Origin: a virus
Virus record (IMG/VR): IMGVR_UViG_3300042514_001262
Location: 1 to 64,000 of that record
DNA length: 64,000 nt
Strand: one strand, 5' to 3'
A program made the position numbers and the translations under genes. The notes below the pieces were generated by a model. The model had not been told where the DNA came from and searched no databases. It saw nothing but the letters and a program-made list of their open reading frames with translations. Below, piece by piece: positions 1 through 64,000 of the stretch. Within the stretch, counting starts at the first letter, position 1. The number at the start of each line of letters is the position of its first letter.

Positions 1-1
1 A

Positions 2-124
2 GGGGATTGTCTCTTTATTAAAGATTACTCGTCCCCTCAGCGTAAATACCTATATGAATTATTGGAATCCAATGGATTTGATAAAAAAGTGTTGTATCGT
101 AAATTTACGACTTATCCGAAATAG
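2..124 (+). CDS. C-terminal fragment of an unknown protein (partial at window edge)
   Basis: A plus-strand frame is open from the window edge to a TAG at 122-124, giving about 40 residues rich in Lys, Tyr and Leu with an ordinary coding look (it contains YLYELLESNG). It would converge on the minus-strand gene that ends at 105, with a 20-base overlap. Another plus frame is also open here but reads less like protein. No family is recognised and the start lies outside the window. Confidence 0.35.
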   Translation, partial: GDCLFIKDYSSPQRKYLYELLESNGFDKKVLYRKFTTYPK

Positions 125-356
125 AATCTTTCGGTTCTTCCATTAAAATAAAATGAAATTCTGTCCCTGAAATATCTATTGAAAATTGTTTGTGGTGTCT
201 ATCAATTTCTCTGAAATGTTGGATGACGCTTGTATACTCGCCTTTTGGTAATTCAAATATGATGGTCCCCTTTCCACTAAACATTGATTGAACTGACTCA
301 GCGATTAGTGCCAACTTTTCTAACTCCCCAAGAGTAATATTTTGATTTTCCGCCAT
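105..356 (-). CDS. Small hypothetical protein (83 aa)
   Basis: An 83-residue soluble protein with no membrane segment or signal peptide. The N-terminal half (about residues 8-28) looks helical; the rest alternates hydrophobic and charged residues like a small beta-rich fold and ends in an acidic, Ser-rich tail. The ATG at 356 lies 37 bases inside the 3' end of the preceding gene, which fits tight coupling with the neighbours. I do not recognise the family. It is the last gene of a minus-strand run of small unknown genes. Confidence 0.6.
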   Translation of the reverse strand: MAENQNITLGELEKLALIAESVQSMFSGKGTIIFELPKGEYTSVIQHFREIDRHHKQFSIDISGTEFHFILMEEPKDSISDKS

Positions 357-514
357 AAACTTAATTTAACTGGTTTTGGAAAAAGGTCTTCCTTTTTCAT
401 ATTCTTCATTTCTTTAATTATTTTTAGTTTTTCTTTGTCGAGTTGTCGTTGGTCTTTTAGTTTTTCACTATTGAGCCAATTCAACAGCGTCTGACTCCTG
501 TTCGTCGTGCTCAT
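320..514 (-). CDS. Small basic hypothetical protein (64 aa)
   Basis: A 64-residue, strongly basic protein: a Lys/Glu/Gln-rich helix (about residues 17-40), then a PKP turn and a short amphipathic or hydrophobic C-terminus (SLWRKIKILLLG). This C-terminal style is common in small phage proteins and could touch membrane. Its 5' end overlaps the upstream gene by 47 bases and its 3' end overlaps the downstream gene by 37, so a later start at Met35 (about position 412) is possible. Function unknown. Confidence 0.5.
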   Translation of the reverse strand: MSTTNRSQTLLNWLNSEKLKDQRQLDKEKLKIIKEMKNMKKEDLFPKPVKLSLWRKIKILLLGS

Positions 515-929
515 CTTCTAATTCTGTTTCTGTTTCAGTGTTTAAATCTATATCCAAATCATCTTCATCAAAATCAAAATACAAATTTTTAAGTTTATCT
601 AAATCGGTTTTTTCGAAAGTTTGTTTCAATTCTTCTACAGTTTGTTTGAACAATCTCTCTTTCAATTCCCTCTCTTTATTCAACTTAATCAATTTACCTA
701 TTTTAACTAAGGTGACTGACACATCTCGTTCGTCAATTGGACAAATAAATGTAATTCCTTTTGAATTTGAGTCTTCTACCTCAAATCCTATAACTTGTCC
801 CTCTTCTACTATACTCTTTGGTATAGACCATTTTGATGGGAATTTCATATCAAAACTTAGATATGATTCCAATTTTCTTATTGAATGGACATATTCAATA
901 AATGGTGCTATTTCTTTATAAAAACTCAT
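468..929 (-). CDS. Hypothetical protein with acidic C-terminal tail (153 aa)
   Basis: A 153-residue soluble protein. Residues 1-80 form a mixed globular region. Residues about 80-112 are a charged helix that could be a coiled coil. The last 40 residues are extremely Asp/Glu-rich, as in DNA mimics or histone-chaperone-like tails, though that analogy is only inference. The start codon overlaps the stop of the upstream membrane protein as ATGA, so the two are probably translationally coupled. It is two genes downstream of a histone-like DNA-binding protein. No family is recognised. Confidence 0.65.
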   Translation of the reverse strand: MSFYKEIAPFIEYVHSIRKLESYLSFDMKFPSKWSIPKSIVEEGQVIGFEVEDSNSKGITFICPIDERDVSVTLVKIGKLIKLNKERELKERLFKQTVEELKQTFEKTDLDKLKNLYFDFDEDDLDIDLNTETETELEDEHDEQESDAVELAQ

Positions 930-1114
930 TTTTGTATAAGATATGTTATTATATAACTAATTGATACCCCTAATAGGATAAGTTCCCTGTTACTAAAGAC
1001 CAATGGTTTTGGTTCTTTTTGTAACAGGGCGCTTAAAAACTTTGTGACATTTTTTAATGACACTAATATTGTAAACACAAATATAAAAAGATATATCGTA
1101 TCAATATTATGCAT
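926..1114 (-). CDS. Small two-span membrane protein (62 aa)
   Basis: A 62-residue protein with two hydrophobic stretches: about residues 6-22 (YLFIFVFTILVSL) and 43-60 (LILLGVSISYIITYL). A short Lys/Pro-containing loop separates them, suggesting a hairpin in the inner membrane. The start lies 8 bases inside the end of the histone-like gene, and the stop overlaps the next start as ATGA. It is in an operon of small genes of unknown role. It is not next to the amidase, so a holin role is not indicated. Confidence 0.6.
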   Translation of the reverse strand: MHNIDTIYLFIFVFTILVSLKNVTKFLSALLQKEPKPLVFSNRELILLGVSISYIITYLIQK

Positions 1115-1289
1115 CTTTCTCTGTCTTGTTGTGTTCTAAAACTTCACCTCTTAATTTTTGAAGTAAAGCTTTTAACTCCTGAGCTGACTTTCTAGCTCTC
1201 GTACCTGCACTTTTGTTCCCGCTAAAGAACTTTGTTGTATCTACCGAAAGTGTTTCAGTCAATACTTTAATTTGCTCTAATGTTTCCAT
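1107..1289 (-). CDS. Hc1-like (histone H1-like) DNA-binding protein
   Basis: A 60-residue basic protein with the hallmark of Bacteroidota histone H1-like (Hc1 family) proteins: a helical N-terminus followed by a block reading GNKSAGTRARKSAQELK at about residues 24-40, then a charged helix. Host versions are small nucleoid-associated proteins that coat DNA. In a phage it could compact the viral genome, alter host nucleoid structure or affect transcription; which of these applies is inference. It opens a run of overlapping small genes (8-base overlap with the next) after an 80-base leader in which I found no clear promoter. The match is to remembered family members, not a search. Confidence 0.75.
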   Translation of the reverse strand: METLEQIKVLTETLSVDTTKFFSGNKSAGTRARKSAQELKALLQKLRGEVLEHNKTEKDA

Positions 1290-1369
1290 TTTCTAAAATT
1301 TATAATTGTTTATTTTTATAATACTTAAAAAGTAAGTTTTTTCTTTCTGGTGTAAATAGAATCAAGGAT

Positions 1370-1828
1370 TTATTCAATATTTTTTTCCATCAATTTATAT
1401 AATTCCGTCAATAAATCTAAATCTAATTTTGAAAAAGTGATATCGGTATCAAATATTTCAGTTAAAAACTTATCAATTGATTGTTTAACACTATCTTTTG
1501 ATTGATTATAAAATGTATCCATAAAAAATGATTTGAAGTAATCTCTATGCTCTCCATCCACCTTTATAATAATATTTTCTTTTCCGAAATTTTCAACCAT
1601 TTTATTCCAACACCAATCAAAATGTAATTTATTATCATCATTAGATAAAAATATTTTGGTCTCAGAGACATTTTCTCCGAGATACGTGTCCGAAATTATT
1701 TTTGTTAGGGATTTGGAAATATCACCATACAATTCAATTTTTTCATAATTCATATTATGAATATTGAACCATGTTATTACTTCGTCATGTGGTATTGGCT
1801 TAGTCATCCAAATAAAAAAATTCTCCAT
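1370..1828 (-). CDS. Hypothetical protein (152 aa)
   Basis: A 152-residue soluble, acidic protein with mixed alpha/beta character, no signal peptide and a Leu-rich C-terminal helix (LDLLTELYKLMEKN). I do not recognise the family. The start is uncertain. The first ATG (1826-1828) sits inside the descending arm of a terminator-like hairpin, and codons 2-7 are that hairpin plus its T-run. Met8, at 1805-1807, lies just past the T-run and may be the real start, giving 145 residues. Confidence 0.65.
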   Translation of the reverse strand: MENFFIWMTKPIPHDEVITWFNIHNMNYEKIELYGDISKSLTKIISDTYLGENVSETKIFLSNDDNKLHFDWCWNKMVENFGKENIIIKVDGEHRDYFKSFFMDTFYNQSKDSVKQSIDKFLTEIFDTDITFSKLDLDLLTELYKLMEKNIE

Positions 1829-1852
1829 AGAGTTTTGTTTCTATGGAGAATT
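1819..1852 (-). terminator. Intrinsic terminator overlapping a start codon
   Basis: A perfect 13-bp inverted repeat (1819-1831 and 1840-1852) with an 8-base loop is followed, on the minus strand, by TTTTTTATT. This is a classical intrinsic terminator for the 537-aa gene ending at 1881. No T-run follows on the plus strand. The first ATG of the downstream gene lies inside the second arm. Confidence 0.75.
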
Positions 1853-1880
1853 ATAAGATAGTTTTATAAAATGTGAATTT

Positions 1881-3494
1881 TTATTGTGTTTTTCTGTTGT
1901 ATGAAATCAAATTCTTCATTTTTTGAAGGTCTTCTTTAATAATTTTTGTCGCCTTATCTTCAGTAGATTCTAATTGACTCATTATTTTGTTCGCCTTAGT
2001 TGTTGACCCTCCTTTAATACTTTTTAAAGAACCTGATTGTTTTTTATCACCAGCAATATCAACAGGAGCTATTGTTTTTTTATAGGTACCGTTCATTTGT
2101 TCCGCGCCATATAAATTTTCATCAAAATTTTTCTTGAATCTGTCACCAACCTTTGTACTTCTTTTTGAAACATTACCTAAAGCCTTACCATCTTTACTAG
2201 TAACTGCGTTACCGTTTTTAGAATCACCTTTAATTTGTTTTGTAATCATTTCATCATCAGGTTTAATTTCATCATAAACAAGATTTGTCATACCAGGATA
2301 AGAGAAAGACTCAATGTATTCTTCAACCGCATCTGATGGATGATACTTCATCTCATTATGTTCTTTCTCCATGTCGTAGTTACTTTGAGGGAAATCGTCA
2401 GGATTTTCATCATAACTTCCTCCACCCATATACATATCTTTCATGTAATCTTTCATTTTCTTAACAACACTTTTGGCATAGTCGTCATTTTCTTTTTTAC
2501 TTTCACCTTGAGCTTTCTTAGTTTTTTTCAAACCTTGCGGTTCTTTAACACTGAAGTTATTTTTTTCAGATGGGTCTTTAACAATTTGTTCTTTAACAAT
2601 ATTTTCAATCATGTCAATCAACTCATTTTCTGTCAAAGCCAATGTATCTTTACTTTCTTTAAGACCACCCAAAGTAAGTGCCATGTTTACTTGTTTCAAT
2701 AATTTAGAATCAGCTGCGGAAAGTTTTTTATCACCTTTAGCCTTAGCCATCAAATATTTTTTAAGCGAATTTAATTTTGATTTTGGTATTTTGTCACCTT
2801 CAGGTATATTTAATTTCTTATGTAATGCACCTTTTTTCATATCAGTATCTTGAATCCATTTATTTTTAGATTCATACATACCTCTATTACCACATTCATT
2901 ACATTCACCTTCTTCCAAATCTTTAGCAATTCTAACTCTAAATGGTTTACCACCAAATTTTTGTTGATACACATTAAAGAACTTTTCACCGTCATTTGGC
3001 CCAAACCATCTTTGATTTTTACCATGTTTTGCCATCAATGATGGGAAATCTTCAAATTCCTCTTCTTCATAATCAAAATCAAAATCACCTGAATGTTGTC
3101 TATCAGATTGGTCAAACCAACCGTGTTCATCATCAAATGAACCAAACATTTTGTTTCTGATTTTATTTTTAATTTTATTGTCAGCCAAACCTTTACCAAC
3201 ATATGTTGGTTCGTTTTGAGACAATTCTTCAGCTTCTTCCTCATCGTTGTAGAAATATTCTTCAACCTCTTTTTTGTGAGTTTTGGCATCTCTTAACTTT
3301 TTAAAATCTGCTGCAGTAATTTTACCTTTAGGTTCCGCAACATCAATCTTTGATTGATTACCATGTAATTCTTCGTCCATATCAATTTCTTCCCATTGAC
3401 CTTTTGTCTCTGTGATATGTTTAACTTTAGATTCAATTTCTTCATTAAGAATTTTTGAAACTAATTTATCAATATTTGTTTGAAAGTTCTTCAT
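1881..3494 (-). CDS. Large acidic/basic mosaic protein, probably virion-associated (537 aa)
   Basis: A 537-residue low-complexity, highly charged protein: an acidic central region around residues 75-155 (poly-Glu/Asp), a single CxxC (CNEC) near residue 200, a Lys-rich segment with KIPKSKLNSLKKYL, and a short amphipathic motif (LTENELIDMIENIVKEQ, about 288-304). In my recollection such motifs recur in structural or internal proteins of large marine and freshwater phages, but that is memory, not a search. It has its own TATTTATAA element and a strong terminator, so it is a single transcription unit beside the lysis and virion operon. A scaffold, core or internal protein is possible but unproven. 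Confidence 0.6.
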   Translation of the reverse strand: MKNFQTNIDKLVSKILNEEIESKVKHITETKGQWEEIDMDEELHGNQSKIDVAEPKGKITAADFKKLRDAKTHKKEVEEYFYNDEEEAEELSQNEPTYVGKGLADNKIKNKIRNKMFGSFDDEHGWFDQSDRQHSGDFDFDYEEEEFEDFPSLMAKHGKNQRWFGPNDGEKFFNVYQQKFGGKPFRVRIAKDLEEGECNECGNRGMYESKNKWIQDTDMKKGALHKKLNIPEGDKIPKSKLNSLKKYLMAKAKGDKKLSAADSKLLKQVNMALTLGGLKESKDTLALTENELIDMIENIVKEQIVKDPSEKNNFSVKEPQGLKKTKKAQGESKKENDDYAKSVVKKMKDYMKDMYMGGGSYDENPDDFPQSNYDMEKEHNEMKYHPSDAVEEYIESFSYPGMTNLVYDEIKPDDEMITKQIKGDSKNGNAVTSKDGKALGNVSKRSTKVGDRFKKNFDENLYGAEQMNGTYKKTIAPVDIAGDKKQSGSLKSIKGGSTTKANKIMSQLESTEDKATKIIKEDLQKMKNLISYNRKTQ

Positions 3495-3507
3495 CGTGTA
3501 TTTTTTA

Positions 3508-3516
3508 TTATAAATA
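3508..3516 (-). promoter_or_regulatory. TATTTATAA late-type element
   Basis: On the coding strand TATTTATAA lies 13 bases before the ATG at 3494. The same element precedes several structural genes in this window, so it is read as a late promoter core or an A/T-rich initiation enhancer. Confidence 0.45.
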
Positions 3517-3519
3517 TCT

Positions 3520-4326
3520 TTATTTTATTCTTTTACCTATATTTTCGTACTCATGTTCTAAAATAGTCATGATAACATCTTTACTGACACCAAGTTTCTT
3601 AGCAACATTATCAATTGCTTCTTTAACCGACTCATTCTTACTGATTTTCAAGTTATTAATATCTCCTTGATTACAATAAGGGAACTTAGTACATTTCTTT
3701 TTTATTTTAACAAATCCTCCACCAGGGTATTGAGTTTTTCTACTTGGACCCCAATCTTTCTTACTTGTTGATTTTGCCCACATAGACGGTGATTCATATG
3801 CACCCGATGAACCAGTAGTTGTTGCTTCTTTAGCTTCAACTTTATCAAATTCACTTTCTTTTAATTTCGGATTTTCAGCCCGACTTTTTTTCCAAAACTC
3901 ATCATTACCACCAAAAACAGGTCCCGAATATGCACCTGAAGAACCTGAACCCGTTGCTTCTTTAGTTTCGGATTTATCTAATCTACTATATTTCTTCTTA
4001 TCAATAAATGGGTCTTTATATGCAACATTTGGTGTACCAAAACTATATTTTGTCCTATTGTCGGTATATTCCGCATTTTTTTTAAACTCCAAATAATCTT
4101 TATCAACCATCAAATCTTTATTGAATTGGTCTTTAGCCGATTTTTTTAGTTTTTTACTTTTAGATAAAAAAGTTTCGTACTCGTTATCGTCATCATCCAC
4201 TTCTTCAGTGAAACCTGATTTATACTTATTTGCATCCATCATAGTACTACTATTGATTTTAACATTTGGTTGAGTTGTAAATGCTTTATCAATTGCATTT
4301 TTAAATTCTTGTCCTGAACTTTTCAT
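3520..4326 (-). CDS. Repeat-containing protein with FPYCNQG motif (268 aa)
   Basis: A soluble protein of 268 residues from the chosen start. It contains two copies of a module beginning KEAT..GSSGAY.(G/S)P, each followed by a Trp/Lys-rich segment (about residues 125-200), then a Cys pair in KKCTKFPYCNQG and a C-terminal helical domain. In my recollection this Gly-Ser-Gly-Ala-Tyr plus FPYCNQG arrangement is typical of proteins in large uncultured phages, function unknown. An upstream ATG at 4356 would overlap the previous gene by 28 bases; the ATG at 4326 falls 2 bases after that gene's stop and is preferred. It is probably virion-associated from position alone. Confidence 0.6.
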   Translation of the reverse strand: MKSSGQEFKNAIDKAFTTQPNVKINSSTMMDANKYKSGFTEEVDDDDNEYETFLSKSKKLKKSAKDQFNKDLMVDKDYLEFKKNAEYTDNRTKYSFGTPNVAYKDPFIDKKKYSRLDKSETKEATGSGSSGAYSGPVFGGNDEFWKKSRAENPKLKESEFDKVEAKEATTTGSSGAYESPSMWAKSTSKKDWGPSRKTQYPGGGFVKIKKKCTKFPYCNQGDINNLKISKNESVKEAIDNVAKKLGVSKDVIMTILEHEYENIGKRIK

Positions 4327-4328
4327 AT

Positions 4329-4574
4329 TTAAGCGTTTTTTAATCTTGGTTCCCAATAGCTACGATTCATCCACATAAATTGGTAGAATTCTCTAAACAT
4401 TCTTAGGGTTATGTCTTTTACATCATCTTCGAGTTTACCTCTTTTGATTTCTTTTGAAATCTTATCCATTAACTTATCTTCGAATTGTTTAATGGTGTTG
4501 TTTTCCATAAAGCTTCTTATTTCTTTACGAATCATAATTTGAATTTCTTTTTGTTCTGAACTTGTAAGTGCCAT
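4329..4574 (-). CDS. Conserved-type small phage protein (81 aa)
   Basis: An 81-residue helical protein: a charged N-terminal half (SSEQKEIQIMIRKEIRSF) and an aromatic C-terminus (FYQFMWMNRSYWEPRLKNA). I recall very similar short proteins, with the same Trp-N-Arg-Ser-Phe/Tyr-Trp ending, in many large phages, usually near structural genes and without known function. The start overlaps the stop of the upstream gene by one base (TAATG type). No signal peptide, membrane segment or metal site is seen. Confidence 0.65.
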   Translation of the reverse strand: MALTSSEQKEIQIMIRKEIRSFMENNTIKQFEDKLMDKISKEIKRGKLEDDVKDITLRMFREFYQFMWMNRSYWEPRLKNA

Positions 4575-4987
4575 TATTTTATTATTAGGAAGAAGGTTAA
4601 TGCCACGACAGCAACACCAGATAAAACGGATGTAAATTTATTTTTGACTTTTTGTTTCTTTAGGTCCCACTCAACTTTTTTAATGTGACCTTCTAAAGTA
4701 GAATATTTTTGATTTTGAGCATCAATAATAACATTGTAGTTAGATTCTTTAACTCTCAATAGTGATATCACACTATCTTTCAGTTCAACCTTTTTCTCAG
4801 TTTCCAATAGTTGGTCTCCAACTAATTTCAATTGAGCTTTCGCAGAATCCCCACTCATTAAATCTTTTATGATTAGTTTAACAACAGGTATTGGGAAACA
4901 TTTTGTTGGTTGATTATTTGTATCTGTTTGAGAAAAAGCTGTCAATCTCAGGGTCAGTATACATATCAACACGAATAATTTCTTCAT
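4574..4987 (-). CDS. Secreted coiled-coil protein with C-terminal membrane anchor; spanin-like candidate
   Basis: A 137-residue protein. Residues 1-20 are a signal peptide ending in AFSQ, a Bacteroidota-style cleavage site. Next come a Cys/Pro segment (KCFPIPVV), a long charged helix (about 45-115) likely to form a coiled coil, and a C-terminal hydrophobic span (VLSGVAVVALTFFLII). Mature protein would therefore lie in the periplasm, anchored at its C-terminus. Its first 74 bases lie inside the 3' end of another membrane coiled-coil gene, an Rz/Rz1-like arrangement, and the amidase is two genes upstream. This supports a lysis role, but there is no lipobox, so it is not a classical outer-membrane spanin. 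Confidence 0.6.
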   Translation of the reverse strand: MKKLFVLICILTLRLTAFSQTDTNNQPTKCFPIPVVKLIIKDLMSGDSAKAQLKLVGDQLLETEKKVELKDSVISLLRVKESNYNVIIDAQNQKYSTLEGHIKKVEWDLKKQKVKNKFTSVLSGVAVVALTFFLIIK

Positions 4988-5264
4988 GATATTTTTTTCC
5001 TGTTTTTTCTTTATTTGTTTTTATTTTTGATATGTCATTATCAATCTTATCAACTTCTTTATTAACACTTTCTATTTTAGTTTCTAAAACAATTTGTTCT
5101 TTATTGATTTGATTTACAACATTAGTTAATGAGTCAAGTTTAGATATGTCTTCTTTACTCATAGTACTACCAGGTGTTAAAACAAAAATAACCCAATATA
5201 AAAGAAACAACCCACCCAAAAAGAGTAGAATTGTTTTATAATATTTTGTTATGAAATTTTTCAT
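4914..5264 (-). CDS. N-terminally anchored coiled-coil protein; inner spanin-like candidate
   Basis: A 116-residue protein with an N-terminal membrane span (about residues 12-32, ILLFLGGLFLLYWVIFVL), then a heptad-rich helix (40-95), ending in DPEIDSFFSNRYK. This is the layout of an inner-membrane spanin (Rz type): cytoplasmic N-terminus, one span, periplasmic coiled coil. The 3' end overlaps the signal-peptide gene at 4574-4987 by 74 bases. It starts one base after the upstream gene. Topology is seen in the sequence; lysis function is inferred from overlap and the nearby amidase. Confidence 0.6.
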   Translation of the reverse strand: MKNFITKYYKTILLFLGGLFLLYWVIFVLTPGSTMSKEDISKLDSLTNVVNQINKEQIVLETKIESVNKEVDKIDNDISKIKTNKEKTGKKYHEEIIRVDMYTDPEIDSFFSNRYK

Positions 5265-5265
5265 G

Positions 5266-5838
5266 TTATTCTGGTGATTCTTTAGTTTTCTTTCTGTTAG
5301 CTAAAACTTTACCCCATTTAGATTTAAACTTTTGGTAGAATTGTTGAAGTTTATTTATACTATCTAAAAATTCTTCGTCAACTTTAATCATATCGCCATT
5401 GATGTAGATTCCACTATTTTCTCCAATTGTGAGCGTAAAATCAATATCTTGGTCAATAATTTTACCTGACCAATCAACATTGTTTTGATAAACATTCAAT
5501 GTGTTGAAATCCGCCAAATCAGAAACTTCTTCCACAAATTCATCCATCGTTTCTTGGAAAGCAACTTTCTCATCTGTCGTGATATCTAAATCACCTCTGT
5601 CTTTACCATGTAAAGCCATGATACCACCAGATATCCTATACTTTTGTGTTTTATCTTTTGGAGAAGGAGTTTTATCCTCTTCTCTGTCATCTACCGCAGT
5701 TTCGTAATCCATGTCTTGGTCGATTCTACTTTGGACGCTTAGCGCCATGTTATCTTGAGTTTCTTGCTCAAATAACATTTTTGATTTTTTTAACAACGAC
5801 TTAATTTCGTCGTATCTGTCGTTATGTAAATTGCCCAT
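5266..5838 (-). CDS. Conserved-type phage protein, function unknown (190 aa)
   Basis: A 190-residue soluble acidic protein. Residues 1-65 are charged and probably flexible. The core (about 66-175) starts YRISGGIMALHGKDRGDL and has a beta-rich stretch (DWSGKIIDQDIDFTLTIG) followed by a helix rich in Phe and Lys. I recall this core in other large phages, always as a hypothetical protein. It overlaps the amidase start region by 17 bases, so it is co-transcribed with lysis genes, but nothing in it suggests enzymatic or membrane activity. Confidence 0.6.
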   Translation of the reverse strand: MGNLHNDRYDEIKSLLKKSKMLFEQETQDNMALSVQSRIDQDMDYETAVDDREEDKTPSPKDKTQKYRISGGIMALHGKDRGDLDITTDEKVAFQETMDEFVEEVSDLADFNTLNVYQNNVDWSGKIIDQDIDFTLTIGENSGIYINGDMIKVDEEFLDSINKLQQFYQKFKSKWGKVLANRKKTKESPE

Positions 5839-6427
5839 GTTCTAATAATTTATTAAAAGTTTCAAAGTTAAAAGATGGATTTAAATCTGTGTATTTTGAA
5901 TTGAAATTGCTTCTTGAAACAATCCCTTCAAATCCCTGAATACCATCAATTTTGGTATTGTGGCCAACACAATTCTTTTTAATTCGGATTTCAGTTGTTA
6001 GGTGATAACATAATTCAGCAACAGTTTCAACCTGTTTGCTGTTATATGGTTCCCAAAAAAAGAAATCTCTCCATTTTTTCTCGTAAACCTGTTGATTATA
6101 AATACTCCCTTTCCAGTTAATATGATAATCTGTTAGAGGTTTCTTTTCTAACCAACCTAAATTTTCTAAACAGACGACAATTCCATTCCTATTTATATTG
6201 TCATCTTGAAAAAAATTGGTGTATCCGTCGTTGGTCAACAATTGTAATATCGTTCCATTCTTAGTTATTACATAATTTGGAATCTTATCATAATTGGAAT
6301 TACACCTAAATTCAAGGGAGGTTAAGTATTCCTCAACCTCCCTTGAAGTATGACATAAGATAATTTGTTTTTTCTTTTTCTGTTTACCTACTGATTTGAA
6401 ATTTCCGTATTTTTCAATATTAAGCAT
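5822..6427 (-). CDS. N-acetylmuramoyl-L-alanine amidase (endolysin)
   Basis: A 201-residue protein with the amidase_2/PGRP fold. It should cleave the amide bond between N-acetylmuramic acid and L-alanine in peptidoglycan to lyse the host. Visible motifs are a zinc-ligand His in ILCHTS (His26), the conserved YVITKNGTILQLL strand, a second His in VGHN (His156) and a terminal TDLNPSF in place of the usual D-P-G segment (Asp181 as probable third ligand). There is no signal peptide, so release would need a holin-type protein; a multi-span membrane protein starts just upstream and overlaps by 8 bases. Two spanin-like genes follow downstream. The size is normal for a single-domain phage amidase. Confidence 0.85.
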   Translation of the reverse strand: MLNIEKYGNFKSVGKQKKKKQIILCHTSREVEEYLTSLEFRCNSNYDKIPNYVITKNGTILQLLTNDGYTNFFQDDNINRNGIVVCLENLGWLEKKPLTDYHINWKGSIYNQQVYEKKWRDFFFWEPYNSKQVETVAELCYHLTTEIRIKKNCVGHNTKIDGIQGFEGIVSRSNFNSKYTDLNPSFNFETFNKLLEHGQFT

Positions 6428-7133
6428 CTCTTTTGGTGTAACTTAGGATTTTTTTCTCGGGGTCATCGTTTGTTGGTTCTTCTTGGATTTCTTCAACAAA
6501 AATACCAAACTTTTGTTCGTTAATCCTTCTCAATTCCTCCTCAAGTTTGTCCAAATCTTCTTGAGTTGGTGTGTATTTTTCTTTTTCTATTTCAGCTTCT
6601 CTTTTACCAGCCTCAATACTTAACTCATCAATGTCAATAACAGGTTGTGGAAGTTCGACCACATTCTTTTTCTCTTCTTCTTCAAATTTAATTAACATGT
6701 GAAGAAAAGACAATGATATTATTGGTAACATACCACCAGCAAATAACGATAAGAATCTTTTATGACCAACTGGGTCACCTGATTCAACACCAAGATAAGA
6801 AACAATTGGGTCTACCATATCAACCCAATCCTTAAATGCCTGAGAATCTACATTTATATATTGATAAGCAAAAAAAATGTTACCAATAAATTGAATGAGG
6901 GTTACAATGCCAAATGGAAAATACACTTTCTTTCCCATCTTTGCCGATATTGCAGCAAGAGCAGATAATGCAGCAATCTCAATACCAATTGACAAATAAA
7001 TCGCCCAACTTACAGGATTGGATAACCCATACCAACTAGTTACGTGCGATATTGAAACCCCAGCAACCGTTAGGATTGGAACCAAAAACGCAATATAAAT
7101 TATTGCCTTAAAATTCTTTTGAATCCAATTCAT
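6420..7133 (-). CDS. Multi-span membrane protein with charged C-terminal tail (holin candidate)
   Basis: A 237-residue protein with about four membrane spans within residues 8-155: AIIYIAFLVPILTVAGV, WAIYLSIGIEIAALSALAAI, FPFGIVTLIQFIGNIFFAY and FAGGMLPIISLSFLHMLI. A long acidic, coiled-coil-like cytoplasmic tail follows (about 155-237). It lies directly upstream of the endolysin with an 8-base overlap, and downstream of a small single-span protein. Position suggests a holin or membrane component of lysis, but it is large for a holin, and the long tail suggests a further protein-binding role. I recall similar proteins in crAss-like and related Bacteroidota phages without known function. Confidence 0.65.
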   Translation of the reverse strand: MNWIQKNFKAIIYIAFLVPILTVAGVSISHVTSWYGLSNPVSWAIYLSIGIEIAALSALAAISAKMGKKVYFPFGIVTLIQFIGNIFFAYQYINVDSQAFKDWVDMVDPIVSYLGVESGDPVGHKRFLSLFAGGMLPIISLSFLHMLIKFEEEEKKNVVELPQPVIDIDELSIEAGKREAEIEKEKYTPTQEDLDKLEEELRRINEQKFGIFVEEIQEEPTNDDPEKKILSYTKRDA

Positions 7134-7134
7134 A

Positions 7135-7416
7135 TTATTTCAATTTTAAATCTTTAATTTCTTCCTCAATTTGAGTTTGTCTTTGAATGTCCAATAATTT
7201 TCTATCGGTTGCTTGAATCATTCTTTTCTCAGATTCTAATCCCATAATTTTTAATTCTTTGTTTAACTCTGTTTTAGTATAAGTCGAATCTTTGATGGAT
7301 TCAATCTCTTTTCTCATTTTAGTCAATTCTCTACTATCACCACATCCTTTAAAAAAACTGATTATAGTAAGTACCAACACAATAACAATAAAATTTTTTT
7401 GTATAAAGTTTTTCAT
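7135..7416 (-). CDS. Single-span membrane protein with coiled coil (93 aa)
   Basis: A 93-residue protein: a hydrophobic N-terminal segment (about residues 8-22, FIVIVLVLTIISFF), then KGCGDS and a Lys/Glu-rich helix to the end. The Cys at about residue 25 after a hydrophobic stretch loosely resembles a lipobox, but the residues before it (FFKG) do not fit well, so an N-terminal anchor is more likely. It is the first gene of the lysis run (2-base gap to the next). A TATTTATTT element inside a stem-loop lies 44 bases upstream. Confidence 0.6.
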   Translation of the reverse strand: MKNFIQKNFIVIVLVLTIISFFKGCGDSRELTKMRKEIESIKDSTYTKTELNKELKIMGLESEKRMIQATDRKLLDIQRQTQIEEEIKDLKLK

Positions 7417-7444
7417 ATTTTTTTTTGTTTTAGTTTTATCCTAA

Positions 7445-7481
7445 ATATAAAGGGTATATTAAATAAATACACCCTTTATAT
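7445..7481 (-). promoter_or_regulatory. Stem-loop with late-type element in the loop
   Basis: A perfect 11-bp inverted repeat (7445-7455 and 7471-7481) with a 15-base loop sits between the sigma gene stop (7486) and the first lysis-cassette gene. It lacks a following T-run on either strand, so it is not a standard terminator. The loop holds TATTTATTT on the coding strand (7461-7469), matching the element before other late genes, so it may combine transcript processing or partial termination with initiation. Confidence 0.45.
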
Positions 7482-7485
7482 AGTT

Positions 7486-8283
7486 TTAGAGATAGTCAAA
7501 CAAACTACCTGTCTCATTTCTTAATTTTCTTAGTCCCTTCTCTTTTATTTGACGAACCCTCTCTTTCGTTAAATCAAAGTCATTCCCTATATCCTCTAAT
7601 GTTCTTGTATTACCCGAAAGACCAAAATAATCCTCAATAATTACACGTTCTCGGTCATCCAAAACATTCAACATTTCTAATAACTTTTCTTTTAATGTAA
7701 CTTCTGTTGAAAGTCCTGCATCCGCCAATTCAGCATCAGGATTATTCAATACATCCAATAATGTATCTCCTTCTTCATTCAAAGGATTATCCAAATTTAC
7801 AATTGATGGTAATGATGCAAATTTTTCAGGTAGTTCCGTTCCATTAGAAACAAAATCTTTTTTGGCTCTGTGTAGTTCCTGAACCACATTTACCGGAAGA
7901 CGGATGGTTCTTGCATTATCATTCAGTGATTGCAAGATTGCTTGTCGAACCCACCAAACGGCATATGATATAAATCTCAATTTTTTCGACCAATCAAAAT
8001 TATCTATCGCCTTCATGAGACCATAGTTTCCTTCCGCAATTAGGTCAGGCAAATCTAAACCTTGATTTTGGTATTGCTTACTAACCGTAATCACAAAACG
8101 AAGATTACCTTCCAACAACTCTTGTTGAATCTGTTTTTTCTCCATTTCTGTGACGGTACCTGAAAGCATTCGTTCTGAAAGCTCTCTTTCACGTTCAGGA
8201 GTCATTACTCGTAGTTTGCGAATATCTTTAAGATATTCCGCAATTTCTTCTTGGTTGATAGGTATTAGTGATTTTTCTTTCAT
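7486..8283 (-). CDS. RpoD-like sigma-70 factor
   Basis: A 265-residue sigma factor resembling the short housekeeping sigma of Bacteroidota. It should bind host RNA polymerase and select promoters. Region 1.2/2: LRFVITVSKQYQNQGLDLPD then the region-2.3/2.4 block ending RFISYAVWWVRQAILQ. Region 3 is abbreviated after TIRLPVNVVQ. Region 4 contains DDRERVIIEDYFGLSG and the helix-turn-helix TLEDIGNDFDLTKERVRQIKEKGL. T4-like phages normally use the divergent gp55, so this is host-like. It may direct the switch from host-type promoters to the TATTTATWA elements before structural genes (inference). A 3-base gap separates it from the upstream gene. Confidence 0.9.
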   Translation of the reverse strand: MKEKSLIPINQEEIAEYLKDIRKLRVMTPERERELSERMLSGTVTEMEKKQIQQELLEGNLRFVITVSKQYQNQGLDLPDLIAEGNYGLMKAIDNFDWSKKLRFISYAVWWVRQAILQSLNDNARTIRLPVNVVQELHRAKKDFVSNGTELPEKFASLPSIVNLDNPLNEEGDTLLDVLNNPDAELADAGLSTEVTLKEKLLEMLNVLDDRERVIIEDYFGLSGNTRTLEDIGNDFDLTKERVRQIKEKGLRKLRNETGSLFDYL

Positions 8284-8286
8284 ATC

Positions 8287-8802
8287 TTAATTTTTACTAT
8301 AATTTTCTAAAGTTCCTTTTTCAAATGGTGTAAGTGAGTCAACTCCTTCACTTTTAATCTTATCAAGTAGTTGGTCTAAAGTTGGCGCTTTCATATGTTT
8401 TTTTACTTCATTCAAAAGAAGTGCCACAAACTCATCGTCATCTTCATCGTCAAGATGTTGTGTGTTGTTTTTAGGTATTAATACCATGTCAGACTCATTT
8501 AATCCACCATTATCCTCCAAATTGAATAAATGGTCGATATAATTTTGTGACATAAAAACTGACACTTTGTCATTAAATTCTGACAAAATGAACGAATCAT
8601 ATAACTCGTAGGATGTTAATTCCAAAAACTCATGTATATCTTTCATACCCATTTCAGACGCAAAATGAATAATTAAAACACCTGTCATATGTTGGTATTT
8701 AAGCATTTTTGAATCCACAATCGGCGATAAAGCAAGTGCAATTTCTCTCAATTGTTTTTGGGATTGGAACTCACCAATTACTGTTAGAAGGTATTTTTTC
8801 AT
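8287..8802 (-). CDS. Hypothetical protein, co-transcribed with sigma factor (171 aa)
   Basis: A 171-residue soluble acidic protein. The N-terminal part (residues 1-100) reads as an alpha/beta domain starting MKKYLLTVIGEF, and I recall similar phage proteins. A poly-Asp linker (DDEDDDEF) leads to a C-terminal helical motif, PTLDQLLDKIKSEGVDSLTP, which resembles the short DUF6576-like tail of Bacteroidota rhomboid proteins. The gene is 3 bases upstream of the sigma gene, so it is expressed with it and could modulate it; that is inference only. A TAnnTTTG element (8817-8824) lies just before its start. Confidence 0.6.
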   Translation of the reverse strand: MKKYLLTVIGEFQSQKQLREIALALSPIVDSKMLKYQHMTGVLIIHFASEMGMKDIHEFLELTSYELYDSFILSEFNDKVSVFMSQNYIDHLFNLEDNGGLNESDMVLIPKNNTQHLDDEDDDEFVALLLNEVKKHMKAPTLDQLLDKIKSEGVDSLTPFEKGTLENYSKN

Positions 8803-8816
8803 ATTTGATATTTTGA

Positions 8817-8824
8817 CAAAGATA
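8817..8824 (-). promoter_or_regulatory. Host-type -7 element (TATCTTTG)
   Basis: TATCTTTG on the coding strand fits the Bacteroidota -7 consensus TAnnTTTG and lies 14 bases before the ATG at 8802. I found no matching TTTG at 19-21 bases upstream, so the promoter is incomplete or weak. It would drive the 171-aa gene and the sigma factor. Confidence 0.35.
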
Positions 8825-8835
8825 CAACAAAAAAA

Positions 8836-9363
8836 TTAAACTCTCTTAGAATATCCAACAATTTGATAAAAATCTTTGGTTCCCTCACAATACTCTTTAA
8901 TTAAAGTAAGTAACCCCCGGAACATAAATGCACCAGTCGATTGTTTTTCACATTTACTGAACAACTCAATAAATGCCGTTAATGTCCCAATACTATAATA
9001 TCCATGACCTTGTAATAAATGATACTTTGATGTCATAAAATTTGGTTGTCTCAATGTGTAATTGTTTCGCTCCTCAACTGAATTGAATGGGTCACTCTCG
9101 TCATATAATTTAATCATATCATCAACATAGTTAAGTAAAATTGATTTATTGACTTCCGCCTTAACCAACAAATCAACTATCCAATGTGTATGACTTGGCG
9201 TTCTTAATCTTTTACCCTCTTCCTTGTATTTGACAATAAAATCAAGGTCAGGTCTTTCACCACGACTACCTTGATAGATGGCAACTTCTGTGACATTATC
9301 TGTCTTCCAATATTTAATTGGCATATAATTAATACCTTTTTTATTAAAATGTAAATGTTTCAT
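8836..9363 (-). CDS. Hypothetical protein (175 aa)
   Basis: A 175-residue soluble protein with no signal peptide or membrane span. Visible features: RTPSHTHWIVDLLVK (about residues 54-68), an acidic DESDPFNSVEERN stretch and a helical, aromatic C-terminus. I do not recognise the family. A second in-frame ATG at about 9324 (Met14, reading MPIKYWKTDN) gives 162 residues and is an equally plausible start. The gene lies downstream of a strong terminator that separates it from the methyltransferase. A TATCTTTA sequence in that leader is one base off the host -7 consensus. Confidence 0.6.
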   Translation of the reverse strand: MKHLHFNKKGINYMPIKYWKTDNVTEVAIYQGSRGERPDLDFIVKYKEEGKRLRTPSHTHWIVDLLVKAEVNKSILLNYVDDMIKLYDESDPFNSVEERNNYTLRQPNFMTSKYHLLQGHGYYSIGTLTAFIELFSKCEKQSTGAFMFRGLLTLIKEYCEGTKDFYQIVGYSKRV

Positions 9364-9404
9364 GTAAGTTTTAGTATAGCCATAAAGATAATAAAAATTA
9401 TTGT

Positions 9405-9437
9405 AAATAAAAAACCCACCTTTTTAGGGGTGGGGTT
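9405..9437 (-). terminator. Intrinsic terminator after DNA methyltransferase
   Basis: On the minus strand a G/C-rich stem (CCCACC with GGTGGG, 8-base loop) is followed directly by TTTTTTATTT. It lies 6 bases past the methyltransferase stop and isolates the methyltransferase/endonuclease pair from the downstream genes. Confidence 0.8.
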
Positions 9438-9442
9438 AGTTA

Positions 9443-10162
9443 TTACTTATCATAGTTTTCTAACAACTCTTTAGATAACTTCATGTATTTTTCATCAATC
9501 TCAATACCTAAATACCCTCTATTTAATCTTTTTGAAACTATCGCTGAAGTACCTGAGCCAAGAAATGGGTCAAGTATAATATCATTTTCTTCTGTCGTTA
9601 GTAGAATACAATTCTCAACTAATTTTTGAGGAAATGGTGCAGGGTGTTTACTATTTCTATCAGGATTAATTGTCCAAACTTCTGATTGATATTCTTTAGG
9701 TATATTTTCTTTAAATACCTTAGGTTTGGATTTAGTTAACCAATATATATGTTCAGTACATGGTAATAAAACATCTTTTCTAATATTTGGACTTGACAAT
9801 CTATTCCAAATAATTAATTGATATACATCTAACTCACATTTACTGATAAAATCAGTAGGTAAGTGTAACTTATTTTTATGTCGTCTAGCCTTATGGTTAA
9901 AAAAAATAGAGCCGTCAGGTTTTATAATTCTACACATTTCATTTAATAAATCAATCATCCACTGGTGGTAATCTTTTTCAGATAAATCATCACCATAAGA
10001 GTCATAATCTATGTTAAATTTTTTCCAAACTTGATTCCCAGGTTTAACTTTACCTATTAATCCTTTTTTGTTATATGGTGGTGAAGTAACAATACATGAA
10101 ATTGAATTCGATTCTATCGTTTTCATTACCTCTAAACAATCCCCTAATATTAATTTTTCCAT
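9443..10162 (-). CDS. DNA adenine-N6 or cytosine-N4 methyltransferase (beta class)
   Basis: A 239-residue DNA methyltransferase using S-adenosylmethionine. The catalytic motif IV TSPPYN is at residues 26-31, near the N-terminus, and the AdoMet-binding motif I DPFLGSGT is at 198-205, near the C-terminus. This order defines the beta class of amino-methyltransferases. The TSPPY form does not by itself separate N4-cytosine from N6-adenine methylation, and the target site cannot be read. The upstream gene is a candidate restriction endonuclease with a 43-base gap, and a terminator follows, so the two form a compact restriction-modification-like unit. It could otherwise protect phage DNA from host enzymes. 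Confidence 0.88.
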   Translation of the reverse strand: MEKLILGDCLEVMKTIESNSISCIVTSPPYNKKGLIGKVKPGNQVWKKFNIDYDSYGDDLSEKDYHQWMIDLLNEMCRIIKPDGSIFFNHKARRHKNKLHLPTDFISKCELDVYQLIIWNRLSSPNIRKDVLLPCTEHIYWLTKSKPKVFKENIPKEYQSEVWTINPDRNSKHPAPFPQKLVENCILLTTEENDIILDPFLGSGTSAIVSKRLNRGYLGIEIDEKYMKLSKELLENYDK

Positions 10163-10205
10163 TTTCTGATTTTATTTTAAAAAGATAATCTAAATTCATT
10201 ATAAA

Positions 10206-10838
10206 TCAATCTACTAAAAATAGATTACGATGTATATGAAAAAGTACATTATATCTGTTGTTTTTATTTTTCTTACCTTCTCTTTGAATATGAAAATAAG
10301 TTTTTCCTTTTTGATTTTTCAAATGAATCCCTCCCTTTTTAGGTATCCATGAACAATTTTTAACTTTATCAATGATTTCATCATATGTAATAACATATAA
10401 TTTATCATTTTTTAAATCCTTATAAACTATCGAAGTAATATCAAATCCATTAGAAATTATCAAATCAATTACCCTAAATTTATTTTCATTCAAAAAGGAT
10501 AAAAATGAATTAAGATACTTATCATCAATTTCAGTTATTAGATATCTGTCATTTCCATTCACATTTAAGGTTTCATTACCACAAAACATACGTATGAATT
10601 TTTCAGATTCCTCATCTAAATTTAAAACATTAATAAATTTTCTTTGGGTAGTTAAATGTACTTGAGTACTATTTCCTGTAAAATTTTTTATACTTTCATT
10701 TAACACACCATTTGTACCATCAATTTTAGTTCTGCTACCCCCTACTTGAGATAACCCTCTAATGTCACAAATTTCTTTTTCTTTAGACCCTGAGTAATTT
10801 TTTCTAATTTCTCTTCCTCTATCTGATGTTAATTCCAT
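10206..10838 (-). CDS. Candidate type II restriction endonuclease
   Basis: A 210-residue soluble protein. The N-terminal quarter is Gly/Arg/Lys-rich and contains KIDGTNGVLNESIKN (about residues 38-52), where Asp followed by a Glu/Ser-x-Lys pattern could be a degenerate PD-(D/E)XK active site. Next comes STQVHLTTQRKF, and the C-terminus carries GGIHLKNQKGKTYFHIQREG and a basic NNRYNVLFHIHRN segment. I recall similar blocks in annotated restriction endonucleases, but weakly. The main support is adjacency to the beta-class methyltransferase in the same transcription unit. Alternative: an unrelated DNA-binding protein. Confidence 0.5.
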   Translation of the reverse strand: MELTSDRGREIRKNYSGSKEKEICDIRGLSQVGGSRTKIDGTNGVLNESIKNFTGNSTQVHLTTQRKFINVLNLDEESEKFIRMFCGNETLNVNGNDRYLITEIDDKYLNSFLSFLNENKFRVIDLIISNGFDITSIVYKDLKNDKLYVITYDEIIDKVKNCSWIPKKGGIHLKNQKGKTYFHIQREGKKNKNNRYNVLFHIHRNLFLVD

Positions 10839-10898
10839 AATTTTAAATCGTTTGTAAATATATTTTTTTAATTTAAATAATAAGAAAAAAGTCCCACA

Positions 10899-13277
10899 TT
10901 ATTGTGAAACTTTTGAAATGTTATCGGTTTTGTTAATCTTGACCACATTGTTCGCCCAATTGTTAACCAATGGGTTGTGAGTGATAACGAATATCTTCTC
11001 AAAATATTCTTTCATCTTGGTGAAAAATTCTCCTACCATTTCAAGGTTATCGTTTGATATCTTACCAAACACTTCATCGAACACCATTATATTTGGCTTA
11101 GGTAAAGAACATACTTTGGATAATACCGCTCTAAGAGCCATTGCCGCAATTGTTCTTTCGTAACCTGAACCTGAAACCATTAGTTTCTCAATACCTGTTG
11201 AGTTGTCAACCATAATGAATTCAACCTCGTTCTTATCATTGATACGAATCTCCAAATTGAAGTAACATGAATCTTGAAGTAATCTCTGAAGTTCAGAATT
11301 AATTAATGGCATCATGGTCTTCATAATCATCTTGGTGATACCATTCTTACCATAAATCTCAACATAGATTTTATAAATCTTCTCTCTTTCAAACTCCTCA
11401 GCAATTTTCAAAATGACACCATTGTTTTTCTCAATACGAGCTTGCAGGTTCTCAATTTGATTTTGGTTGGTTGCTTGGATTCTTTCGTATCCACGTTTCT
11501 CCCCAATCAATTCGTCAATTCTCAAACCAGCTTTAACAAGTTGGGCATCAATCTCATTGTTCTTCTTAATCTTGTCCTGAACCTCTTCATATCGTTTAAG
11601 TTTATCTTTGGCTTGACCAAGTTTCAACTCATTTGATTCCAACGATAACTCATACTTTTCTTTGATAAGTTTGTTTCTTTCGTATTCGTCAAAATCTTTT
11701 TTAAGTTGTGTATAGGATTTCTCTTTGGAGTCAAGGTCTTTCAATTGTTTTGATAACTTATCTACCTTTTTCTCCCAATCACCCAACTCATCAATCTTTT
11801 TCTTTGTCAACGCCGCTTCCATCAATTTGATTCCGCAGTGTTCACATTGAATGCCGTCACCATACTTCTTAACAAGTTGTTCAATCTCTTGAACTTTGTT
11901 TTGAGCAAGGATTAACTCACCGTTTGTGGTTTTCATCTTATCCTTAATCTCATCGTGTTTATCTTCATGATAAAACTCTTTTGGTTCAACAATCTTAACT
12001 TCATTGATTTGACCTTTGATTCTTTCACTTGCGTTCTCAAGGTCTGTAATGTCACCCTGTAATCTAATTGGGTTCAACACAATCAACTCTTGGTCAATGT
12101 CGGTGTACTTTGATTTCAATAGGTTGTCTTTATAATCTTGACCCTTTTGTAATCTCAAATCAACATCGGTAATCTTTAAATTGGCATCACTGATTTCGTC
12201 CTTAAGTCGTTGAATCTCTTCGGTTGAAGTTTCATTGTCTTGTCTCAAGGTTTCGGTGTTGTAGACATTGGACATCATGCTCTTTGAAAACTCTGAATAA
12301 ATCTCTTTACCAGTTTCTTCTTTTTTCTTTAAGAACTCAAGACCCAAGAATCTACTTAACACCTGACCACGAGCGGTTGGCTTTGCCTCCAATAAATCTT
12401 CAAGGTTGGATGCGGTTGTAACGATGGTCATCAAGAAATCATCCATTGTTCCAATAGATTTTTTCATGAAATCTTCGGTTTCTCTGCGTTGTTCTCCCGT
12501 GAAGTTTTGAAGTTGTCCATCGGCAAGTTTTTTGAAGAACTCTAATTCGGTCTTCACATTCCATTCACCAGCTTTGGATTTCTTTCTTTCAATATGACGA
12601 GCAATGATATACTCCTCACCATCAATGATAATGTCACCCTTAACTCTAACCTTATTGATATCTGTAAATCTATTAAAGATTTCTTCTGCCTTCTGTGTTT
12701 TTGTTGTTGTGTTAAAGAATAAGAATAAAAGTAAGTCAACCGTCAATACGGTTTTACCTCCAAAGTTTGGTGGGTCTGACTCAACAACTGTAATACCATT
12801 ACATTTGTCAAAATCAATAACTTGACCTTCACCATAAGACAAGAAATTACTGAACTCAATTTTTTTGATATACCATCTTTTGAATGGTGTTACCTCAACC
12901 TCATTAGCCAACATTCTATTCTCCACCGCAGAATCAATATTCATTACTTGGTCATAATACTGGTCTTGACCTTTGGCCTCCAACAAAGTTTTGATAAGTT
13001 CTTTTTGATAGTTCTTATCCATGATGTTTACTGAAACATCAATAGTTTGTTGCGTTTCCTCAGTTATCTTAACTTTAGTTATGACATTGATATTGGTTGA
13101 GTTATACTTCTTTTGAAAGTATTGCTTAACCGACTTGATTCGTTCTTGTGTAAAATTTTCTGGAGTGTCTTCCCAAATGACTTGGATATAAGGATTCTCC
13201 AAAGTTGTTATATCTAACTTTGTTTCCATGTGTTTGTAATTGAATTCAGGTATTGGATTGAATAAATCCCATTTCAT
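10899..13277 (-). CDS. 46: gp46-like SbcC/Rad50 recombination nuclease subunit
   Basis: A 792-residue SMC-like ATPase that works with the gp47/Mre11 nuclease in double-strand-break processing and recombination-dependent replication. Residues 1-134 are an extra N-terminal domain that T4 gp46 lacks. The ATPase head starts near 137 (KKIEFSNFLSYGEGQVIDF). The P-loop reads PPNFGGKT (169-176) and so lacks two of the usual glycines. A long coiled coil spans about 320-660 with a zinc hook CEHC near 481. The signature is SGSGYERT (about 702), Walker B is NIMVFDEVF (about 731), and the H-loop is VITHNP. Its start shares one base with the 57-aa gene's stop. Confidence 0.9.
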   Translation of the reverse strand: MKWDLFNPIPEFNYKHMETKLDITTLENPYIQVIWEDTPENFTQERIKSVKQYFQKKYNSTNINVITKVKITEETQQTIDVSVNIMDKNYQKELIKTLLEAKGQDQYYDQVMNIDSAVENRMLANEVEVTPFKRWYIKKIEFSNFLSYGEGQVIDFDKCNGITVVESDPPNFGGKTVLTVDLLLFLFFNTTTKTQKAEEIFNRFTDINKVRVKGDIIIDGEEYIIARHIERKKSKAGEWNVKTELEFFKKLADGQLQNFTGEQRRETEDFMKKSIGTMDDFLMTIVTTASNLEDLLEAKPTARGQVLSRFLGLEFLKKKEETGKEIYSEFSKSMMSNVYNTETLRQDNETSTEEIQRLKDEISDANLKITDVDLRLQKGQDYKDNLLKSKYTDIDQELIVLNPIRLQGDITDLENASERIKGQINEVKIVEPKEFYHEDKHDEIKDKMKTTNGELILAQNKVQEIEQLVKKYGDGIQCEHCGIKLMEAALTKKKIDELGDWEKKVDKLSKQLKDLDSKEKSYTQLKKDFDEYERNKLIKEKYELSLESNELKLGQAKDKLKRYEEVQDKIKKNNEIDAQLVKAGLRIDELIGEKRGYERIQATNQNQIENLQARIEKNNGVILKIAEEFEREKIYKIYVEIYGKNGITKMIMKTMMPLINSELQRLLQDSCYFNLEIRINDKNEVEFIMVDNSTGIEKLMVSGSGYERTIAAMALRAVLSKVCSLPKPNIMVFDEVFGKISNDNLEMVGEFFTKMKEYFEKIFVITHNPLVNNWANNVVKINKTDNISKVSQ

Positions 13278-13450
13278 TATTGAATTGTTTGTGTGTCTCC
13301 TGACATCTCAGCTTCTCTCTGTTTTTTTAATTCTTCAAGTTGTTGTCTCATTGACTCATTAAATAATTTTTGCATTGTATTTTGTTGCGCTTTAAGTTTT
13401 TGGTTTCTTGCCGCAACTTTTTTTCTGTGTTCTTTGTCTCGTTTACCCAT
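13277..13450 (-). CDS. Small charged helical protein (57 aa)
   Basis: A 57-codon frame reads MGKRDKEHRKKVAARNQKLK at the start, continues as a Gln/Glu/Lys-rich helix and ends GDTQTIQ. The strongly basic N-terminus and heptad-like pattern suggest a nucleic-acid- or protein-binding helix; I recall similar short Lys/Arg-starting proteins in large phages. Its TAA overlaps the gp46 ATG as TAATG, a coupling arrangement that supports it being real. It is too short for a 60-residue ORF cutoff. Function unknown. Confidence 0.7.
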   Translation of the reverse strand: MGKRDKEHRKKVAARNQKLKAQQNTMQKLFNESMRQQLEELKKQREAEMSGDTQTIQ

Positions 13451-13471
13451 TTTATTTGTTTTTAGTTAATT

Positions 13472-13822
13472 TTAATTCTGTTTAGGTCTATTTTCTTCAA
13501 ACCACTCAACGATTGCATTGATTGCCCATACTGACCCTGAAGCCAACATACCATCAAAGAACCATGAAACCATTTCAGTTACTCCAAGTAATTCGTGTAC
13601 AGGTGAATATAAGAAAATTCCGTAGAAAAATCCAACCCAAGTACTAGCACACATCATACATGCCAACATTTTTGACATAAATGCACCAAGTGGTTGAAAT
13701 GGTGCAACTGGGTTAGAACCCCACCTGTTAATAAATTCTCTTGGTCCGTTAAAGATTGAACCATAAACTAAGATGTTGCTTATTCCATAAGCCATTACCA
13801 TCCATAATAATAATTGTGTCAT
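13472..13822 (-). CDS. DUF1360-like membrane protein (116 aa)
   Basis: A 116-residue integral membrane protein with about three spans: residues 2-22 (LLLWMVMAYGISNILVYG), 50-72 (MLACMMCASTWVGFFYGIF) and 88-108 (FFDGMLASGSVWAINAIVEW). The pattern LACMMCASTWVG matches the CPxCxxxW-type signature of small DUF1360-family membrane proteins seen in phages and bacteria. Biochemical role unknown. It sits between recombination genes and is not near the lysis genes, so it may act at the host membrane during takeover (inference). Confidence 0.7.
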   Translation of the reverse strand: MTQLLLWMVMAYGISNILVYGSIFNGPREFINRWGSNPVAPFQPLGAFMSKMLACMMCASTWVGFFYGIFLYSPVHELLGVTEMVSWFFDGMLASGSVWAINAIVEWFEENRPKQN

Positions 13823-13839
13823 ATTTGTTTTTTATTTTT

Positions 13840-14013
13840 TTATTCAAAAATTATTCCTTCTTTTTCAACATACTCTTTGAATGCTGTTTCAGCGGCTTCT
13901 TTTGTTGGATAGTATCCAATAATCTCATCGTGAACCATTGGGTTATTAACCCCGAACTTTTCTTCTCCGATTGTACGGAAGACAAATGTGTCTAAAATTT
14001 CTTGTGTTATCAT
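13840..14013 (-). CDS. Small acidic hypothetical protein (57 aa)
   Basis: A 57-residue soluble protein from the chosen start (MITQEILDTFVFR), with PTKEAAETAFKEYVEKEG at the C-terminal side. That segment looks like the helix of a small alpha/beta fold of the type that adds residues to an incoming strand. An upstream ATG at 14043 would add 10 residues and overlap the previous gene by 23 bases; the ATG at 14013 lies 7 bases after that gene's stop and is preferred. Function unknown; co-directional with gp46 and gp47. Confidence 0.6.
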   Translation of the reverse strand: MITQEILDTFVFRTIGEEKFGVNNPMVHDEIIGYYPTKEAAETAFKEYVEKEGIIFE

Positions 14014-14020
14014 ATTTCTT

Positions 14021-14806
14021 TTATTTATATAGTTTATCGTCAAGGTTTGACCCTTTTAAGTAGACAGCTTGTTTATTATCTTGGAACTTTTGAATCTCTT
14101 GAATCGTCTGTTCCAATTCTCTTATTTTTTTGTCTTTCTCCAAAGTTTCCTGTCTAACTTTAGCTAAAGTGTTTTGTAACGCATCTAATTTAGATTTTGA
14201 TGAATTGTCCGTCATTTCCTTCTCCACAACCACTTCTACTATCTTTTCAATTGGTGGTTTAGCTAAGTGTTCGTCTAAAGAATGTCTAAGTTCATCTAGT
14301 TCTTGCACCTTTTTAGACATTTTATCTTGGAAATTATTTTCCATTTCTGTCGTTTTATCGGAAAATAATTGTTTGTCAGATTCCAACTGTTGTATTTTTA
14401 ACAACAGTTCATTCTCTTGTGTGTTGTCACAAATGTATTCTATTTTTGTGACAATTGTTTCTACAGGAACTTCTTTTATCACCTCTTTAATCACATCAAC
14501 AGGAACCTCAACATACTCAACTTTAACAACTTCCTTGGTAATCTCAACAGGAACCTCAACATACTCAATTTTAACAACTTCCTTGGTAATCTCAACAGGT
14601 ATTTCTACTCGTTTTTCAACAACAATCTCTTTAATCACCTCTTTTTCTTGAACTCCTCCTTTACCCCCTAAAAGTCCGTATTTTTCAATGGTGAACCCCT
14701 CTAAATAAGATTTCTTAACAATATCTTCTGGTACAAACTTATTCAGTTCGCAGTATCTTGTTAGGTCTTTGTATTGTTTTGAATCAAGTTCAAGGGTTAT
14801 GTTCAT
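14021..14806 (-). CDS. Coiled-coil protein with tandem VPVEITKEVV repeats between gp47 and gp46
   Basis: A 261-residue protein. Residues 1-48 (LDSKQYKDLTRYCELNKFVP) look like a small helical domain, possibly ribbon-helix-helix-like. Residues about 55-120 carry tandem 16-residue repeats of KEVVKVEYVEVPVEIT type (48-bp DNA repeats around 14490-14600). The rest is a long coiled coil (about 128-245). It starts one base after gp47 ends, within the gp47-gp46 gene set, so it may bridge, tether or regulate the Mre11/Rad50-like complex. That role is inference; no enzymatic motif is visible. Confidence 0.65.
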   Translation of the reverse strand: MNITLELDSKQYKDLTRYCELNKFVPEDIVKKSYLEGFTIEKYGLLGGKGGVQEKEVIKEIVVEKRVEIPVEITKEVVKIEYVEVPVEITKEVVKVEYVEVPVDVIKEVIKEVPVETIVTKIEYICDNTQENELLLKIQQLESDKQLFSDKTTEMENNFQDKMSKKVQELDELRHSLDEHLAKPPIEKIVEVVVEKEMTDNSSKSKLDALQNTLAKVRQETLEKDKKIRELEQTIQEIQKFQDNKQAVYLKGSNLDDKLYK

Positions 14807-14807
14807 C

Positions 14808-15590
14808 TTAGTAGTTTAATAGTTTTTCAGTTCCATTAACTAAATCATCAAATGAATTAATACGAAATTTTAAAAAAGGTTTTGGGTTTGGTAGGTCAAT
14901 AAAATCATATTGGTCTGATTCAACATCATACACACCGTATCCATGTTTGGTAATTTTCTCACCCATGTTATTCTGAATTAACGACCCAATCATCACCCCT
15001 CTTTTACCATTCGGAATATTAAATACTGCTCTTTTGTGTATATCCCCACACAGAACGATATCTAAACCTTCAAACTTTTGAGTATCATATGCTTCCTCAC
15101 CAAAATCAAACCCTAAATCAGTTTTTAATCCGTTTATTGGTCCGTGAAATAACCCAATTTTATAACCTTTAGCAGTGTCAATTTCCGGAGGTATGTTACC
15201 TTGAAATTGTGAATAAACGCACCAACTAACATTCTCATCTTCATAAATCCCCCTATCTTTATAATAGACAATATTTGGATTATTTAATGAACTTATCATC
15301 GGAGTCAGAGAATCTAATCTTTCTAAATTAGAAGTTAAAAAATCATGATTTCCAGGAATTAATATTGTTTTAGTAATTTTAGAACATTCAGTTAAAAACC
15401 ATCTAACAAATTCAATCAACTCAGGAGTTAGTTGATTTTTACTATGGACTAAATCACCACTAAATAAAATTCTATCTGGAGCAAGAGTTTTCCATTCAGA
15501 TAAAGCTTGTTCCAATATACCACGATATAAGTCATGGTCTTTAAATAATCTGATATGTAAATCAGAAAAATGTACTAATCTCTTAATCAT
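14808..15590 (-). CDS. 47: gp47-like SbcD/Mre11 nuclease
   Basis: A 260-residue calcineurin-like metallophosphoesterase with all Mre11 metal-binding motifs in order: FSDLHIR (residues 8-14), FSGDLVHS, IPGNHDFL, LFHGPI and CGDIHKR. It should be the manganese-dependent nuclease partner of the gp46-like ATPase, resecting DNA ends for recombination-dependent replication. It is shorter than cellular SbcD, like other phage gp47 proteins, because the C-terminal capping region is reduced. The 5' end overlaps the zinc-ribbon gene by 8 bases; the coiled-coil gene follows one base after its stop. Confidence 0.93.
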   Translation of the reverse strand: MIKRLVHFSDLHIRLFKDHDLYRGILEQALSEWKTLAPDRILFSGDLVHSKNQLTPELIEFVRWFLTECSKITKTILIPGNHDFLTSNLERLDSLTPMISSLNNPNIVYYKDRGIYEDENVSWCVYSQFQGNIPPEIDTAKGYKIGLFHGPINGLKTDLGFDFGEEAYDTQKFEGLDIVLCGDIHKRAVFNIPNGKRGVMIGSLIQNNMGEKITKHGYGVYDVESDQYDFIDLPNPKPFLKFRINSFDDLVNGTEKLLNY

Positions 15591-15825
15591 TTAATGTTAG
15601 ATTTGTTTCTTCAGTGTCTTCAAAGGGGTTGAACCCTTTATTGATGTGACCACATTCGTCACATTTGTAAATTGGGAATGGTACCGTTGTATCTTCATCA
15701 GAACCTGTTAATAGCCTTGATACTTTTTTGATATAGATTACTTCTCTGAAGTATACACTATCACACTTTTCACATTTGATTGTCTCGCAATCTCTTAGGT
15801 TAACCTTTGGTTTAATTGTTTCCAT
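15583..15825 (-). CDS. Small zinc-ribbon protein (80 aa)
   Basis: An 80-residue protein with two CxxC knuckles, CEKC (residues 18-21) and CDEC (about 55-58), about 35 residues apart. Together they form a zinc ribbon with a basic, hydrophobic strand between them (VIYIKKVSRLL). I recall similar ribbons near gp47 in other large phages. It overlaps gp47 by 8 bases and the preceding membrane protein by 14 bases, so it belongs to the recombination operon. It may bind nucleic acid or a partner enzyme; no function is established. Confidence 0.7.
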   Translation of the reverse strand: METIKPKVNLRDCETIKCEKCDSVYFREVIYIKKVSRLLTGSDEDTTVPFPIYKCDECGHINKGFNPFEDTEETNLTLND

Positions 15826-16012
15826 TTAATTTGTCTATTTGTTTTTGAAGTTTAATACATCTTAATTCGTTCATGAAAGCAACACCAATCCAGCATAATA
15901 TACCAAATTCATCGCTTGCCCTAAAATACTCTTTAGTAATCAATCTTGTAATAAGTGTTGTAATTCCGATGATGAACATCACGATGTAAATAAATTTTGT
16001 TATTCTAGTCAT
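15812..16012 (-). CDS. Small two-span membrane protein (66 aa)
   Basis: A 66-residue protein with two hydrophobic segments: about residues 7-24 (FIYIVMFIIGITTLITRL) and 36-48 (FGILCWIGVAFM), the second weaker. A basic C-terminal helix (CIKLQKQIDKLNGNN) follows. The 14-base overlap with the zinc-ribbon gene indicates operon coupling. Function unknown. Such small membrane proteins are frequent between replication genes of large phages. Confidence 0.55.
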   Translation of the reverse strand: MTRITKFIYIVMFIIGITTLITRLITKEYFRASDEFGILCWIGVAFMNELRCIKLQKQIDKLNGNN

Positions 16013-16039
16013 AATATAATTTTTAATAAATTTAATTCT

Positions 16040-16888
16040 TTATTTCTGTTTTGTCAAATATTGTTTCATATCCATACCCAAGACAATATTCACAATATCT
16101 TGAGGAACTTTATATTCGTCGTATAAAGTATCCTCTTTCAAGTGAGAGATTACACAACCATAAAGTTTTATGTTCTCATATTTGGTACCTTCCAACATCT
16201 TTAATAATAACTTACCATAAAGAGGTAGTTGGACATAGTAGTGACCAAGTGCAGTATCATCATACTTTTCAAATGGTTTTAACATTTTCTTGGTATAACT
16301 TGTGGATACAAAGTTTTTTGGTTTGTTGGTTTTCCAATCGGTAATAACAACTCCGAACTCAGTTTTGTCGCGGTTCATCATCAACCAAACTTTATCGGGC
16401 TGTCCTGTATATTCCAATTCAGGATGACCTAACACCATCTCTGTATCAAGTAATACCGCACCCCTTTCCTCCATCAAGTCAAGATATTTTTTACCAGCAA
16501 CAATCATATTATCGCCTTTCATAATTTGGGTCAAATCACACTTGAACTCAGGTTGTCTTACCTCTTTGTAGTTTCCATTGTTTTTAATAACCTCACTCTC
16601 CAATACAAAGTGAACACGACTTCCCATATTGGTTGAATATGTTCCTGCCGCAGTCCATTCTTCAATAAGTTCTTGCTGACGTTGGGGGTCTCCTTTGGAT
16701 TTAGCAAATGACGCTTCTTCTAATGGAAACTCAGTATAAAATTTCTTCAATACTTTTGAAACTGACGGATAATCAGTCCTACCATTCATTGTATATATGT
16801 GGTTTTCTTCTTCAAAGGATAACCCAAATTCATCCTGTCTTTGTGAGATAATTTCTCGTATCTCTTTTGCAATATCATTTAATTTCAT
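16040..16888 (-). CDS. PD-(D/E)XK nuclease of the RecB/Cas4-like type
   Basis: A 282-residue nuclease. RecB-family motifs appear in order: GSRVHFVLE (motif with His, about residues 89-97), GQPDKVWLMM (catalytic Asp, about 168-176), VVITDWKTNK (the D/E-x-K core, about 184-193) and YYVQLPLYGKLL (the QxxxY motif, about 218-229). There are no flanking Cys clusters, so it lacks the iron-sulphur site of true Cas4. It likely acts as an exonuclease or flap nuclease in phage recombination, replication or host DNA degradation. A 51-residue gene sits 3 bases upstream with a host-type promoter ahead of it. Confidence 0.85.
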   Translation of the reverse strand: MKLNDIAKEIREIISQRQDEFGLSFEEENHIYTMNGRTDYPSVSKVLKKFYTEFPLEEASFAKSKGDPQRQQELIEEWTAAGTYSTNMGSRVHFVLESEVIKNNGNYKEVRQPEFKCDLTQIMKGDNMIVAGKKYLDLMEERGAVLLDTEMVLGHPELEYTGQPDKVWLMMNRDKTEFGVVITDWKTNKPKNFVSTSYTKKMLKPFEKYDDTALGHYYVQLPLYGKLLLKMLEGTKYENIKLYGCVISHLKEDTLYDEYKVPQDIVNIVLGMDMKQYLTKQK

Positions 16889-16891
16889 AAA

Positions 16892-17047
16892 TTACTTTTC
16901 AAATTTTGTTTGTAGATGTTGGATTAGATATTTCGCATAATTCGTTAATAACTCGTGACCATCAAATGTGAATACTTCTAAATTGTTTTGAACTGATTTG
17001 TTATATTCGTTTTTTAATCTTTGGTAGGTGTCTAATGTGAATGTCAT
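16892..17047 (-). CDS. Small hypothetical protein (51 aa)
   Basis: A 51-codon minus-strand frame starts MTFTLDTYQRLKNEYNKSV and ends in an amphipathic helix (YAKYLIQHLQTKFEK). It fills the gap between primase and the RecB-like nuclease, stops 3 bases before the nuclease start, and is preceded by an exact host-type promoter, which together support it being real. I recall similar short proteins (aromatic strand then YxKYLI helix) in large phages. Function unknown. It is below a 60-residue ORF cutoff. Confidence 0.7.
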   Translation of the reverse strand: MTFTLDTYQRLKNEYNKSVQNNLEVFTFDGHELLTNYAKYLIQHLQTKFEK

Positions 17048-17065
17048 ATTCTATATATTTATCAG

Positions 17066-17097
17066 CAAAAATAATACAATTTTTTCACATCACCAAA
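17066..17097 (-). promoter_or_regulatory. Host-type promoter TTTG-N20-TATTTTTG
   Basis: On the coding strand TTTG (17097-17094) is separated by exactly 20 bases from TATTTTTG (17073-17066). This fits the Bacteroidota primary-sigma promoter (TTTG or TTG, 19-21 bases, TAnnTTTG). It lies 18 bases before the 51-aa gene and would drive that gene, the RecB-like nuclease and possibly the gp47 operon. Confidence 0.75.
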
Positions 17098-17099
17098 TT

Positions 17100-18002
17100 T
17101 TATTTTATTTCAACGAAATAATCTTTGATATCACCCCTCAAATCGGCAACATCCATATCTTTAGGTGGTTTAATTATTTTTATTTTGTTATATAATCTAC
17201 CACCGTTCAATGTATGGTATAATTTCAAGGCATCTAACCATGCATCCTCATCAAGACAGATTATGAGATTTCCGTTTGCCCTTTCATATAAAGTGGAGAA
17301 CAATAAATCACTCATTTTTTTACCCAACATAACAATTGAATTATCCAAAAAAAACGAATCAAATGCACCTTCACATATATGAATATCCTTATCCCAATCA
17401 ATCAATCCCTCGTTGAATATGATTTCATCTTTTGGAACTGTCGGATTCTTGTACTTCATCTTCTTTGATACCCAAGCTCTTGCAACAAAATAATTCAATG
17501 CACCCTCCTTATTAAACGAAGGTACAATAATTCTGTACGCAAAATCACCACTAACGGTATAACCTATCTTATATTTTTTGATTAACCCATCTGTAATACC
17601 TCTTGATTGTAGGTATCTATACGCTTCAATGTGTGGGATGAATCGTGGGTTTGAATCCTCAAAGGTTGTATAACCCTCAGGTAATCTTAATTTGGGTTTC
17701 TTGGCTTCTTGCTGTTTTAACTCCTCAGGTTTGATTAGATTATAAACCTTCTTTTGTTTTTTTGTTCCATAGTCATCAAATAAACGACCTAATGGTCCGC
17801 TTGTACCACACCCCCAACAATGGTAAACAAACTTATTAAGATTTATCTCTAAATTACCTTTACCATCTCCTTTATCAAGACCTTTAATATCCATACAATT
17901 AGGACAATCGTAACCGTATTGATGTTTTGAATCATAAACCTTTTTTGGTTTATCCAAAACATCTTCAATTAACTCTAATAGTACTTCAATCTCTTCTATC
18001 AT
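17100..18002 (-). CDS. DnaG-type DNA primase
   Basis: A 300-residue primase that should make RNA primers at the fork together with the gp41-like helicase. The N-terminal zinc-binding domain has CPNC (Cys33, Cys36) and HCWGC (Cys62, Cys65). A linker with a YLQSRGIT.. element precedes the Toprim domain, which shows ICEGAFDSFFL (catalytic Glu, about residue 209) and CLDEDAW (the D-x-D type metal site, about 247-252). It is compact, like phage primases, with no helicase-binding domain recognisable at the C-terminus. A TATATTTG element sits 4 bases before the ATG, so transcription may be nearly leaderless. Confidence 0.9.
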   Translation of the reverse strand: MIEEIEVLLELIEDVLDKPKKVYDSKHQYGYDCPNCMDIKGLDKGDGKGNLEINLNKFVYHCWGCGTSGPLGRLFDDYGTKKQKKVYNLIKPEELKQQEAKKPKLRLPEGYTTFEDSNPRFIPHIEAYRYLQSRGITDGLIKKYKIGYTVSGDFAYRIIVPSFNKEGALNYFVARAWVSKKMKYKNPTVPKDEIIFNEGLIDWDKDIHICEGAFDSFFLDNSIVMLGKKMSDLLFSTLYERANGNLIICLDEDAWLDALKLYHTLNGGRLYNKIKIIKPPKDMDVADLRGDIKDYFVEIK

Positions 18003-18006
18003 GTCT

Positions 18007-18014
18007 CAAATATA
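18007..18014 (-). promoter_or_regulatory. Host-type -7 element (TATATTTG) at primase start
   Basis: TATATTTG on the coding strand matches TAnnTTTG and ends 4 bases before the primase ATG. An upstream TTTG exists but only 14 bases away, shorter than usual. If used, the transcript would be almost leaderless, as for the very similar site before the 122-aa gene. Confidence 0.45.
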
Positions 18015-18033
18015 GTAAAAATTTACGACAAAT

Positions 18034-18183
18034 CTAATCTTCTATATCATCACTGATTATGTGTTTTCTCCACCATTTTTTGAATTTGGTGTTCTCAGGA
18101 ACTTTATTCTCCACCATAAAAATTGAAAATAAAATTAAAAGACGGAATACCACATAAATTATAATTAAAGATGACCAATTCAT
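18034..18183 (-). CDS. Small membrane protein with basic tail (49 aa)
   Basis: A 49-codon frame encodes a membrane span (about residues 4-22, SSLIIIYVVFRLLILFSIF) followed by a basic, Trp-rich tail (FKKWWRKHIISDDIED). Its ATG lies one base after the upstream gene's stop, as expected for an operon, and it fills the 180-base gap before primase. It falls under a 60-residue ORF cutoff. I recall short phage proteins with this span-plus-KWWRKH layout; function unknown. Confidence 0.65.
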   Translation of the reverse strand: MNWSSLIIIYVVFRLLILFSIFMVENKVPENTKFKKWWRKHIISDDIED

Positions 18184-18184
18184 A

Positions 18185-18553
18185 CTAAACCCATTTTATT
18201 TTTTTTATGTCATTTAAAAAACCTATATCAATACCAAAATACGCTGCATGGTCTCTAACTTCGTTAAAGAGTAACTTTTTTATTAATTTGTTGATTTTGA
18301 TTTTTGATGCCATATTTCTATGAAATAGAGTGGAGTCGTGCCATTCAGCGCCATCAAAATGATTGTAAACCGCCCAGATTTTTCCGTTAAATTCAACATC
18401 AACCTCGTTTCTACATCTGTATTTTCTGTAATTGACGATTTTAAAAGAACCTCTCACTTTATAGGCGTAGTCAGGTATCTCAGCATTTGAAAACTTTTTT
18501 AATGCTTTCTTAGTTGATTTCGTCTCATCATTGGTGATAACATCTCTTGACAT
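18185..18553 (-). CDS. Basic hypothetical protein (122 aa)
   Basis: A 122-residue soluble, strongly basic protein with no signal peptide. A Lys-rich N-terminus is followed by a probable beta-rich core (KVRGSFKIVNYRKYRCRNE, then WAVYNHFDGAEWHD) and a helical C-terminus (KINKLIKKLLFNEV). The charge suggests nucleic-acid binding, as does its place between resolvase and primase, but no known motif is visible. A full TTTG-N20-TATTTTTG promoter ends 4 bases before its ATG, so it is likely expressed early by host polymerase. Confidence 0.6.
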   Translation of the reverse strand: MSRDVITNDETKSTKKALKKFSNAEIPDYAYKVRGSFKIVNYRKYRCRNEVDVEFNGKIWAVYNHFDGAEWHDSTLFHRNMASKIKINKLIKKLLFNEVRDHAAYFGIDIGFLNDIKKIKWV

Positions 18554-18557
18554 GCCA

Positions 18558-18589
18558 CAAAAATAATAAAGAAATTTGGAATTACCAAA
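18558..18589 (-). promoter_or_regulatory. Host-type promoter TTTG-N20-TATTTTTG
   Basis: On the coding strand TTTG (18589-18586, inside the end of the resolvase gene) is followed after exactly 20 bases by TATTTTTG (18565-18558). Box sequences and spacing are the same as in the promoter at 17066-17097. Only 4 bases separate the -7 box from the ATG at 18553, so the message would be nearly leaderless. Confidence 0.75.
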
Positions 18590-19184
18590 TTTCTTTCATC
18601 TTCATATAACCTAAAACACAAGCGTAACTGTCGGTCATATCATAACTCTCTTTCTTGAGGGTATTGTTTTTGGTGTAAGACCAAATAATTTGTGGTTCTC
18701 TCTTGGCAACTAATTCCCATATAACAGCCTTTTTGTCAATGTCTTTCGGCATACCTCCAAATAATACAAATTTTCCTTTATCATTTTTTTGAACTAAATG
18801 TGGGAAGGCAAATTTTCTTGAGTTATATGTTGAAACGAATTCAGGGACAACTCCAAGAACATCATAAACTTCTTTACATACCAAGGTATTAAATCTTATT
18901 AAAGTTCCAACGGTATAAACATTGTTTGAGTTTAATAAAGGTTCTTCAATTACTACATGAGTAATACCCATCCCAACATAATCTTCAAGTTTTTTTCTAA
19001 AGATATGCCCTTTAAGAATTAATTCTTCAATTTTATTCTCAACTTTTGGTTTAGGTACTGGTGATATATGAGTTAACTCTAAAAGTTCTTTCGTTTGAAT
19101 ATCAAATAATGCCCACCCAATTGTACGAGTTGACACATCTAACCCTAAAACCTTAGGTGATGTTTTGTTAATTGTTTTAACCAT
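18582..19184 (-). CDS. RuvC-like Holliday junction resolvase
   Basis: A 200-residue RNase H-fold nuclease. Acidic catalytic positions are visible in LGLDVSTRTIGWAL (Asp16), HVVIEEPLL (Glu pair, about residue 78) and MTDSYACVLGY (Asp, about 184). This is the RuvC pattern, so it probably resolves branched DNA before packaging, the job done by endonuclease VII in T4. It ends in a basic/aromatic tail. Its 3' end contains the -33 box of the promoter for the next gene. The upstream gene is a tail protein, so the replication block starts here. Confidence 0.85.
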   Translation of the reverse strand: MVKTINKTSPKVLGLDVSTRTIGWALFDIQTKELLELTHISPVPKPKVENKIEELILKGHIFRKKLEDYVGMGITHVVIEEPLLNSNNVYTVGTLIRFNTLVCKEVYDVLGVVPEFVSTYNSRKFAFPHLVQKNDKGKFVLFGGMPKDIDKKAVIWELVAKREPQIIWSYTKNNTLKKESYDMTDSYACVLGYMKMKEIW

Positions 19185-19238
19185 AGTTACCTATAAAATA
19201 AACCATACACCAATATTGTAAAGGTCATTATTGAAGAT

Positions 19239-21467
19239 TTAAAAATCAAGAGCAACCACATACTGTTGGATTCCTTGTCTTAATTCAGGTGATTGTAATT
19301 TAGATATTACAATAAGGTCTTTATTATTATCATATAAACCAATTTCTGTAACATATGAAGTTGTTCCTGAAGTCCATGTTGGATTTGATGTATTGGTGAA
19401 TTGATTACGCCCAAGATTTATAAGATATCTCATCTCATAAATTGTTGCAGTAATGTCAGTTTCAAAATTACCGTAGAACGCATACTCATCACCAAAATTC
19501 AATATTTCAGGATATCCATTTTGAGGTATATCTATGTAATTCGCAAGATTATAAGTCACACCACTATTATAATAAAGGTCGCTTGTAATTTGGAATGTTG
19601 TTCCCGTAATACCACTAACGGTTAAGTAACCATTAACTGTTGAACCTGTGATTTCATCTGTAACATCAATTTCAACCCATTTAGTAGGATTTGGTTGGGT
19701 GTCTCCTGTAACAATTTGACAAATTAATTTTATTGAATTTGCCGAGAATCCCGTTAAAGTTCCATCCGCAAAACTTCCATCAGATAAGAATGGGAATTCA
19801 TTTCCAAATCTAACTGCAACATTTTGAGAATCGGTAGTACATCCTGTACCAGGTCCTATAATAACAGAATAATAATTACAATGTAAAGAATTTGTAAATC
19901 CTGTTGAATCTAATCTATATGTAATCCACATTCTTTCGGTATCATTTGATAAAATACCTGTGGCATTTTGGCCGTTTGTAAAACAAGTATTTGGTGTCAA
20001 TAACGACAATTTGGGTGCTGGTATTGTCCAATTTCTGTTTGCCTTATAAGACATTGCTGCAATCACCTCTTCATCATCAATTACGATAATTTCAGAGTCA
20101 GGGAAAACTTTACCGATTCTATTTAAGTTACCATTACTATCAGGATTTGTATCCCACAAATGATAATACCTAATACCAGGGTCATTCATATCAACATTCT
20201 TAGTTGATTTGATATAATATGGTTTACATAAATTATCATAATTTGGAGGGTCTATGTAGAATGTTTCACCTATTGTTCCACCTGTTGACTTATGCCACAT
20301 CAATGTTGGGAAAGTAACTTTAAGGTGTCTCGCCAAACCTGTATCGTTTGTTGGATTTTGTGGGTCAAATGGAGTTGTTGCAAATTTTTCACCATATACA
20401 TGGTCAATATCTTGATTGGTATAATGTATAATACCTATAGCTTTTTGTTCTTTTGGTGTTACTATAATTCTTTCATCAAAAGAATTGTAGTAAAATACAA
20501 TACTATTGTCTGTCTGACCACTTGGTTCTTGATAACCTAAATATTCTTTGGTTCCAATATAAGATATTGAACCATATTGTGTATAATCTTCATATGAACT
20601 ACTGAAAACACCTGCAGGACTTACAGACCAAGGAATATTCATGTTCCAAACCAAAGTATTTTCACGATTTATCACATCACAAGGTGATTCAAAATTAAGT
20701 GTATCAGTTTGCCAATAAGGTGCTGGTGTTATTGAATCATATAATTGAGTCATACCTGAAGGATAAACTAATACTCTTGCAGTACTACCATTAGGGGCAA
20801 CCGTACTATAATCAGGAACTGTTCTATCTAAAGTTAAAGTATAACCTGTCGTACCTGATGTTCCTGACATAGGACTCATTTCTTGGATTCTATAAGTTAA
20901 AATAGGATAAGTCCCAAAATTACCACAACCACCGTTGGGGTCATAAAATATTGTTACATAATCATTAACAGCTGGTGTTCCAGTTGTCGGTGAACATATT
21001 GGACTATACAAGGTAATATCAATTGTATTTTGACCTGACAATGTTGTCATGTCAAGAACATAATTTGAAGTAATCGTGTAAGCAGAACTTGTCTGTGTCG
21101 ACCAACTACCTTGTGTTCCTCCTGTTGTAAAAAACCCTTTAACTCCTGCACTGTTATAAACAGATTGGAATTGGCTATCTAAAAATGGAATCCCATATGT
21201 ATTCCCTTGACCACCTTGCACATAATATGGGTATTTAACATTTTGCTTATTTGAACGAGGCGTTCCCGTGTCATTTTGAGCGTTAAATGCCGGCATCAAA
21301 ATATTATTATTTGTGATGTTGTAGTTTGTTGCAGCACCATAACTCACCTCACTATCTCCAATTTGGAAGTAAGAAATGTTGAAGTTACCTTGCGATATAT
21401 TTCTTCTTCCAACATCAGTAAGTCTAGTGTTAATTAGACCCGATGTATTTTTTATAATGTACGCCAT
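19239..21467 (-). CDS. Tail/baseplate-associated structural protein (742 aa)
   Basis: A 742-residue protein with no signal peptide. The N-terminus, NTSGLINTRLTDVGRRNISQGNFN, followed by YFQIGDSEVSYG, resembles a domain I recall at the start of large tail proteins in related phages. The rest is Gly/Thr/Asn/Tyr-rich and beta-dominated, as in baseplate or fibre proteins, and ends with an acidic VVALDF. A TATTTATAA element lies 3 bases before its ATG. It is the first gene after the replication block and starts the adhesin region. A role as fibre-baseplate connector is plausible from location, not proven. Confidence 0.65.
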   Translation of the reverse strand: MAYIIKNTSGLINTRLTDVGRRNISQGNFNISYFQIGDSEVSYGAATNYNITNNNILMPAFNAQNDTGTPRSNKQNVKYPYYVQGGQGNTYGIPFLDSQFQSVYNSAGVKGFFTTGGTQGSWSTQTSSAYTITSNYVLDMTTLSGQNTIDITLYSPICSPTTGTPAVNDYVTIFYDPNGGCGNFGTYPILTYRIQEMSPMSGTSGTTGYTLTLDRTVPDYSTVAPNGSTARVLVYPSGMTQLYDSITPAPYWQTDTLNFESPCDVINRENTLVWNMNIPWSVSPAGVFSSSYEDYTQYGSISYIGTKEYLGYQEPSGQTDNSIVFYYNSFDERIIVTPKEQKAIGIIHYTNQDIDHVYGEKFATTPFDPQNPTNDTGLARHLKVTFPTLMWHKSTGGTIGETFYIDPPNYDNLCKPYYIKSTKNVDMNDPGIRYYHLWDTNPDSNGNLNRIGKVFPDSEIIVIDDEEVIAAMSYKANRNWTIPAPKLSLLTPNTCFTNGQNATGILSNDTERMWITYRLDSTGFTNSLHCNYYSVIIGPGTGCTTDSQNVAVRFGNEFPFLSDGSFADGTLTGFSANSIKLICQIVTGDTQPNPTKWVEIDVTDEITGSTVNGYLTVSGITGTTFQITSDLYYNSGVTYNLANYIDIPQNGYPEILNFGDEYAFYGNFETDITATIYEMRYLINLGRNQFTNTSNPTWTSGTTSYVTEIGLYDNNKDLIVISKLQSPELRQGIQQYVVALDF

Positions 21468-21470
21468 TTG

Positions 21471-21479
21471 TTATAAATA
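21471..21479 (-). promoter_or_regulatory. TATTTATAA late-type element
   Basis: TATTTATAA on the coding strand ends 3 bases before the ATG at 21467. If it is a -10 type element the transcript would be leaderless. The same element and spacing occur before the gp25-like gene. Confidence 0.45.
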
Positions 21480-21503
21480 TTCTTATTCTTTTTTATTTTG
21501 TTA

Positions 21504-24188
21504 TTAAGGGTCAACACACGGTAATCCCCAAGTTAATTGTGTATAATATTCGTTTGGACTAAATTTTAAAATAATTTGGTCAACCAAACCACTAAATTGA
21601 ATAATACCATAACCTTCGTAACCGGATAAAGTTTGACTTGGGAGGTTGTATGTGATTTGATAACTAGGGTCACTAACCCCACTACAATAAATTGAGAATG
21701 ATGTGTTAGCCGACATTGTTACTGTAATTGCACTAAATCCATCATTACCTCCCAATGAATATATTGCTAATAACGGATTAAGTACAGGTTGCGAGAAAGT
21801 ATATGTGTACGTACTTGCACCACTAATACTTTGAGCGGTAGTATCTGGATTTTTATCAGAACACAATAATCTATTATATTCATACATCGGCTCTATTGAC
21901 ATAAGGCTTGATGAAGTTGAATTTAATGAAATGGTTCCTCCTCCATCTAAATCAAAATTACCACCAATCTCTAGATATTGGTCTCCAGTCTCTCCCGTCC
22001 AAGTTATCCATTTTGTACCACTGCAAGGTATATCACCTTGTGTTATAGTATGATTAGTTATTCCTTGAGATTGTGGGTTATTTGTCACACTATCACATGC
22101 TCCTCCTGTTATTGTAGGTGAAACTGTATTAATTAATATACTTTGTTCAAGTTTAGTAACACATGAATTAGGGGCAACCAGACCATTAGTTATAACCAAG
22201 TCCGACAACGAATTTCCTGATACAACATCATTATATCCCATAGTCACTGAATATAATGTTGTTGTTGTAGTTGTTCCTAATATCTCAGGTGAACAAAACG
22301 GTCTAGTCGTAGTGACTAAAGGTGTTGATGATTGTCCAACTACACTTAAAGTTGAATTGTTTTTCTTAACAATTGTAGTATCATTTATTGTACCAGTTCC
22401 CGGTGAATAATAATTTTTAATAGTATTAACATCTAATAAGAATGATATTGAAGTTCCAATCGGTAATGGTGGTGTTATATTAACATACCAGTTTGCCATT
22501 TCCGAGCCAGGCCCTAAATTAACAACATTATCTACAACCACCCCAATAGTATAATTCGCATTTTGACCTAAAGAAGTTATTGTTACAGTATTACTCAATG
22601 TGTTATTTACAGAATCTTTTGTTATTACAGTATAAGTTGATGAACCTAATCCTTGGAATACATTACTTGATTGGAATGTGATTCCACCATTTATTGAGTA
22701 TTGGTAAGGAGGTACTCCATAATTAGTCGTCAATGTTATTGAGCCATTATTAATTAATGGACAAGTTTGATTTTGTACTGTCGGTACAGACATTAGAGGC
22801 AAATATGGAGGACATGTGCCTGTTGTAACTTGAACTGTTGATTGTTGTCCAGGTCCTGCCATATACCACGCACTATCAGGAACATTTGATGTGTTTTGAC
22901 TAACAGGTATTGCAGGTGTGAATGTCCAACTTGGTATTTCCCACCTTGAGTTTTGTATTGACCACTGAATAACCAACTGTGTTTGACCATAAGTTCCTGA
23001 CCAAGCTGGTTTTCCGTTATAGTATCCGTCGTTCAAGTAGAATTGAATTGGCCCATAACTTGTAGTTGAACTTACATAAACTAAACACAAGTTAGGGTAC
23101 GACGGTGCTGGCGTATTTGTTGGAGTTGGTGTCATCGTAGTTGTTGGTGTTGGACTTATTGGGAATAAATCACAAACAATTGTTGTCGTATAATCACCAT
23201 AATAATCAACTACCGTAACCTCATAACTTCCTTGAGGGATTCCAACCAAAGTTTGACTTCTTTGTCCTCCCTCCCAATAGAATGAATATGGTGATGTTCC
23301 ACCCGTTACTTGGACTGCCAAAATACCATCACTTGAACTTGTGGATGTTGGAATCGCTAATGGATAACACTGAACTCCCATGTCAAATAATGTGAATGTT
23401 TCACAATCATTTTTTAATGTAACATAAGGACTATTACTCGGAGTAACCTTTGGAGTTGTGGTTGGTGTTGGAGTTGTGGTTGGTGTTGGAGTAATTGTTG
23501 GGGTTGGAGTTAGTGTTGGTGTGGTTGTTGGCGTTGGAGTTGGGGTTGGTGAAGCACATGTTGTAGTTGCAGGAACATTCAACTTTGTTACACCATTAAA
23601 TGGCTTTGTATAATCCATCAAAACTAATAAACCAACGGTTGTTCCTTGAATAAGGTTACCACAACAATCATAATAAATGTAATTACCCGTAGTAGTACCA
23701 CTACCACAGATAATTGGAGTTGTTGATGGGGTTGGAGTATTAGTTGATGTTATAGTTGGGGTTACAGTTTTTGTTGGAGTTGTTGTTGGTGTTTGAGTTT
23801 GTGTCGGTGTTATTGTTGGTGTTTGAGTTTGTGTCGGTGTTGTTGTAGGAGTAGTTGTTGATGTTTGAGTTGGAGATGGTGATGGTTCAACATAACAATC
23901 GTCAACTGTAGTACATAAACCGCCCACAACAAAACTTGAATTTGGTGGTAGGTTTGGTTGTATAGTACCACTAATACCATATTGATATTTTATATCAACA
24001 GGACTTTCAACACACAAATAAACTGTTGGTCCTGATGGTGTCATTGTATAAGTGTATGAACTCCAAATTTGATAAATCGGAATACCTTCAGCACCACAAG
24101 GTACGGTTACTAACCATAGGTCTTGCCCACCTTGGGTTAGGTCTAAATTTGATAAATTAACTTCAATACAATTACAACTTGACATCAA
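21504..24188 (-). CDS. Multi-domain adhesin/tail fibre with Pro-Thr linkers and SprB-like repeat (894 aa)
   Basis: An 894-residue putative receptor-binding or fibre protein. Residues 1-100 are a Cys-containing globular domain. Two long (Pro-Thr)n linkers follow (about 103-160 and 213-250), separated by a small Cys domain. About 285-345 is an SprB-type repeat (VTGGTSPYSFYWEGG then GSYEVTVVDYYG). A short linker and a lectin-like beta region come next, then another PPYQYSINGG module, and a large C-terminal domain (about 590-894) with LDLDGGGT-like and Ser/Thr-rich strands. SprB repeats are known from flavobacterial gliding adhesins. The Ser/Thr-rich linkers are likely glycosylation targets of the enzymes encoded at 28-33 kb (inference). 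The start may be Met1 or Met2. Confidence 0.7.
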   Translation of the reverse strand: MMSSCNCIEVNLSNLDLTQGGQDLWLVTVPCGAEGIPIYQIWSSYTYTMTPSGPTVYLCVESPVDIKYQYGISGTIQPNLPPNSSFVVGGLCTTVDDCYVEPSPSPTQTSTTTPTTTPTQTQTPTITPTQTQTPTTTPTKTVTPTITSTNTPTPSTTPIICGSGTTTGNYIYYDCCGNLIQGTTVGLLVLMDYTKPFNGVTKLNVPATTTCASPTPTPTPTTTPTLTPTPTITPTPTTTPTPTTTPKVTPSNSPYVTLKNDCETFTLFDMGVQCYPLAIPTSTSSSDGILAVQVTGGTSPYSFYWEGGQRSQTLVGIPQGSYEVTVVDYYGDYTTTIVCDLFPISPTPTTTMTPTPTNTPAPSYPNLCLVYVSSTTSYGPIQFYLNDGYYNGKPAWSGTYGQTQLVIQWSIQNSRWEIPSWTFTPAIPVSQNTSNVPDSAWYMAGPGQQSTVQVTTGTCPPYLPLMSVPTVQNQTCPLINNGSITLTTNYGVPPYQYSINGGITFQSSNVFQGLGSSTYTVITKDSVNNTLSNTVTITSLGQNANYTIGVVVDNVVNLGPGSEMANWYVNITPPLPIGTSISFLLDVNTIKNYYSPGTGTINDTTIVKKNNSTLSVVGQSSTPLVTTTRPFCSPEILGTTTTTTLYSVTMGYNDVVSGNSLSDLVITNGLVAPNSCVTKLEQSILINTVSPTITGGACDSVTNNPQSQGITNHTITQGDIPCSGTKWITWTGETGDQYLEIGGNFDLDGGGTISLNSTSSSLMSIEPMYEYNRLLCSDKNPDTTAQSISGASTYTYTFSQPVLNPLLAIYSLGGNDGFSAITVTMSANTSFSIYCSGVSDPSYQITYNLPSQTLSGYEGYGIIQFSGLVDQIILKFSPNEYYTQLTWGLPCVDP

Positions 24189-24243
24189 TTTTGTTTCTTA
24201 CTTTATAAGTATAATATTTAGTATTTTTATGTGTATATTTTAG

Positions 24244-24891
24244 TTAAGGACACAGAGTATAATTTATTATGGAACCACCGTTATCGACTTGTACTATGTA
24301 AAAACTACTACCAAATCCCATCTTAATATATTTGTTTACACCGTTGAATGGGTTATATAAAACTCCGCCCGCCAATGTTTGATAAACCGTTGCTCCAATA
24401 ACAGGTGTCAGGTTTGCTTGGCTGATATAAGTATAATAATTTACAATTGTCATTGTATCATTACAAGTATTTCCTGAAGAAACAGATAAATTATTACCAA
24501 TAGCATGATAAGCAACAACAGGTGTTGGAGTTGGTGTTGGTGTTTTTGTTGGTGTTATAGTTGGTGTTACAGTTTTTGTAGGAGTTACTGTTGGTGTTGC
24601 AGTTTTTGTTGGTGTTATTGTTGGTGTTATTGTTGGTGTGATAGTTGGTGTTGGTGTGACCGAAGTTGTAGGTGTCGGTGTTATTAAAATAACATGACCT
24701 ATTTCACAATTTTGTGTATCAACAATTTTAACAATAAAATCACTATAGTCATACGGGTCAGGCACATTAAAAGTATATGGGAATGTTGAAGCACTTGTAA
24801 CATAAACACAACTCGCACTCATAGAATCACAATAGTAGATGTCTACGGGTGTGTTAGCTGTTACAGATGATATAGTTACTTGTTCGCTCAT
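24244..24891 (-). CDS. Small Pro-Thr-linked adhesin module protein (215 aa)
   Basis: A 215-residue protein: an N-terminal beta domain (residues 1-72) with [19 protein letters not shown] and [12 protein letters not shown], a (TPT)n linker (about 74-124), and a C-terminal beta domain (about 126-215) with [18 protein letters not shown]. The N-terminal domain is paralogous to those of the proteins at 24902-25408 and 40743-41018. The C-terminal domain echoes a small domain in the 894-aa fibre (FNGVTKLNV). There is no signal peptide, so it is probably a virion surface component. It follows the 168-aa paralogue with a 10-base gap. Confidence 0.65.
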
Positions 24892-24901
24892 GTTTTATCT
24901 A

Positions 24902-25408
24902 TTATAATGGACTTGCCGTTGGAGTTATTGTTGGAGTCACAGTATTTGTTGGAGTAACCGTTGGAGTTATCGTTGGAGTTACTGTATTAGTAGGTGTAAC
25001 TGTGGTTGTTGGAGTTACTGTATTAGTAGGGGTGATTGTTGGTGTTGCAGTCCTTGTTGGAGTAACCGTTGGGGTCGCAGTCCTTGTTGGAGTAACCGTT
25101 GGGGTCGCAGTCCTTGTTGGAGTAACCGTTGGTGTTATTGTTGGAGTTACAGTTATTGTTGGTGTAACCGTTGGTGTTACATTTGGACACGGTTCAACAG
25201 AACCTATACCAGTTATTATACACCCATTGTCATCAATTATTTTTAACATATAAGCATCAGATGTATTATAAGGTGCCGGTATATCAAAAACATACGGTGC
25301 GGAAGATATGGTTGTCATATAAAAACAACCTGTGCCACCTGTTTGACATATATAAATGTCATATGGTAATTGTCCTGTAATTGTATATATTGAAACTTGT
25401 ATTGCCAT
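24902..25408 (-). CDS. Adhesin module with long Pro-Thr tail (168 aa)
   Basis: A 168-residue protein: residues 1-75 are the [29 protein letters not shown] module shared with two other genes here, ending [10 protein letters not shown]-like. Residues about 78-165 consist only of TPTVTPT / [10 protein letters not shown] / TVTPTITPT repeats. It stops within the linker without a C-terminal domain, unlike its 215-aa neighbour, so it may be a truncated copy or a length variant. The DNA contains exact 30-bp tandem repeats (25047-25136), a likely site of slippage. It starts 3 bases after the 752-aa gene's stop. Confidence 0.65.
25047..25136. repeat. 30-bp tandem repeats in Pro-Thr linker
   Basis: Three essentially exact 30-bp units begin at 25047, 25077 and 25107, each encoding ten residues of the Thr-Pro linker. 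The period is a multiple of three, so copy-number change keeps the frame and alters linker length. Confidence 0.8.
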
Positions 25409-25411
25409 TTT

Positions 25412-27670
25412 TTAAGGACATCCGTTTAAAGTTAATGTGTAATCTACACCAACCACAGGTGGTGGGTTAAAATTATCTGCCCATGTTGCCCCCGGTAAAC
25501 TACCTAAAGGAACTGTTGATTGTAAACATCTTTGACCACCAGGAACAATTGGAGTATTAACAACTTGATATCCAGGACATGGTGTTGATAAGTTTGGTCT
25601 TATTGCCAACGAATGTCCAGTTGCTGTTGTAATATTTTCAAATAAATATTCATAACAAATTGGTGTGGATATACAAGTTTGACAATCATCATACTCTGTT
25701 TGGAATGCTGACGCAAAATAATCACCTGTATAAGTTAACGGTGTATATCCAATTGTTGCAATATAATTAGAACCAAATTGACCAAGATATGACCAACAAT
25801 TTCCACTTGAATCTTTAAATGTATTTCCAACAACACTTGTTATTGGTGATTGTACAGTTTGAATTACCTGTGTTGGAATTACAGGTTGTCCTCCACCACA
25901 TGTCTGATATACATAAACATAAGTTGGTGTTTGAGTTGGCGTTTTAGTTGGTGTTGGTGTTTGAGTTGGAGTTTTAGTTGGTGTCACACTAGGACTCGCC
26001 CCTGGCGTTGAAGTAGTTGTTGGTGTTGGTGTGTTCGTTGGGGTAATTGTTGGTGTAGTTGTTGGAGTAGGGGTAGTTGTTGGCGTAGGGTCAGGTAAAC
26101 AATTACCACATATTGAATATAACTGTGTAATACTTGTTAAGTTTGAATTTGATGATATGTTAGAATCGTCTCTATCATAAGTAACACATAAATTATTTCC
26201 GTTGATAACCGCGGACATTGTAATACCTGTAACAATTGGTATTCCATTAAATATCAAATTATCAGTAACATAGTATTCAACACCACTTACACAATCAACA
26301 AGGACTTTAACTGACACACAACTAAATGTTTCATCCAACATCACAAACGAAACTTGACCTGCAACTTCACAAGTTTTTGTTAATGTAACTGTCGGAGTAT
26401 TTGTTGGTGTCGGGGTTGTATTATTATAACTACAAATATTAAAGGTCATTCCAACATTACATGGTTGAGTTGGTGTTGGGGTTGGCGGTAAGAAAGATGA
26501 TGTAATTACAAAATCAACCTCATCACAAGGTATAGTCGGTGTAGGTGTTGGGACAGGTTCCCAATCACAATCAAAATAAGCCGTAAAGTCAAAGATATCA
26601 CAATTGATTGGTGAAGGTGTTGGAGTAGGACATGGTCCACTATTAAATAAATTCGCAGAAATATCAGGACAATTTGAATAACAAGGGTATGCGCCTTCAA
26701 GATAACAAGAACCACTTAAACTATTACTCAAACACCATCTATCACCTGTATAATATATTACACCATAATTGATACCGTCTCCCGAATAATAGAATTTAGC
26801 ATTATAAGTTCCAGCCTGTACATAGTTCCCACTATATCCTGAAAGTGATGGCAATGTCGTTCTTAGACAATATGTTGAACTACAAGGAGCAGGACTTGAA
26901 GTTATTGTTGGTGTAGGGGTTGGTGTTTTAGTTGGTGTAGGAGTTAGATTAATTGTTGGTGTTACTGTTGGTGTTGCAGTTTTTGTTGGTGTTATTGTTG
27001 GCGTTGCAGTTTTTGTTGGTGTTGGTGTAACTGTTGGAGTATTTGTTGGTGTTGGAGACGGGCATGTAATACAAGTCGCACAATCAACTTGAGGTCCTGT
27101 AAAGACACCTCCATTATAAATTGTTCCTGTTGAAGTATTAGCAACGACAGTCGCGCATCCTGTAAATCCACTATTAACAATATCCCAAACTTGTCCAACA
27201 GTTAAAGTACCGGGAACATTTTGAATTCTAAAAATGTTTGTTGGGTCACAACAATCTTGGAATTGATAGATGTCGTATGGTTCAGTTGGTGTGGGAGTTT
27301 GTGTCGGAGTATTTGTTGGTGTTTTTGTAACTGTAGGTGTTGGAGTGTTTGTTGGTGTTTCTGTAATAGTTGGTGTCGGAGTATTTGTTGGTGTTTCTGT
27401 AATAGTTGGTGTTGGGGTGTTTGTTGGTGTCGGAGTGTTTGTTGGCGTTTGACTTGGAGCTGGTTCCGCATTACATGTGGCACAATCAACATATGGTCCA
27501 TAATAATTGGTATTTGATATTGTTCCTGATATTCCTGTAGATTCCCAACATGATGATGATGAATAATCAAATAAAACAACACCTACAGTATAAATTGCAG
27601 TATCAACTAAAAAATCTTTAGTCGTCAAAGGAGTAGAACAGTTACTGAATCTTATTATTGCGAGTCCCAT
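25412..27670 (-). CDS. Multi-module adhesin/tail fibre with Pro-Thr linkers (752 aa)
   Basis: A 752-residue protein. It holds three divergent copies of a Cys-rich module ending in DC.TC: residues about 15-72, 132-202 and 565-650. Pro-Thr linkers lie at about 75-130, 205-262 and 520-562. Between them sit an STYCLRTTLPSLSGYSGNYV beta domain (about 268-340) and a region of short repeats of the form CD..DF...(F/Y).P.PTPT. The C-terminus (about 650-752) is a further Cys-containing domain. No signal peptide. It is the most upstream gene of the left adhesin run, preceded by a TATTTATTA element. Probable virion surface fibre; the modular make-up suggests exchange between fibres. Confidence 0.65.
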   Translation of the reverse strand: MGLAIIRFSNCSTPLTTKDFLVDTAIYTVGVVLFDYSSSSCWESTGISGTISNTNYYGPYVDCATCNAEPAPSQTPTNTPTPTNTPTPTITETPTNTPTPTITETPTNTPTPTVTKTPTNTPTQTPTPTEPYDIYQFQDCCDPTNIFRIQNVPGTLTVGQVWDIVNSGFTGCATVVANTSTGTIYNGGVFTGPQVDCATCITCPSPTPTNTPTVTPTPTKTATPTITPTKTATPTVTPTINLTPTPTKTPTPTPTITSSPAPCSSTYCLRTTLPSLSGYSGNYVQAGTYNAKFYYSGDGINYGVIYYTGDRWCLSNSLSGSCYLEGAYPCYSNCPDISANLFNSGPCPTPTPSPINCDIFDFTAYFDCDWEPVPTPTPTIPCDEVDFVITSSFLPPTPTPTQPCNVGMTFNICSYNNTTPTPTNTPTVTLTKTCEVAGQVSFVMLDETFSCVSVKVLVDCVSGVEYYVTDNLIFNGIPIVTGITMSAVINGNNLCVTYDRDDSNISSNSNLTSITQLYSICGNCLPDPTPTTTPTPTTTPTITPTNTPTPTTTSTPGASPSVTPTKTPTQTPTPTKTPTQTPTYVYVYQTCGGGQPVIPTQVIQTVQSPITSVVGNTFKDSSGNCWSYLGQFGSNYIATIGYTPLTYTGDYFASAFQTEYDDCQTCISTPICYEYLFENITTATGHSLAIRPNLSTPCPGYQVVNTPIVPGGQRCLQSTVPLGSLPGATWADNFNPPPVVGVDYTLTLNGCP

Positions 27671-27686
27671 TAATATATTAATATAC

Positions 27687-27695
27687 TAATAAATA
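27687..27695 (-). promoter_or_regulatory. TATTTATTA late-type element within a 21-bp inverted repeat copy
   Basis: TATTTATTA on the coding strand lies 16 bases before the ATG at 27670. It is part of a 21-bp sequence (27681-27701) that recurs, inverted with one mismatch, at 39508-39528 upstream of the giant fibre gene. Confidence 0.4.
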
Positions 27696-27836
27696 CCGAA
27701 AATTGAATTTTAAAAAAAAAAATAGATAAAATAAAATTTCATAGATACTATCCGTTTACAATGTATTCCATGTTATGGACATTTAATAGTAAATGATGTG
27801 ATAAATAAACACACCACTTAATTGTATTTATTGTAT

Positions 27837-28019
27837 ATGAAACTTATTAAAACAATTGAAAACATAATTAAAGAAGCTGAAGAACAATACAATTCTGCAT
27901 GCGAGAGTTGTGTTACGGTTGAAGAATTGGACCGTCTTGAAAAACATTATAAAGATTCATTAAAATTGATGAAGCTTTGTAAATCAAAAGAGGAAAAAAA
28001 TAAAGATAAAAAATCTTAG
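27837..28019 (+). CDS. Small charged helical protein (60 aa)
   Basis: One of only two complete plus-strand genes. It encodes 60 residues, mostly a charged helix (KLIKTIENIIKEAEEQY, then VEELDRLEKHYKDSLKLM) with a Cys pair (CESC) and a Lys-rich end. The longest open frame starts at a TTG at 27822; the ATG at 27837 is preferred. It converges on the FkbM methyltransferase, overlapping its end by 4 bases. A 166-base non-coding stretch to its left separates it from the divergent adhesin gene. Function unknown. Confidence 0.55.
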   Translation: MKLIKTIENIIKEAEEQYNSACESCVTVEELDRLEKHYKDSLKLMKLCKSKEEKNKDKKS

Positions 28020-28867
28020 TTTTTCTTCATAATCGCTTCGCATATTCCTTTTTCGGAATAAGTAACATATCCTTTAACTTGTAACCAAGAATAAATTTCA
28101 TCTTTATTTTCTTGAGTCAGATTATAATCCTCAAAGATTATGAAATTTGGTAATGAAACTTTTTTCTCATCAATACCCATGATTAGTTGAGCGTCTAATC
28201 CTTCAACATCAAGGTGTAACCAATCAATATACCCACCACATTCATTCAAAATTAAATCGGTAATACTAATTGAATTTCTTTTAGTGGATTTGATTTCTTC
28301 TTTTTCCCAATGTCTAATGACATTTTCAACCACAGTATTTGTATATCCTTGACCACCTTCATAGAATTCAACTTCACCACCATTTGGGGTCACCAATGCT
28401 TGAATTTTCTTAACCCTTGAGTTTTTAGAATAATTGTATTTTAAGTTCTGGAATTGTTTGTCTGATGCCTCAACCAAAATTACTTCACAATCTCTGTTTT
28501 TTACAATAGGTACCCATTCACCAAATTCACCATCGTGTGTTCCAATAACTAATCCACGAGGGAATTTTCCTTTGGAAAGTAAATTTTTGTTGTACATCCA
28601 TAGGGATTTATAAAAATGGTTTCCATGCTCCATAACATCCCACACTTTTTTATAAATCAACTTATCTTTTGAATCAGTTACTTCTACATCAAACATTTCT
28701 GTATTCGGATATGTTGCAAACCAGCTATCATTTAATTGTGTTGACCACTGAATATCTCCACTAACATGTTTTTTTATTTTCAGGTTGAGTGGTAGATTTT
28801 GATTGTAATTACTTACAATGCCAACATCCACTCTAATACCTTCTGAACTGTATTTTACACTTATCAT
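28016..28867 (-). CDS. FkbM-family methyltransferase
   Basis: A 283-residue protein. Residues about 100-270 form an FkbM-type AdoMet-dependent methyltransferase: LVIGTHDGEFGEW (motif I), CEVILVEASDKQFQNL, IQALVTPNGGEVEFY, and the family-typical YIDWLHLDVEGLDAQLIMG. FkbM enzymes usually O-methylate hydroxyls on sugars or other small molecules. The N-terminal 95 residues are a separate beta-rich region. The start overlaps the acetyltransferase stop by 4 bases (ATGA type), so it is the last gene of a three-gene minus-strand glycan-modification operon. It may cap or decorate sugars on virion proteins (inference). Confidence 0.85.
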   Translation of the reverse strand: MISVKYSSEGIRVDVGIVSNYNQNLPLNLKIKKHVSGDIQWSTQLNDSWFATYPNTEMFDVEVTDSKDKLIYKKVWDVMEHGNHFYKSLWMYNKNLLSKGKFPRGLVIGTHDGEFGEWVPIVKNRDCEVILVEASDKQFQNLKYNYSKNSRVKKIQALVTPNGGEVEFYEGGQGYTNTVVENVIRHWEKEEIKSTKRNSISITDLILNECGGYIDWLHLDVEGLDAQLIMGIDEKKVSLPNFIIFEDYNLTQENKDEIYSWLQVKGYVTYSEKGICEAIMKKN

Positions 28868-29412
28868 ACCGTATGTTTTTCAATAAAATAATTTATATCT
28901 GCACTCCACAACAACATTGCCTCTTCTTTGATTTTACTTTCCTCCCAATCCCACCAACTTATTTCCAATAATTTTTCAATCTGTTTTTCATCAAATCTGA
29001 ACTTGATATGTTTGGCAGGGTTTCCACCGACAACAGAATAAGGTTGAACATCTTTGGTAACCACCGCACCTGCGGCAACAATTGCTCCATGACCGATTTT
29101 AATTCCTGACATGATTGTTGATTTGGCACCAATCCAAACATCGTTTCCGATGATGATATCACCTTTACATGAAGGGTGACCCATTTGCATGTGCATACTT
29201 GCAATTTCAGGTGTAACAGGTCCCCACAATTGGGATGATGTTGTTATCCAGTCAGGTCTATGATTTGCATGTAAGAAGAAACTACAATCTCTACCTATTG
29301 AACAATATTTTCCAACTTTAATTTTGTAATCATCACTCCAAGAAATTATATTGACATTTCTGTCGTAGTATGTTCCTCTATCTGCAATCCAAAGATGCAA
29401 GTTTTCTCCCAT
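28864..29412 (-). CDS. Hexapeptide-repeat acetyltransferase (CatB/Vat-like)
   Basis: A 182-residue left-handed beta-helix acetyltransferase. It shows hexapeptide repeats (YCSIGRDCSF, DIIIGNDVWIG, IGHGAIVAAGAVVTKD) and the NPAKHIKFRF ending typical of the xenobiotic/serine/sugar O-acetyltransferases. HANHRP near residue 48 holds the probable catalytic His. CatB-type enzymes use acetyl-CoA; in a glycan cluster the acceptor is most likely a sugar hydroxyl or amine, not chloramphenicol. It overlaps the FkbM gene by 4 bases and follows the upstream methyltransferase by one base. Confidence 0.88.
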   Translation of the reverse strand: MGENLHLWIADRGTYYDRNVNIISWSDDYKIKVGKYCSIGRDCSFFLHANHRPDWITTSSQLWGPVTPEIASMHMQMGHPSCKGDIIIGNDVWIGAKSTIMSGIKIGHGAIVAAGAVVTKDVQPYSVVGGNPAKHIKFRFDEKQIEKLLEISWWDWEESKIKEEAMLLWSADINYFIEKHTV

Positions 29413-29413
29413 A

Positions 29414-30865
29414 TTACTTTATAGTATTGTGTTTAACTTTTTTAATTATATCTGTAATATCGTACTCAACTGAATCCATTTCAAGGATTACGGTGTGATA
29501 ATTTGTTTTGTTAAAACCTAAGTTTATAAGTTTGTCTGTATTCACGATTTCTACCTTATCATCAACTTTTACTTTAATCTCTTGTCCTTTCATTTCATAG
29601 AATAAAAGTTTAATTGGTGCACCAGTTTCATCATTTTTTTCAATATAGAATTTGAATTTATCTGTTGGTGAGTAATTGAATAAATCAAGATTTTCATAAA
29701 AATAAATCCAATCTTCAACAGGCGTTGTTTCAGTTGTATATGGTAGTTTTTCTTTTAGAATTCGTAACCATTCAAACGCATCAGAATCTTTTTCACTCAT
29801 GTAACTTTCTAACGATATTTGGGATATAAATTCCTTAAGATTTTCTCTGTTGAAAATCATATAATGTAATCCAGTTTGCCAAATAATGTCTCCTCGTTTT
29901 GACGGGTAGATACTAAAATCTTTATTTGAGTTAAATCCTTCAATTACATTTTCATCAATTTTCAAATCATATATCATATGAAAGAATTGGTCGTATCCTA
30001 AATTCAATGCAATTTCGCTTAATTGTTTCACTTGAGTTAGTCCTGCAAATCCATAATCGGGATATGTTCTTGACACTTTACGTTTTTGACCTTCAATATC
30101 CACATAAACCCAACTTCTCATCGCCCTTAATGGCCAATCCAAAACAGGGTTGTCTTTTGTGAAGAAAAAATAATCGCAAAGTTTTGTAACCGATTCAGGT
30201 AATGATATTGGACTAATTGCAATAACATCCAAACCATGTCCCTTAACCAATTTTATATTTTTTTCTAAAACATCAATCTTTTCTTGGGTGTCACAAAAAG
30301 TACTAATTAAAGCAACTTTCTTTTCCAGAACAGGTTTTTTTCTATAGATACCAACTGAGTCGTCCCAATATCTGTTTGGCTCATTTGGGCCTGAGGGTGT
30401 TGTGGTATCAATATAATGTTCAACCAATTCAATATCATAACCTAATTTTTTACCCCATTTTTCAAGAGCTTTCCAACTATCAATATAAAATCTCCAATTG
30501 TCACCAGGCCAACCGTGATATGCCCCATTTGATGGTGCTTGAATGTACATGTATCCACCTGGTTTTAAAACTCTACACATTTCGTGGAATGAAACCCAAA
30601 ACATGTCGTCATGTTCAAAACAAGATGATGATATCACAATATCCATTTCATTATCAGAAATTGGAATATCATGAGAAACTCCAACAATATCAACATTTGG
30701 TCCTTCTTCCATGTCCAACCCAATATATTGACCTTTTTCAAAAATTGGTTTCATTGTCCCGTTCACATCATATGAACCAACATCTAATATTTTTTTATTT
30801 TCAATATTTTTTTCACAATACTTGTGATAGAATTTTTCCGCGTTTACGTAGGCTGAGTGATGCAT
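29414..30865 (-). CDS. Methyltransferase fused to a glycosyltransferase-like domain (483 aa)
   Basis: A 483-residue two-domain protein. Residues 1-175 are a class I methyltransferase: KILDVGSYDVNGTMKPIF, YIGLDMEEGPNVDIV, MDIVISSSCFEHDDMFW and RVLKPGGYMYIQAP. Residues about 185-400 start VALISTFCDTQEKIDVLEKN and continue DVIAISPISLPE, which looks like a GT-A-type glycosyltransferase or sugar-modifying domain; this second assignment is tentative. The C-terminal 80 residues are beta-rich. The gene is divergent from the GT4/heptosyltransferase gene across a 68-base region with an inverted repeat. Context suggests glycan synthesis on virion proteins. Confidence 0.7.
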   Translation of the reverse strand: MHHSAYVNAEKFYHKYCEKNIENKKILDVGSYDVNGTMKPIFEKGQYIGLDMEEGPNVDIVGVSHDIPISDNEMDIVISSSCFEHDDMFWVSFHEMCRVLKPGGYMYIQAPSNGAYHGWPGDNWRFYIDSWKALEKWGKKLGYDIELVEHYIDTTTPSGPNEPNRYWDDSVGIYRKKPVLEKKVALISTFCDTQEKIDVLEKNIKLVKGHGLDVIAISPISLPESVTKLCDYFFFTKDNPVLDWPLRAMRSWVYVDIEGQKRKVSRTYPDYGFAGLTQVKQLSEIALNLGYDQFFHMIYDLKIDENVIEGFNSNKDFSIYPSKRGDIIWQTGLHYMIFNRENLKEFISQISLESYMSEKDSDAFEWLRILKEKLPYTTETTPVEDWIYFYENLDLFNYSPTDKFKFYIEKNDETGAPIKLLFYEMKGQEIKVKVDDKVEIVNTDKLINLGFNKTNYHTVILEMDSVEYDITDIIKKVKHNTIK

Positions 30866-30884
30866 ATCTTTATGTTAATTTATA

Positions 30885-30918
30885 ATTGAAATATAAACAA
30901 CCACAACTATATTTCAAT
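30885..30918. promoter_or_regulatory. Inverted repeat between divergent glycan genes
   Basis: Perfect 11-bp arms (30885-30895 and 30908-30918, ATTGAAATATA and its complement) with a 12-base spacer lie between two divergent genes. Each arm carries TATATTTCAA reading outward toward one gene, close to the host -7 box. The element may be paired promoters or a dimeric repressor site. Confidence 0.45.
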
Positions 30919-30933
30919 AAAAGAAAAATTATT

Positions 30934-33210
30934 ATGCTAAAAATATTCGGTCATGGTTCTTACATTGGGAACACAGGTTACAATCAACACACGAGGGATT
31001 TTTTCAGACATCTTTCAAAACACTCTCAAATAAAGTTCAGAAATTTCACGGTTGGAGATAGTTGGAAAGGAATGAGTGAGGAACCCCATAATGGTGAATA
31101 TTATTTTAATGCGACCGACAGAAAATTACTTTACCAACAAGTTTTATGGAACAACGATAGAACAAGAAGTGATTATAAAATGTATAATGACCCATCAAAA
31201 GAGTTTTCACCTGACTTAAATATTGTTTTGTGTGAGACCAACCATAATTTATTTTATGATGAATACTATGGTCCAAAGATTGCTTATAACGTCTGGGAAT
31301 CAACATTACAGCCTGAAGTTTATTTCAATAAATTAAAAGAGTTTGACGAGTTATGGGTTCCATCAAAATGGCAAAGAGATTGTACAATCTCACAAGGTTA
31401 TGACCCGAATAAAATTAAAGTTGTTCCTGAAGGCGTGGATATCTATACATTTTTTCCTGAAGAAACATCACATGAATTAACATCGGACGGAAGATTCAAA
31501 TTCTTTTTGGCTGGTAGATGGGATTATAGAAAATCAATCAAAGAAATTATTGAAACATTCTTAAAAACTTTTGATAAGGATGAACCTGTTGATTTGATTA
31601 TTTCTGTTGATAATCCTTTTTCAGGTGATGGAATGAAAACAACCGAAGAAAGATTGGCACATTATGGTCTTGAAGATGAACGAATCAAAATCTTACATTT
31701 CCCACCAAGAGAAGATTATATTAAAATATTGAAATCTTGTGATGCATTTGTTTCATGTGCCAGGTCTGAAGGTTGGAACTTACCTTTGATTGAAGCAATG
31801 GCTTGTGGTGTTCCATCAATATATTCAAATTGTTCGGGTCAGTTGGAATTTGCTGAAGGTAAAGGTATCCCTGTTAGTATCGTTGGTGAAAAACCAGTTG
31901 ATGCAAGCACCTATAGCCATTTCAATGATTCTGTTGGAAATTATTATGAACCTGACTTCAAAGATTTAGGGAAAAAAATGTGGGAAGTGGTTACAAACCA
32001 TTCAAAATATAAACAACTCGCCCTAGAAGAATCCGAAGAAATTAGATTTAAGTTCAATTGGGAAAAAGTTGCTGAAATTGGTGTCAACACAATAAATGAG
32101 TTTTTGGAAAAACATAAAACAACTGAAGATACGAACCAAGTTATTGTCTCTTACTTGGATGGTCCAAGAGTGGACATAAAAGGAAATGAAGGTAGAAAAT
32201 ACTTTGTTGAATTTATTGACGGTGATGGTAAGGTTAGATATTCAGACACTATTTCAAACAACATGTGGACAGCTTGTGGTATCAAATATTATGTTCCATG
32301 GACAATAAGAATTAACGGTGAAGTTGTTGATAAGTTTAATATTGAAAACAAAACGATTTTAATATCACTTGAATCCAAATCTGTTGGTGATACCATTGCT
32401 TGGGCGCCATATTCCATAGAACTAATGAAACAAAAAAATTGTAAGGTAATTTTAAGCACATTCCATAACGAATGGTTTGAAGGTTCTGAATCTTACAAAG
32501 ATATAAAATTCATTAAACCAGGTGAGTCAATATCTTGCGACGCAATTTATAAATTGGGTTGGTTCAGAGACAACAATAAAGGATGGAAAAACTTCAACTT
32601 GCATCCAAATCAACCGAATTTAATTCCATTACAAAAAACAGCATCAGACATTTTAGGTTTGGAATTTAACGAAGTAAATCATGGTTTGAATTTCAAACCA
32701 GGTAAAAGACCTATTGAAAATAAGTATGTTGTATTTGGACCTCAATCAACCGCAGGTTGTAAAGAATGGTCTTTTGAATATTGGACAGAGCTAACCAAAA
32801 TGGTAAGAAATCTCGGATATGAAGTGGTGATTTTATCCTTGGAAGAATATCACATAAAAGACACTATTTGTATCACAAGTCGTGATTGGAATGATGTGTT
32901 TTCATGTTTATATCACTCCGAGTTTTTCGTTGGTTTGAGTTCAGGTTTGTCTTGGGTCAATTGGACTTTGAATAAGAAAACCGTAATGATTGGTGGATTC
33001 AGTCAAGATGACCATGAATTCACAAACAATACCATTAGAGTTTCAACTAATACTTGTATTAAATGTTGGAATGACCCAGTGTTAGTTTTTGATTCAGGTG
33101 ATTGGGACTGGTGTCCTGTGTATAAAGGAACTGAAAGACAACATATTTGTCAGAAATCAATTACACCTCTTATGGTATTTGGAAAAATATTAGAGAATTT
33201 TAAACAATAA
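30934..33210 (+). CDS. GT4 glycosyltransferase fused to autotransporter-type O-heptosyltransferase
   Basis: A 758-residue protein from the ATG at 30934; the open frame extends back to a TTG at 30886. Residues 1-390 are a GT-B/GT4 glycosyltransferase: GHGSYIGNTGYNQHTRDF, VPSKWQRD, KVVPEGVD, FFLAGRWDYRK and the EX7E motif in EGWNLPLIE (Glu279, Glu287). The C-terminal region (about 460-758) resembles the bacterial autotransporter heptosyltransferase family (TibC/Aah): LISLESKSVGDTIAWAPY, LQKTASDILGLE, FGPQSTAGCKEW, VGLSSGLSWVNW, and a Cys cluster C708-x2-C711-x15-C727-x11-C739 ending KGTERQHICQKSITP. That family O-glycosylates Ser in repeat proteins. The gene faces the Ser/Thr-rich fibre across a bidirectional terminator. 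Confidence 0.85.
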   Translation: MLKIFGHGSYIGNTGYNQHTRDFFRHLSKHSQIKFRNFTVGDSWKGMSEEPHNGEYYFNATDRKLLYQQVLWNNDRTRSDYKMYNDPSKEFSPDLNIVLCETNHNLFYDEYYGPKIAYNVWESTLQPEVYFNKLKEFDELWVPSKWQRDCTISQGYDPNKIKVVPEGVDIYTFFPEETSHELTSDGRFKFFLAGRWDYRKSIKEIIETFLKTFDKDEPVDLIISVDNPFSGDGMKTTEERLAHYGLEDERIKILHFPPREDYIKILKSCDAFVSCARSEGWNLPLIEAMACGVPSIYSNCSGQLEFAEGKGIPVSIVGEKPVDASTYSHFNDSVGNYYEPDFKDLGKKMWEVVTNHSKYKQLALEESEEIRFKFNWEKVAEIGVNTINEFLEKHKTTEDTNQVIVSYLDGPRVDIKGNEGRKYFVEFIDGDGKVRYSDTISNNMWTACGIKYYVPWTIRINGEVVDKFNIENKTILISLESKSVGDTIAWAPYSIELMKQKNCKVILSTFHNEWFEGSESYKDIKFIKPGESISCDAIYKLGWFRDNNKGWKNFNLHPNQPNLIPLQKTASDILGLEFNEVNHGLNFKPGKRPIENKYVVFGPQSTAGCKEWSFEYWTELTKMVRNLGYEVVILSLEEYHIKDTICITSRDWNDVFSCLYHSEFFVGLSSGLSWVNWTLNKKTVMIGGFSQDDHEFTNNTIRVSTNTCIKCWNDPVLVFDSGDWDWCPVYKGTERQHICQKSITPLMVFGKILENFKQ

Positions 33211-33273
33211 ATCCTTATCTTGGATGGAATTGTCCTCTATGGAACAATAAGTCCAAGAACCATATCTACAAAA

Positions 33274-33301
33274 AAAAAATAACCCGTTTGGGTTATTTTT
33301 T
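33274..33301. terminator. Bidirectional intrinsic terminator
   Basis: Twelve-bp arms (33274-33285 and 33290-33301) with a GTTT loop pair as AAAAAATAACCC with GGGTTATTTTTT. A GC core flanked by A and T runs gives termination on both strands, separating the plus-strand glycosyltransferase from the minus-strand fibre. The following 107 bases to the fibre stop hold nothing convincing. Confidence 0.9.
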
Positions 33302-33408
33302 TACTCCAACTATTATAAATGTCTTTTGATTTTTTGTAATATGAACACACACAGTATTCATTACAATCATTTCATGGTCAATAAGGTTATGTCCATTCAC
33401 AACACCAA

Positions 33409-36400
33409 CTATTGAGTACAATTAGTATACGCCTTAAAAGTGTAACTAATTTTTACGTCTCTCGCGTCAGGTAAATCACTTACATTAAAACCTAAAAGGA
33501 ATAACACATTACAATCATCTAAAGTATCCTCAACTGTAAAACCTAAATTAAAACACGAAGTGTATGAGTCATCGTTTTTAAAATAATCAGTACGAGTAGT
33601 CAAATTATTTGTGGTGAAAGCGGTAGTAACTACCTCAGAACAAAGAAAATAATTTAAAGCAATATTTATCGCATTGGTTTCAGTTGCTCCTGAACAATAT
33701 ACAATACCACAGACCTCAATTTTGTCACCAACACTTAAAATATATGGATTTGGTATTCCGCAATTAACATATCGTGTACTTAAGGTAGGACTGTTTTGGA
33801 GATTTCTCACATTAAGGTCATATGAACAAGAATCCCAACCACATCGACTGTCCCCATACCAATAGTCTTCACTACTATTTGTTTCAGAATATGCAAAAGA
33901 ATGTGAAGCTATTAACCATTTTGAACCCACAGTTATATTAGCCTGACCTCCTCCACCATCTGTTGCAACAATACAACTACCTTGAAAATTCATTGCTGTT
34001 GTTGAAGACATTACAAATACATTTTCATCGTAGATAGTTAATGCTCCAGATGTTCCACTTGTTCCACTTGAACCATTAACACCACTTATACCGCTTGTTC
34101 CTGATGAACCATTAGTTCCGCTTGAACCTGAAGTACCTGATGAACCACTTGTTCCACTTGAGCCCGAGGCACCTGAAGAACCACTTGTTCCACTTGAGCC
34201 CGAGGCACCTGAAGAACCACTTGTTCCGCTTGAGCCAGATGAGCCGCTAGTCCCTGAAGAACCCGAAGTACCACTTGAACCTGAAGACCCACTAGTACCA
34301 CTTGAACCTGAATCACCTGATGAACCGCTAGTCCCTGATGAACCGCTAGTCCCTGATGAGCCAGATGAACCTGAGGTTCCACTTGTTCCTGAAGAGCCTG
34401 AAGCACCTGATGAACCGCTTGTTCCTGATGAACCGCTTGTTCCTGATGAACCACTTGTTCCTGAACTACCACTAGTACCTGATGAGCCAGATGAACCGCT
34501 AGTTCCCGATGAACCTGATGAACCTGATGAACCTGAAGCACCTGATGAACCAGATGAACCTGATGTTCCTGAACTACCACTTGAACCTGAGGTACCTGAA
34601 GAACCACTAGTTCCTGATGAGCCACTAGTTCCTGAAGAACCAGATGTTCCTGATGAGCCATTAGAACCCGAAGTACCGCTAGTTCCTGATGAACCTGAAC
34701 TACCTGAAGTTCCTGAAGAGCCAGATGAACCACTTGTACCCGAACTACCACTTGTTCCTGACGAACCTCTACATACACAATCTGTTGAAGTTATATCTGC
34801 GCTTCCACTAGTTACTTGCGGAGTTGTTATTGAGCAAACTTGTACGGTTTGACCAAACCCAAGAGTTAAACCTGAAGTACCACCAACACAACAATCGTCA
34901 TAACTAATATTGGTCTCAACTTCCTCTGCTCTGATACTCCATACATAACAAGTTAATCCGTCAATACCACTAGTTCCACTTGAACCTGAAGAACCACTAG
35001 TCCCTGAACTACCACTATTTCCTGAAGAGCCACTAGTTCCTGATGAACCGCTAGTTCCCGATGAACCTGACGAACCGTTAGAACCCGAAGTACCGCTTGA
35101 ACCTGATGTTCCTGAACTACCACTAGTCCCTGAAGAACCGTTAGAACCCGAAGTACCGCTTGAACCTGATGTTCCTGAACTACCACTAGTCCCTGAAGAA
35201 CCGTTAGAACCCGAAGTACCGCTTGAACCTGATGTTCCTGAACTACCACTAGTCCCTGATGAACCGTTAGAACCTGATGTTCCTGAAGACCCACTAGTTC
35301 CACTTGAGCCAGATGAACCACTTGTTCCTGAAGAACCACTTGAACCGCTAGTTCCACTTGAACCACTTGAACCACTAGTCCCTGATGAACCGTTAGAACC
35401 TGAAGTTCCGCTAGTTCCACTTGAGCCAGATGAACCACTAGTTCCTGATGAACCAGAAGAACCACTAGTTCCTGATGAACCAGAAGAACCACTAGTTCCT
35501 GAAGAACCTGATGTTCCACTACTACCGCTTGTCCCTGACGAACCTGATGTTCCATTAATTATACCTAACGTAGTTTGACCATATGAATAGTGAGTTGTAC
35601 CTTCGGTTACGAAAGTAATTGTATGTGATTGGTTTGATGTATTTGTAGATTGAACTTTAACTAATATCCTATCAGTAGTATTGATAGAAGAACCACTCTG
35701 AAATCCATCAGATAATACCATTGATGGATTTGGTGAATTTGTTGTTACAGGTACTGGGTCTGTTGAAAATAATAAAGTTTCAGTCCCACCTGTTGTTCTT
35801 GAATAAACTTCACAGAAAATATTAAAACTCGCATTATTATTTTCTTTATATGCGTGTAAGAAGAAAGACCAAATTCCCGCAGGTATAGTTGATACATTTG
35901 GATAATTTGAAGGTGTTAAATAGGATTGAATAGTTGATGTTACACCATTCGCAATCGTAACAGTTACCGTTTGTTGAGCACCACTTGTTGGTATAGGTGA
36001 AAATTCTTTATAAGGCGTTTGTGTTACTGACTCATTAAAATAATAAATAGCTCCACCTGAAATACCATTAACACCACTTGTTCCAGAAGTTCCAGAAGAA
36101 CCACTAGTTCCACTTGAACCAGATGAACCTGATGTTCCGCTTGTTCCCGATGAACCATTAGAACCTGAAGTTCCGCTTGTTCCACTTGAACCAGATGACC
36201 CACTAGTTCCTGAAGAACCACTAGTTCCTGAAGAACCACTTGAACCGCTAGTTCCACTTGAACCACTTGAACCTGAACTACCCGAAGTACCGCTTGAGCC
36301 AGATGAGCCTGAAGTTCCTGAACTACCCGAAGTACCACTTGAACCTGATGAACCGTTAGAACCCGAAGTACCACTTGAACCTGATGTTCCTGAACTACCA

Positions 36401-39400
36401 CTAGTTCCCGAAGAACCGCTTGAACCTGATGTTCCTGAACTGCCTGAAGTACCGCTTGAACCTGATGAACCACTATTCCCACTTGAACCTGAAGAGCCAC
36501 TAGTTCCTGATGAACCACTTGTCCCTGAAGAGCCAGATGAACCGCTAGTTCCACTTGAACCTGAAGACCCACTAGTACCACTCGAACCTGAGTCACCTGA
36601 TGAACCACTAGTCCCTGCTGAACCAGATGAACCACTTGTACCCGAACTACCACTAATTCCTGATGAACCTGAAGAACCGTTAGTTCCACTTGAACCTGAA
36701 GAACCGTTAGTTCCACTTGAACCTGAAGAACCACTTGTTCCTGATGAACCACTCTCTCCACTTGAACCTGAGGTTCCGCTGCTACCAGAATCACCCGGTG
36801 CTCCCTCAAGATTTATAGTCCAAACACAATACTGTGAATTACCGTTAAGTATTGATGTTATTTCAACAACAAACGCACCTGTTGTTGGGTTATACGATAC
36901 TATATCACCAGTAAACAAATTATTAACATCGTAAGCAACCAAGATTCCTTGCCCTATAGTCATACTTAAATTAGTAGTTCCTGTGAAATATATTAAATTA
37001 CCTATAGAATATGCCGAAAGAGTTAAACAAGTGTTTGATATTCCATTATATATTGGACTTACTCCTGAAGTCCCTGAACTACCACTTGTTCCACTTGAAC
37101 CTGATATTCCTGAAGAACCACTTGTTCCGCTTGAGCCACTAGTTCCGCTTGAGCCAGAAGTCCCTGAAGAACCTGAACTACCGTCAGTTCCGCTTGAACC
37201 GCTAGTTCCTGAAGAGCCGCTAGCTCCCGAAGAACCACTAGTTCCTGAAGAGCCGTTAGAACCTGAAGTTCCACTAGTACCACTTGAACCGCTAGTTCCT
37301 GAAGAACCACTAGCACCTGAACTACCACTTGTTCCGCTTGAACCAGAAGTTCCTGACGAACCACTTATTCCGCTTGAACCTGAAGTTCCCGACGAACCTG
37401 AACTACCACTAGTCCCTGAAGAACCGTTGGAACCTGAAGTTCCCGAACTACCGTCAGTTCCGCTTGAACCGCTAGTCCCTGAAGAACCACTAGCACCTGA
37501 ACTACCACTTGTTCCGCTTGAACCAGAAGTTCCTGACGAACCACTTATTCCGCTTGAACCTGAAGTTCCTGATGAGCCAGATGAACCGCTTGTACCCGAA
37601 CTACCACTTGTTCCTGAAGAACCACTATTTCCACTTGTCCCTGATGAACCACTTGTACCAGAAGAACCATCTGAACCCGAAGTACCACTTGAACCACTAG
37701 TTCCTGAAGAACCACTAGTTCCTGAAGAACCACTAGTTCCTGAAGAACCACTTGTACCAGAAGAACCATCTGAACCCGAAGTACCACTTGAACCACTAGT
37801 TCCTGAAGAGCCACTTGAACCACTCGAACCTGAGGCACCTGAAGAACCACTAGTCCCACTTGAACCTGACGCTCCGCTAGTACCTGACGAGCCATCCACA
37901 CCTGAAGTACCACTTGAGCCGTTAGTTCCTGATGAACCAGAAGTTCCTGATGAACCAGAAGTTCCTGATGAACCGCTAGTACCTGACGAGCCATCCGCAC
38001 CTGATGTACCACTTGAGCCGTTAGTTCCTGACGAACCAGAAGTTCCTGATGACCCACTTGAACCTGAGGTTCCGCTGCTACCAGAATTACCCGGTGCTCC
38101 CTCAAGATTTATAGTCCAAACACAATATTGCGAATTACCGTTAAGTATTGATGTTATTTCAACAACAAATTCTCCTGTTGTTGGGTTATACGATGCGACA
38201 TCGCCAGTGAACAAATTATTAACATCATAAGCAACCAAGATTCCTTGCCCTACAGTTATACTTAAATTAGTTGTTCCTGTGAAATATATTAAATTACCTA
38301 TAGAATACCCTGAAAGGGTTAAACAAGTGTTTGATGTTCCATTATATATTGGACTTATCCCTGAACTACCACTTGAACCAGAAGTCCCTGAAGAACCTGA
38401 GCTACCATCCGAACCGCTAGTTCCTGATGAACCTGAGCTACCATCCGAACCACTTGAACCATCTGTACCTGAACTACCGCTTGACCCGTTTGTACCTGAG
38501 CTACCACTTGTTCCACTTGAACCATTAACACCACTTATACCACTTGTTCCTGAACTACCGCTTGAACCTGAAGTTCCTGATGAACCACTTGTCCCTGATG
38601 AACCTGAAGTTCCAGATGAACCACTTGTCCCTGTACCACCTGTAAAATTGATTAAAACATTTCCACCACCTTGGTTAATAACCGTAGCACCTGAAAATGT
38701 CATACCTGTAACAGATGTTACAGTAACACCTGATGTGGAATCATATACCGTTAAAGAACCTGAACCTGAAGTAATACCTGTAACATTAACAACACTTCCA
38801 TCACTATTATTTAAAGTCAATGTTGAAGTACCGCTATTGTATGTTCCGCCAGTTATAGTTCCTGTGAATCCTGTAATTGTTACAGTACCACCCGTATTAT
38901 TATATAAATCTAAAATTTGTGTACCCGAAAAATATGTACCACCTGTAATTTGAACATCACTTCCCGAAAATATTCTCCATCTTGCATCATTATGTGAAAC
39001 ACCATTAACCCCTTCAATTGTGCTTCCTGTCCAAGAATTGATAAAATCTTTACCAGCTTGAGAACGATTGTTTACAATAGTACTATACTCAGAAGTAGTA
39101 ATAGCCGAACTACCAGTTAAACCTGTTACCGCATTCCATAAAGTGTCATAGTTCGGAATTGTATATTGATAAACAGTATCTGTTTCTTGAACATAAACCT
39201 GCATACCTAATCTTCTTCTACCTGAAGATATATTATCAGAGTTTAATGTAACAAAATCAGGTGAGAAAGCAGAACCAGTTCCTTTTGTAAAATTGATTGG
39301 AATAGTGTTTGCAGATAATTGAATGTTAGCAGGATAAGTTGTTGCCGTCAACACTAAATCTAAATCACTTAAGTTATAAACTTCCATGTGTCCACCTGTC

Positions 39401-39501
39401 TGTAATACAGAAAAGTTAGTACCGAAAGTGCTAGTCCTTACAACACTAGTAGGTCCTGCTAATTGAGCCGAAGATAGGGGGTTTTTATATGGAAATGACA
39501 T
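33409..39501 (-). CDS. Giant collagen-like Ser/Thr tail fibre (2030 aa)
   Basis: A 2030-residue fibre. Residues 1-285 are a non-repetitive beta-rich N-terminal region, probably the virion attachment. Five blocks of strict Gly-X-Y triplets follow, nearly all GSS and GTS with occasional N, D, A or I and essentially no proline (about 290-385, 473-810, 900-1145, 1317-1517, 1578-1820). Globular domains interrupt them: a domain starting ISPIYNG occurs twice, almost identical (about 385-473 and 813-900), with others at 1147-1317 and 1517-1578. Residues 1820-2030 are a Cys-containing C-terminal domain, the likely receptor-binding tip. Triplets suggest a trimeric triple helix. The hydroxyl density makes it the prime target for the neighbouring O-glycosyltransferase (inference). 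Confidence 0.85.
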   Translation of the reverse strand: MSFPYKNPLSSAQLAGPTSVVRTSTFGTNFSVLQTGGHMEVYNLSDLDLVLTATTYPANIQLSANTIPINFTKGTGSAFSPDFVTLNSDNISSGRRRLGMQVYVQETDTVYQYTIPNYDTLWNAVTGLTGSSAITTSEYSTIVNNRSQAGKDFINSWTGSTIEGVNGVSHNDARWRIFSGSDVQITGGTYFSGTQILDLYNNTGGTVTITGFTGTITGGTYNSGTSTLTLNNSDGSVVNVTGITSGSGSLTVYDSTSGVTVTSVTGMTFSGATVINQGGGNVLINFTGGTGTSGSSGTSGSSGTSGSSGTSGSSGSSGTSGISGVNGSSGTSGSSGTNGSSGSSGTDGSSGSDGSSGSSGTSGSDGSSGSSGTSGSSGSSGISPIYNGTSNTCLTLSGYSIGNLIYFTGTTNLSITVGQGILVAYDVNNLFTGDVASYNPTTGEFVVEITSILNGNSQYCVWTINLEGAPGNSGSSGTSGSSGSSGTSGSSGTNGSSGTSGADGSSGTSGSSGTSGSSGTSGSSGTNGSSGTSGVDGSSGTSGASGSSGTSGSSGASGSSGSSGSSGTSGSSGTSGSDGSSGTSGSSGTSGSSGTSGSSGTSGSSGTSGSDGSSGTSGSSGTSGNSGSSGTSGSSGTSGSSGSSGTSGSSGISGSSGTSGSSGTSGSSGASGSSGTSGSSGTDGSSGTSGSNGSSGTSGSSGSSGTSGSSGISGSSGTSGSSGTSGSSGASGSSGTSGSSGTSGTSGSNGSSGTSGSSGASGSSGTSGSSGTDGSSGSSGTSGSSGTSGSSGTSGSSGISGSSGTSGSSGTSGVSPIYNGISNTCLTLSAYSIGNLIYFTGTTNLSMTIGQGILVAYDVNNLFTGDIVSYNPTTGAFVVEITSILNGNSQYCVWTINLEGAPGDSGSSGTSGSSGESGSSGTSGSSGSSGTNGSSGSSGTNGSSGSSGISGSSGTSGSSGSAGTSGSSGDSGSSGTSGSSGSSGTSGSSGSSGTSGSSGTSGSSGSSGNSGSSGSSGTSGSSGTSGSSGSSGTSGSSGTSGSSGTSGSNGSSGSSGTSGSSGTSGSSGSSGTSGSSGSSGSSGTSGSSGSSGTSGSSGTSGSSGSSGTSGTSGSNGSSGTSGTSGSSGSSGTSGSSGTSGTSGVNGISGGAIYYFNESVTQTPYKEFSPIPTSGAQQTVTVTIANGVTSTIQSYLTPSNYPNVSTIPAGIWSFFLHAYKENNNASFNIFCEVYSRTTGGTETLLFSTDPVPVTTNSPNPSMVLSDGFQSGSSINTTDRILVKVQSTNTSNQSHTITFVTEGTTHYSYGQTTLGIINGTSGSSGTSGSSGTSGSSGTSGSSGSSGTSGSSGSSGTSGSSGSSGTSGTSGSNGSSGTSGSSGSSGTSGSSGSSGTSGSSGSSGTSGSSGTSGSNGSSGTSGSSGTSGSSGTSGSNGSSGTSGSSGTSGSSGTSGSNGSSGTSGSSGTSGSSGTSGSNGSSGSSGTSGSSGTSGSSGNSGSSGTSGSSGSSGTSGIDGLTCYVWSIRAEEVETNISYDDCCVGGTSGLTLGFGQTVQVCSITTPQVTSGSADITSTDCVCRGSSGTSGSSGTSGSSGSSGTSGSSGSSGTSGTSGSNGSSGTSGSSGTSGSSGTSGSSGTSGSSGSSGTSGSSGSSGASGSSGSSGSSGTSGSSGSSGTSGSSGTSGSSGTSGSSGTSGSSGASGSSGTSGTSGSSGSSGTSGSSGTSGSSGDSGSSGTSGSSGSSGTSGSSGTSGSSGSSGTSGSSGASGSSGTSGSSGASGSSGTSGSSGTSGSSGTNGSSGTSGISGVNGSSGTSGTSGALTIYDENVFVMSSTTAMNFQGSCIVATDGGGGQANITVGSKWLIASHSFAYSETNSSEDYWYGDSRCGWDSCSYDLNVRNLQNSPTLSTRYVNCGIPNPYILSVGDKIEVCGIVYCSGATETNAINIALNYFLCSEVVTTAFTTNNLTTRTDYFKNDDSYTSCFNLGFTVEDTLDDCNVLFLLGFNVSDLPDARDVKISYTFKAYTNCTQ
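35076..35264. repeat. 63-bp tandem repeats in collagen-like block
   Basis: Three consecutive 63-bp units start at 35076, 35139 and 35202, with a partial fourth from 35265. Each encodes seven Gly-X-Y triplets. Near-identity at DNA level points to recent duplication or slippage that changes fibre length in frame. Confidence 0.8.
36781..37055. repeat. Direct repeat copy encoding ISPIYNG domain (copy 2)
   Basis: About 275 bp nearly identical to 38077-38351, offset by exactly 1296 bp (432 codons). Both copies encode the same roughly 90-residue globular insert in the collagen-like fibre, differing at a few residues (for example VSPIYNG versus ISPIYNG). Confidence 0.85.
38077..38351. repeat. Direct repeat copy encoding ISPIYNG domain (copy 1)
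   Basis: Partner of the repeat at 36781-37055. The in-frame direct repeats could recombine to delete or duplicate one collagen block plus one globular domain. Confidence 0.85.
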
Positions 39502-39536
39502 ATTATATTTCGTTATTTATTAGTATATTATTATTA

Positions 39537-40637
39537 TTATGATTTAGTATCACCTTTAACCCAGAAAGTCGTTGTTAATGGAGGTGAAGATGGTTCAGAA
39601 CACAATTCATTCATCCACAACACTCTATATGTTCCAACAGGAATTGCACATCCACTTGGAACTACCACATTTACACCCGCATTTATAACATCAGGTACAC
39701 CATTATCAATTATTGATGTTGAACATGCATTACCTAATCCCACATCTAAAGTCATGTTGGTCATTGTTCCTCCAACACCAGATAAAGGTATCCAAACAGT
39801 ATATGTATATTGAATTGATGGGTTCACTTGTGATGTTGTCACAGGGATACTACTAAAACTATATTGATTTTGAGAACATCCATAAGAATCAACACCCGAA
39901 CCTGAAGATTGTCGTATTGGACCATTCAATGTTGATACGTTTGTTATGAAATTACCAACAGACCCTGTCCAACCTGAGAATTTAGCATAAATTGCCATAT
40001 CTGATGCGTAGTTTAGTCCCGCAGGTGTTCCACTATTACCCCATCCAAAGAAGGATACCGCACCTGTATCATACATATATTGACCCAAATTATTCAATGA
40101 TGTTGGGTCTTGAGGTTCAGGGAATAAATAAGCACTGAACGCTGCCGGACTCGGTGTTGGAGTATTTGTAGGTGTTGAGGTATTTGTAGGCGTTGCAGTA
40201 TTTGTAGGCGTCGGTGTTGGTGTTTGTCTTGTTGGTGTTACAGTTGGAGTTTGAGTTTGTGTTGGAGTTGTAGTATTTGTTGGTGTTGGGCTTGGAGATA
40301 ATCCTGGTGTAGGTGTTATAGTAGGTGTTATAGTTGGTGTCGCAGTATTTGTTGGTGTAGGTGTAGGTGTTTGGTTTGTTGGAGTAATACTTGGTGTTGG
40401 AGTAGGTGTTGGAGTAATACATTCAACATTTACAAGAACCCCATTCAACATTTCAGTTCTTGTTTGGTCTTCATAAACCAGTGTAGAACCCAAATAAACA
40501 TTAAATGGACCTAAAGCGCTTGAATTAGATGTTAATCTGACAATATATGTTGAACAACCCGATACCGTTATTTGCTGTTCAATTTCATTATCACAACCAA
40601 CAGCATTATTGGTAACGGTTATAGTGTATGTAGCCAT
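39537..40637 (-). CDS. Pro-Thr-linked adhesin/fibre protein (366 aa)
   Basis: A 366-residue protein: an N-terminal beta domain (residues 1-72: [18 protein letters not shown], then [12 protein letters not shown]), a Pro-Thr linker (about 75-162) and a C-terminal globular domain (about 165-366) starting [20 protein letters not shown] and containing several Cys. The layout, short N-domain plus linker plus distinct C-domain, matches the proteins at 21504-24188 and 24244-24891, so it is a member of the same modular fibre family. No signal peptide. A TATTTATTT element precedes it. Confidence 0.65.
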
Positions 40638-40653
40638 CCTCGGTATTTTATTA

Positions 40654-40661
40654 AATAAATA
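40654..40661 (-). promoter_or_regulatory. TATTTATT late-type element
   Basis: TATTTATT on the coding strand lies 16 bases before the ATG at 40637, within an imperfect palindrome GGTATTTATT...AAAATACC. The 13-base core TATTTATTTAATA is also found in the loop upstream of the lysis genes (7445-7481). Confidence 0.4.
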
Positions 40662-40700
40662 CCTTAAACGATTACTTTTATTTAGAAATTGGGAAAATTA

Positions 40701-40727
40701 AACAACTAATGAATTAAGTTAGTTGTT
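40701..40727 (-). terminator. Possible weak terminator
   Basis: Nine-bp arms AACAACTAA / TTAGTTGTT (40701-40709 and 40719-40727) with a 9-base loop lie 16 bases past the 91-aa gene's stop. On the minus strand the stem is followed by TAATTTTCC, a short T-rich tract. The stem is AT-rich, so termination would be inefficient. Confidence 0.4.
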
Positions 40728-40742
40728 GTTAATATTGAAAAC

Positions 40743-41018
40743 CTATGTATCAAGTTCAACAATGATTTCAAATGCACATCCAAAGGTACAATCTAATATT
40801 TTGAATAATTCACAACCATTATCGTCAATCAATTTTAACATCACCTCAGGTGCCGTTTCAAAAATTGACGGGATTGTTGAATTGTAAGTTTGAACAGGAG
40901 GCACAGGTCCTGGATTTATTGTTGCAAGTTGATATTGGTTGTTTCCATAAACATCCGAAATAAAAACTTGAACCGGGTACGTAACTCCTGATATTTCTGT
41001 AATTCTTATTTGTACCAT
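40743..41018 (-). CDS. Stand-alone adhesin N-module (91 aa)
   Basis: A 91-residue protein consisting only of the short beta module found at the N-terminus of the 215-aa and 168-aa adhesins: PVQVFISDVYGNNQYQLAT, then VMLKLIDDNGCELFKI, ending in a Cys-containing strand. It has no Pro-Thr linker. Conservation of the IDDNGC motif across three genes suggests a structural unit, perhaps for assembly or attachment of fibre components. It ends in an acidic strand (IIVELDT) and starts 10 bases after the SprB-repeat gene's stop. Confidence 0.6.
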   Translation of the reverse strand: MVQIRITEISGVTYPVQVFISDVYGNNQYQLATINPGPVPPVQTYNSTIPSIFETAPEVMLKLIDDNGCELFKILDCTFGCAFEIIVELDT

Positions 41019-41028
41019 TTTTTTATTT

Positions 41029-43167
41029 TTAACAAGTTAAACACATTATATCATAGACAATTATTAATTCAACAATAATTTCTTGTCCGTTTAATGTATT
41101 GTCACCAGATTTAGTGTTAATAGTTATTTGATTATTTAATGAATCAATTGTTACTCCTCCAACACCAGGAACAGTCAATAATAAATTTTTAACTGTATCA
41201 TAGTATAAGTTATCACTTGGTGCGCTAACCAATGTTGTACCTGTGAAGAAAGCATCGCTTGTTGTTAAACCTAATGGTTGTACACTCACATTAACACTAA
41301 ATACTGCAGATATCAAATCACAATTTGTTCCACCGCTAGTCAAATCGTTAAATCCTTCATTCAACATTTGAAGTAATCCATATTTTGTTTGTGATTGGAT
41401 TACAAATTGTTCTCCACCCATAACATATGTTTGATAAGAAACATATTGAGTTTGGCAATCTATATTTGTAGTTCTGCTTAATGAACACCCAATTGAATCA
41501 ACAACTGTTAAACTATATGTTCCGGCAGTTAGTCCTGTTATTTGTATTTGTTGTGGATTACCCTGAACATTATTTGACCAATTGAAATTAAATGGTGGTG
41601 TGCCTGTAGATATTAGAGCAGTTAAAGTTCCGTCCGAACCATTACCACATGAAGTGCTGTATAATGTAAAATCTAACGGGTCACTTTCACTAACATAAAC
41701 TTGTGTTGTTTGTGTACATCCTGTTGCATCTGTAACGGTAACAGTGTGTTGACCTGAAGAAACATTTGTAAATGTTATTGCCGAAAGTGTCGTGTTAAAA
41801 ACATTTTGAATCCCATCTAACGAATAATTGAATGGTGATTGCCCCCCATCTGTTTTTTCAACATAAACCGCACCATTACTTTGATTACAAGTTGTTCCTG
41901 TAATTTCAGTAGTAATTTCAAAAGAATTTGTTGCAAATAAAGTAATTTCATCCGTGTAAGAACATCCCGACGAATCTTGAATTACAACTGAATAAGTTCC
42001 TGTTGATAAATTACTAAATAATTGAGAAGTTTGACTATTAACAATATTAAGTGTGTTTCCATTGGGATATATTAAGGTGTATGTATATGGTGAAACCCCT
42101 CCAGCAACTGAAACGGTTATTGAACCGTCGGTACTTGAACATGTTGAACCTTGACTTGATATTGTAACTGAAGCAATCCCAAGTGGTGTTAGTAATGTTG
42201 TACTAACAACTATACTACAAAAAGCGGAATCTGTTACCGAAATTGAATAATCCCCCGCAGATAATCCTGAAATTGACCATGTTTGACCATATTGAATTTG
42301 AACATTACCTGTAGATGCAGAGTAATAATAAGGTGCAGTACCTCCAGTTATCTGAAGAGTTAAAACACCATCTGAAGAAAAACAAGTTGGTTGTGTCGCA
42401 GTAAACACACCAAACCCAAGAACATTAACATCAGTAACTACACCTGTTTGAGTTTGAGAACAACCCAAACTGTCTGTTACAACAACAGAATATGTCCCCG
42501 ATGTTAATCCCGTAATACTACTTGTTGTGAACCCATTACTCCATAGATATGTGTAAGGTGCAACTCCTGTTTGTCCAGTTACAATAATTTTTCCAATTGG
42601 CGTTCCCCCGCAACTTGAATTTGGAACAACATATAAACCATAATTAAAAGGTCCACTATCTTCCACAATAAAATCAGATGTCTTACCTGTACATCCCCCT
42701 AAATCTTGGGCTATCATATAATATGTTCCCGCAGTTAAATTGCCAAAAACTATGTTTGATGTATTAGTGTTTCCTGAATTTATGTATGTATTGTCGGACA
42801 AATATAAATAAAAATTTGTTGACGAATAATTTGAAGAAGATGTGCTCGTTACCGAACCATTATCCAAACCACATGTGGTATTTTGGACTGAAAGTACACT
42901 CGCACATACACCTGAAGAAACAGGGATGTTAATATAAAATTGTAAGTTTGTCGGTACGGTACTATCATTAACATTTACCGCATATGTATCAGCACTTAAT
43001 GAAGTTCTGATAGATGGATTAGTTGTTACAACATCAACACCCAAATTAGGTGATACCCATTGAACAGTATAGGGCGGTGTTCCTCCCGTTAGATATAATT
43101 CGACGGCACCAGAATTTGTATTCTGACAATCTCCCGTTATTATAATATTATAATTAAATGCCGACAT
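41029..43167 (-). CDS. SprB-repeat fibre/adhesin (712 aa)
   Basis: A 712-residue protein built from at least six SprB-like repeats of 80-90 residues. Each has a core such as TGGTPPYTVQW, GQTGVAPYTYLWSNG, TGGTAPYYYS, AGGVSPYTYTL, DGGQSPFNYSLDG or STGTPPFNFNWSN, followed by (L/S)..G.Y.(V/I).V.D..GC. A distinct C-terminal domain (about 565-712) follows, starting QTYVMGGEQFVIQSQT. SprB repeats are the building blocks of the flavobacterial gliding adhesin SprB. In a phage they may form an extended fibre shaft or mimic host surface adhesins. No signal peptide or secretion tag is present, which fits a virion protein rather than a secreted one. Confidence 0.78.
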   Translation of the reverse strand: MSAFNYNIIITGDCQNTNSGAVELYLTGGTPPYTVQWVSPNLGVDVVTTNPSIRTSLSADTYAVNVNDSTVPTNLQFYINIPVSSGVCASVLSVQNTTCGLDNGSVTSTSSSNYSSTNFYLYLSDNTYINSGNTNTSNIVFGNLTAGTYYMIAQDLGGCTGKTSDFIVEDSGPFNYGLYVVPNSSCGGTPIGKIIVTGQTGVAPYTYLWSNGFTTSSITGLTSGTYSVVVTDSLGCSQTQTGVVTDVNVLGFGVFTATQPTCFSSDGVLTLQITGGTAPYYYSASTGNVQIQYGQTWSISGLSAGDYSISVTDSAFCSIVVSTTLLTPLGIASVTISSQGSTCSSTDGSITVSVAGGVSPYTYTLIYPNGNTLNIVNSQTSQLFSNLSTGTYSVVIQDSSGCSYTDEITLFATNSFEITTEITGTTCNQSNGAVYVEKTDGGQSPFNYSLDGIQNVFNTTLSAITFTNVSSGQHTVTVTDATGCTQTTQVYVSESDPLDFTLYSTSCGNGSDGTLTALISTGTPPFNFNWSNNVQGNPQQIQITGLTAGTYSLTVVDSIGCSLSRTTNIDCQTQYVSYQTYVMGGEQFVIQSQTKYGLLQMLNEGFNDLTSGGTNCDLISAVFSVNVSVQPLGLTTSDAFFTGTTLVSAPSDNLYYDTVKNLLLTVPGVGGVTIDSLNNQITINTKSGDNTLNGQEIIVELIIVYDIMCLTC

Positions 43168-43169
43168 TG

Positions 43170-46151
43170 TTATGAACAGTTAATACTAATGTTTATTCCC
43201 ACATTTAAAGAAACCGTATCAACGATATTCTGAGTTAAACATGATAAATTTGTAATGGTTAATGTATTACCATTTAGATAATATGTGTAGCCATAATTGT
43301 ATAATTGGGGTAAATAATTTATTAAAGCATTTCTCCATTGTGTGTTAGTTGGTACATCCATCATACCATAACCAGTGTAAAACGAATCTTTAATAATTTG
43401 TTGTCCATTTATTTCTAAATCAACATACCAATCACTCAATACCGAGTTTTGAGAACATTGATTTAATGTTAAACCACTTTGAGCCAACATATTATTAACC
43501 CTATTCACTAAAATAGAACTGAAGTTTGATACATTAACATCTCCATTAAACCAAGGGTAGATATTAAAATCCGCATATTCAGTGTTACATGTATAATCAA
43601 AGATATTAGAAATGATATAACATGGGTCAACAGGAACTGGAACAAACTGACAACCTCTTTGTCTTCTATAAACAAATTTTTGTTTGTTCAAAATAGAGTT
43701 TTCTAATCTCACACCACCATTCCAAATTGTTGTTGCAGGAACCATTTGTTCAACCAACTTTGTCCAATAAGGACCAATACCATTTACATAATCAATTAAC
43801 TTTTGGTAAGTATATTTGTTATTGGGTAATCCAACTGTTTGTTCTGATTCAATGTATTTCCAAAAAATAGATTGTAGTGTAGGATAACCACCTGTTTTAC
43901 CATCTGTAATATATTGTCTGTTTCTTGTATTAACCATGTTCTCCCAAAATGTTTGAGAAAATTCAAAGAATGTTTTTTTCTTTGGTTCAGGATTCACATA
44001 TGTCCAATCAACTCCTCCAGGAACAGGATAACCAACCGTTAATCCTGATTCAGGAATAGGATAGTCATATTGTCTTGATTGTTCCCAAACATCATAAAGT
44101 AATCCTTGTGCAGGATTTAAGAATATGTCCACATTTTTAACATTCAATACTAATTTTTCATTATCAACGAAATAATAAGCATTGTAATCACCTTGTGTTG
44201 AAACCCTAATTTTATCGTCAGTTGACAACCATGATTTATTATTATCAACAACTTTTTCCAACTTGAATCCTTCATTCATATATGGGAAATTCCTATATCT
44301 GTTAAGATATGTTTGACCATAAGTGAATGGTGTTAGTTGGGTTTGAATATTATAGTTTTGTCCTGTATACACATTACCCGTAAGTTGAACTTCATCAGGA
44401 CTTCTGTGTTGAGGAGTTGTCTCATACCAACCTGCACCGATTTGGAAGAAGTATGTTTCCGTATTTACAGGTGATTTTGGATAACCCTCAACATCCATCG
44501 GATAATCTTCTAATAGAATATTAACATTTTGATAGGTTGCCGTTGAAGTAAATGCAGTATATAATTGACCTTTAACTTTATATGTTTCTCCAGGTAAATA
44601 ACTCGGAACATTGTCCACATAAGTACCACCTGATATCTGAGCCCATTGAGTGTAAAATTGGTCAAGGTTAATTTTTTGGTCCGCCAAGTAAATGTGTTCA
44701 TTATATTCTATCAACGAATCAGGAGCACCAATCAATCTTAATAAAAATTCAATTGACCTTCTTGTTCCCTTTGACTTGAAAAGATAAGACGCATTTAAGA
44801 TTAAATTTCTATAGTACGCATAATTTAACTCTGTTGGTGTAAGAGCTCTTGCATATCCAGGATAAGTCGGTGTTGAGGTGTTACCAAATACTGAACCTAA
44901 AAAATCTTCGTTTGTAATTGGTGAGAAATTTGAAGACCACCCTAAAGTTCTTGACAAGTTAACCAACAACTCTGAAGGTATATCATTTGAAGGATTGTAG
45001 TTTACTGAGTTCATGTAAGCCAACCCATCAATAAATTGTTTGATTTGGTCAAAACTTCGGCCATAAATCTGAAATATTTTCTCAACTTTTCTACCCAAAG
45101 TATCAAACTCTTTTAGAGAATCTGAAACTAAAAATCTTGAAATTAAATTTGTTTTAAATGAATCAAGGTTTACGGCAATTGATTGAATTTGTTCCAAATA
45201 ATTGTCAAACAAAAATGAACGAATATCTAAGTTCCATGTACCTTGTTTCGGCCATGTCACTTGTTGATAATCTGTATATGTTTGACCATATTCATTTTGT
45301 TGAGGTACTTGGAAAACGGCAGTGTATTCAGGTCTAACCAATCTATTCACCAAGAATTTTTCAACCTCATCAAAAGATTCTTGGAAAACTTTATCAACAA
45401 TGTAATCATTAGGTCTGATTTGATAATCGTCATTGATTGTAGTTGCAGTTGTCCCAAATGGCGCACCCGAAACATAAAATTGAAGATAACCTAAAGATAA
45501 AGTTTCAGATGGTACAAACGACAATACCTTATATATGTTATCGTTAATACTAATACAATAATCAAGGTAAGTATTATATAAATTTCTGTATGGAGATACG
45601 ATAATTTCTCTGATTGACAAATTGGTTGCCGCACTTATAGAATAATCAATATCAAAAGGATTATTGATTCTATCTACATTCACTTTGAAATATGTATCAT
45701 CATTCTGAGTGTCATAAACAATGTCGTATGCAGTGTTAGCGGTAACATAAAAATCATTATTGAACATTACATCCAATGATGCTGGAAAATAATTTATAAT
45801 TTTTGTAATTGAAACACTAAATCTTTTAGATAACGACCCATACATCGAAAAGTTTAGAACTTGTGAAATGTCATAATTAGGATAAACTCTGAATTGAGTT
45901 GCAAGAATCCTCCTACTTTGTTCCAAATCATCAATCCCCAACATATCAAGGGATATCGGTTCAGAGAAAGCCCCGACATTAAAAGTTCTGTTAACCTTTT
46001 CCGTTACACCAGTGGTAAATTCAAAATTACCTTGAGTAAGTCCTCCACCCTCAACAGTTTGTAATCCTACAATGTTGTCAGAGAAGGTACCCGCACCACT
46101 ACCTGGTCTTGGGGGATAAAAATATTTCGTATTTTTTATATCTACCGCCAT
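43170..46151 (-). CDS. Large baseplate protein with tail-protein-I-like segment (993 aa)
   Basis: A 993-residue structural protein, mixed alpha/beta, no signal peptide. Around residues 345-500 it has helical segments (VEKIFQIYGRSFDQIKQF; ELLVNLSRTLGWS) and the block RNLILNASYLFKSKGTRRS followed by IEFLLRLIGAP. This matches the K-(A/S)-K-G-T-x-x-(A/S)-(I/V) motif of phage tail protein I/baseplate wedge proteins. The C-terminal part contains VYRRQRGCQFVPVP and several Tyr-rich strands. It shares the start/stop junction with the next structural gene (overlap of one base). It likely links the wedge proteins to fibres. Confidence 0.75.
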   Translation of the reverse strand: MAVDIKNTKYFYPPRPGSGAGTFSDNIVGLQTVEGGGLTQGNFEFTTGVTEKVNRTFNVGAFSEPISLDMLGIDDLEQSRRILATQFRVYPNYDISQVLNFSMYGSLSKRFSVSITKIINYFPASLDVMFNNDFYVTANTAYDIVYDTQNDDTYFKVNVDRINNPFDIDYSISAATNLSIREIIVSPYRNLYNTYLDYCISINDNIYKVLSFVPSETLSLGYLQFYVSGAPFGTTATTINDDYQIRPNDYIVDKVFQESFDEVEKFLVNRLVRPEYTAVFQVPQQNEYGQTYTDYQQVTWPKQGTWNLDIRSFLFDNYLEQIQSIAVNLDSFKTNLISRFLVSDSLKEFDTLGRKVEKIFQIYGRSFDQIKQFIDGLAYMNSVNYNPSNDIPSELLVNLSRTLGWSSNFSPITNEDFLGSVFGNTSTPTYPGYARALTPTELNYAYYRNLILNASYLFKSKGTRRSIEFLLRLIGAPDSLIEYNEHIYLADQKINLDQFYTQWAQISGGTYVDNVPSYLPGETYKVKGQLYTAFTSTATYQNVNILLEDYPMDVEGYPKSPVNTETYFFQIGAGWYETTPQHRSPDEVQLTGNVYTGQNYNIQTQLTPFTYGQTYLNRYRNFPYMNEGFKLEKVVDNNKSWLSTDDKIRVSTQGDYNAYYFVDNEKLVLNVKNVDIFLNPAQGLLYDVWEQSRQYDYPIPESGLTVGYPVPGGVDWTYVNPEPKKKTFFEFSQTFWENMVNTRNRQYITDGKTGGYPTLQSIFWKYIESEQTVGLPNNKYTYQKLIDYVNGIGPYWTKLVEQMVPATTIWNGGVRLENSILNKQKFVYRRQRGCQFVPVPVDPCYIISNIFDYTCNTEYADFNIYPWFNGDVNVSNFSSILVNRVNNMLAQSGLTLNQCSQNSVLSDWYVDLEINGQQIIKDSFYTGYGMMDVPTNTQWRNALINYLPQLYNYGYTYYLNGNTLTITNLSCLTQNIVDTVSLNVGINISINCS

Positions 46152-47059
46152 TAAGTTGTTATTGTTGTGAAGTTTTTACTGAAATCAATATTATTTCCTC
46201 TACTTTGTCTAACCTCATAAAGAAGAGCATTAAATTGGTCTCTAATCTCATACAAGTTGTATTGTCTGTAGATATTATTTTGAGAGTCGTAGATTGTGTA
46301 AATTCCGTCATCAATAGATTTTGTTTGATTACCGTAAAGAGCAATCGCAAGAGACGAAATATCATATTCAACCATATCAACTTCTATCGTAACAGGATTA
46401 AAAAATGTGTTAGATATAATAATATTTTGATTTGGTTGCCCAATAAATGGAGTTGCATTTGGTTTGTTTGTTGGTGACGATGATGGCGATAAAGTCAAAA
46501 ATATTAAGTTTGAATTACCGTCAACATATCTATATCTTATTGATTTTTGTGTTGTATTGATTTCATTAGTTACAACAGGCTCACAGAAAAAAGATGATGT
46601 CACAACCCTAAAGAAGTTAGGAATTTTTGAACCATCGGCATTTAAGTATTCAATTCTAAAACCCACTAATCCTTGAGGTACGAATTTATTTTGGAATTGT
46701 GCTGGTACATTTGTAATATCAATAACGATACCCTTAACATTTGGTAATGCGCTTAACACACCACAATCCGTAATTACTGTTCTAATTTGAGCAGGTCTCA
46801 AATACAAAGTGTAAATTCCAATCGCATTGAATTGTTCTGCAGGTAATGTTAAATTATATAACCCACCCAAAACCTCAACATTAGCATTTCCTCCTGTTTG
46901 AGTATTATTAAAATAAGGTTTTAATAATGTTTGTGCATCAAGTTCCGTTAGGATGAAATTATCCGTTACATCCCTTGTTGGGGTATAGTTCATTATTATC
47001 TGCACATCTTCAGGTGATACGTCTGAAGGTCTTATTGTTCCATATGAGCCGATTGCCAT
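46151..47059 (-). CDS. Baseplate-region structural protein (302 aa)
   Basis: A 302-residue beta-rich protein with no catalytic motif or signal peptide. The N-terminus GSYGTIRPSDVSPEDVQIIM and the C-terminus (YEIRDQFNALLYEVRQSRG) resemble proteins I recall in baseplate operons of related large phages. It lies between baseplate genes and overlaps the 993-aa gene by one base. A TATTTATAA element lies 14 bases upstream. A structural role is inferred from position. Confidence 0.65.
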   Translation of the reverse strand: MAIGSYGTIRPSDVSPEDVQIIMNYTPTRDVTDNFILTELDAQTLLKPYFNNTQTGGNANVEVLGGLYNLTLPAEQFNAIGIYTLYLRPAQIRTVITDCGVLSALPNVKGIVIDITNVPAQFQNKFVPQGLVGFRIEYLNADGSKIPNFFRVVTSSFFCEPVVTNEINTTQKSIRYRYVDGNSNLIFLTLSPSSSPTNKPNATPFIGQPNQNIIISNTFFNPVTIEVDMVEYDISSLAIALYGNQTKSIDDGIYTIYDSQNNIYRQYNLYEIRDQFNALLYEVRQSRGNNIDFSKNFTTITT

Positions 47060-47073
47060 AGTTTCTTTTTATT

Positions 47074-47082
47074 TTATAAATA
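47074..47082 (-). promoter_or_regulatory. TATTTATAA late-type element
   Basis: TATTTATAA on the coding strand, 14 bases before the ATG at 47059 and 4 bases after the upstream gene's stop. Spacing matches the site before the 1615-aa gene. Confidence 0.45.
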
Positions 47083-47086
47083 CTTA

Positions 47087-48196
47087 TTAATTCTTTTTCA
47101 CAACATTAAAGAATCCGTAACCATAGTTAATCATATCTCCAAGATTATCAACCTCACCAATTCTTTGGATTCTTTCATATGCTGAGTTCTTTCCTCGTTC
47201 AATGAACAGGTTAGTTTGTATTTGCGCTTGGTCAACAACTTTTAATAATACTTCATCTTTTGTGATTGGCACTTGCGTTAAATTGTTTTCAGTAAATCCT
47301 GATGATGGTTCAAAGAATATTGTTGTCCCATCAATATAATCATAATAACTAACACCGTTTATTGTGTACGCAGTATAAATTGGATTCATATCTGTAATTA
47401 CCCCCCATATTTGTCCGTTTTTAATCACAGGGACCCCAACTTGATATTTTACAGAACCGTAGAGTGTCAAATCTGTTATACTTGATTTTGTTAATCCTGA
47501 AACCGTGTAAGGTACACTAACATAATTCCAAGATGTTTGAGCAGATACTTGATTGATTGCATCTCCTGAAAAAATATAATCATAACTTACAGGTGTACCA
47601 GCCCAGTTTCCACCAACGGGAATAAAAAACGCCTCTCCATTTGGATTTGTTGGTGTAACCAAACTATAAGGTGTTGTTATTGTTTTAGAGACCCTTGTTA
47701 TTCCCCAAGGATTTGTTTGTTCTAATGAAATAGTATATTGAGCATTTGCCGTTGGATAAGTATGACTCAACGAATTTGGAGTGTAACTTGTAATTGTTTG
47801 TTTTGGTGAACCGTCACCCCAATCTACTTTATATGAAGATAAATCTAAAAACTTTTGAAATTCACTTGATGTATTATAAATGTTATAAACATAAGGATTG
47901 ATGGTTGTTGATGAAAATATGAAATTTGCAACAACATCTTTTTGTAATACCGCTCCATCAAATGGACTATAGTATCCAACATCAACCGCAGTTTGTCTGA
48001 TAAGAATTGGAATTGTCAATCCAGTTAATAATGAAGTACCATTTGGTCCTGCGGTTAATACTTGGGTCATTGCAGAATAAACCCCAACAGTTTGACCTGT
48101 GTAAGTATTATTCACATTCTGACCTTCAAGATTTACAAGGAATAAATCTCCAAGTATTGTTTCGGGCGATACTATTACTTTATAAAAATCTTCCAT
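47087..48196 (-). CDS. Structural protein with PKD-like domain (369 aa)
   Basis: A 369-residue protein. Residues about 115-175 form a PKD-like beta domain: YKVDWGDGSPKQTITSY, then LSHTYP and YTISLEQTNPWG, the usual W-G-D-G and H-x-Y signatures. The C-terminus (NLFIERGKNSAYERIQRIGE, then NYGYGFFNVV) reads like a tail or baseplate docking helix that recurs in related phages. Co-linear with baseplate genes; one-base overlap with the upstream gene. PKD domains typically act as rigid spacers in surface proteins. Confidence 0.68.
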   Translation of the reverse strand: MEDFYKVIVSPETILGDLFLVNLEGQNVNNTYTGQTVGVYSAMTQVLTAGPNGTSLLTGLTIPILIRQTAVDVGYYSPFDGAVLQKDVVANFIFSSTTINPYVYNIYNTSSEFQKFLDLSSYKVDWGDGSPKQTITSYTPNSLSHTYPTANAQYTISLEQTNPWGITRVSKTITTPYSLVTPTNPNGEAFFIPVGGNWAGTPVSYDYIFSGDAINQVSAQTSWNYVSVPYTVSGLTKSSITDLTLYGSVKYQVGVPVIKNGQIWGVITDMNPIYTAYTINGVSYYDYIDGTTIFFEPSSGFTENNLTQVPITKDEVLLKVVDQAQIQTNLFIERGKNSAYERIQRIGEVDNLGDMINYGYGFFNVVKKN

Positions 48197-49038
48197 TATT
48201 TTGGATTAACATATTCATACCATTTTATGGGTACTGAAGCCCCCGCTCTTTGTCCTAAATTACTATAATCCGTTTGGTAAGGATTCATATTAAAAACTTG
48301 ATAGTTTCTTTTTTCATAATCTAACTCAACTCTATAATAGAAATATTTCGTACTATCAAAAGTGAATTTATCACCGACAATTGATGATTGCGACATATTC
48401 ATCATCTTTGTGAAATATCCATTTTTAGCATCATAAAATTTAGCGGTCATGTAGAACGTGTTTATGTTCAAGAAATTTCTCTTCTTTAACCAATAAATGA
48501 AAAATCCTTCTTTATCCCCAACATAATCCAAAACGAAATAAGGTTTTTTTATTTTAACAGGAGTTCTTTGCATTATAGCATCCATTTTTAAACCTTGTTG
48601 TGTTGGTATAATAATCGTTATATAATTTGTTTGACGTTTTTCATCCACATTGTCATAGAAATCCAACTTAAAAAATGAATTAGAAAAATTGTTTGTATAA
48701 TAATAAATTTCTTGAGTTGTAAAACCCTCCATTAGGTAATTACATTTCCAATTGGTAGAATCACTTAACGAACCGCCAGAATAAAAATTAAACTCGTATT
48801 GAATATCCGTAATTTCATTCAAATTATTTGTTAAAGGGTCTTGAATTATAAGAGGTGCATGTGCAAACCTATCAACCTCAAAGTCACCATAAGTACCCGT
48901 AACTTTCTTAATGACCTCAGTTTCATATTCATCAATACTTTGGTCTAATCCTAAGTAATCCCACGTCAATTCAATTGGTATGACCAACTCTTTATTGGTA
49001 AATCCGTCTTTTCTTATTTCTATTTTATTCACATCCAT
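48196..49038 (-). CDS. Baseplate-region structural protein (280 aa)
   Basis: A 280-residue soluble protein rich in Tyr, Phe and Asn with mixed strands. Visible segments include KELVIPIELTWDYLGLDQS near the N-terminus and WYEYVNPK at the end. No known motif. It overlaps the upstream 564-aa gene by 14 bases and the downstream PKD-domain gene by one base, placing it firmly in the baseplate operon. Function assigned only as structural, by context. Confidence 0.6.
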   Translation of the reverse strand: MDVNKIEIRKDGFTNKELVIPIELTWDYLGLDQSIDEYETEVIKKVTGTYGDFEVDRFAHAPLIIQDPLTNNLNEITDIQYEFNFYSGGSLSDSTNWKCNYLMEGFTTQEIYYYTNNFSNSFFKLDFYDNVDEKRQTNYITIIIPTQQGLKMDAIMQRTPVKIKKPYFVLDYVGDKEGFFIYWLKKRNFLNINTFYMTAKFYDAKNGYFTKMMNMSQSSIVGDKFTFDSTKYFYYRVELDYEKRNYQVFNMNPYQTDYSNLGQRAGASVPIKWYEYVNPK

Positions 49039-50719
49039 CTATCAAAGGTTTAACAGGGTATGGTACTCCAAGTAAGTCGGAGTTGTAGTTTATTCCTTCA
49101 GGAATCAATCTGAATTGAGTTTCCTTGAATGGATAATGAGCAAAGTTTAAAAACGGATAATTAACACCTCTATCTAAATTATCTCTGAACCCATATGTAT
49201 ATAAATCCCTCCATCTGAATTGTTGGTCAGAATTTGAGAAATAGGCATACGTTGGAACACCTTCAACAAACTGAATGTCTCCCGTTTCAACATAATCAGA
49301 AAAAACTCTAATCGTCATTGGGATATGTGGTTCATAATAAAATCCTGGAGCATTTGTTGTTGTGGTTTGTGTTGTTTGAAACACATTCTCATTATATTTC
49401 AATTTGTGATAATAAGGTGAAACAACTCTCTCCAATTGCTCATAGTCATTCCACTCACAAAAATCACCATCAATTGTGTCACCTGACATTAAATCTTGGT
49501 TATAATAAAAAGTTTTTGTAACTCCGCTTGATAAAGTATAATTTGAAGTTTGGATATTTGTATTTGAATTTAAGTTTGTTAAGTCCCACCAAGTGTTTGA
49601 TGTTTTTGTCAGATTAAATTCCCAACCTTGTTTCAAACCAATACCGTTGTTAGGATAATTGAAATATCCCGTATATCCTTTATTGATTATTGTTAAGTAT
49701 AACTCACTTATTGGTCGTTTTTGATTATCAATCAATCCTTCAAGATTTATGTCATAGTTTACAGTTACGTTATAAGAATTACTACTTGTTTTTTGAGAAA
49801 CTCTTGAAACATTATTAGGTGTTATGGAACTAAACTCATATTTTTTTTCCTCAACAAACACATTTTTTTCAAAACCATTTTTGGTCATGACACAATCATT
49901 CACATTTGTTAAAATTTTATGTTCTCTGACATAGTATTTTGACCTTGTTTCTAAAATAGTATCAGGATTGATTACCCTTTTAAATGTTCCTGTTGTTTTG
50001 TTTGCAAATGTTGTACCAGTATACCCAATATTATAAATATTAAACACGTAAACATCACTTCCAAATTGTCCATTACCTAATGAATATACTTGAAATAAAT
50101 TTGTATTGTTATATGTTAATGATAATTCAACATACTCACCAACAGATAATCCATGTGGGCAAACACATTGGAATGCAATAACATTACTTCCGTTTTGTAA
50201 TGCGTTGTTCACATAAAAAGGGATTCCATTAGATGCTTTCCAATTTAAACTTGTACCATCCAAAGCATAAAATAATTGCCTATCATAATTGTTCTGATAA
50301 GCATAACTTATATAGTAAGTCCAATTGTATGTATACGCACTTTTAGCATGATAAACAATATGTTGGTCAGCAATATTAGGTCTATAAAAATCAAATTCAT
50401 AATACTGTGGAAATCCTTTCCAAATTCCACTTTGTTTTGAGGATATAGGGTCAACATAATAAAGCAAATTTCTAAACGGAACGTATTCTGTTGTTCCTGT
50501 ATAAGTGTTTGAATATAAGTAATTTACCTTAAATGTTGGTCGGAAAATTGTACATTTCTGTCTTTCGTCATCATATAATTGAGCTAAACTAATACTTTGA
50601 CTTCTACTATATTCAGTAATCTGTTGACTTTGTTCTTCTAAAGACAAAGAAATCTCTTGGTCAACAAAAGGAGCTGACTTGTATTTTTGACTGCTAGGTA
50701 TGATTGTGTACTTATTCAC
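49025..50719 (-). CDS. Baseplate-region structural protein (564 aa)
   Basis: A 564-residue protein starting at a GTG (MNKYTIIPSSQKYKSAPF). It is Tyr/Asn/Thr-rich and beta-dominated, with no signal peptide or enzymatic motif. The N-terminal helix (LSLEEQSQQITEYSRSQSIS) could mediate oligomerisation; the C-terminus ends LGVPYPVKPLIDGCE. Overlaps of 8 and 14 bases with its neighbours show tight operon packing. No family is recognised; baseplate or fibre-adaptor role by context. Confidence 0.62.
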   Translation of the reverse strand: MNKYTIIPSSQKYKSAPFVDQEISLSLEEQSQQITEYSRSQSISLAQLYDDERQKCTIFRPTFKVNYLYSNTYTGTTEYVPFRNLLYYVDPISSKQSGIWKGFPQYYEFDFYRPNIADQHIVYHAKSAYTYNWTYYISYAYQNNYDRQLFYALDGTSLNWKASNGIPFYVNNALQNGSNVIAFQCVCPHGLSVGEYVELSLTYNNTNLFQVYSLGNGQFGSDVYVFNIYNIGYTGTTFANKTTGTFKRVINPDTILETRSKYYVREHKILTNVNDCVMTKNGFEKNVFVEEKKYEFSSITPNNVSRVSQKTSSNSYNVTVNYDINLEGLIDNQKRPISELYLTIINKGYTGYFNYPNNGIGLKQGWEFNLTKTSNTWWDLTNLNSNTNIQTSNYTLSSGVTKTFYYNQDLMSGDTIDGDFCEWNDYEQLERVVSPYYHKLKYNENVFQTTQTTTTNAPGFYYEPHIPMTIRVFSDYVETGDIQFVEGVPTYAYFSNSDQQFRWRDLYTYGFRDNLDRGVNYPFLNFAHYPFKETQFRLIPEGINYNSDLLGVPYPVKPLIDGCE

Positions 50720-53700
50720 TTACCGAGTATTTTGTTTTGAATTTATCTAAAGCAGTTTCACCCTTAACAGTTCCAAAATAGAAATGGAATGGTGCTCCAA
50801 CTATAAATTTATTGCCCGTTGCATTAAAAGCATTACTTCCAGTATATTGACCACTTGCATCAACACTGAAAATATATCCTCTCGCATACAAATCATTAAT
50901 ACTTGATGTTGTAGGTCTGAAATAATTTGGATTACCCAAAAATGTTCTATCTAAAGATTGATACCTAACATTTTGAACAATATCAGAACTATTTGTCGCC
51001 CAGTTATTCAACTGACTACCAAAAATTAAATTATTAGTATTATTTCTTAACTCCCATTGATAATGTGGTACCACTTGTGACTTAATACCGTATGGATATG
51101 GATAATTTGCACTATTATCTGGTGTTCTAAAATTTATTCTACCTGGAGTTAGATAATCTTTCATTTGAATATCTTGAGTAGTTGAAGAAAACCAAACCGC
51201 CATTACAGGATTACCCGCACTTCCAAGAACATTAGTAGGAGAATTTGTCGGTGTTGTTGCATAAAATTCGGGAGAAAAGTTAATATTACCAACTTCACTA
51301 TTTATTGAACACAATTGAACAAAATCACCGTCAACTCTAGCTTTAGGTGCGAAAAACCCTAAAACACCTGAACTACCATTAGGTCTTGAAAATAGAGCCC
51401 CAATCGAATCATTTGCAAAACTTACTATTTGTGTTATAAAACCAGCGTCTACCATTCTTGAAATAACAAAAAGATTTACTAAATCAGAAGTGTCTCCATA
51501 ACTTGTCGGGTTTAATTCAGGAAGAATATATGCCTTAGTAGAAGGGTCAAAAACTATTTCAGAATATACAATGTCTTTAAAACCTAAATTTATTAGTGTT
51601 GTTGGGAACATAAGATTAAGCACATTAACCGCACCACTATCGGTCGCCAATCTTCCAACAAATTGTTTTGTATTGATATTATAAGGACTACTTCTAAAAT
51701 AAAAATTTGTAGTATTCTTATCAAAATAAACAAGGTTTTTAGGAATTACAGGGTCGTTAGGTTTGTTTTGTGTATTATAAAAAGTATCCACTTGAATTGG
51801 GAACATATATAATGAACCGTTAACCCAATTGTTTGTAAATGTTTGTGAAAGAACACCTCTACAAAGTCCGTACATAAATCTAAATCTATATCCCCATTCT
51901 CCCCAAATTTTCCAATCATCTATGAATCCCAATAAATTCAATGGGTTGTGAAATAAAATATAACAACCATTCTTAACAAAGTTATATCCCGTGCCTAAAG
52001 GGTCATCACATGGTGTTTTAACTTGGAAAGTGTTCCCAAAACCTTCATAACAATCCAATGGTGCCATACCTGGACAGCTGAAACTAGCTAATACTTCACC
52101 TTCATAAGGTTGTCCGTCTAAATCAGGCCCTACTTGAGACGCACCCGCACCGTAACCCGCATTTTGTTCACCATTCGCACGTACAATAAAATACATCGCA
52201 AAATTCAAATTTTGTTGTAAAATGCTTGGATTTATATTCCAATCAATACCATCTAAATTGTCTGAAGTTGGTAACCTATCAGTCCTCATAACATTATTAA
52301 CGGGGTTACTTATACTCATCGTAAATGATGGGGTAAAAGCCTTTGTATAATAATACCTCAGATTGATTGGGTTAGTTGGCCATAATCCCGATATTGGAGT
52401 TGCATTATATGGTTGTATGGACATGAAACTTATACCGGACACGTCTTCAGCGTTGTCGTATTTTGAACTATTTGTTGTTATACTATAAAACCCGTTGAAA
52501 GTATTTGATATTAGTTTATTACCACTAGTCATCAACGATGATGAAGGAACAATTACAGGTAAATTATTAACATCTATTGAACCATAATATCCAATATTAT
52601 TTGTAGTGTATGATGAAAATTGTAATCCAATTGTACTACTACCAACAATACCAGGTCTGAAAAAATATGATGAATAAAAAATGTCATTTTGATTAGAGAA
52701 CGGTTGAACACTAATGCTCGTTGTGTTAAGTGCCTGTATTGGAACATTCAATCTAGTGTTGGCACGTACTATAATATCATCCTCATTTGGATATCCCAAT
52801 AATTTACCTATTCCATATTTGTTCTCAAACGTTGGTGAGTATGGGTCAACACCTCTTTGTAATATTAAAATAACTTGATTAGAATAATTTTGTAATTTTT
52901 CTAAAGCATTAAACGAATATAACGAAAGTGAACTAGTCCATTGAGTTCCTCCAGATGGGATTTGTGTTTCCATCCAATAATCAATATTACTTGGCTCGTT
53001 TAATATGTTTGGAAAACTTTGGGTTGAGCCTGTGTTCCAAATCAATGCCGCCTCAGAAATAGTTATAGCGGTTACAACTTGGTAATATTCAAGGTCTGCC
53101 GCATATATATTTTGAGTGATTGTTGACCCTGAAGGTAGATTGTAACTTATTGGTGTGGAATTAGTTGTTTGAGTTGACGCGTATGTCACATTAACTATTG
53201 AAGGACCAGTATTATATGAAGTACCACTGATACCATACGTAATACCTGTACTTGTTGAGCCAGTGTATAAATAGTTTTTATCTTTACTGTTTATAGGCGA
53301 AACAAAAGTTATTAAATCACCAGCGTTATAACTTGTAATGCCAGTATTGGCTAAAACGGTTATTGTATTATCAAAGTGAGATTTACCAATATTTGAATTT
53401 TCAGCAAAAGTAACTTTAATTTTATTTACACCTGAAAAGAAACTATTTCTTTGGTTGAAAATGTTTATACGCTCACCTAATGGTAAACTTTTTGAGGACA
53501 TCGCAACATTTCTTGAATTAGTAAAACTATAAGATGGTGTGTCGGTTACAGGTATTTTATAATAACTTTGCGATTTATCTCCCGCAAATCCAGCAGTTGC
53601 AATGGATGTCATAGTTGAAAACGTATCAATATCTTGACTATTCAAAGTACCGAGGTTTTTATAAAAAATTTGATAACTATTAAAAAAATATGGTGGATAC

Positions 53701-55556
53701 GAAACATAACTCAAAAATCCAGTAGCTGTTGGCTCATTTGGATTTTTTGGTAAATCTTGTGTTTGGTTATTAGCATCAACAGTACATTCACAAGTTTCAC
53801 AATCAGGATAAGTTAACATTGTTAACGCCATTGAAGTGTTCCACGAATCACAATTGATATTTAAACCGCTACAAATCCAACCAAAAGGATATAGTGTTGT
53901 GAACCCCAATGGTATTCCTATTCCACATAATAGACAGAAAAATCTTATCACTAAACTATATAGGAATAAAACAACACGTGCAATAAAAATTAGAGGTAAT
54001 CCAATTAATTGAATTATTTGAAATATGAATGAAAATAAAAAATACAACAAGTCAAAATTTCTAAATCCTTCGTTCACGGGAAATTTATTTACTGTTGATT
54101 CACAAGAATTATCATCAATTTCTTTGATACCGATAAACCTACCTCTACCACCTCTTTTATATTCATCTACTAATTGAGATACCGTATACACTTTATTAAA
54201 ATTAAATTCATAAAAAGTATCATCACAATCAATAACTTCATTTAACCTATCATAATAGTCAGTACCTGTAAATCCATCTGTATACCCGCTCCACGATAAT
54301 CCAAAATAATATGAGCTGGCCAATTTTTGTTTGTTACTTGTACTTAATCCATTCAAAGGGTCCGATGAAGAGTTTACCCATCCATACTCTTTAACATTTG
54401 GAACTAAAAAATAAGGTCTTCTAGTTTGTTCAGTTAGCGTTGGTGATTGTTGCCATTTTATTTTAAATCTATATTTGGCTTTAGTTGGAATACCGACTGT
54501 AGGGTCGTTTGATAAAACTTTTTCTCCAAACTCATTTGTGATAAAGTAATCCAAATTCATTGGTAATTCGGTTAACCAAACTCCACTACCATCAATAATA
54601 TTACCAGATTGTTCTAATTGATATTGCTCAAGAACAGGATTACCATCACTGTCTTGGTAAATTGTTTGTCTGATTGCCAATATTTGACCAGGTCCCGCAA
54701 CCAACGAACACAAGTTACCCATATTGTCTTTGGGTTTGTTATTACGCCTAACCCTCATGTTGTCAGGACTACTAAATATAGAACCCATGAATGTTGCTGT
54801 TGGTTGGATATCAATATTTGCCTCATCTCTTAAATCAAAATCCAATCTATTGATTGCAATATCACATAACTCAGGGTCACCCCACAAAGGTGAAACCTCA
54901 ACTGATTTAACAATATTGATAATTTGTGGTAATGAATTTAAATCGGTTGATGTTCTAAATCTATTACCCGCAACCTGAGCCTCTGTTGCAAGTCCCATTC
55001 TAATTAAATCTTGTGGTGTTAATGAAAACTCACCAATATCTGATAAGTCAACATCCATAACTAAAGTGTGGTTACCTTGTGGTACACCCATAATCATGTA
55101 ATCACCACTTTCATTTGTTTTTGAAGAGAACTTGTAGTACTTGTCGTATATTTCAATCGCAGTATTACCCGTTAAAGCATCTAATCTTGTGGGTAACGTA
55201 CCCGTTGAGGCGTGTGTTGAATATGATTTTTCATACGGTAAAAGATTGTATCTATATCCATCTTCATTTCTATCATTAGGAGATTTGTACGGATAGATAC
55301 TTGAAATTAAAGGATTTGATTGGTCAACTGATTCAATAGGAATAAAGATTGCAACTCTAGCATTTGGAATCCCAAATCCATTATTTGCGGTAACTCTACC
55401 TACAACAACTCCATATTCCGCACAACTTTTTACGTATACATCTTCCTGTTGTAGTGTTAATGATAATACTTCTAAAAACTCAAACTGTTGGTCCAGTTGA
55501 ACATTTATTGTTTTATTAACCCCTAACTCAGTCCTTATTCTATATGATTGACCCAT
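50712..55556 (-). CDS. Giant virion protein with internal membrane-type segment (1614 aa)
   Basis: A very large structural protein. The frame opens with TTG at 55559, but the ATG at 55556 is preferred. Residues about 50-75 and 145-165 look like a carboxypeptidase-regulatory-type beta sandwich (VVVGRVTANNGFGIPNARVA; ESGDYMIMGVPQGNHTLVM). Residues about 497-550 are strikingly hydrophobic (YFLFSFIFQIIQLIGLPLIF, then VVLFLYSLVIRFFCLLCGI), enough for two or three membrane spans, followed by a Cys cluster (CETCECTV). The remaining 1000 residues are Asn/Ser/Thr/Tyr-rich beta structure. Position next to gp6 suggests a baseplate or tail-tip component; the hydrophobic segment might enter the host membrane on infection (inference). 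Confidence 0.7.
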   Translation of the reverse strand: MGQSYRIRTELGVNKTINVQLDQQFEFLEVLSLTLQQEDVYVKSCAEYGVVVGRVTANNGFGIPNARVAIFIPIESVDQSNPLISSIYPYKSPNDRNEDGYRYNLLPYEKSYSTHASTGTLPTRLDALTGNTAIEIYDKYYKFSSKTNESGDYMIMGVPQGNHTLVMDVDLSDIGEFSLTPQDLIRMGLATEAQVAGNRFRTSTDLNSLPQIINIVKSVEVSPLWGDPELCDIAINRLDFDLRDEANIDIQPTATFMGSIFSSPDNMRVRRNNKPKDNMGNLCSLVAGPGQILAIRQTIYQDSDGNPVLEQYQLEQSGNIIDGSGVWLTELPMNLDYFITNEFGEKVLSNDPTVGIPTKAKYRFKIKWQQSPTLTEQTRRPYFLVPNVKEYGWVNSSSDPLNGLSTSNKQKLASSYYFGLSWSGYTDGFTGTDYYDRLNEVIDCDDTFYEFNFNKVYTVSQLVDEYKRGGRGRFIGIKEIDDNSCESTVNKFPVNEGFRNFDLLYFLFSFIFQIIQLIGLPLIFIARVVLFLYSLVIRFFCLLCGIGIPLGFTTLYPFGWICSGLNINCDSWNTSMALTMLTYPDCETCECTVDANNQTQDLPKNPNEPTATGFLSYVSYPPYFFNSYQIFYKNLGTLNSQDIDTFSTMTSIATAGFAGDKSQSYYKIPVTDTPSYSFTNSRNVAMSSKSLPLGERINIFNQRNSFFSGVNKIKVTFAENSNIGKSHFDNTITVLANTGITSYNAGDLITFVSPINSKDKNYLYTGSTSTGITYGISGTSYNTGPSIVNVTYASTQTTNSTPISYNLPSGSTITQNIYAADLEYYQVVTAITISEAALIWNTGSTQSFPNILNEPSNIDYWMETQIPSGGTQWTSSLSLYSFNALEKLQNYSNQVILILQRGVDPYSPTFENKYGIGKLLGYPNEDDIIVRANTRLNVPIQALNTTSISVQPFSNQNDIFYSSYFFRPGIVGSSTIGLQFSSYTTNNIGYYGSIDVNNLPVIVPSSSLMTSGNKLISNTFNGFYSITTNSSKYDNAEDVSGISFMSIQPYNATPISGLWPTNPINLRYYYTKAFTPSFTMSISNPVNNVMRTDRLPTSDNLDGIDWNINPSILQQNLNFAMYFIVRANGEQNAGYGAGASQVGPDLDGQPYEGEVLASFSCPGMAPLDCYEGFGNTFQVKTPCDDPLGTGYNFVKNGCYILFHNPLNLLGFIDDWKIWGEWGYRFRFMYGLCRGVLSQTFTNNWVNGSLYMFPIQVDTFYNTQNKPNDPVIPKNLVYFDKNTTNFYFRSSPYNINTKQFVGRLATDSGAVNVLNLMFPTTLINLGFKDIVYSEIVFDPSTKAYILPELNPTSYGDTSDLVNLFVISRMVDAGFITQIVSFANDSIGALFSRPNGSSGVLGFFAPKARVDGDFVQLCSINSEVGNINFSPEFYATTPTNSPTNVLGSAGNPVMAVWFSSTTQDIQMKDYLTPGRINFRTPDNSANYPYPYGIKSQVVPHYQWELRNNTNNLIFGSQLNNWATNSSDIVQNVRYQSLDRTFLGNPNYFRPTTSSINDLYARGYIFSVDASGQYTGSNAFNATGNKFIVGAPFHFYFGTVKGETALDKFKTKYSVSE

Positions 55557-55570
55557 CAAGTTACTTTAAT

Positions 55571-55579
55571 TTATAAATA
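55571..55579 (-). promoter_or_regulatory. TATTTATAA late-type element
   Basis: TATTTATAA on the coding strand, 14 bases before the ATG at 55556. The rest of the 90-base gap up to 55648 is AT-rich with no other recognisable signal. Confidence 0.45.
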
Positions 55580-55648
55580 GTTTATGTGGAATTTTTAAAA
55601 TAGACCGCGTGATTAAATTATAAATTAAAATAAAAGAAAATAAACTTG

Positions 55649-57487
55649 TTATGAAAAAGTAACTGATTGGAAGTTCTTAACAGAGATTCTAATGTCTTTG
55701 TTTGGGTATCTAACTTGATACACTTGAGATGGTTGTGCAAATATCGTATCATCAACAGGTCCAATCAATTTTGTTTCAGGGTTTGAGTATTCCATTGATG
55801 TTTCAGCCGATGAGTACTGTCCGCCAACCTCGTTAAATACATCTATATTCGTAACCGTCAAAACACCATTTGTATTTTGAATTAAACTTCTAATCTCAGA
55901 AAGATATACGTTTTGTCCAAGTTGTCTGATTTGAGGATTGAAGTATGTAGATACTTTATCCACCACACTTGAAATAACTTGACCTGAGTTTTGAGCAGAA
56001 TCCAAAACGATTGAGATATCCAAACTTAAATCAATAACCTCAGCAGTGAATATTGAAATGTAATCATTCATCATCCTGTAGTTTGATAAATAATTTGCAA
56101 TATTTTGTTTCAATGTATTTGATACAATGTTTGTTAACTTACCTGAAGTATCATAAGACAAAATTTGAATTAAGATTTTGTTATCGTTTTCTGTAATTGA
56201 TACTTTTGCAGGTGCTCCGAATTGAGCTGGCATGTTTCTAATTAACGATTCATAATCTTGAACAGTCACCGCTCTTTTTTGAGCAGCAAAGTTAAATGAA
56301 ACATAATTTCTAATTTCCTCCAATGATGGTATTCCCGCACCACCAACAGCTGCAGTTACGTTAACACATCTCAAAGAGTTCACAACCGATGAGTTTGTTG
56401 TTTCTGAAGGACCATTAACAAAGAAAGAAACCGTACCAATTTGATTAATAACGTTTGTTCCCAAGTTTGTCGCTAATCCACCACCGACTCTATACTGAAT
56501 AAACAGTGTTGAGTTAGGTGTTAAAGTTGCCCCTAAAGATAAGTTGTTTGAATATTTTTGTAATTCTAATGTTGTACCTAAAGTTGTAAATTGATTCAAT
56601 TGGTCTTGAGCGGTATTTGTTCCACCACCAAATGTCATCTTTTTAAATCCTTCAGGTGTATATTCAGTGATAAATCTATCTTGTGTTTGAATGTATTTAC
56701 CAACTTTGATACCTGGTTGGTCAGAAACTTTTGTAGGGTCTTCAACAAACACCCTATCTTCCGCCAACGCATCTACTTCATACCATCTGTTTTCTAAACC
56801 TAAAAATTCGGCAGTTGTTGGTGTGTTTGTATAGCTGGTACCATTTTTTAACAATACACTTGTGATACCTAAAACATTTTTTTCAGGTAAGAATAATTCA
56901 AAGAACGGCTTTACATCATTTGCATTTATAACTCTTTTGAATACTTTGGTAATACCATTTACAACCACTTCTCTTTTTGTAATTGTATAATTAACCAAAA
57001 CATTGTTGGCATTAAAATTAGGTATTTTTAATCTATTCGGGAAACCTTGAGCATTGTATGGAGACGCAAAATCAATATCATAAACATTTTCAAAAACAAT
57101 ACCAGCACCTACCACTTGAGAACCTCTTGTCAATGTTCCAAGATATCTTTCATCTTCTTTATCACCATAAGCAGGAACCGTAACTGAGAAATCAACCAAA
57201 GCAACTGAAGGTCTTTGACCCGGTAATTTCAAACCATAAGTTCTTGCGATGTTATAAATTGAAGACCTTTGTTGTGCATATTGTAATACGGTTTCCTGAA
57301 TACTTCTATCAATATTATAATGTAAGTTATCAGCAACCGCAGCATTTAAATCAAGGAATACAGAGAATACCGAAGCGTCATTAAAATCTTGAATTAAATC
57401 AGGATAATATGTTTTTGCGTAGTTTAAGAGCTCAGTTCTTATTGACTGATAATCCCTACTTGTATATGATATTCTATTATTTGCCAT
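55649..57487 (-). CDS. 6: gp6-like baseplate wedge protein (Baseplate J type)
   Basis: A 612-residue baseplate wedge subunit. The N-terminus (RISYTSRDYQSIRTELLNYA, then PDLIQDFNDASVFSVFLDLN) and the helical YNIDRSIQETVLQYAQQRSS match the T4 gp6/baseplate-J pattern. The middle carries ENRWYEVDALAEDRVFVEDP and the family-typical FGGGTN stretch; the C-terminal half has EEIRNYVSFNFAAQKRAVT followed by DYESLIRNMP. In contractile tails gp6 forms the ring joining wedges around the hub and drives the switch on contraction. It sits 5 bases after the gp25-like gene, as expected for a wedge operon. Confidence 0.88.
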   Translation of the reverse strand: MANNRISYTSRDYQSIRTELLNYAKTYYPDLIQDFNDASVFSVFLDLNAAVADNLHYNIDRSIQETVLQYAQQRSSIYNIARTYGLKLPGQRPSVALVDFSVTVPAYGDKEDERYLGTLTRGSQVVGAGIVFENVYDIDFASPYNAQGFPNRLKIPNFNANNVLVNYTITKREVVVNGITKVFKRVINANDVKPFFELFLPEKNVLGITSVLLKNGTSYTNTPTTAEFLGLENRWYEVDALAEDRVFVEDPTKVSDQPGIKVGKYIQTQDRFITEYTPEGFKKMTFGGGTNTAQDQLNQFTTLGTTLELQKYSNNLSLGATLTPNSTLFIQYRVGGGLATNLGTNVINQIGTVSFFVNGPSETTNSSVVNSLRCVNVTAAVGGAGIPSLEEIRNYVSFNFAAQKRAVTVQDYESLIRNMPAQFGAPAKVSITENDNKILIQILSYDTSGKLTNIVSNTLKQNIANYLSNYRMMNDYISIFTAEVIDLSLDISIVLDSAQNSGQVISSVVDKVSTYFNPQIRQLGQNVYLSEIRSLIQNTNGVLTVTNIDVFNEVGGQYSSAETSMEYSNPETKLIGPVDDTIFAQPSQVYQVRYPNKDIRISVKNFQSVTFS

Positions 57488-57492
57488 CTTAT

Positions 57493-57963
57493 TTAAATAT
57501 TGATAATTACAAAATCACTTTGCCCAAATGTAGAACCATTGGTTGAGTAATCTATTCTTATTTTTGCAGTATATTCTGAAGTTCCTTTACCAGGGAATCT
57601 GTAAATTGATGATTCACTACTTCCAACTAAATTTTGACCTGTCGCAATATCAACTTCTTCTTGTGGGTCTGCCGGTGTAATACTTAAACTATTTACTAAT
57701 AAATTCGGCATAAAGTTTTCAATCGCATCCCTAATATCCGATTCAATCGCATTGAATGTTAGTCCATCAAACGGTTCAAAAAGAAATTCATACAATCTTG
57801 TACCAAATTGCGGTAAAAAATATCTTGAACCTTTTCTAGTTAATAACAAATGAATGAGGTCAGCTTTAATTTCTTGTGATTGAAATTCAGTTAATTCCAA
57901 ATAATCACCCCTTCTGGAATCCCTAAAGGGGAAATTTAAACCGTATGTTACTCCATTAGCCAT
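57493..57963 (-). CDS. 25: gp25-like baseplate wedge protein
   Basis: A 156-residue member of the GPW/gp25 family. The core reads QEIKADLIHLLLTRKGSRYF then PQFGTRLYEFLFEPFDG, the hallmark that gp25 shares with type VI secretion TssE. It is followed by ESDIRDAIENFMPNLLVNSL. gp25 starts sheath polymerisation at the baseplate. The C-terminal part is beta-rich and somewhat longer than T4 gp25 (132 aa). TATTTATAA ends 3 bases before the ATG. It overlaps the DUF5522-like gene by 8 bases. Confidence 0.9.
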   Translation of the reverse strand: MANGVTYGLNFPFRDSRRGDYLELTEFQSQEIKADLIHLLLTRKGSRYFLPQFGTRLYEFLFEPFDGLTFNAIESDIRDAIENFMPNLLVNSLSITPADPQEEVDIATGQNLVGSSESSIYRFPGKGTSEYTAKIRIDYSTNGSTFGQSDFVIINI

Positions 57964-58168
57964 TGTTTATAAATATAGTAGTATTTCCTTTTTGTGCCTT
58001 GGGCTCAAATGCACAATGTCTACAATTATTCCCACAACAATAACCCCTCTTTAAATGAAAATGTTCGGTAAACACATATTTCCCATCTTCAATATAAAAG
58101 TCAAAAGGGGGAATATCTTCCCCCTTGTTTGACTCATCAATATTTGTATGTGTTTTATTTAATTTCAC
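57956..58168 (-). CDS. DUF5522-like Cys-rich small protein (70 aa)
   Basis: A 70-residue protein from a GTG start. The conserved core is FTEHFHLKRGYCCGNNCRHC (about residues 33-52), the Cys-rich signature of the DUF5522 family common in Bacteroidota genomes. The Cys-Cys, Cys and His-Cys arrangement suggests metal binding, and an iron-sulphur or redox role is conceivable but not known. It overlaps the ribonucleotide reductase stop by 14 bases and the gp25 start by 8, so it is coupled to the reductase. No ATG is available, which supports the GTG. Confidence 0.75.
   Translation of the reverse strand: MKLNKTHTNIDESNKGEDIPPFDFYIEDGKYVFTEHFHLKRGYCCGNNCRHCAFEPKAQKGNTTIFINNG
57967..57975 (-). promoter_or_regulatory. 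TATTTATAA late-type element
   Basis: TATTTATAA on the coding strand ends 3 bases before the gp25 ATG, inside the 3' end of the upstream gene. The spacing is identical to that before the 742-aa tail gene. Confidence 0.45.
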
Positions 58169-60014
58169 AACCTAAAGCCCCACATGCAATTTCACCACTC
58201 AAATCAGTTTCATCACTTAGTTCAATAACTTTACTTAAATCAATTGAGTGAAGTTTCGAGAACAATCTTTCAAATTCTTCTTTGGTACAGTCGGTAAAAG
58301 GTGCTTGGATATACGAACCCCCATCGTAGGGTAATACAGATAGACCGTTATAGAAATCTCTGTTTTCCCACATCCACTCACCAGCTAATTCCCAATCTTC
58401 AGGTTTTAAACTGATTGTTGCAGATACGTTGTGACTGTTTGAACCAGTTCTGTGTCCAGGTCTAACCCATTCTTGTGTGATTTTCTTAACACGCTCCAGT
58501 AATTGGAAAGGGCTTTCACTTCTTAAAATTGCCCCTTCAGGTGCTTTTTGTGGGACTGAAATTACCGCTGTGTCGTGTGGACGGAAAAACTCATCTTCAA
58601 CCAATTCAGGGTGATTTGTCGCCAAGTAACTATAAATCGCCTCATTTTTACCTACACGGATTCTACGGATGTAGTAATCATTGTGCCAAGCATGAATACC
58701 TGATGAAGTACCTAAAGTTAACGAAGTTGTCCCCGCAGGTTTAACAGTTGTCATACGAGCTGATTTATTAATACCAATCAATTCAGCAACTCTTGTATTT
58801 TCTTCTTTAACCGCCTTTGCAGCTTCTTTCATGTTATAACCTAAAACAACACCCGAACCAATACCCGTCATAGATACACCAATCAAAGCATCTTTTTCTG
58901 TTGTTCTTTTCCAAATGTCTCTTAAGTAATGGAAATCAGTGTAACCCGCCTGTAATGTTCCGATGAACGCAGCCGCTTTAACACGAGCATTTAAATCTTC
59001 TTGTGATTCAATGTCAGATACATTAACCTCACATAAATTACAGAATTGGTTTGGTCTCAACGCAATTTCACAACAAGGATTTGTTCCCCAATCTTTATCG
59101 TTTGTAAAGTAGATACCAGGCTCACCTGCACCTGAAGCCTCAACACGTTTCCATAAATCCAAGAAAAATTCTTTTGTAATTTTATGTCTAACAAGAGCCG
59201 CTGAGTTATTAGCTCTACCTCTTTGTGGATTTGTTTCCCACCATGAACCTGATTTACAAGCAATCATTTCGTGGTCATCTGCACTGAATAAAGAAATAAG
59301 TGCAGCTCTGCGAATACCTCCCGCCAACACCGCGTCAGCAATATGACAAACCATATCATGAACTTCAATTGGAGTCAATTTTTCACCGTCTTCTTTCGCA
59401 TCCAACATCCCTTTTAATTTGTGAAGACAATCTTTCAAAGGTTGAGGACCTGGTGCTTTACCACCCGAAGTTACAAGTTGAGCACCTTTTGGTCTAATAT
59501 CAGAGAAATCAAACTCAGGAGTTGATAAGTTGTCACCAAAGTAAGATTTGAATAATACTTTAATTGCGTCAGCCCATCCTTCAATAGAATCACCAATTAA
59601 AAATCTTCTTGTTCTGTTTGGGTTTGGTTTTCTTATTTCAGGTAACTTTTCAACATGATGTTTTTGTACTGAGTAACCAACACCTGTTCCTCCTAACAAT
59701 AAGAACATCGACTCAGCAAATGCATCCAAATGGTCAATAGGTAAGTAAGCACAGTTGTAGATTCTATTTGGAGAAATCTCAATTGGTTTACCACCAAATT
59801 GCATTGACCTCATTGAGGGTAATACTTTCTTATTGTATACCATTTGATATACATCTTTAATTTCATCTTTCAATGATGGGTATTTTTTAATATGCATGTT
59901 CATATTACGGGTTACCAATTCTTCCCATGTTTCACGTCTGTTTAATTCTGGTACGAACTTTGCGTACTTCATGTAAACTGTTAAGTCTGACAATATCTTT
60001 TGTGATGCGTCCAT
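58155..60014 (-). CDS. nrdJ: Class II (adenosylcobalamin-dependent) ribonucleoside-triphosphate reductase
   Basis: A 619-residue monomeric-type class II reductase, resembling the Lactobacillus RTPR fold and shorter than it. It makes deoxynucleotides for phage replication, using coenzyme B12 rather than a diiron subunit or oxygen. Visible elements: active-site Cys in NRIYNCAYLP, GGTGVGYSVQ, the finger loop NPCCEIALRPNQFCNLCEVN with catalytic Cys and Glu, VKPAGTTSLTLGTSSGIH and the C-terminal swinging pair CGALGC that accepts electrons. No separate small subunit is encoded here. It lies just downstream of the helicase gene and needs host or environmental cobalamin. Confidence 0.92.
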   Translation of the reverse strand: MDASQKILSDLTVYMKYAKFVPELNRRETWEELVTRNMNMHIKKYPSLKDEIKDVYQMVYNKKVLPSMRSMQFGGKPIEISPNRIYNCAYLPIDHLDAFAESMFLLLGGTGVGYSVQKHHVEKLPEIRKPNPNRTRRFLIGDSIEGWADAIKVLFKSYFGDNLSTPEFDFSDIRPKGAQLVTSGGKAPGPQPLKDCLHKLKGMLDAKEDGEKLTPIEVHDMVCHIADAVLAGGIRRAALISLFSADDHEMIACKSGSWWETNPQRGRANNSAALVRHKITKEFFLDLWKRVEASGAGEPGIYFTNDKDWGTNPCCEIALRPNQFCNLCEVNVSDIESQEDLNARVKAAAFIGTLQAGYTDFHYLRDIWKRTTEKDALIGVSMTGIGSGVVLGYNMKEAAKAVKEENTRVAELIGINKSARMTTVKPAGTTSLTLGTSSGIHAWHNDYYIRRIRVGKNEAIYSYLATNHPELVEDEFFRPHDTAVISVPQKAPEGAILRSESPFQLLERVKKITQEWVRPGHRTGSNSHNVSATISLKPEDWELAGEWMWENRDFYNGLSVLPYDGGSYIQAPFTDCTKEEFERLFSKLHSIDLSKVIELSDETDLSGEIACGALGCEIK

Positions 60015-60032
60015 AATTCTTCTTTGTTTATT

Positions 60033-61415
60033 TTAATTTGTATTATTGTTTTGTTCTCTTTGTTTTCTTTTCTCCAAAAGTTCTTTAACTCGGTCACGTT
60101 TTCTTTCTTCTTGTTGTCCTTCAAAACCTAAGAATGTTACCGAACTTTCTGTATCTATTTCAAGTAGTTCGTTGTTGAATTTGCAATTTTCAAAAACCAC
60201 ACCATCTTTACCAATACGTGACTTGGTAATTGCAATTGTTGCCAAGTTCATTTCTTTTTGTTGTAGTGTTTTTGCTACCGATATGATGACGTGTCCTACT
60301 TGGGCTTTCTTAATTGACCCACCCATTTGGTCTGTTGTTACAACCTCAGAAGAGATTGATGACCTGTTACCTTGTGTTGCCGTCCAACCTACCAATGATA
60401 ACTCATGACACATTGCCTCAAATCCTCTCATTACTGACCCCTCAGCCTTCCACTCATCTTTAGAACTACTTTCAGGAACCACACAATCAATATAGTCCAA
60501 AAGAACTAAATCAATTTTTGTTCCGTCAGCAATCATTTTTCTGATTTGACTTTTGATTTGATTCATTGTCATAGAATCTGAAGGGAGTTTCTTTAAAATC
60601 AACTCGTTCTTCATTGTCTCTTTAATCTCAGTGATTTTACTAATTACGGTTTCTTTATGTAGAACCAAATTATCAGGTTCAATACCAGTCCATAAGGTGA
60701 AGTGTTTACGTTGTACAATCTTCGGATTGTCTTCAAAGAAGATTTGTAAAACATTATACCCAAGATTAAAAGCCGTGTTAGCAATTTTAGTTAAGATAGT
60801 TGTTTTACCAACCCCCGTAGGAGCCAATATAACACCTATCTCACCCTTTGCAAGACCACCCTTAAGTAATCTGTCAATTCCTGGTATTCCGATTGGAATT
60901 GGGTGTCTAAAATCCTCATCTAATACCGTATCAAGGTTAGAAAAGATATCGGTTGTACCCATATCTCTTTCTCCAACTTGTAACGCCAAACGAATTAATC
61001 CCTCAACTTTATCATAAGATTCAAAATCACCTTCTGTGATAATCTTTTGAGATTTATCCATCGCTTTTTGAAGTTCTTGTTGTTTACAAAACTTCAAAGC
61101 CTTTTCTTGAACAAATTGAGTTCCTTCAAATGGTGCGTCTTTGATTTGTGAAATAGTGTCAAGAACGATTTTAGCAACCAATTCTTGTGAGATTTCGGAT
61201 TTGACGATTTGCTCAAGAGTATCAAAGTTAGGGGTTGATTGATATTTCGCATGATACTCCTTTGTCATCTGTAGGATGATTTTAAAGTACTTGTTGTCAA
61301 AATAAACACTTTCAATTACATCCATAATTGATGTTGAAAATTCTTTATCTACAATAAGTTGGTTTAATAACTGTATTTGAAATGTGTTCCCTAAATAATC
61401 AAAATTCTTGTTCAT
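60033..61415 (-). CDS. 41: gp41-like DnaB-family replicative helicase
   Basis: A 460-residue RecA-fold hexameric helicase. The N-terminal 150 residues are the helical DnaB-type domain. The ATPase core has Walker A APTGVGKTTI (about residues 206-215), LQIFFEDNPKIVQRKH (H1a-like), Walker B IDLVLLDYIDCV (about 300-311), the glutamine-switch region ATQGNRSS and an arginine-finger-like AKTLQQKEMN/TKSRIGKDG segment. It should unwind DNA at the fork with the primase at 17100-18002. It ends in a charged tail (RVKELLEKRKQREQ). The neighbours are class II reductase and RNase H, a replication cluster. Confidence 0.92.
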   Translation of the reverse strand: MNKNFDYLGNTFQIQLLNQLIVDKEFSTSIMDVIESVYFDNKYFKIILQMTKEYHAKYQSTPNFDTLEQIVKSEISQELVAKIVLDTISQIKDAPFEGTQFVQEKALKFCKQQELQKAMDKSQKIITEGDFESYDKVEGLIRLALQVGERDMGTTDIFSNLDTVLDEDFRHPIPIGIPGIDRLLKGGLAKGEIGVILAPTGVGKTTILTKIANTAFNLGYNVLQIFFEDNPKIVQRKHFTLWTGIEPDNLVLHKETVISKITEIKETMKNELILKKLPSDSMTMNQIKSQIRKMIADGTKIDLVLLDYIDCVVPESSSKDEWKAEGSVMRGFEAMCHELSLVGWTATQGNRSSISSEVVTTDQMGGSIKKAQVGHVIISVAKTLQQKEMNLATIAITKSRIGKDGVVFENCKFNNELLEIDTESSVTFLGFEGQQEERKRDRVKELLEKRKQREQNNNTN

Positions 61416-61450
61416 ATATCGTTTTTGTAATCCCCTGTTTTATTAAATAG

Positions 61451-61903
61451 TTACTTTCTTAGGTCAAGACCCAAATAATCAAAACTTAATTTTCGGGATG
61501 AAAAAATGTAAGTTAATTCTCTCAAAACTTCTTTTAAAAATGGTCGTACATCCACCGTATAACGAACTTTTGGTGGGAATAATTTTCCATCAAAAAATCT
61601 ATGACAAATTGTCTGTTCTCCAATTTTGATGTAAAGGTTAAATTGTTCACTTTCATCGGTAAATGATGTATTCATAATTGATGTGTCACTCATAATTGCT
61701 TCTGTGTTGTCAATCATGTAGGTGACCGTTTTCATCTTTAAATAATACTCAAGTTCTTGTTTGAATTGTATCATGTAATAATACAATTCCAATGAATTTT
61801 TTGCGTTTGGATTGAATCCTCTGACATTGAAAAATCTTTGGACGACAATGTTGTCATTCAATGTCATCAGGAACTCCATTTTGGTGCTGTCTTGCTCTTT
61901 CAT
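61451..61903 (-). CDS. Hypothetical protein in replication cluster (150 aa)
   Basis: A 150-residue soluble protein with no recognised domain. The core reads MTLNDNIVVQRFFNVRGFNP and later YIKIGEQTICHRFFDG, two similar strand-turn segments with (V/C).RFF, suggesting an internal duplication. I recall similar proteins beside RNase H and UvsX in related phages. Met9 (MEFLMTLNDN) is an alternative start. Three bases separate it from the RNase H stop, so it is in the same operon; a replication accessory role is guessed from context. Confidence 0.62.
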   Translation of the reverse strand: MKEQDSTKMEFLMTLNDNIVVQRFFNVRGFNPNAKNSLELYYYMIQFKQELEYYLKMKTVTYMIDNTEAIMSDTSIMNTSFTDESEQFNLYIKIGEQTICHRFFDGKLFPPKVRYTVDVRPFLKEVLRELTYIFSSRKLSFDYLGLDLRK

Positions 61904-61906
61904 AAT

Positions 61907-62911
61907 TTAATTTTTGTTTGTTATATTTCTTTTTTCTTTTCTTGTTAATTTCATAAACGGTTTTAGGAAGTTGACCCACGCCTCATCGTTCTTCGGTAGA
62001 TACTTAAACAGACCATCCTCCATCATCATTCTCATCAAGTTTTTATATCCCCTATCTGTAGGGTCTATACTGTCTGTCAATATCTGTTCAACCAATTCTT
62101 TTCCATCATCTGTTATCAAAGGGTTAGTTAAATCAACAATCTTTTTGTTTGTTGTATAGAACTCTTCCCCAAGTATAGACAATTTTGTCTTACCGGTCAA
62201 AATATTAACCAATGTTTTTATGGGTTTATTTTGTGGGATATTTCGTGCATAATCCAAGATTTCTTCTACTGTACATGGTTTCTCCTGCACCTGAGGGAAA
62301 TATTTGATTAATGTTTTTTCCCCAAGCCCTTCAATTCCACTGATGTTATCGGATTTGTCCCCTGTAAAGATTTTAGTTAATAATACATTATAATGGGGAA
62401 TATCAACCTTATTAATGGTTATCATATCCCCATTCTTATAATATTGTTTTGATATTGGCGAATAAATGGTTACCCTCTCGGAGATGAGTTGGGTAAGGTC
62501 TTTGTCCGCAGAGAAGATTATAATGTCCTCATCGGTTGCAATTTGTGTATAAAACGCCATAAGGTCATCCGCCTCGTTGTTAACCATTTCAACCTGACGA
62601 ACAAATATTTCTTCAAGGTATTGTTTAACACGGGACTGTTGATACAAATACGATTCGTACTTGTATTCATTCATATCCTGTCTTCTGTTCGCTTTATACT
62701 GGGGGTATAGACCTTTTCTGATGGATGAATTTGAGTCCCCATCCCACATCACAATTACTTTATCATGGTTGTGCTCTTCAAGGAATTTGCGGAGTATGTT
62801 CACAAAGTGAAATACCCCACCCACATGAGCACCGTCATTATACACGTCTTTCGCTCCGTGGAATCCTATCTTGAATAAATTATTTCCGTCTACTAATAAT
62901 GTTCTAATCAC
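61907..62911 (-). CDS. rnh: RNase H / 5'-3' flap exonuclease (T4 Rnh-like)
   Basis: A 334-residue FEN-type nuclease starting at GTG. The acidic metal-binding motifs are in order: LLVDGNNLF (residues 5-13), VIVMWDGDSNSSIRK, MVNNEADDLMAFY, IIIFSADKDLTQL, and FTGDKSDNISGIEGLGEKT with the helix-three-turn-helix DNA-binding motif. It removes RNA primers and flaps during lagging-strand synthesis. It sits between the 150-aa gene and UvsX, matching the replication cluster of T4-like phages. Confidence 0.92.
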   Translation of the reverse strand: MIRTLLVDGNNLFKIGFHGAKDVYNDGAHVGGVFHFVNILRKFLEEHNHDKVIVMWDGDSNSSIRKGLYPQYKANRRQDMNEYKYESYLYQQSRVKQYLEEIFVRQVEMVNNEADDLMAFYTQIATDEDIIIFSADKDLTQLISERVTIYSPISKQYYKNGDMITINKVDIPHYNVLLTKIFTGDKSDNISGIEGLGEKTLIKYFPQVQEKPCTVEEILDYARNIPQNKPIKTLVNILTGKTKLSILGEEFYTTNKKIVDLTNPLITDDGKELVEQILTDSIDPTDRGYKNLMRMMMEDGLFKYLPKNDEAWVNFLKPFMKLTRKEKRNITNKN

Positions 62912-62940
62912 CTGTGTGATTTAAAGTGTGATACAATATA

Positions 62941-63945
62941 CTAATCTTCCTTTTCTTCTTTCAAATCAAAATCTAATGATGTTACACCAAGAATATCTTT
63001 CCAATAGTCAGCATATTCTTTTTTGTAAGATTCAATAGATACCTTTTCTTCAGCCGCTTCTTTTCCCGCCAAGAAACCGTGTGGTGTTACAATTATCTTT
63101 CCGTCTTCATAACCCAATCCATTGATGTGGTTTTTCATAACAGAAACTTTTGTTCTAATCGCAAACTTTACACTTCTCTTGTCTTTTGTTGCGGTAATCT
63201 TGTTTGTTCCCGCACCTTTTTGGTTACCAAACAAAAATACCAATGATGAGTTTAACCAAATGGCTTCACCACCTTTAGCCTTAATTTTTGGTTGACCGAA
63301 TGGATTGTCAGGTAATTCAACCCAAGGTTGGTTAACAATAACCAATGTATTTTCGTATTTAGAATCTGCTTTACGAGAACCTGAAATACGCTGATTGATA
63401 CCCATACCAATTTTGTCAGCAAGTGTAGATGCGTTGTGTTGCTTCCCACCTTTACCTTCAAAGGTCATTTTACAAGGAACTGAACCAACAGAATCCCATA
63501 AGAACAACAAACTATAATCTAACTCACCTTTTTCTTGAGCATCTAACAAACTGTTGATATAGTCCGTGATTTGCTCAATGTAATCAAAGTCATTATTAAA
63601 GATGTAGAAACCATCCCAATCAACTTCACCTGTAGATTCATCAACAACTTCTTCACAATCAAAACCCATAAGTTTTGCATGTTCAAAAGACCATTTTTGT
63701 TCTGTAATAATGAATACAGGTAAAATACCTTTCTTCTGAGCATCAACGGCAGTTTTAACCAACGCTGTAGTTTTTCCTGTATCTGAGTGACCCAAGAACA
63801 TATTCAAATGTCCGATAGCGGGACCAGGTAATCCAACCGCATCTAAGAAATCTTGTCCTAAATCAAAAAATCTTTGGGGTTTGTATTTTGCAGAAGTTGA
63901 GAATTTCTTCTTAACTGAACTGAAATCGTTTTTCTTTATTGCCAT
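62941..63945 (-). CDS. uvsX: UvsX/RecA-like recombinase
   Basis: A 334-residue RecA-family recombinase. Walker A GHSDTGKTTA is at about residues 52-61; IITEQKWSFEH provides the catalytic Glu region; Walker B SLLFLWDSVGSVP is at about 141-153; VIVNQPWVELP and IKAKGGEAIWLNSSL form the DNA-binding loop side. It would form filaments for strand exchange and recombination-dependent replication with gp46/47 and the gp41-like helicase. The acidic C-terminus (DLKEEKED) is typical of RecA proteins. The 29-base gap to RNase H has no terminator. An elaborate palindromic site lies just upstream of its start. Confidence 0.93.
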   Translation of the reverse strand: MAIKKNDFSSVKKKFSTSAKYKPQRFFDLGQDFLDAVGLPGPAIGHLNMFLGHSDTGKTTALVKTAVDAQKKGILPVFIITEQKWSFEHAKLMGFDCEEVVDESTGEVDWDGFYIFNNDFDYIEQITDYINSLLDAQEKGELDYSLLFLWDSVGSVPCKMTFEGKGGKQHNASTLADKIGMGINQRISGSRKADSKYENTLVIVNQPWVELPDNPFGQPKIKAKGGEAIWLNSSLVFLFGNQKGAGTNKITATKDKRSVKFAIRTKVSVMKNHINGLGYEDGKIIVTPHGFLAGKEAAEEKVSIESYKKEYADYWKDILGVTSLDFDLKEEKED

Positions 63946-63960
63946 AATGATATAAATTAA

Positions 63961-63994
63961 TCATGTATGGTACCATACAAGATACCATACATGA
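63961..63994. promoter_or_regulatory. Nested palindromes upstream of uvsX (operator candidate)
   Basis: Perfect 12-bp inverted arms (63961-63972 and 63983-63994) with a 10-base spacer enclose a second, perfect 16-bp palindrome (63964-63979, TGTATGGTACCATACA). The half-site TACCATACA therefore occurs three times within 34 bases, twice on the plus strand and once on the minus strand. It lies 16 bases before the uvsX ATG. This looks like a multimeric repressor or activator site. Confidence 0.6.
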
Positions 63995-64000
63995 TGTGTT

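Follow-up and report, generated by a model that had tools for sequence, protein, structure and literature searches.

A GT4-fused TibC-like glycosyltransferase of a tailed phage and its probable acceptor, a collagen-like fibre

The gene at positions 30934..33210 (plus strand) of the window, a 64,000-nt stretch that is part of a viral record of 101,887 bases, encodes a glycosyltransferase of 758 aa that fuses a GT4 domain to a domain of the TibC/Aah (BAHT) type, as determined by ORF analysis, family matches and comparison with 36 related viral loci. On balance, it is probable that this two-domain enzyme attaches O-linked sugars, inside the infected cell, to a collagen-like tail fibre encoded by the phage itself, with the TibC-like half acting first and the GT4 half extending its product; this view draws on sequence comparison and a structure model. 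Herein, we infer which acceptor and donor sugar are used, in what order the sugars are transferred and how the fibre is affected.

The fusion gene and its GT4 half

The record also encodes a tail sheath, a UvsX-like recombinase at 62941-63945 (which served as control query) and a B-family-like DNA polymerase that was spotted by eye. Hence, it belongs to a tailed phage with T4-like genes, and the recombinase and the sheath bear out the phage origin assumed in the first-pass annotation. The fusion gene is open across exactly its span, starts with ATG and is complete, and an ORF check found no long frame on the minus strand opposite it. It is the sole sizeable plus-strand gene amid minus-strand neighbours. 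Values of dN 0.09-0.34 at dS >1 indicate purifying selection on either half. A chance or wrong-frame ORF is thus ruled out by the frame check, the conserved columns and the selection. The gene converges on that of the collagen-like fibre, 198 bp apart, and an inverted repeat between the two (33270..33302, no strand assigned), flanked by A and T runs and read straight from the sequence, is likely a bidirectional terminator.

The GT4 half (residues 1-390; 30934..32103, plus strand) is of the retaining type, as had been noted at first pass. PF00534 matches residues 183-306 with 59.7 bits (cut-off 26.4), and PHROG 2170 is matched as well. The EX7E pair, E279-x7-E287, is invariant across 21 relatives, as are R195 and K200, and fold matches lead to GT4 structures including 3oy2 and MshA.

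The TibC-like half

The second half (residues 395-752; 32116..33189, plus strand) matches TIGR04414, a curated equivalog profile, with 201.5 bits at a cut-off of 200 (profile positions 4-371 of 374; E 2e-59), or 202.4 bits for the C-terminal domain alone; phmmer connects it to TibC (4rap) with an E value of 8e-32. The match begins at about residue 395 and not at 460, where the domain had initially been drawn to start (460-758). The TibC/Aah signature that had been recognised is present, with SGLSW at residues 670-674 and the cysteine pattern C708-x2-C711-x15-C727-x11-C739. For the TibC-like domain alone, an AlphaFold model was built from 81 aligned sequences (mean pLDDT 96.4). The cysteine region, which has a pLDDT below 50 in the full-length model, is confidently predicted in the domain-only model and adopts the TibC fold, and an N-terminal β-barrel is present (strands 7-72). 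TibC chains make up all of the 21 best PDB matches of this model (E values as low as 4e-31; TM 0.80-0.88, or 0.80-0.83 by target length), whereas WaaC/WaaF-type structures reach E values of about 1e-8 and TM scores of 0.47-0.57. On the profile side, TIGR02193 scores 13.7 bits against a cut-off of 185. A generic GT9 lipopolysaccharide (LPS) heptosyltransferase is thereby ruled out. Of the two outcomes that had been named as speaking against the assignment, a match to generic GT9 enzymes only is thus not found, and a predicted structure lacking the metal-binding cysteine geometry seems improbable given the confident prediction of the cysteine region within a TibC fold.

In TibC, D110 probably acts as the base, the sugar nucleotide is contacted by T226, K230, R286 and W305, and C339, C342, C358 and C370 hold an iron that is required for assembly and activity, the iron finger serving the protein substrate (PMC4358343). 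By alignment, D486 (32389..32391, plus strand) is the counterpart of D110 and is invariant in 84/84 homologues. The predicted iron-finger cysteines C708, C711, C727 and C739 (33055..33150, plus strand) align with the four of TibC and are kept in 82/84, and T606, K610 and W674 take the places of T226, K230 and W305. None of these columns varies among 21 phage fusions, and they hardly vary among the 84 diverse domains, every one of which matches TIGR04414. At the P300 site the 84 homologues carry Ser or Gly, and AAH itself carries Ser there (PMC4358343). R286 is replaced by V655 according to the alignment alone; its column among the homologues is mostly Val, Thr, Ile or another residue, and some phage homologues keep Arg. 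In TibC, this arginine contacts the adenine and is required, and a β-hairpin thumb with F265 and V266 builds the dodecamer. These thumb residues fall within a deletion of the phage domain in the alignment; because the thumb is absent, a TibC-like dodecamer appears unlikely. In addition, the autotransporter repeat target (TIGR04415) has no match anywhere in the 101,887-base record, which rules out an autotransporter as acceptor within this phage. The family profile is passed, but R286, the thumb and the autotransporter target fail; hence, the domain is called TibC-like rather than an autotransporter heptosyltransferase. Judged by its sequence, it forms a separate branch within BAHT and is no copy of TibC. 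The heptosyltransferase named at first pass holds for fold and family; heptose is the putative donor, and Val stands in place of the adenine-contacting R286.

The collagen-like fibre and its association with the enzyme

The convergent neighbour (33409..39501, minus strand) encodes a collagen-like fibre protein of 2030 aa, the proposed acceptor, which is the sole collagen gene product of the record and is matched by PF01391 in 19 stretches with 486.5 bits in total. It contains 378 counted Gly-X-Y triplets of the GSS/GTS type. The X position is Ser in 54% and Thr in 36%, and the Y position is Ser in 91% and Thr in less than 1%; Ser-type fibres of related phages have a similar triplet composition. 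Tandem repeats arise by copying, so the triplets of a fibre are not independent of each other. Several of the PHROG "tail fiber" matches of the gene stem from the repeats, and the nonrepeat ends have no PHROG match. The residue modified by AAH and by TibC is Ser, never Thr (PMC4358343), and since the Y position is nearly free of Thr, the Ser at Y is the predicted site. The adjoining fibre and the genomic association described below favour the Gly-Ser-Ser/Gly-Thr-Ser acceptor proposed from the window at first pass, and this protein is likely the enzyme's substrate.

A single-sequence scan of viral records yielded 36 viral loci, and an alignment scan of IMG/VR found at least 570 viral contigs that encode a TibC-like domain. 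Among the best 80 of these, almost every untruncated one has this GT4 fusion; remoter phage copies are mostly joined to GT4 as well and otherwise stand alone. Viral contigs are fragments, and many loci come without both flanks complete. A collagen-like gene lies within 8 kb in 31 of the 75 distinct fusion loci, and in 17 of the 22 that have both flanks complete, leaving five without one in that range. The controls, sampled among the matches listed, gave 0/80 for UvsX loci of related phages and 2/80 for random loci. The converse search points the same way: contigs of at least 15 kb were chosen solely by a GSSGTSG-coding DNA pattern, with controls chosen by a neutral 14-mer, and a TibC-like domain was found in 27 of 67 GSS-repeat contigs vs 2 of 48 random ones in these sampled listings (Fisher p 6e-6). 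The two sets have equal median lengths, and the enrichment holds within each length class.

The pairing recurs in bacteria. A scan of a genome collection by the enzyme alone gave five hits (L041-L045), of which L041 and L042 look phage-like, and L043, L044 and L045 are bacterial with a stand-alone TibC-like gene. Throughout these three genomes, a pattern coding for (G-S/T-S/T)4 matches solely on the enzyme's contig, 10 times in L043 (9.2 Mb), once in L044 (4.0 Mb) and 13 times in L045 (3.8 Mb); the reversed control pattern has no match in any of them. The adjoining GSS-repeat proteins (L043:3387-4841, L044:8661-9008 and L045:1284-1943) are separated from the enzyme gene by about 5, 1 and 1 kb, respectively, and no phage genes are apparent at these loci. 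L044 and L045 share their gene order and hence count as one lineage. That both bacterial lineages would show the pairing by chance is unlikely, by rough estimate on the order of 1e-6 to 1e-7.

Eight fusion loci (L068:4285-6672, L079, L093, L101, L107, L110, L111 and L117) carry a collagen that is Pro-rich, with mostly Pro at X and few Ser or Thr. All eight encode a stand-alone 2OG oxygenase of the PF13640 type together with a GT4-GT25 protein of 780-820 aa, some of the latter with a weak 2OG match at the C terminus, vs none of 23 Ser-type loci. The comparison covers the loci fetched around the fusion, at most about 10 kb to each side. A custom profile found oxygenases that a whole-genome PF13640 search had missed, and certain Ser-type records (W01, G122) have 2OG genes at other positions; thus, the contrast is claimed solely for the vicinity of the fusion. 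A tree contains three independent Ser/Pro switches, all concordant, and with only three the sign test lacks significance (p 0.25). Judging from these gene contents, the oxygenase could create an acceptor hydroxyl where the collagen does not encode one, and the two types may be read as two ways of hydroxyl supply, with either Pro or Lys as possible target. Hydroxylation that only stabilises the helix would fit the Pro-type loci too. These loci recall the hydroxylation and glycosylation of collagen in Mimivirus and animals.

Several further observations concern the surroundings of the fusion. Upstream lie, all on the minus strand, an FkbM-type methyltransferase with possible glycan O-methylation activity (28016..28867; PF05050, 36.8 bits; syntenic in L002, L004-L007, L019 and L033), a hexapeptide acyltransferase with possible glycan acylation activity (28864..29412; PF00132, 39.8 bits; syntenic copies) and a methyltransferase of the Methyltransf_11 type, the C-terminal half of which has no assignment (29414..30865; PF08241, 35.4 bits; full-length copy in L033). 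The genes of 28016-30865 stay beside the fusion in its closest relatives. Large, mucin-like proteins with Thr-Pro (TPT) repeats are encoded on the minus strand at 21504-27670 and 39537-40637. The product of 41029-43167 contains SprB repeats (PF13573, 88.5 bits), which are otherwise known from gliding adhesins of Bacteroidota and are a possible hint at the host. At about a dozen loci (among them L006:10283-11161, L009, L010, L011, L017, L018, L033, L035, L100 and L104), a second, stand-alone TibC-like gene of 292-298 aa follows the fusion immediately on its downstream side; this shorter protein has no N-terminal barrel but retains a thumb-like stretch. The fusions of L005, L011, L019 and L042 lie amid genes for epimerases, a DegT aminotransferase, a hexapeptide acyltransferase and a nucleotidyltransferase, identified partly by eye, which suggests a glycan of elaborate structure. 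In L040, an HtrL_YibB-type gene (17512-19185; PF09612) adjoins a CmcI-type methyltransferase gene (19192-19818) at the opposite end of the record.

Proposed function, alternatives and relation to known systems

According to the favoured model, the TibC-like half would place a first sugar on the Ser of Gly-X-Ser triplets. This sugar would probably be a heptose drawn from the host's ADP-heptose pool, and the GT4 half would lengthen it, after which the neighbouring methyl- and acyltransferases may complete the glycan. The record encodes no PF01467 nucleotidyltransferase; hence, the host has to supply the donor. The glycan might act on the solubility of the fibre, the stability of a Pro-free collagen and of its triple helix, protease resistance, or binding to host or surface. 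A wider reading, to which we assign somewhat less than an even chance, is that a widespread class of environmental phages modifies its own collagens: Ser/Thr-type fibres would be O-glycosylated directly by the GT4-TibC fusions, Pro-type ones would first be hydroxylated by phage 2OG oxygenases and then modified by GT4-GT25 and GT4-TibC enzymes, and Gly-X-Ser would form a second acceptor class that includes the bacterial GSS proteins.

The fusion might instead modify the LPS or capsule of the host, leading to superinfection exclusion or receptor change, and its proximity to the fibre would then reflect a common host-recognition region. Glycosyltransferases of pelagimyophage host-recognition clusters have been interpreted in this way (PMC7029224), and the epimerase, aminotransferase, acyltransferase and nucleotidyltransferase genes give some loci the look of an O-antigen or sugar-nucleotide cluster. 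However, the domain is TibC-like and not WaaC-like and keeps the iron finger that serves a protein substrate (PMC4358343), and its link to GSS repeats is found again in bacteria, at loci where phage genes are not evident, so this alternative is considered unlikely. That another virion protein, for example the TPT proteins of 21504-27670 and 39537-40637, is the acceptor in place of the collagen seems quite improbable. Such Thr-rich, mucin-like proteins do lie nearby and occur at 9/90 fusion loci vs 0/80 and 1/80 controls among the matches listed, but most fusion loci lack them, AAH and TibC act on Ser and not on Thr (PMC4358343), and the bacterial copies pair with GSS proteins.

A further alternative departs from the favoured model in the donor alone and agrees with it on the acceptor: the TibC-like half might transfer a nonheptose nucleotide sugar to the fibre. 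With R286 lost, another donor is conceivable; the position holds Val in this protein and differs from Arg in most of the 84 homologues, Ser or Gly occupies the P300 site, and no PF01467 gene exists in the record. As the counterparts of Thr226, Lys230, Trp305 and the base are all kept, some phage homologues retain the Arg, and the P300 position is Ser in AAH too (PMC4358343), this alternative is regarded as doubtful.

The proposed glycosylation of the fibre resembles several known systems in part. With TibC and AAH (BAHT, TIGR04414), the phage enzyme shares the fold, the catalytic Asp, the Thr/Lys/Trp sugar site, the four-Cys iron finger, the N-terminal barrel and, as proposed, a Ser-containing repeat acceptor. 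Unlike them, it is fused to GT4, phage-encoded and thumbless and has R286 replaced, and it is predicted to act on a collagen-like Gly-X-Y fibre instead of a β-helix autotransporter. Mimivirus L230 is a collagen lysyl hydroxylase and glucosyltransferase, so that one virus supplies a collagen-like protein along with the enzyme that glycosylates it (PMC4691112). In the sister phage loci, too, a GT25-like domain is accompanied by 2OG oxygenases, whereas the enzyme of the Ser-type fibre is unrelated, needs no hydroxylase and belongs to a virus of bacteria. In mycobacteriophages, virion proteins are reported to be glycosylated, and phage-encoded glycosyltransferases are suspected in related phages; the sites are C termini of capsid and tail-tube proteins rather than collagen-like fibres, and the enzymes are others (work cited in PMC12619734).

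Among INPHARED isolates, the only near full-length match (44%) comes from the Microcystis phage Mel-JY01 (PP395634). Its WWT39291, annotated as methyltransferase FkbM, is a homologous fusion near a GSS/GTS collagen-like frame but differs by a methyltransferase-like insertion (1226 aa) and by its cyanobacterial host. This collagen-like frame (L038:2-3052), at the start of the record, lacks a fitting annotation, the record listing a minus-strand CDS and a short fragment in its place, and at the record end there is an unannotated open frame of 754 aa (L509:27739-30002); the two end frames may be one gene cut by the record ends. A literature search found no paper on Mel-JY01. The protein A0A6J5SVC1 of an uncultured Caudovirales phage (BFVD/UniProt; 924 aa) has the same TibC-like fold (TM 0.91) and bears only an automatic name, "Glycosyltransferase Aah/TibC", with no acceptor or system described. 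The first-pass statement that no such phage system has been described agrees with our literature search, which covered mostly papers accessible without subscription and found none on phage TibC-like enzymes, an absence that is no proof of novelty, nor any description of a phage glycoprotein of the glycosylated collagen-like tail fibre kind; as hundreds of viral contigs encode the domain, the protein itself is not unique.

If the proposed glycosylation is true, it would give a function to a common "auxiliary" glycosyltransferase type of aquatic phages. Phages would be seen to add sugars to collagen-like fibres of their own, a task for which Mimivirus uses an unrelated enzyme, and the acceptor range of TibC/Aah-type enzymes would widen from autotransporters to Gly-X-Ser repeats. 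It would also offer a testable answer to why viruses have prolyl-hydroxylase-like genes, the role of which has been termed cryptic (PMC9301287). The cultured relative Mel-JY01 opens the way to glycoproteomics of the virion.
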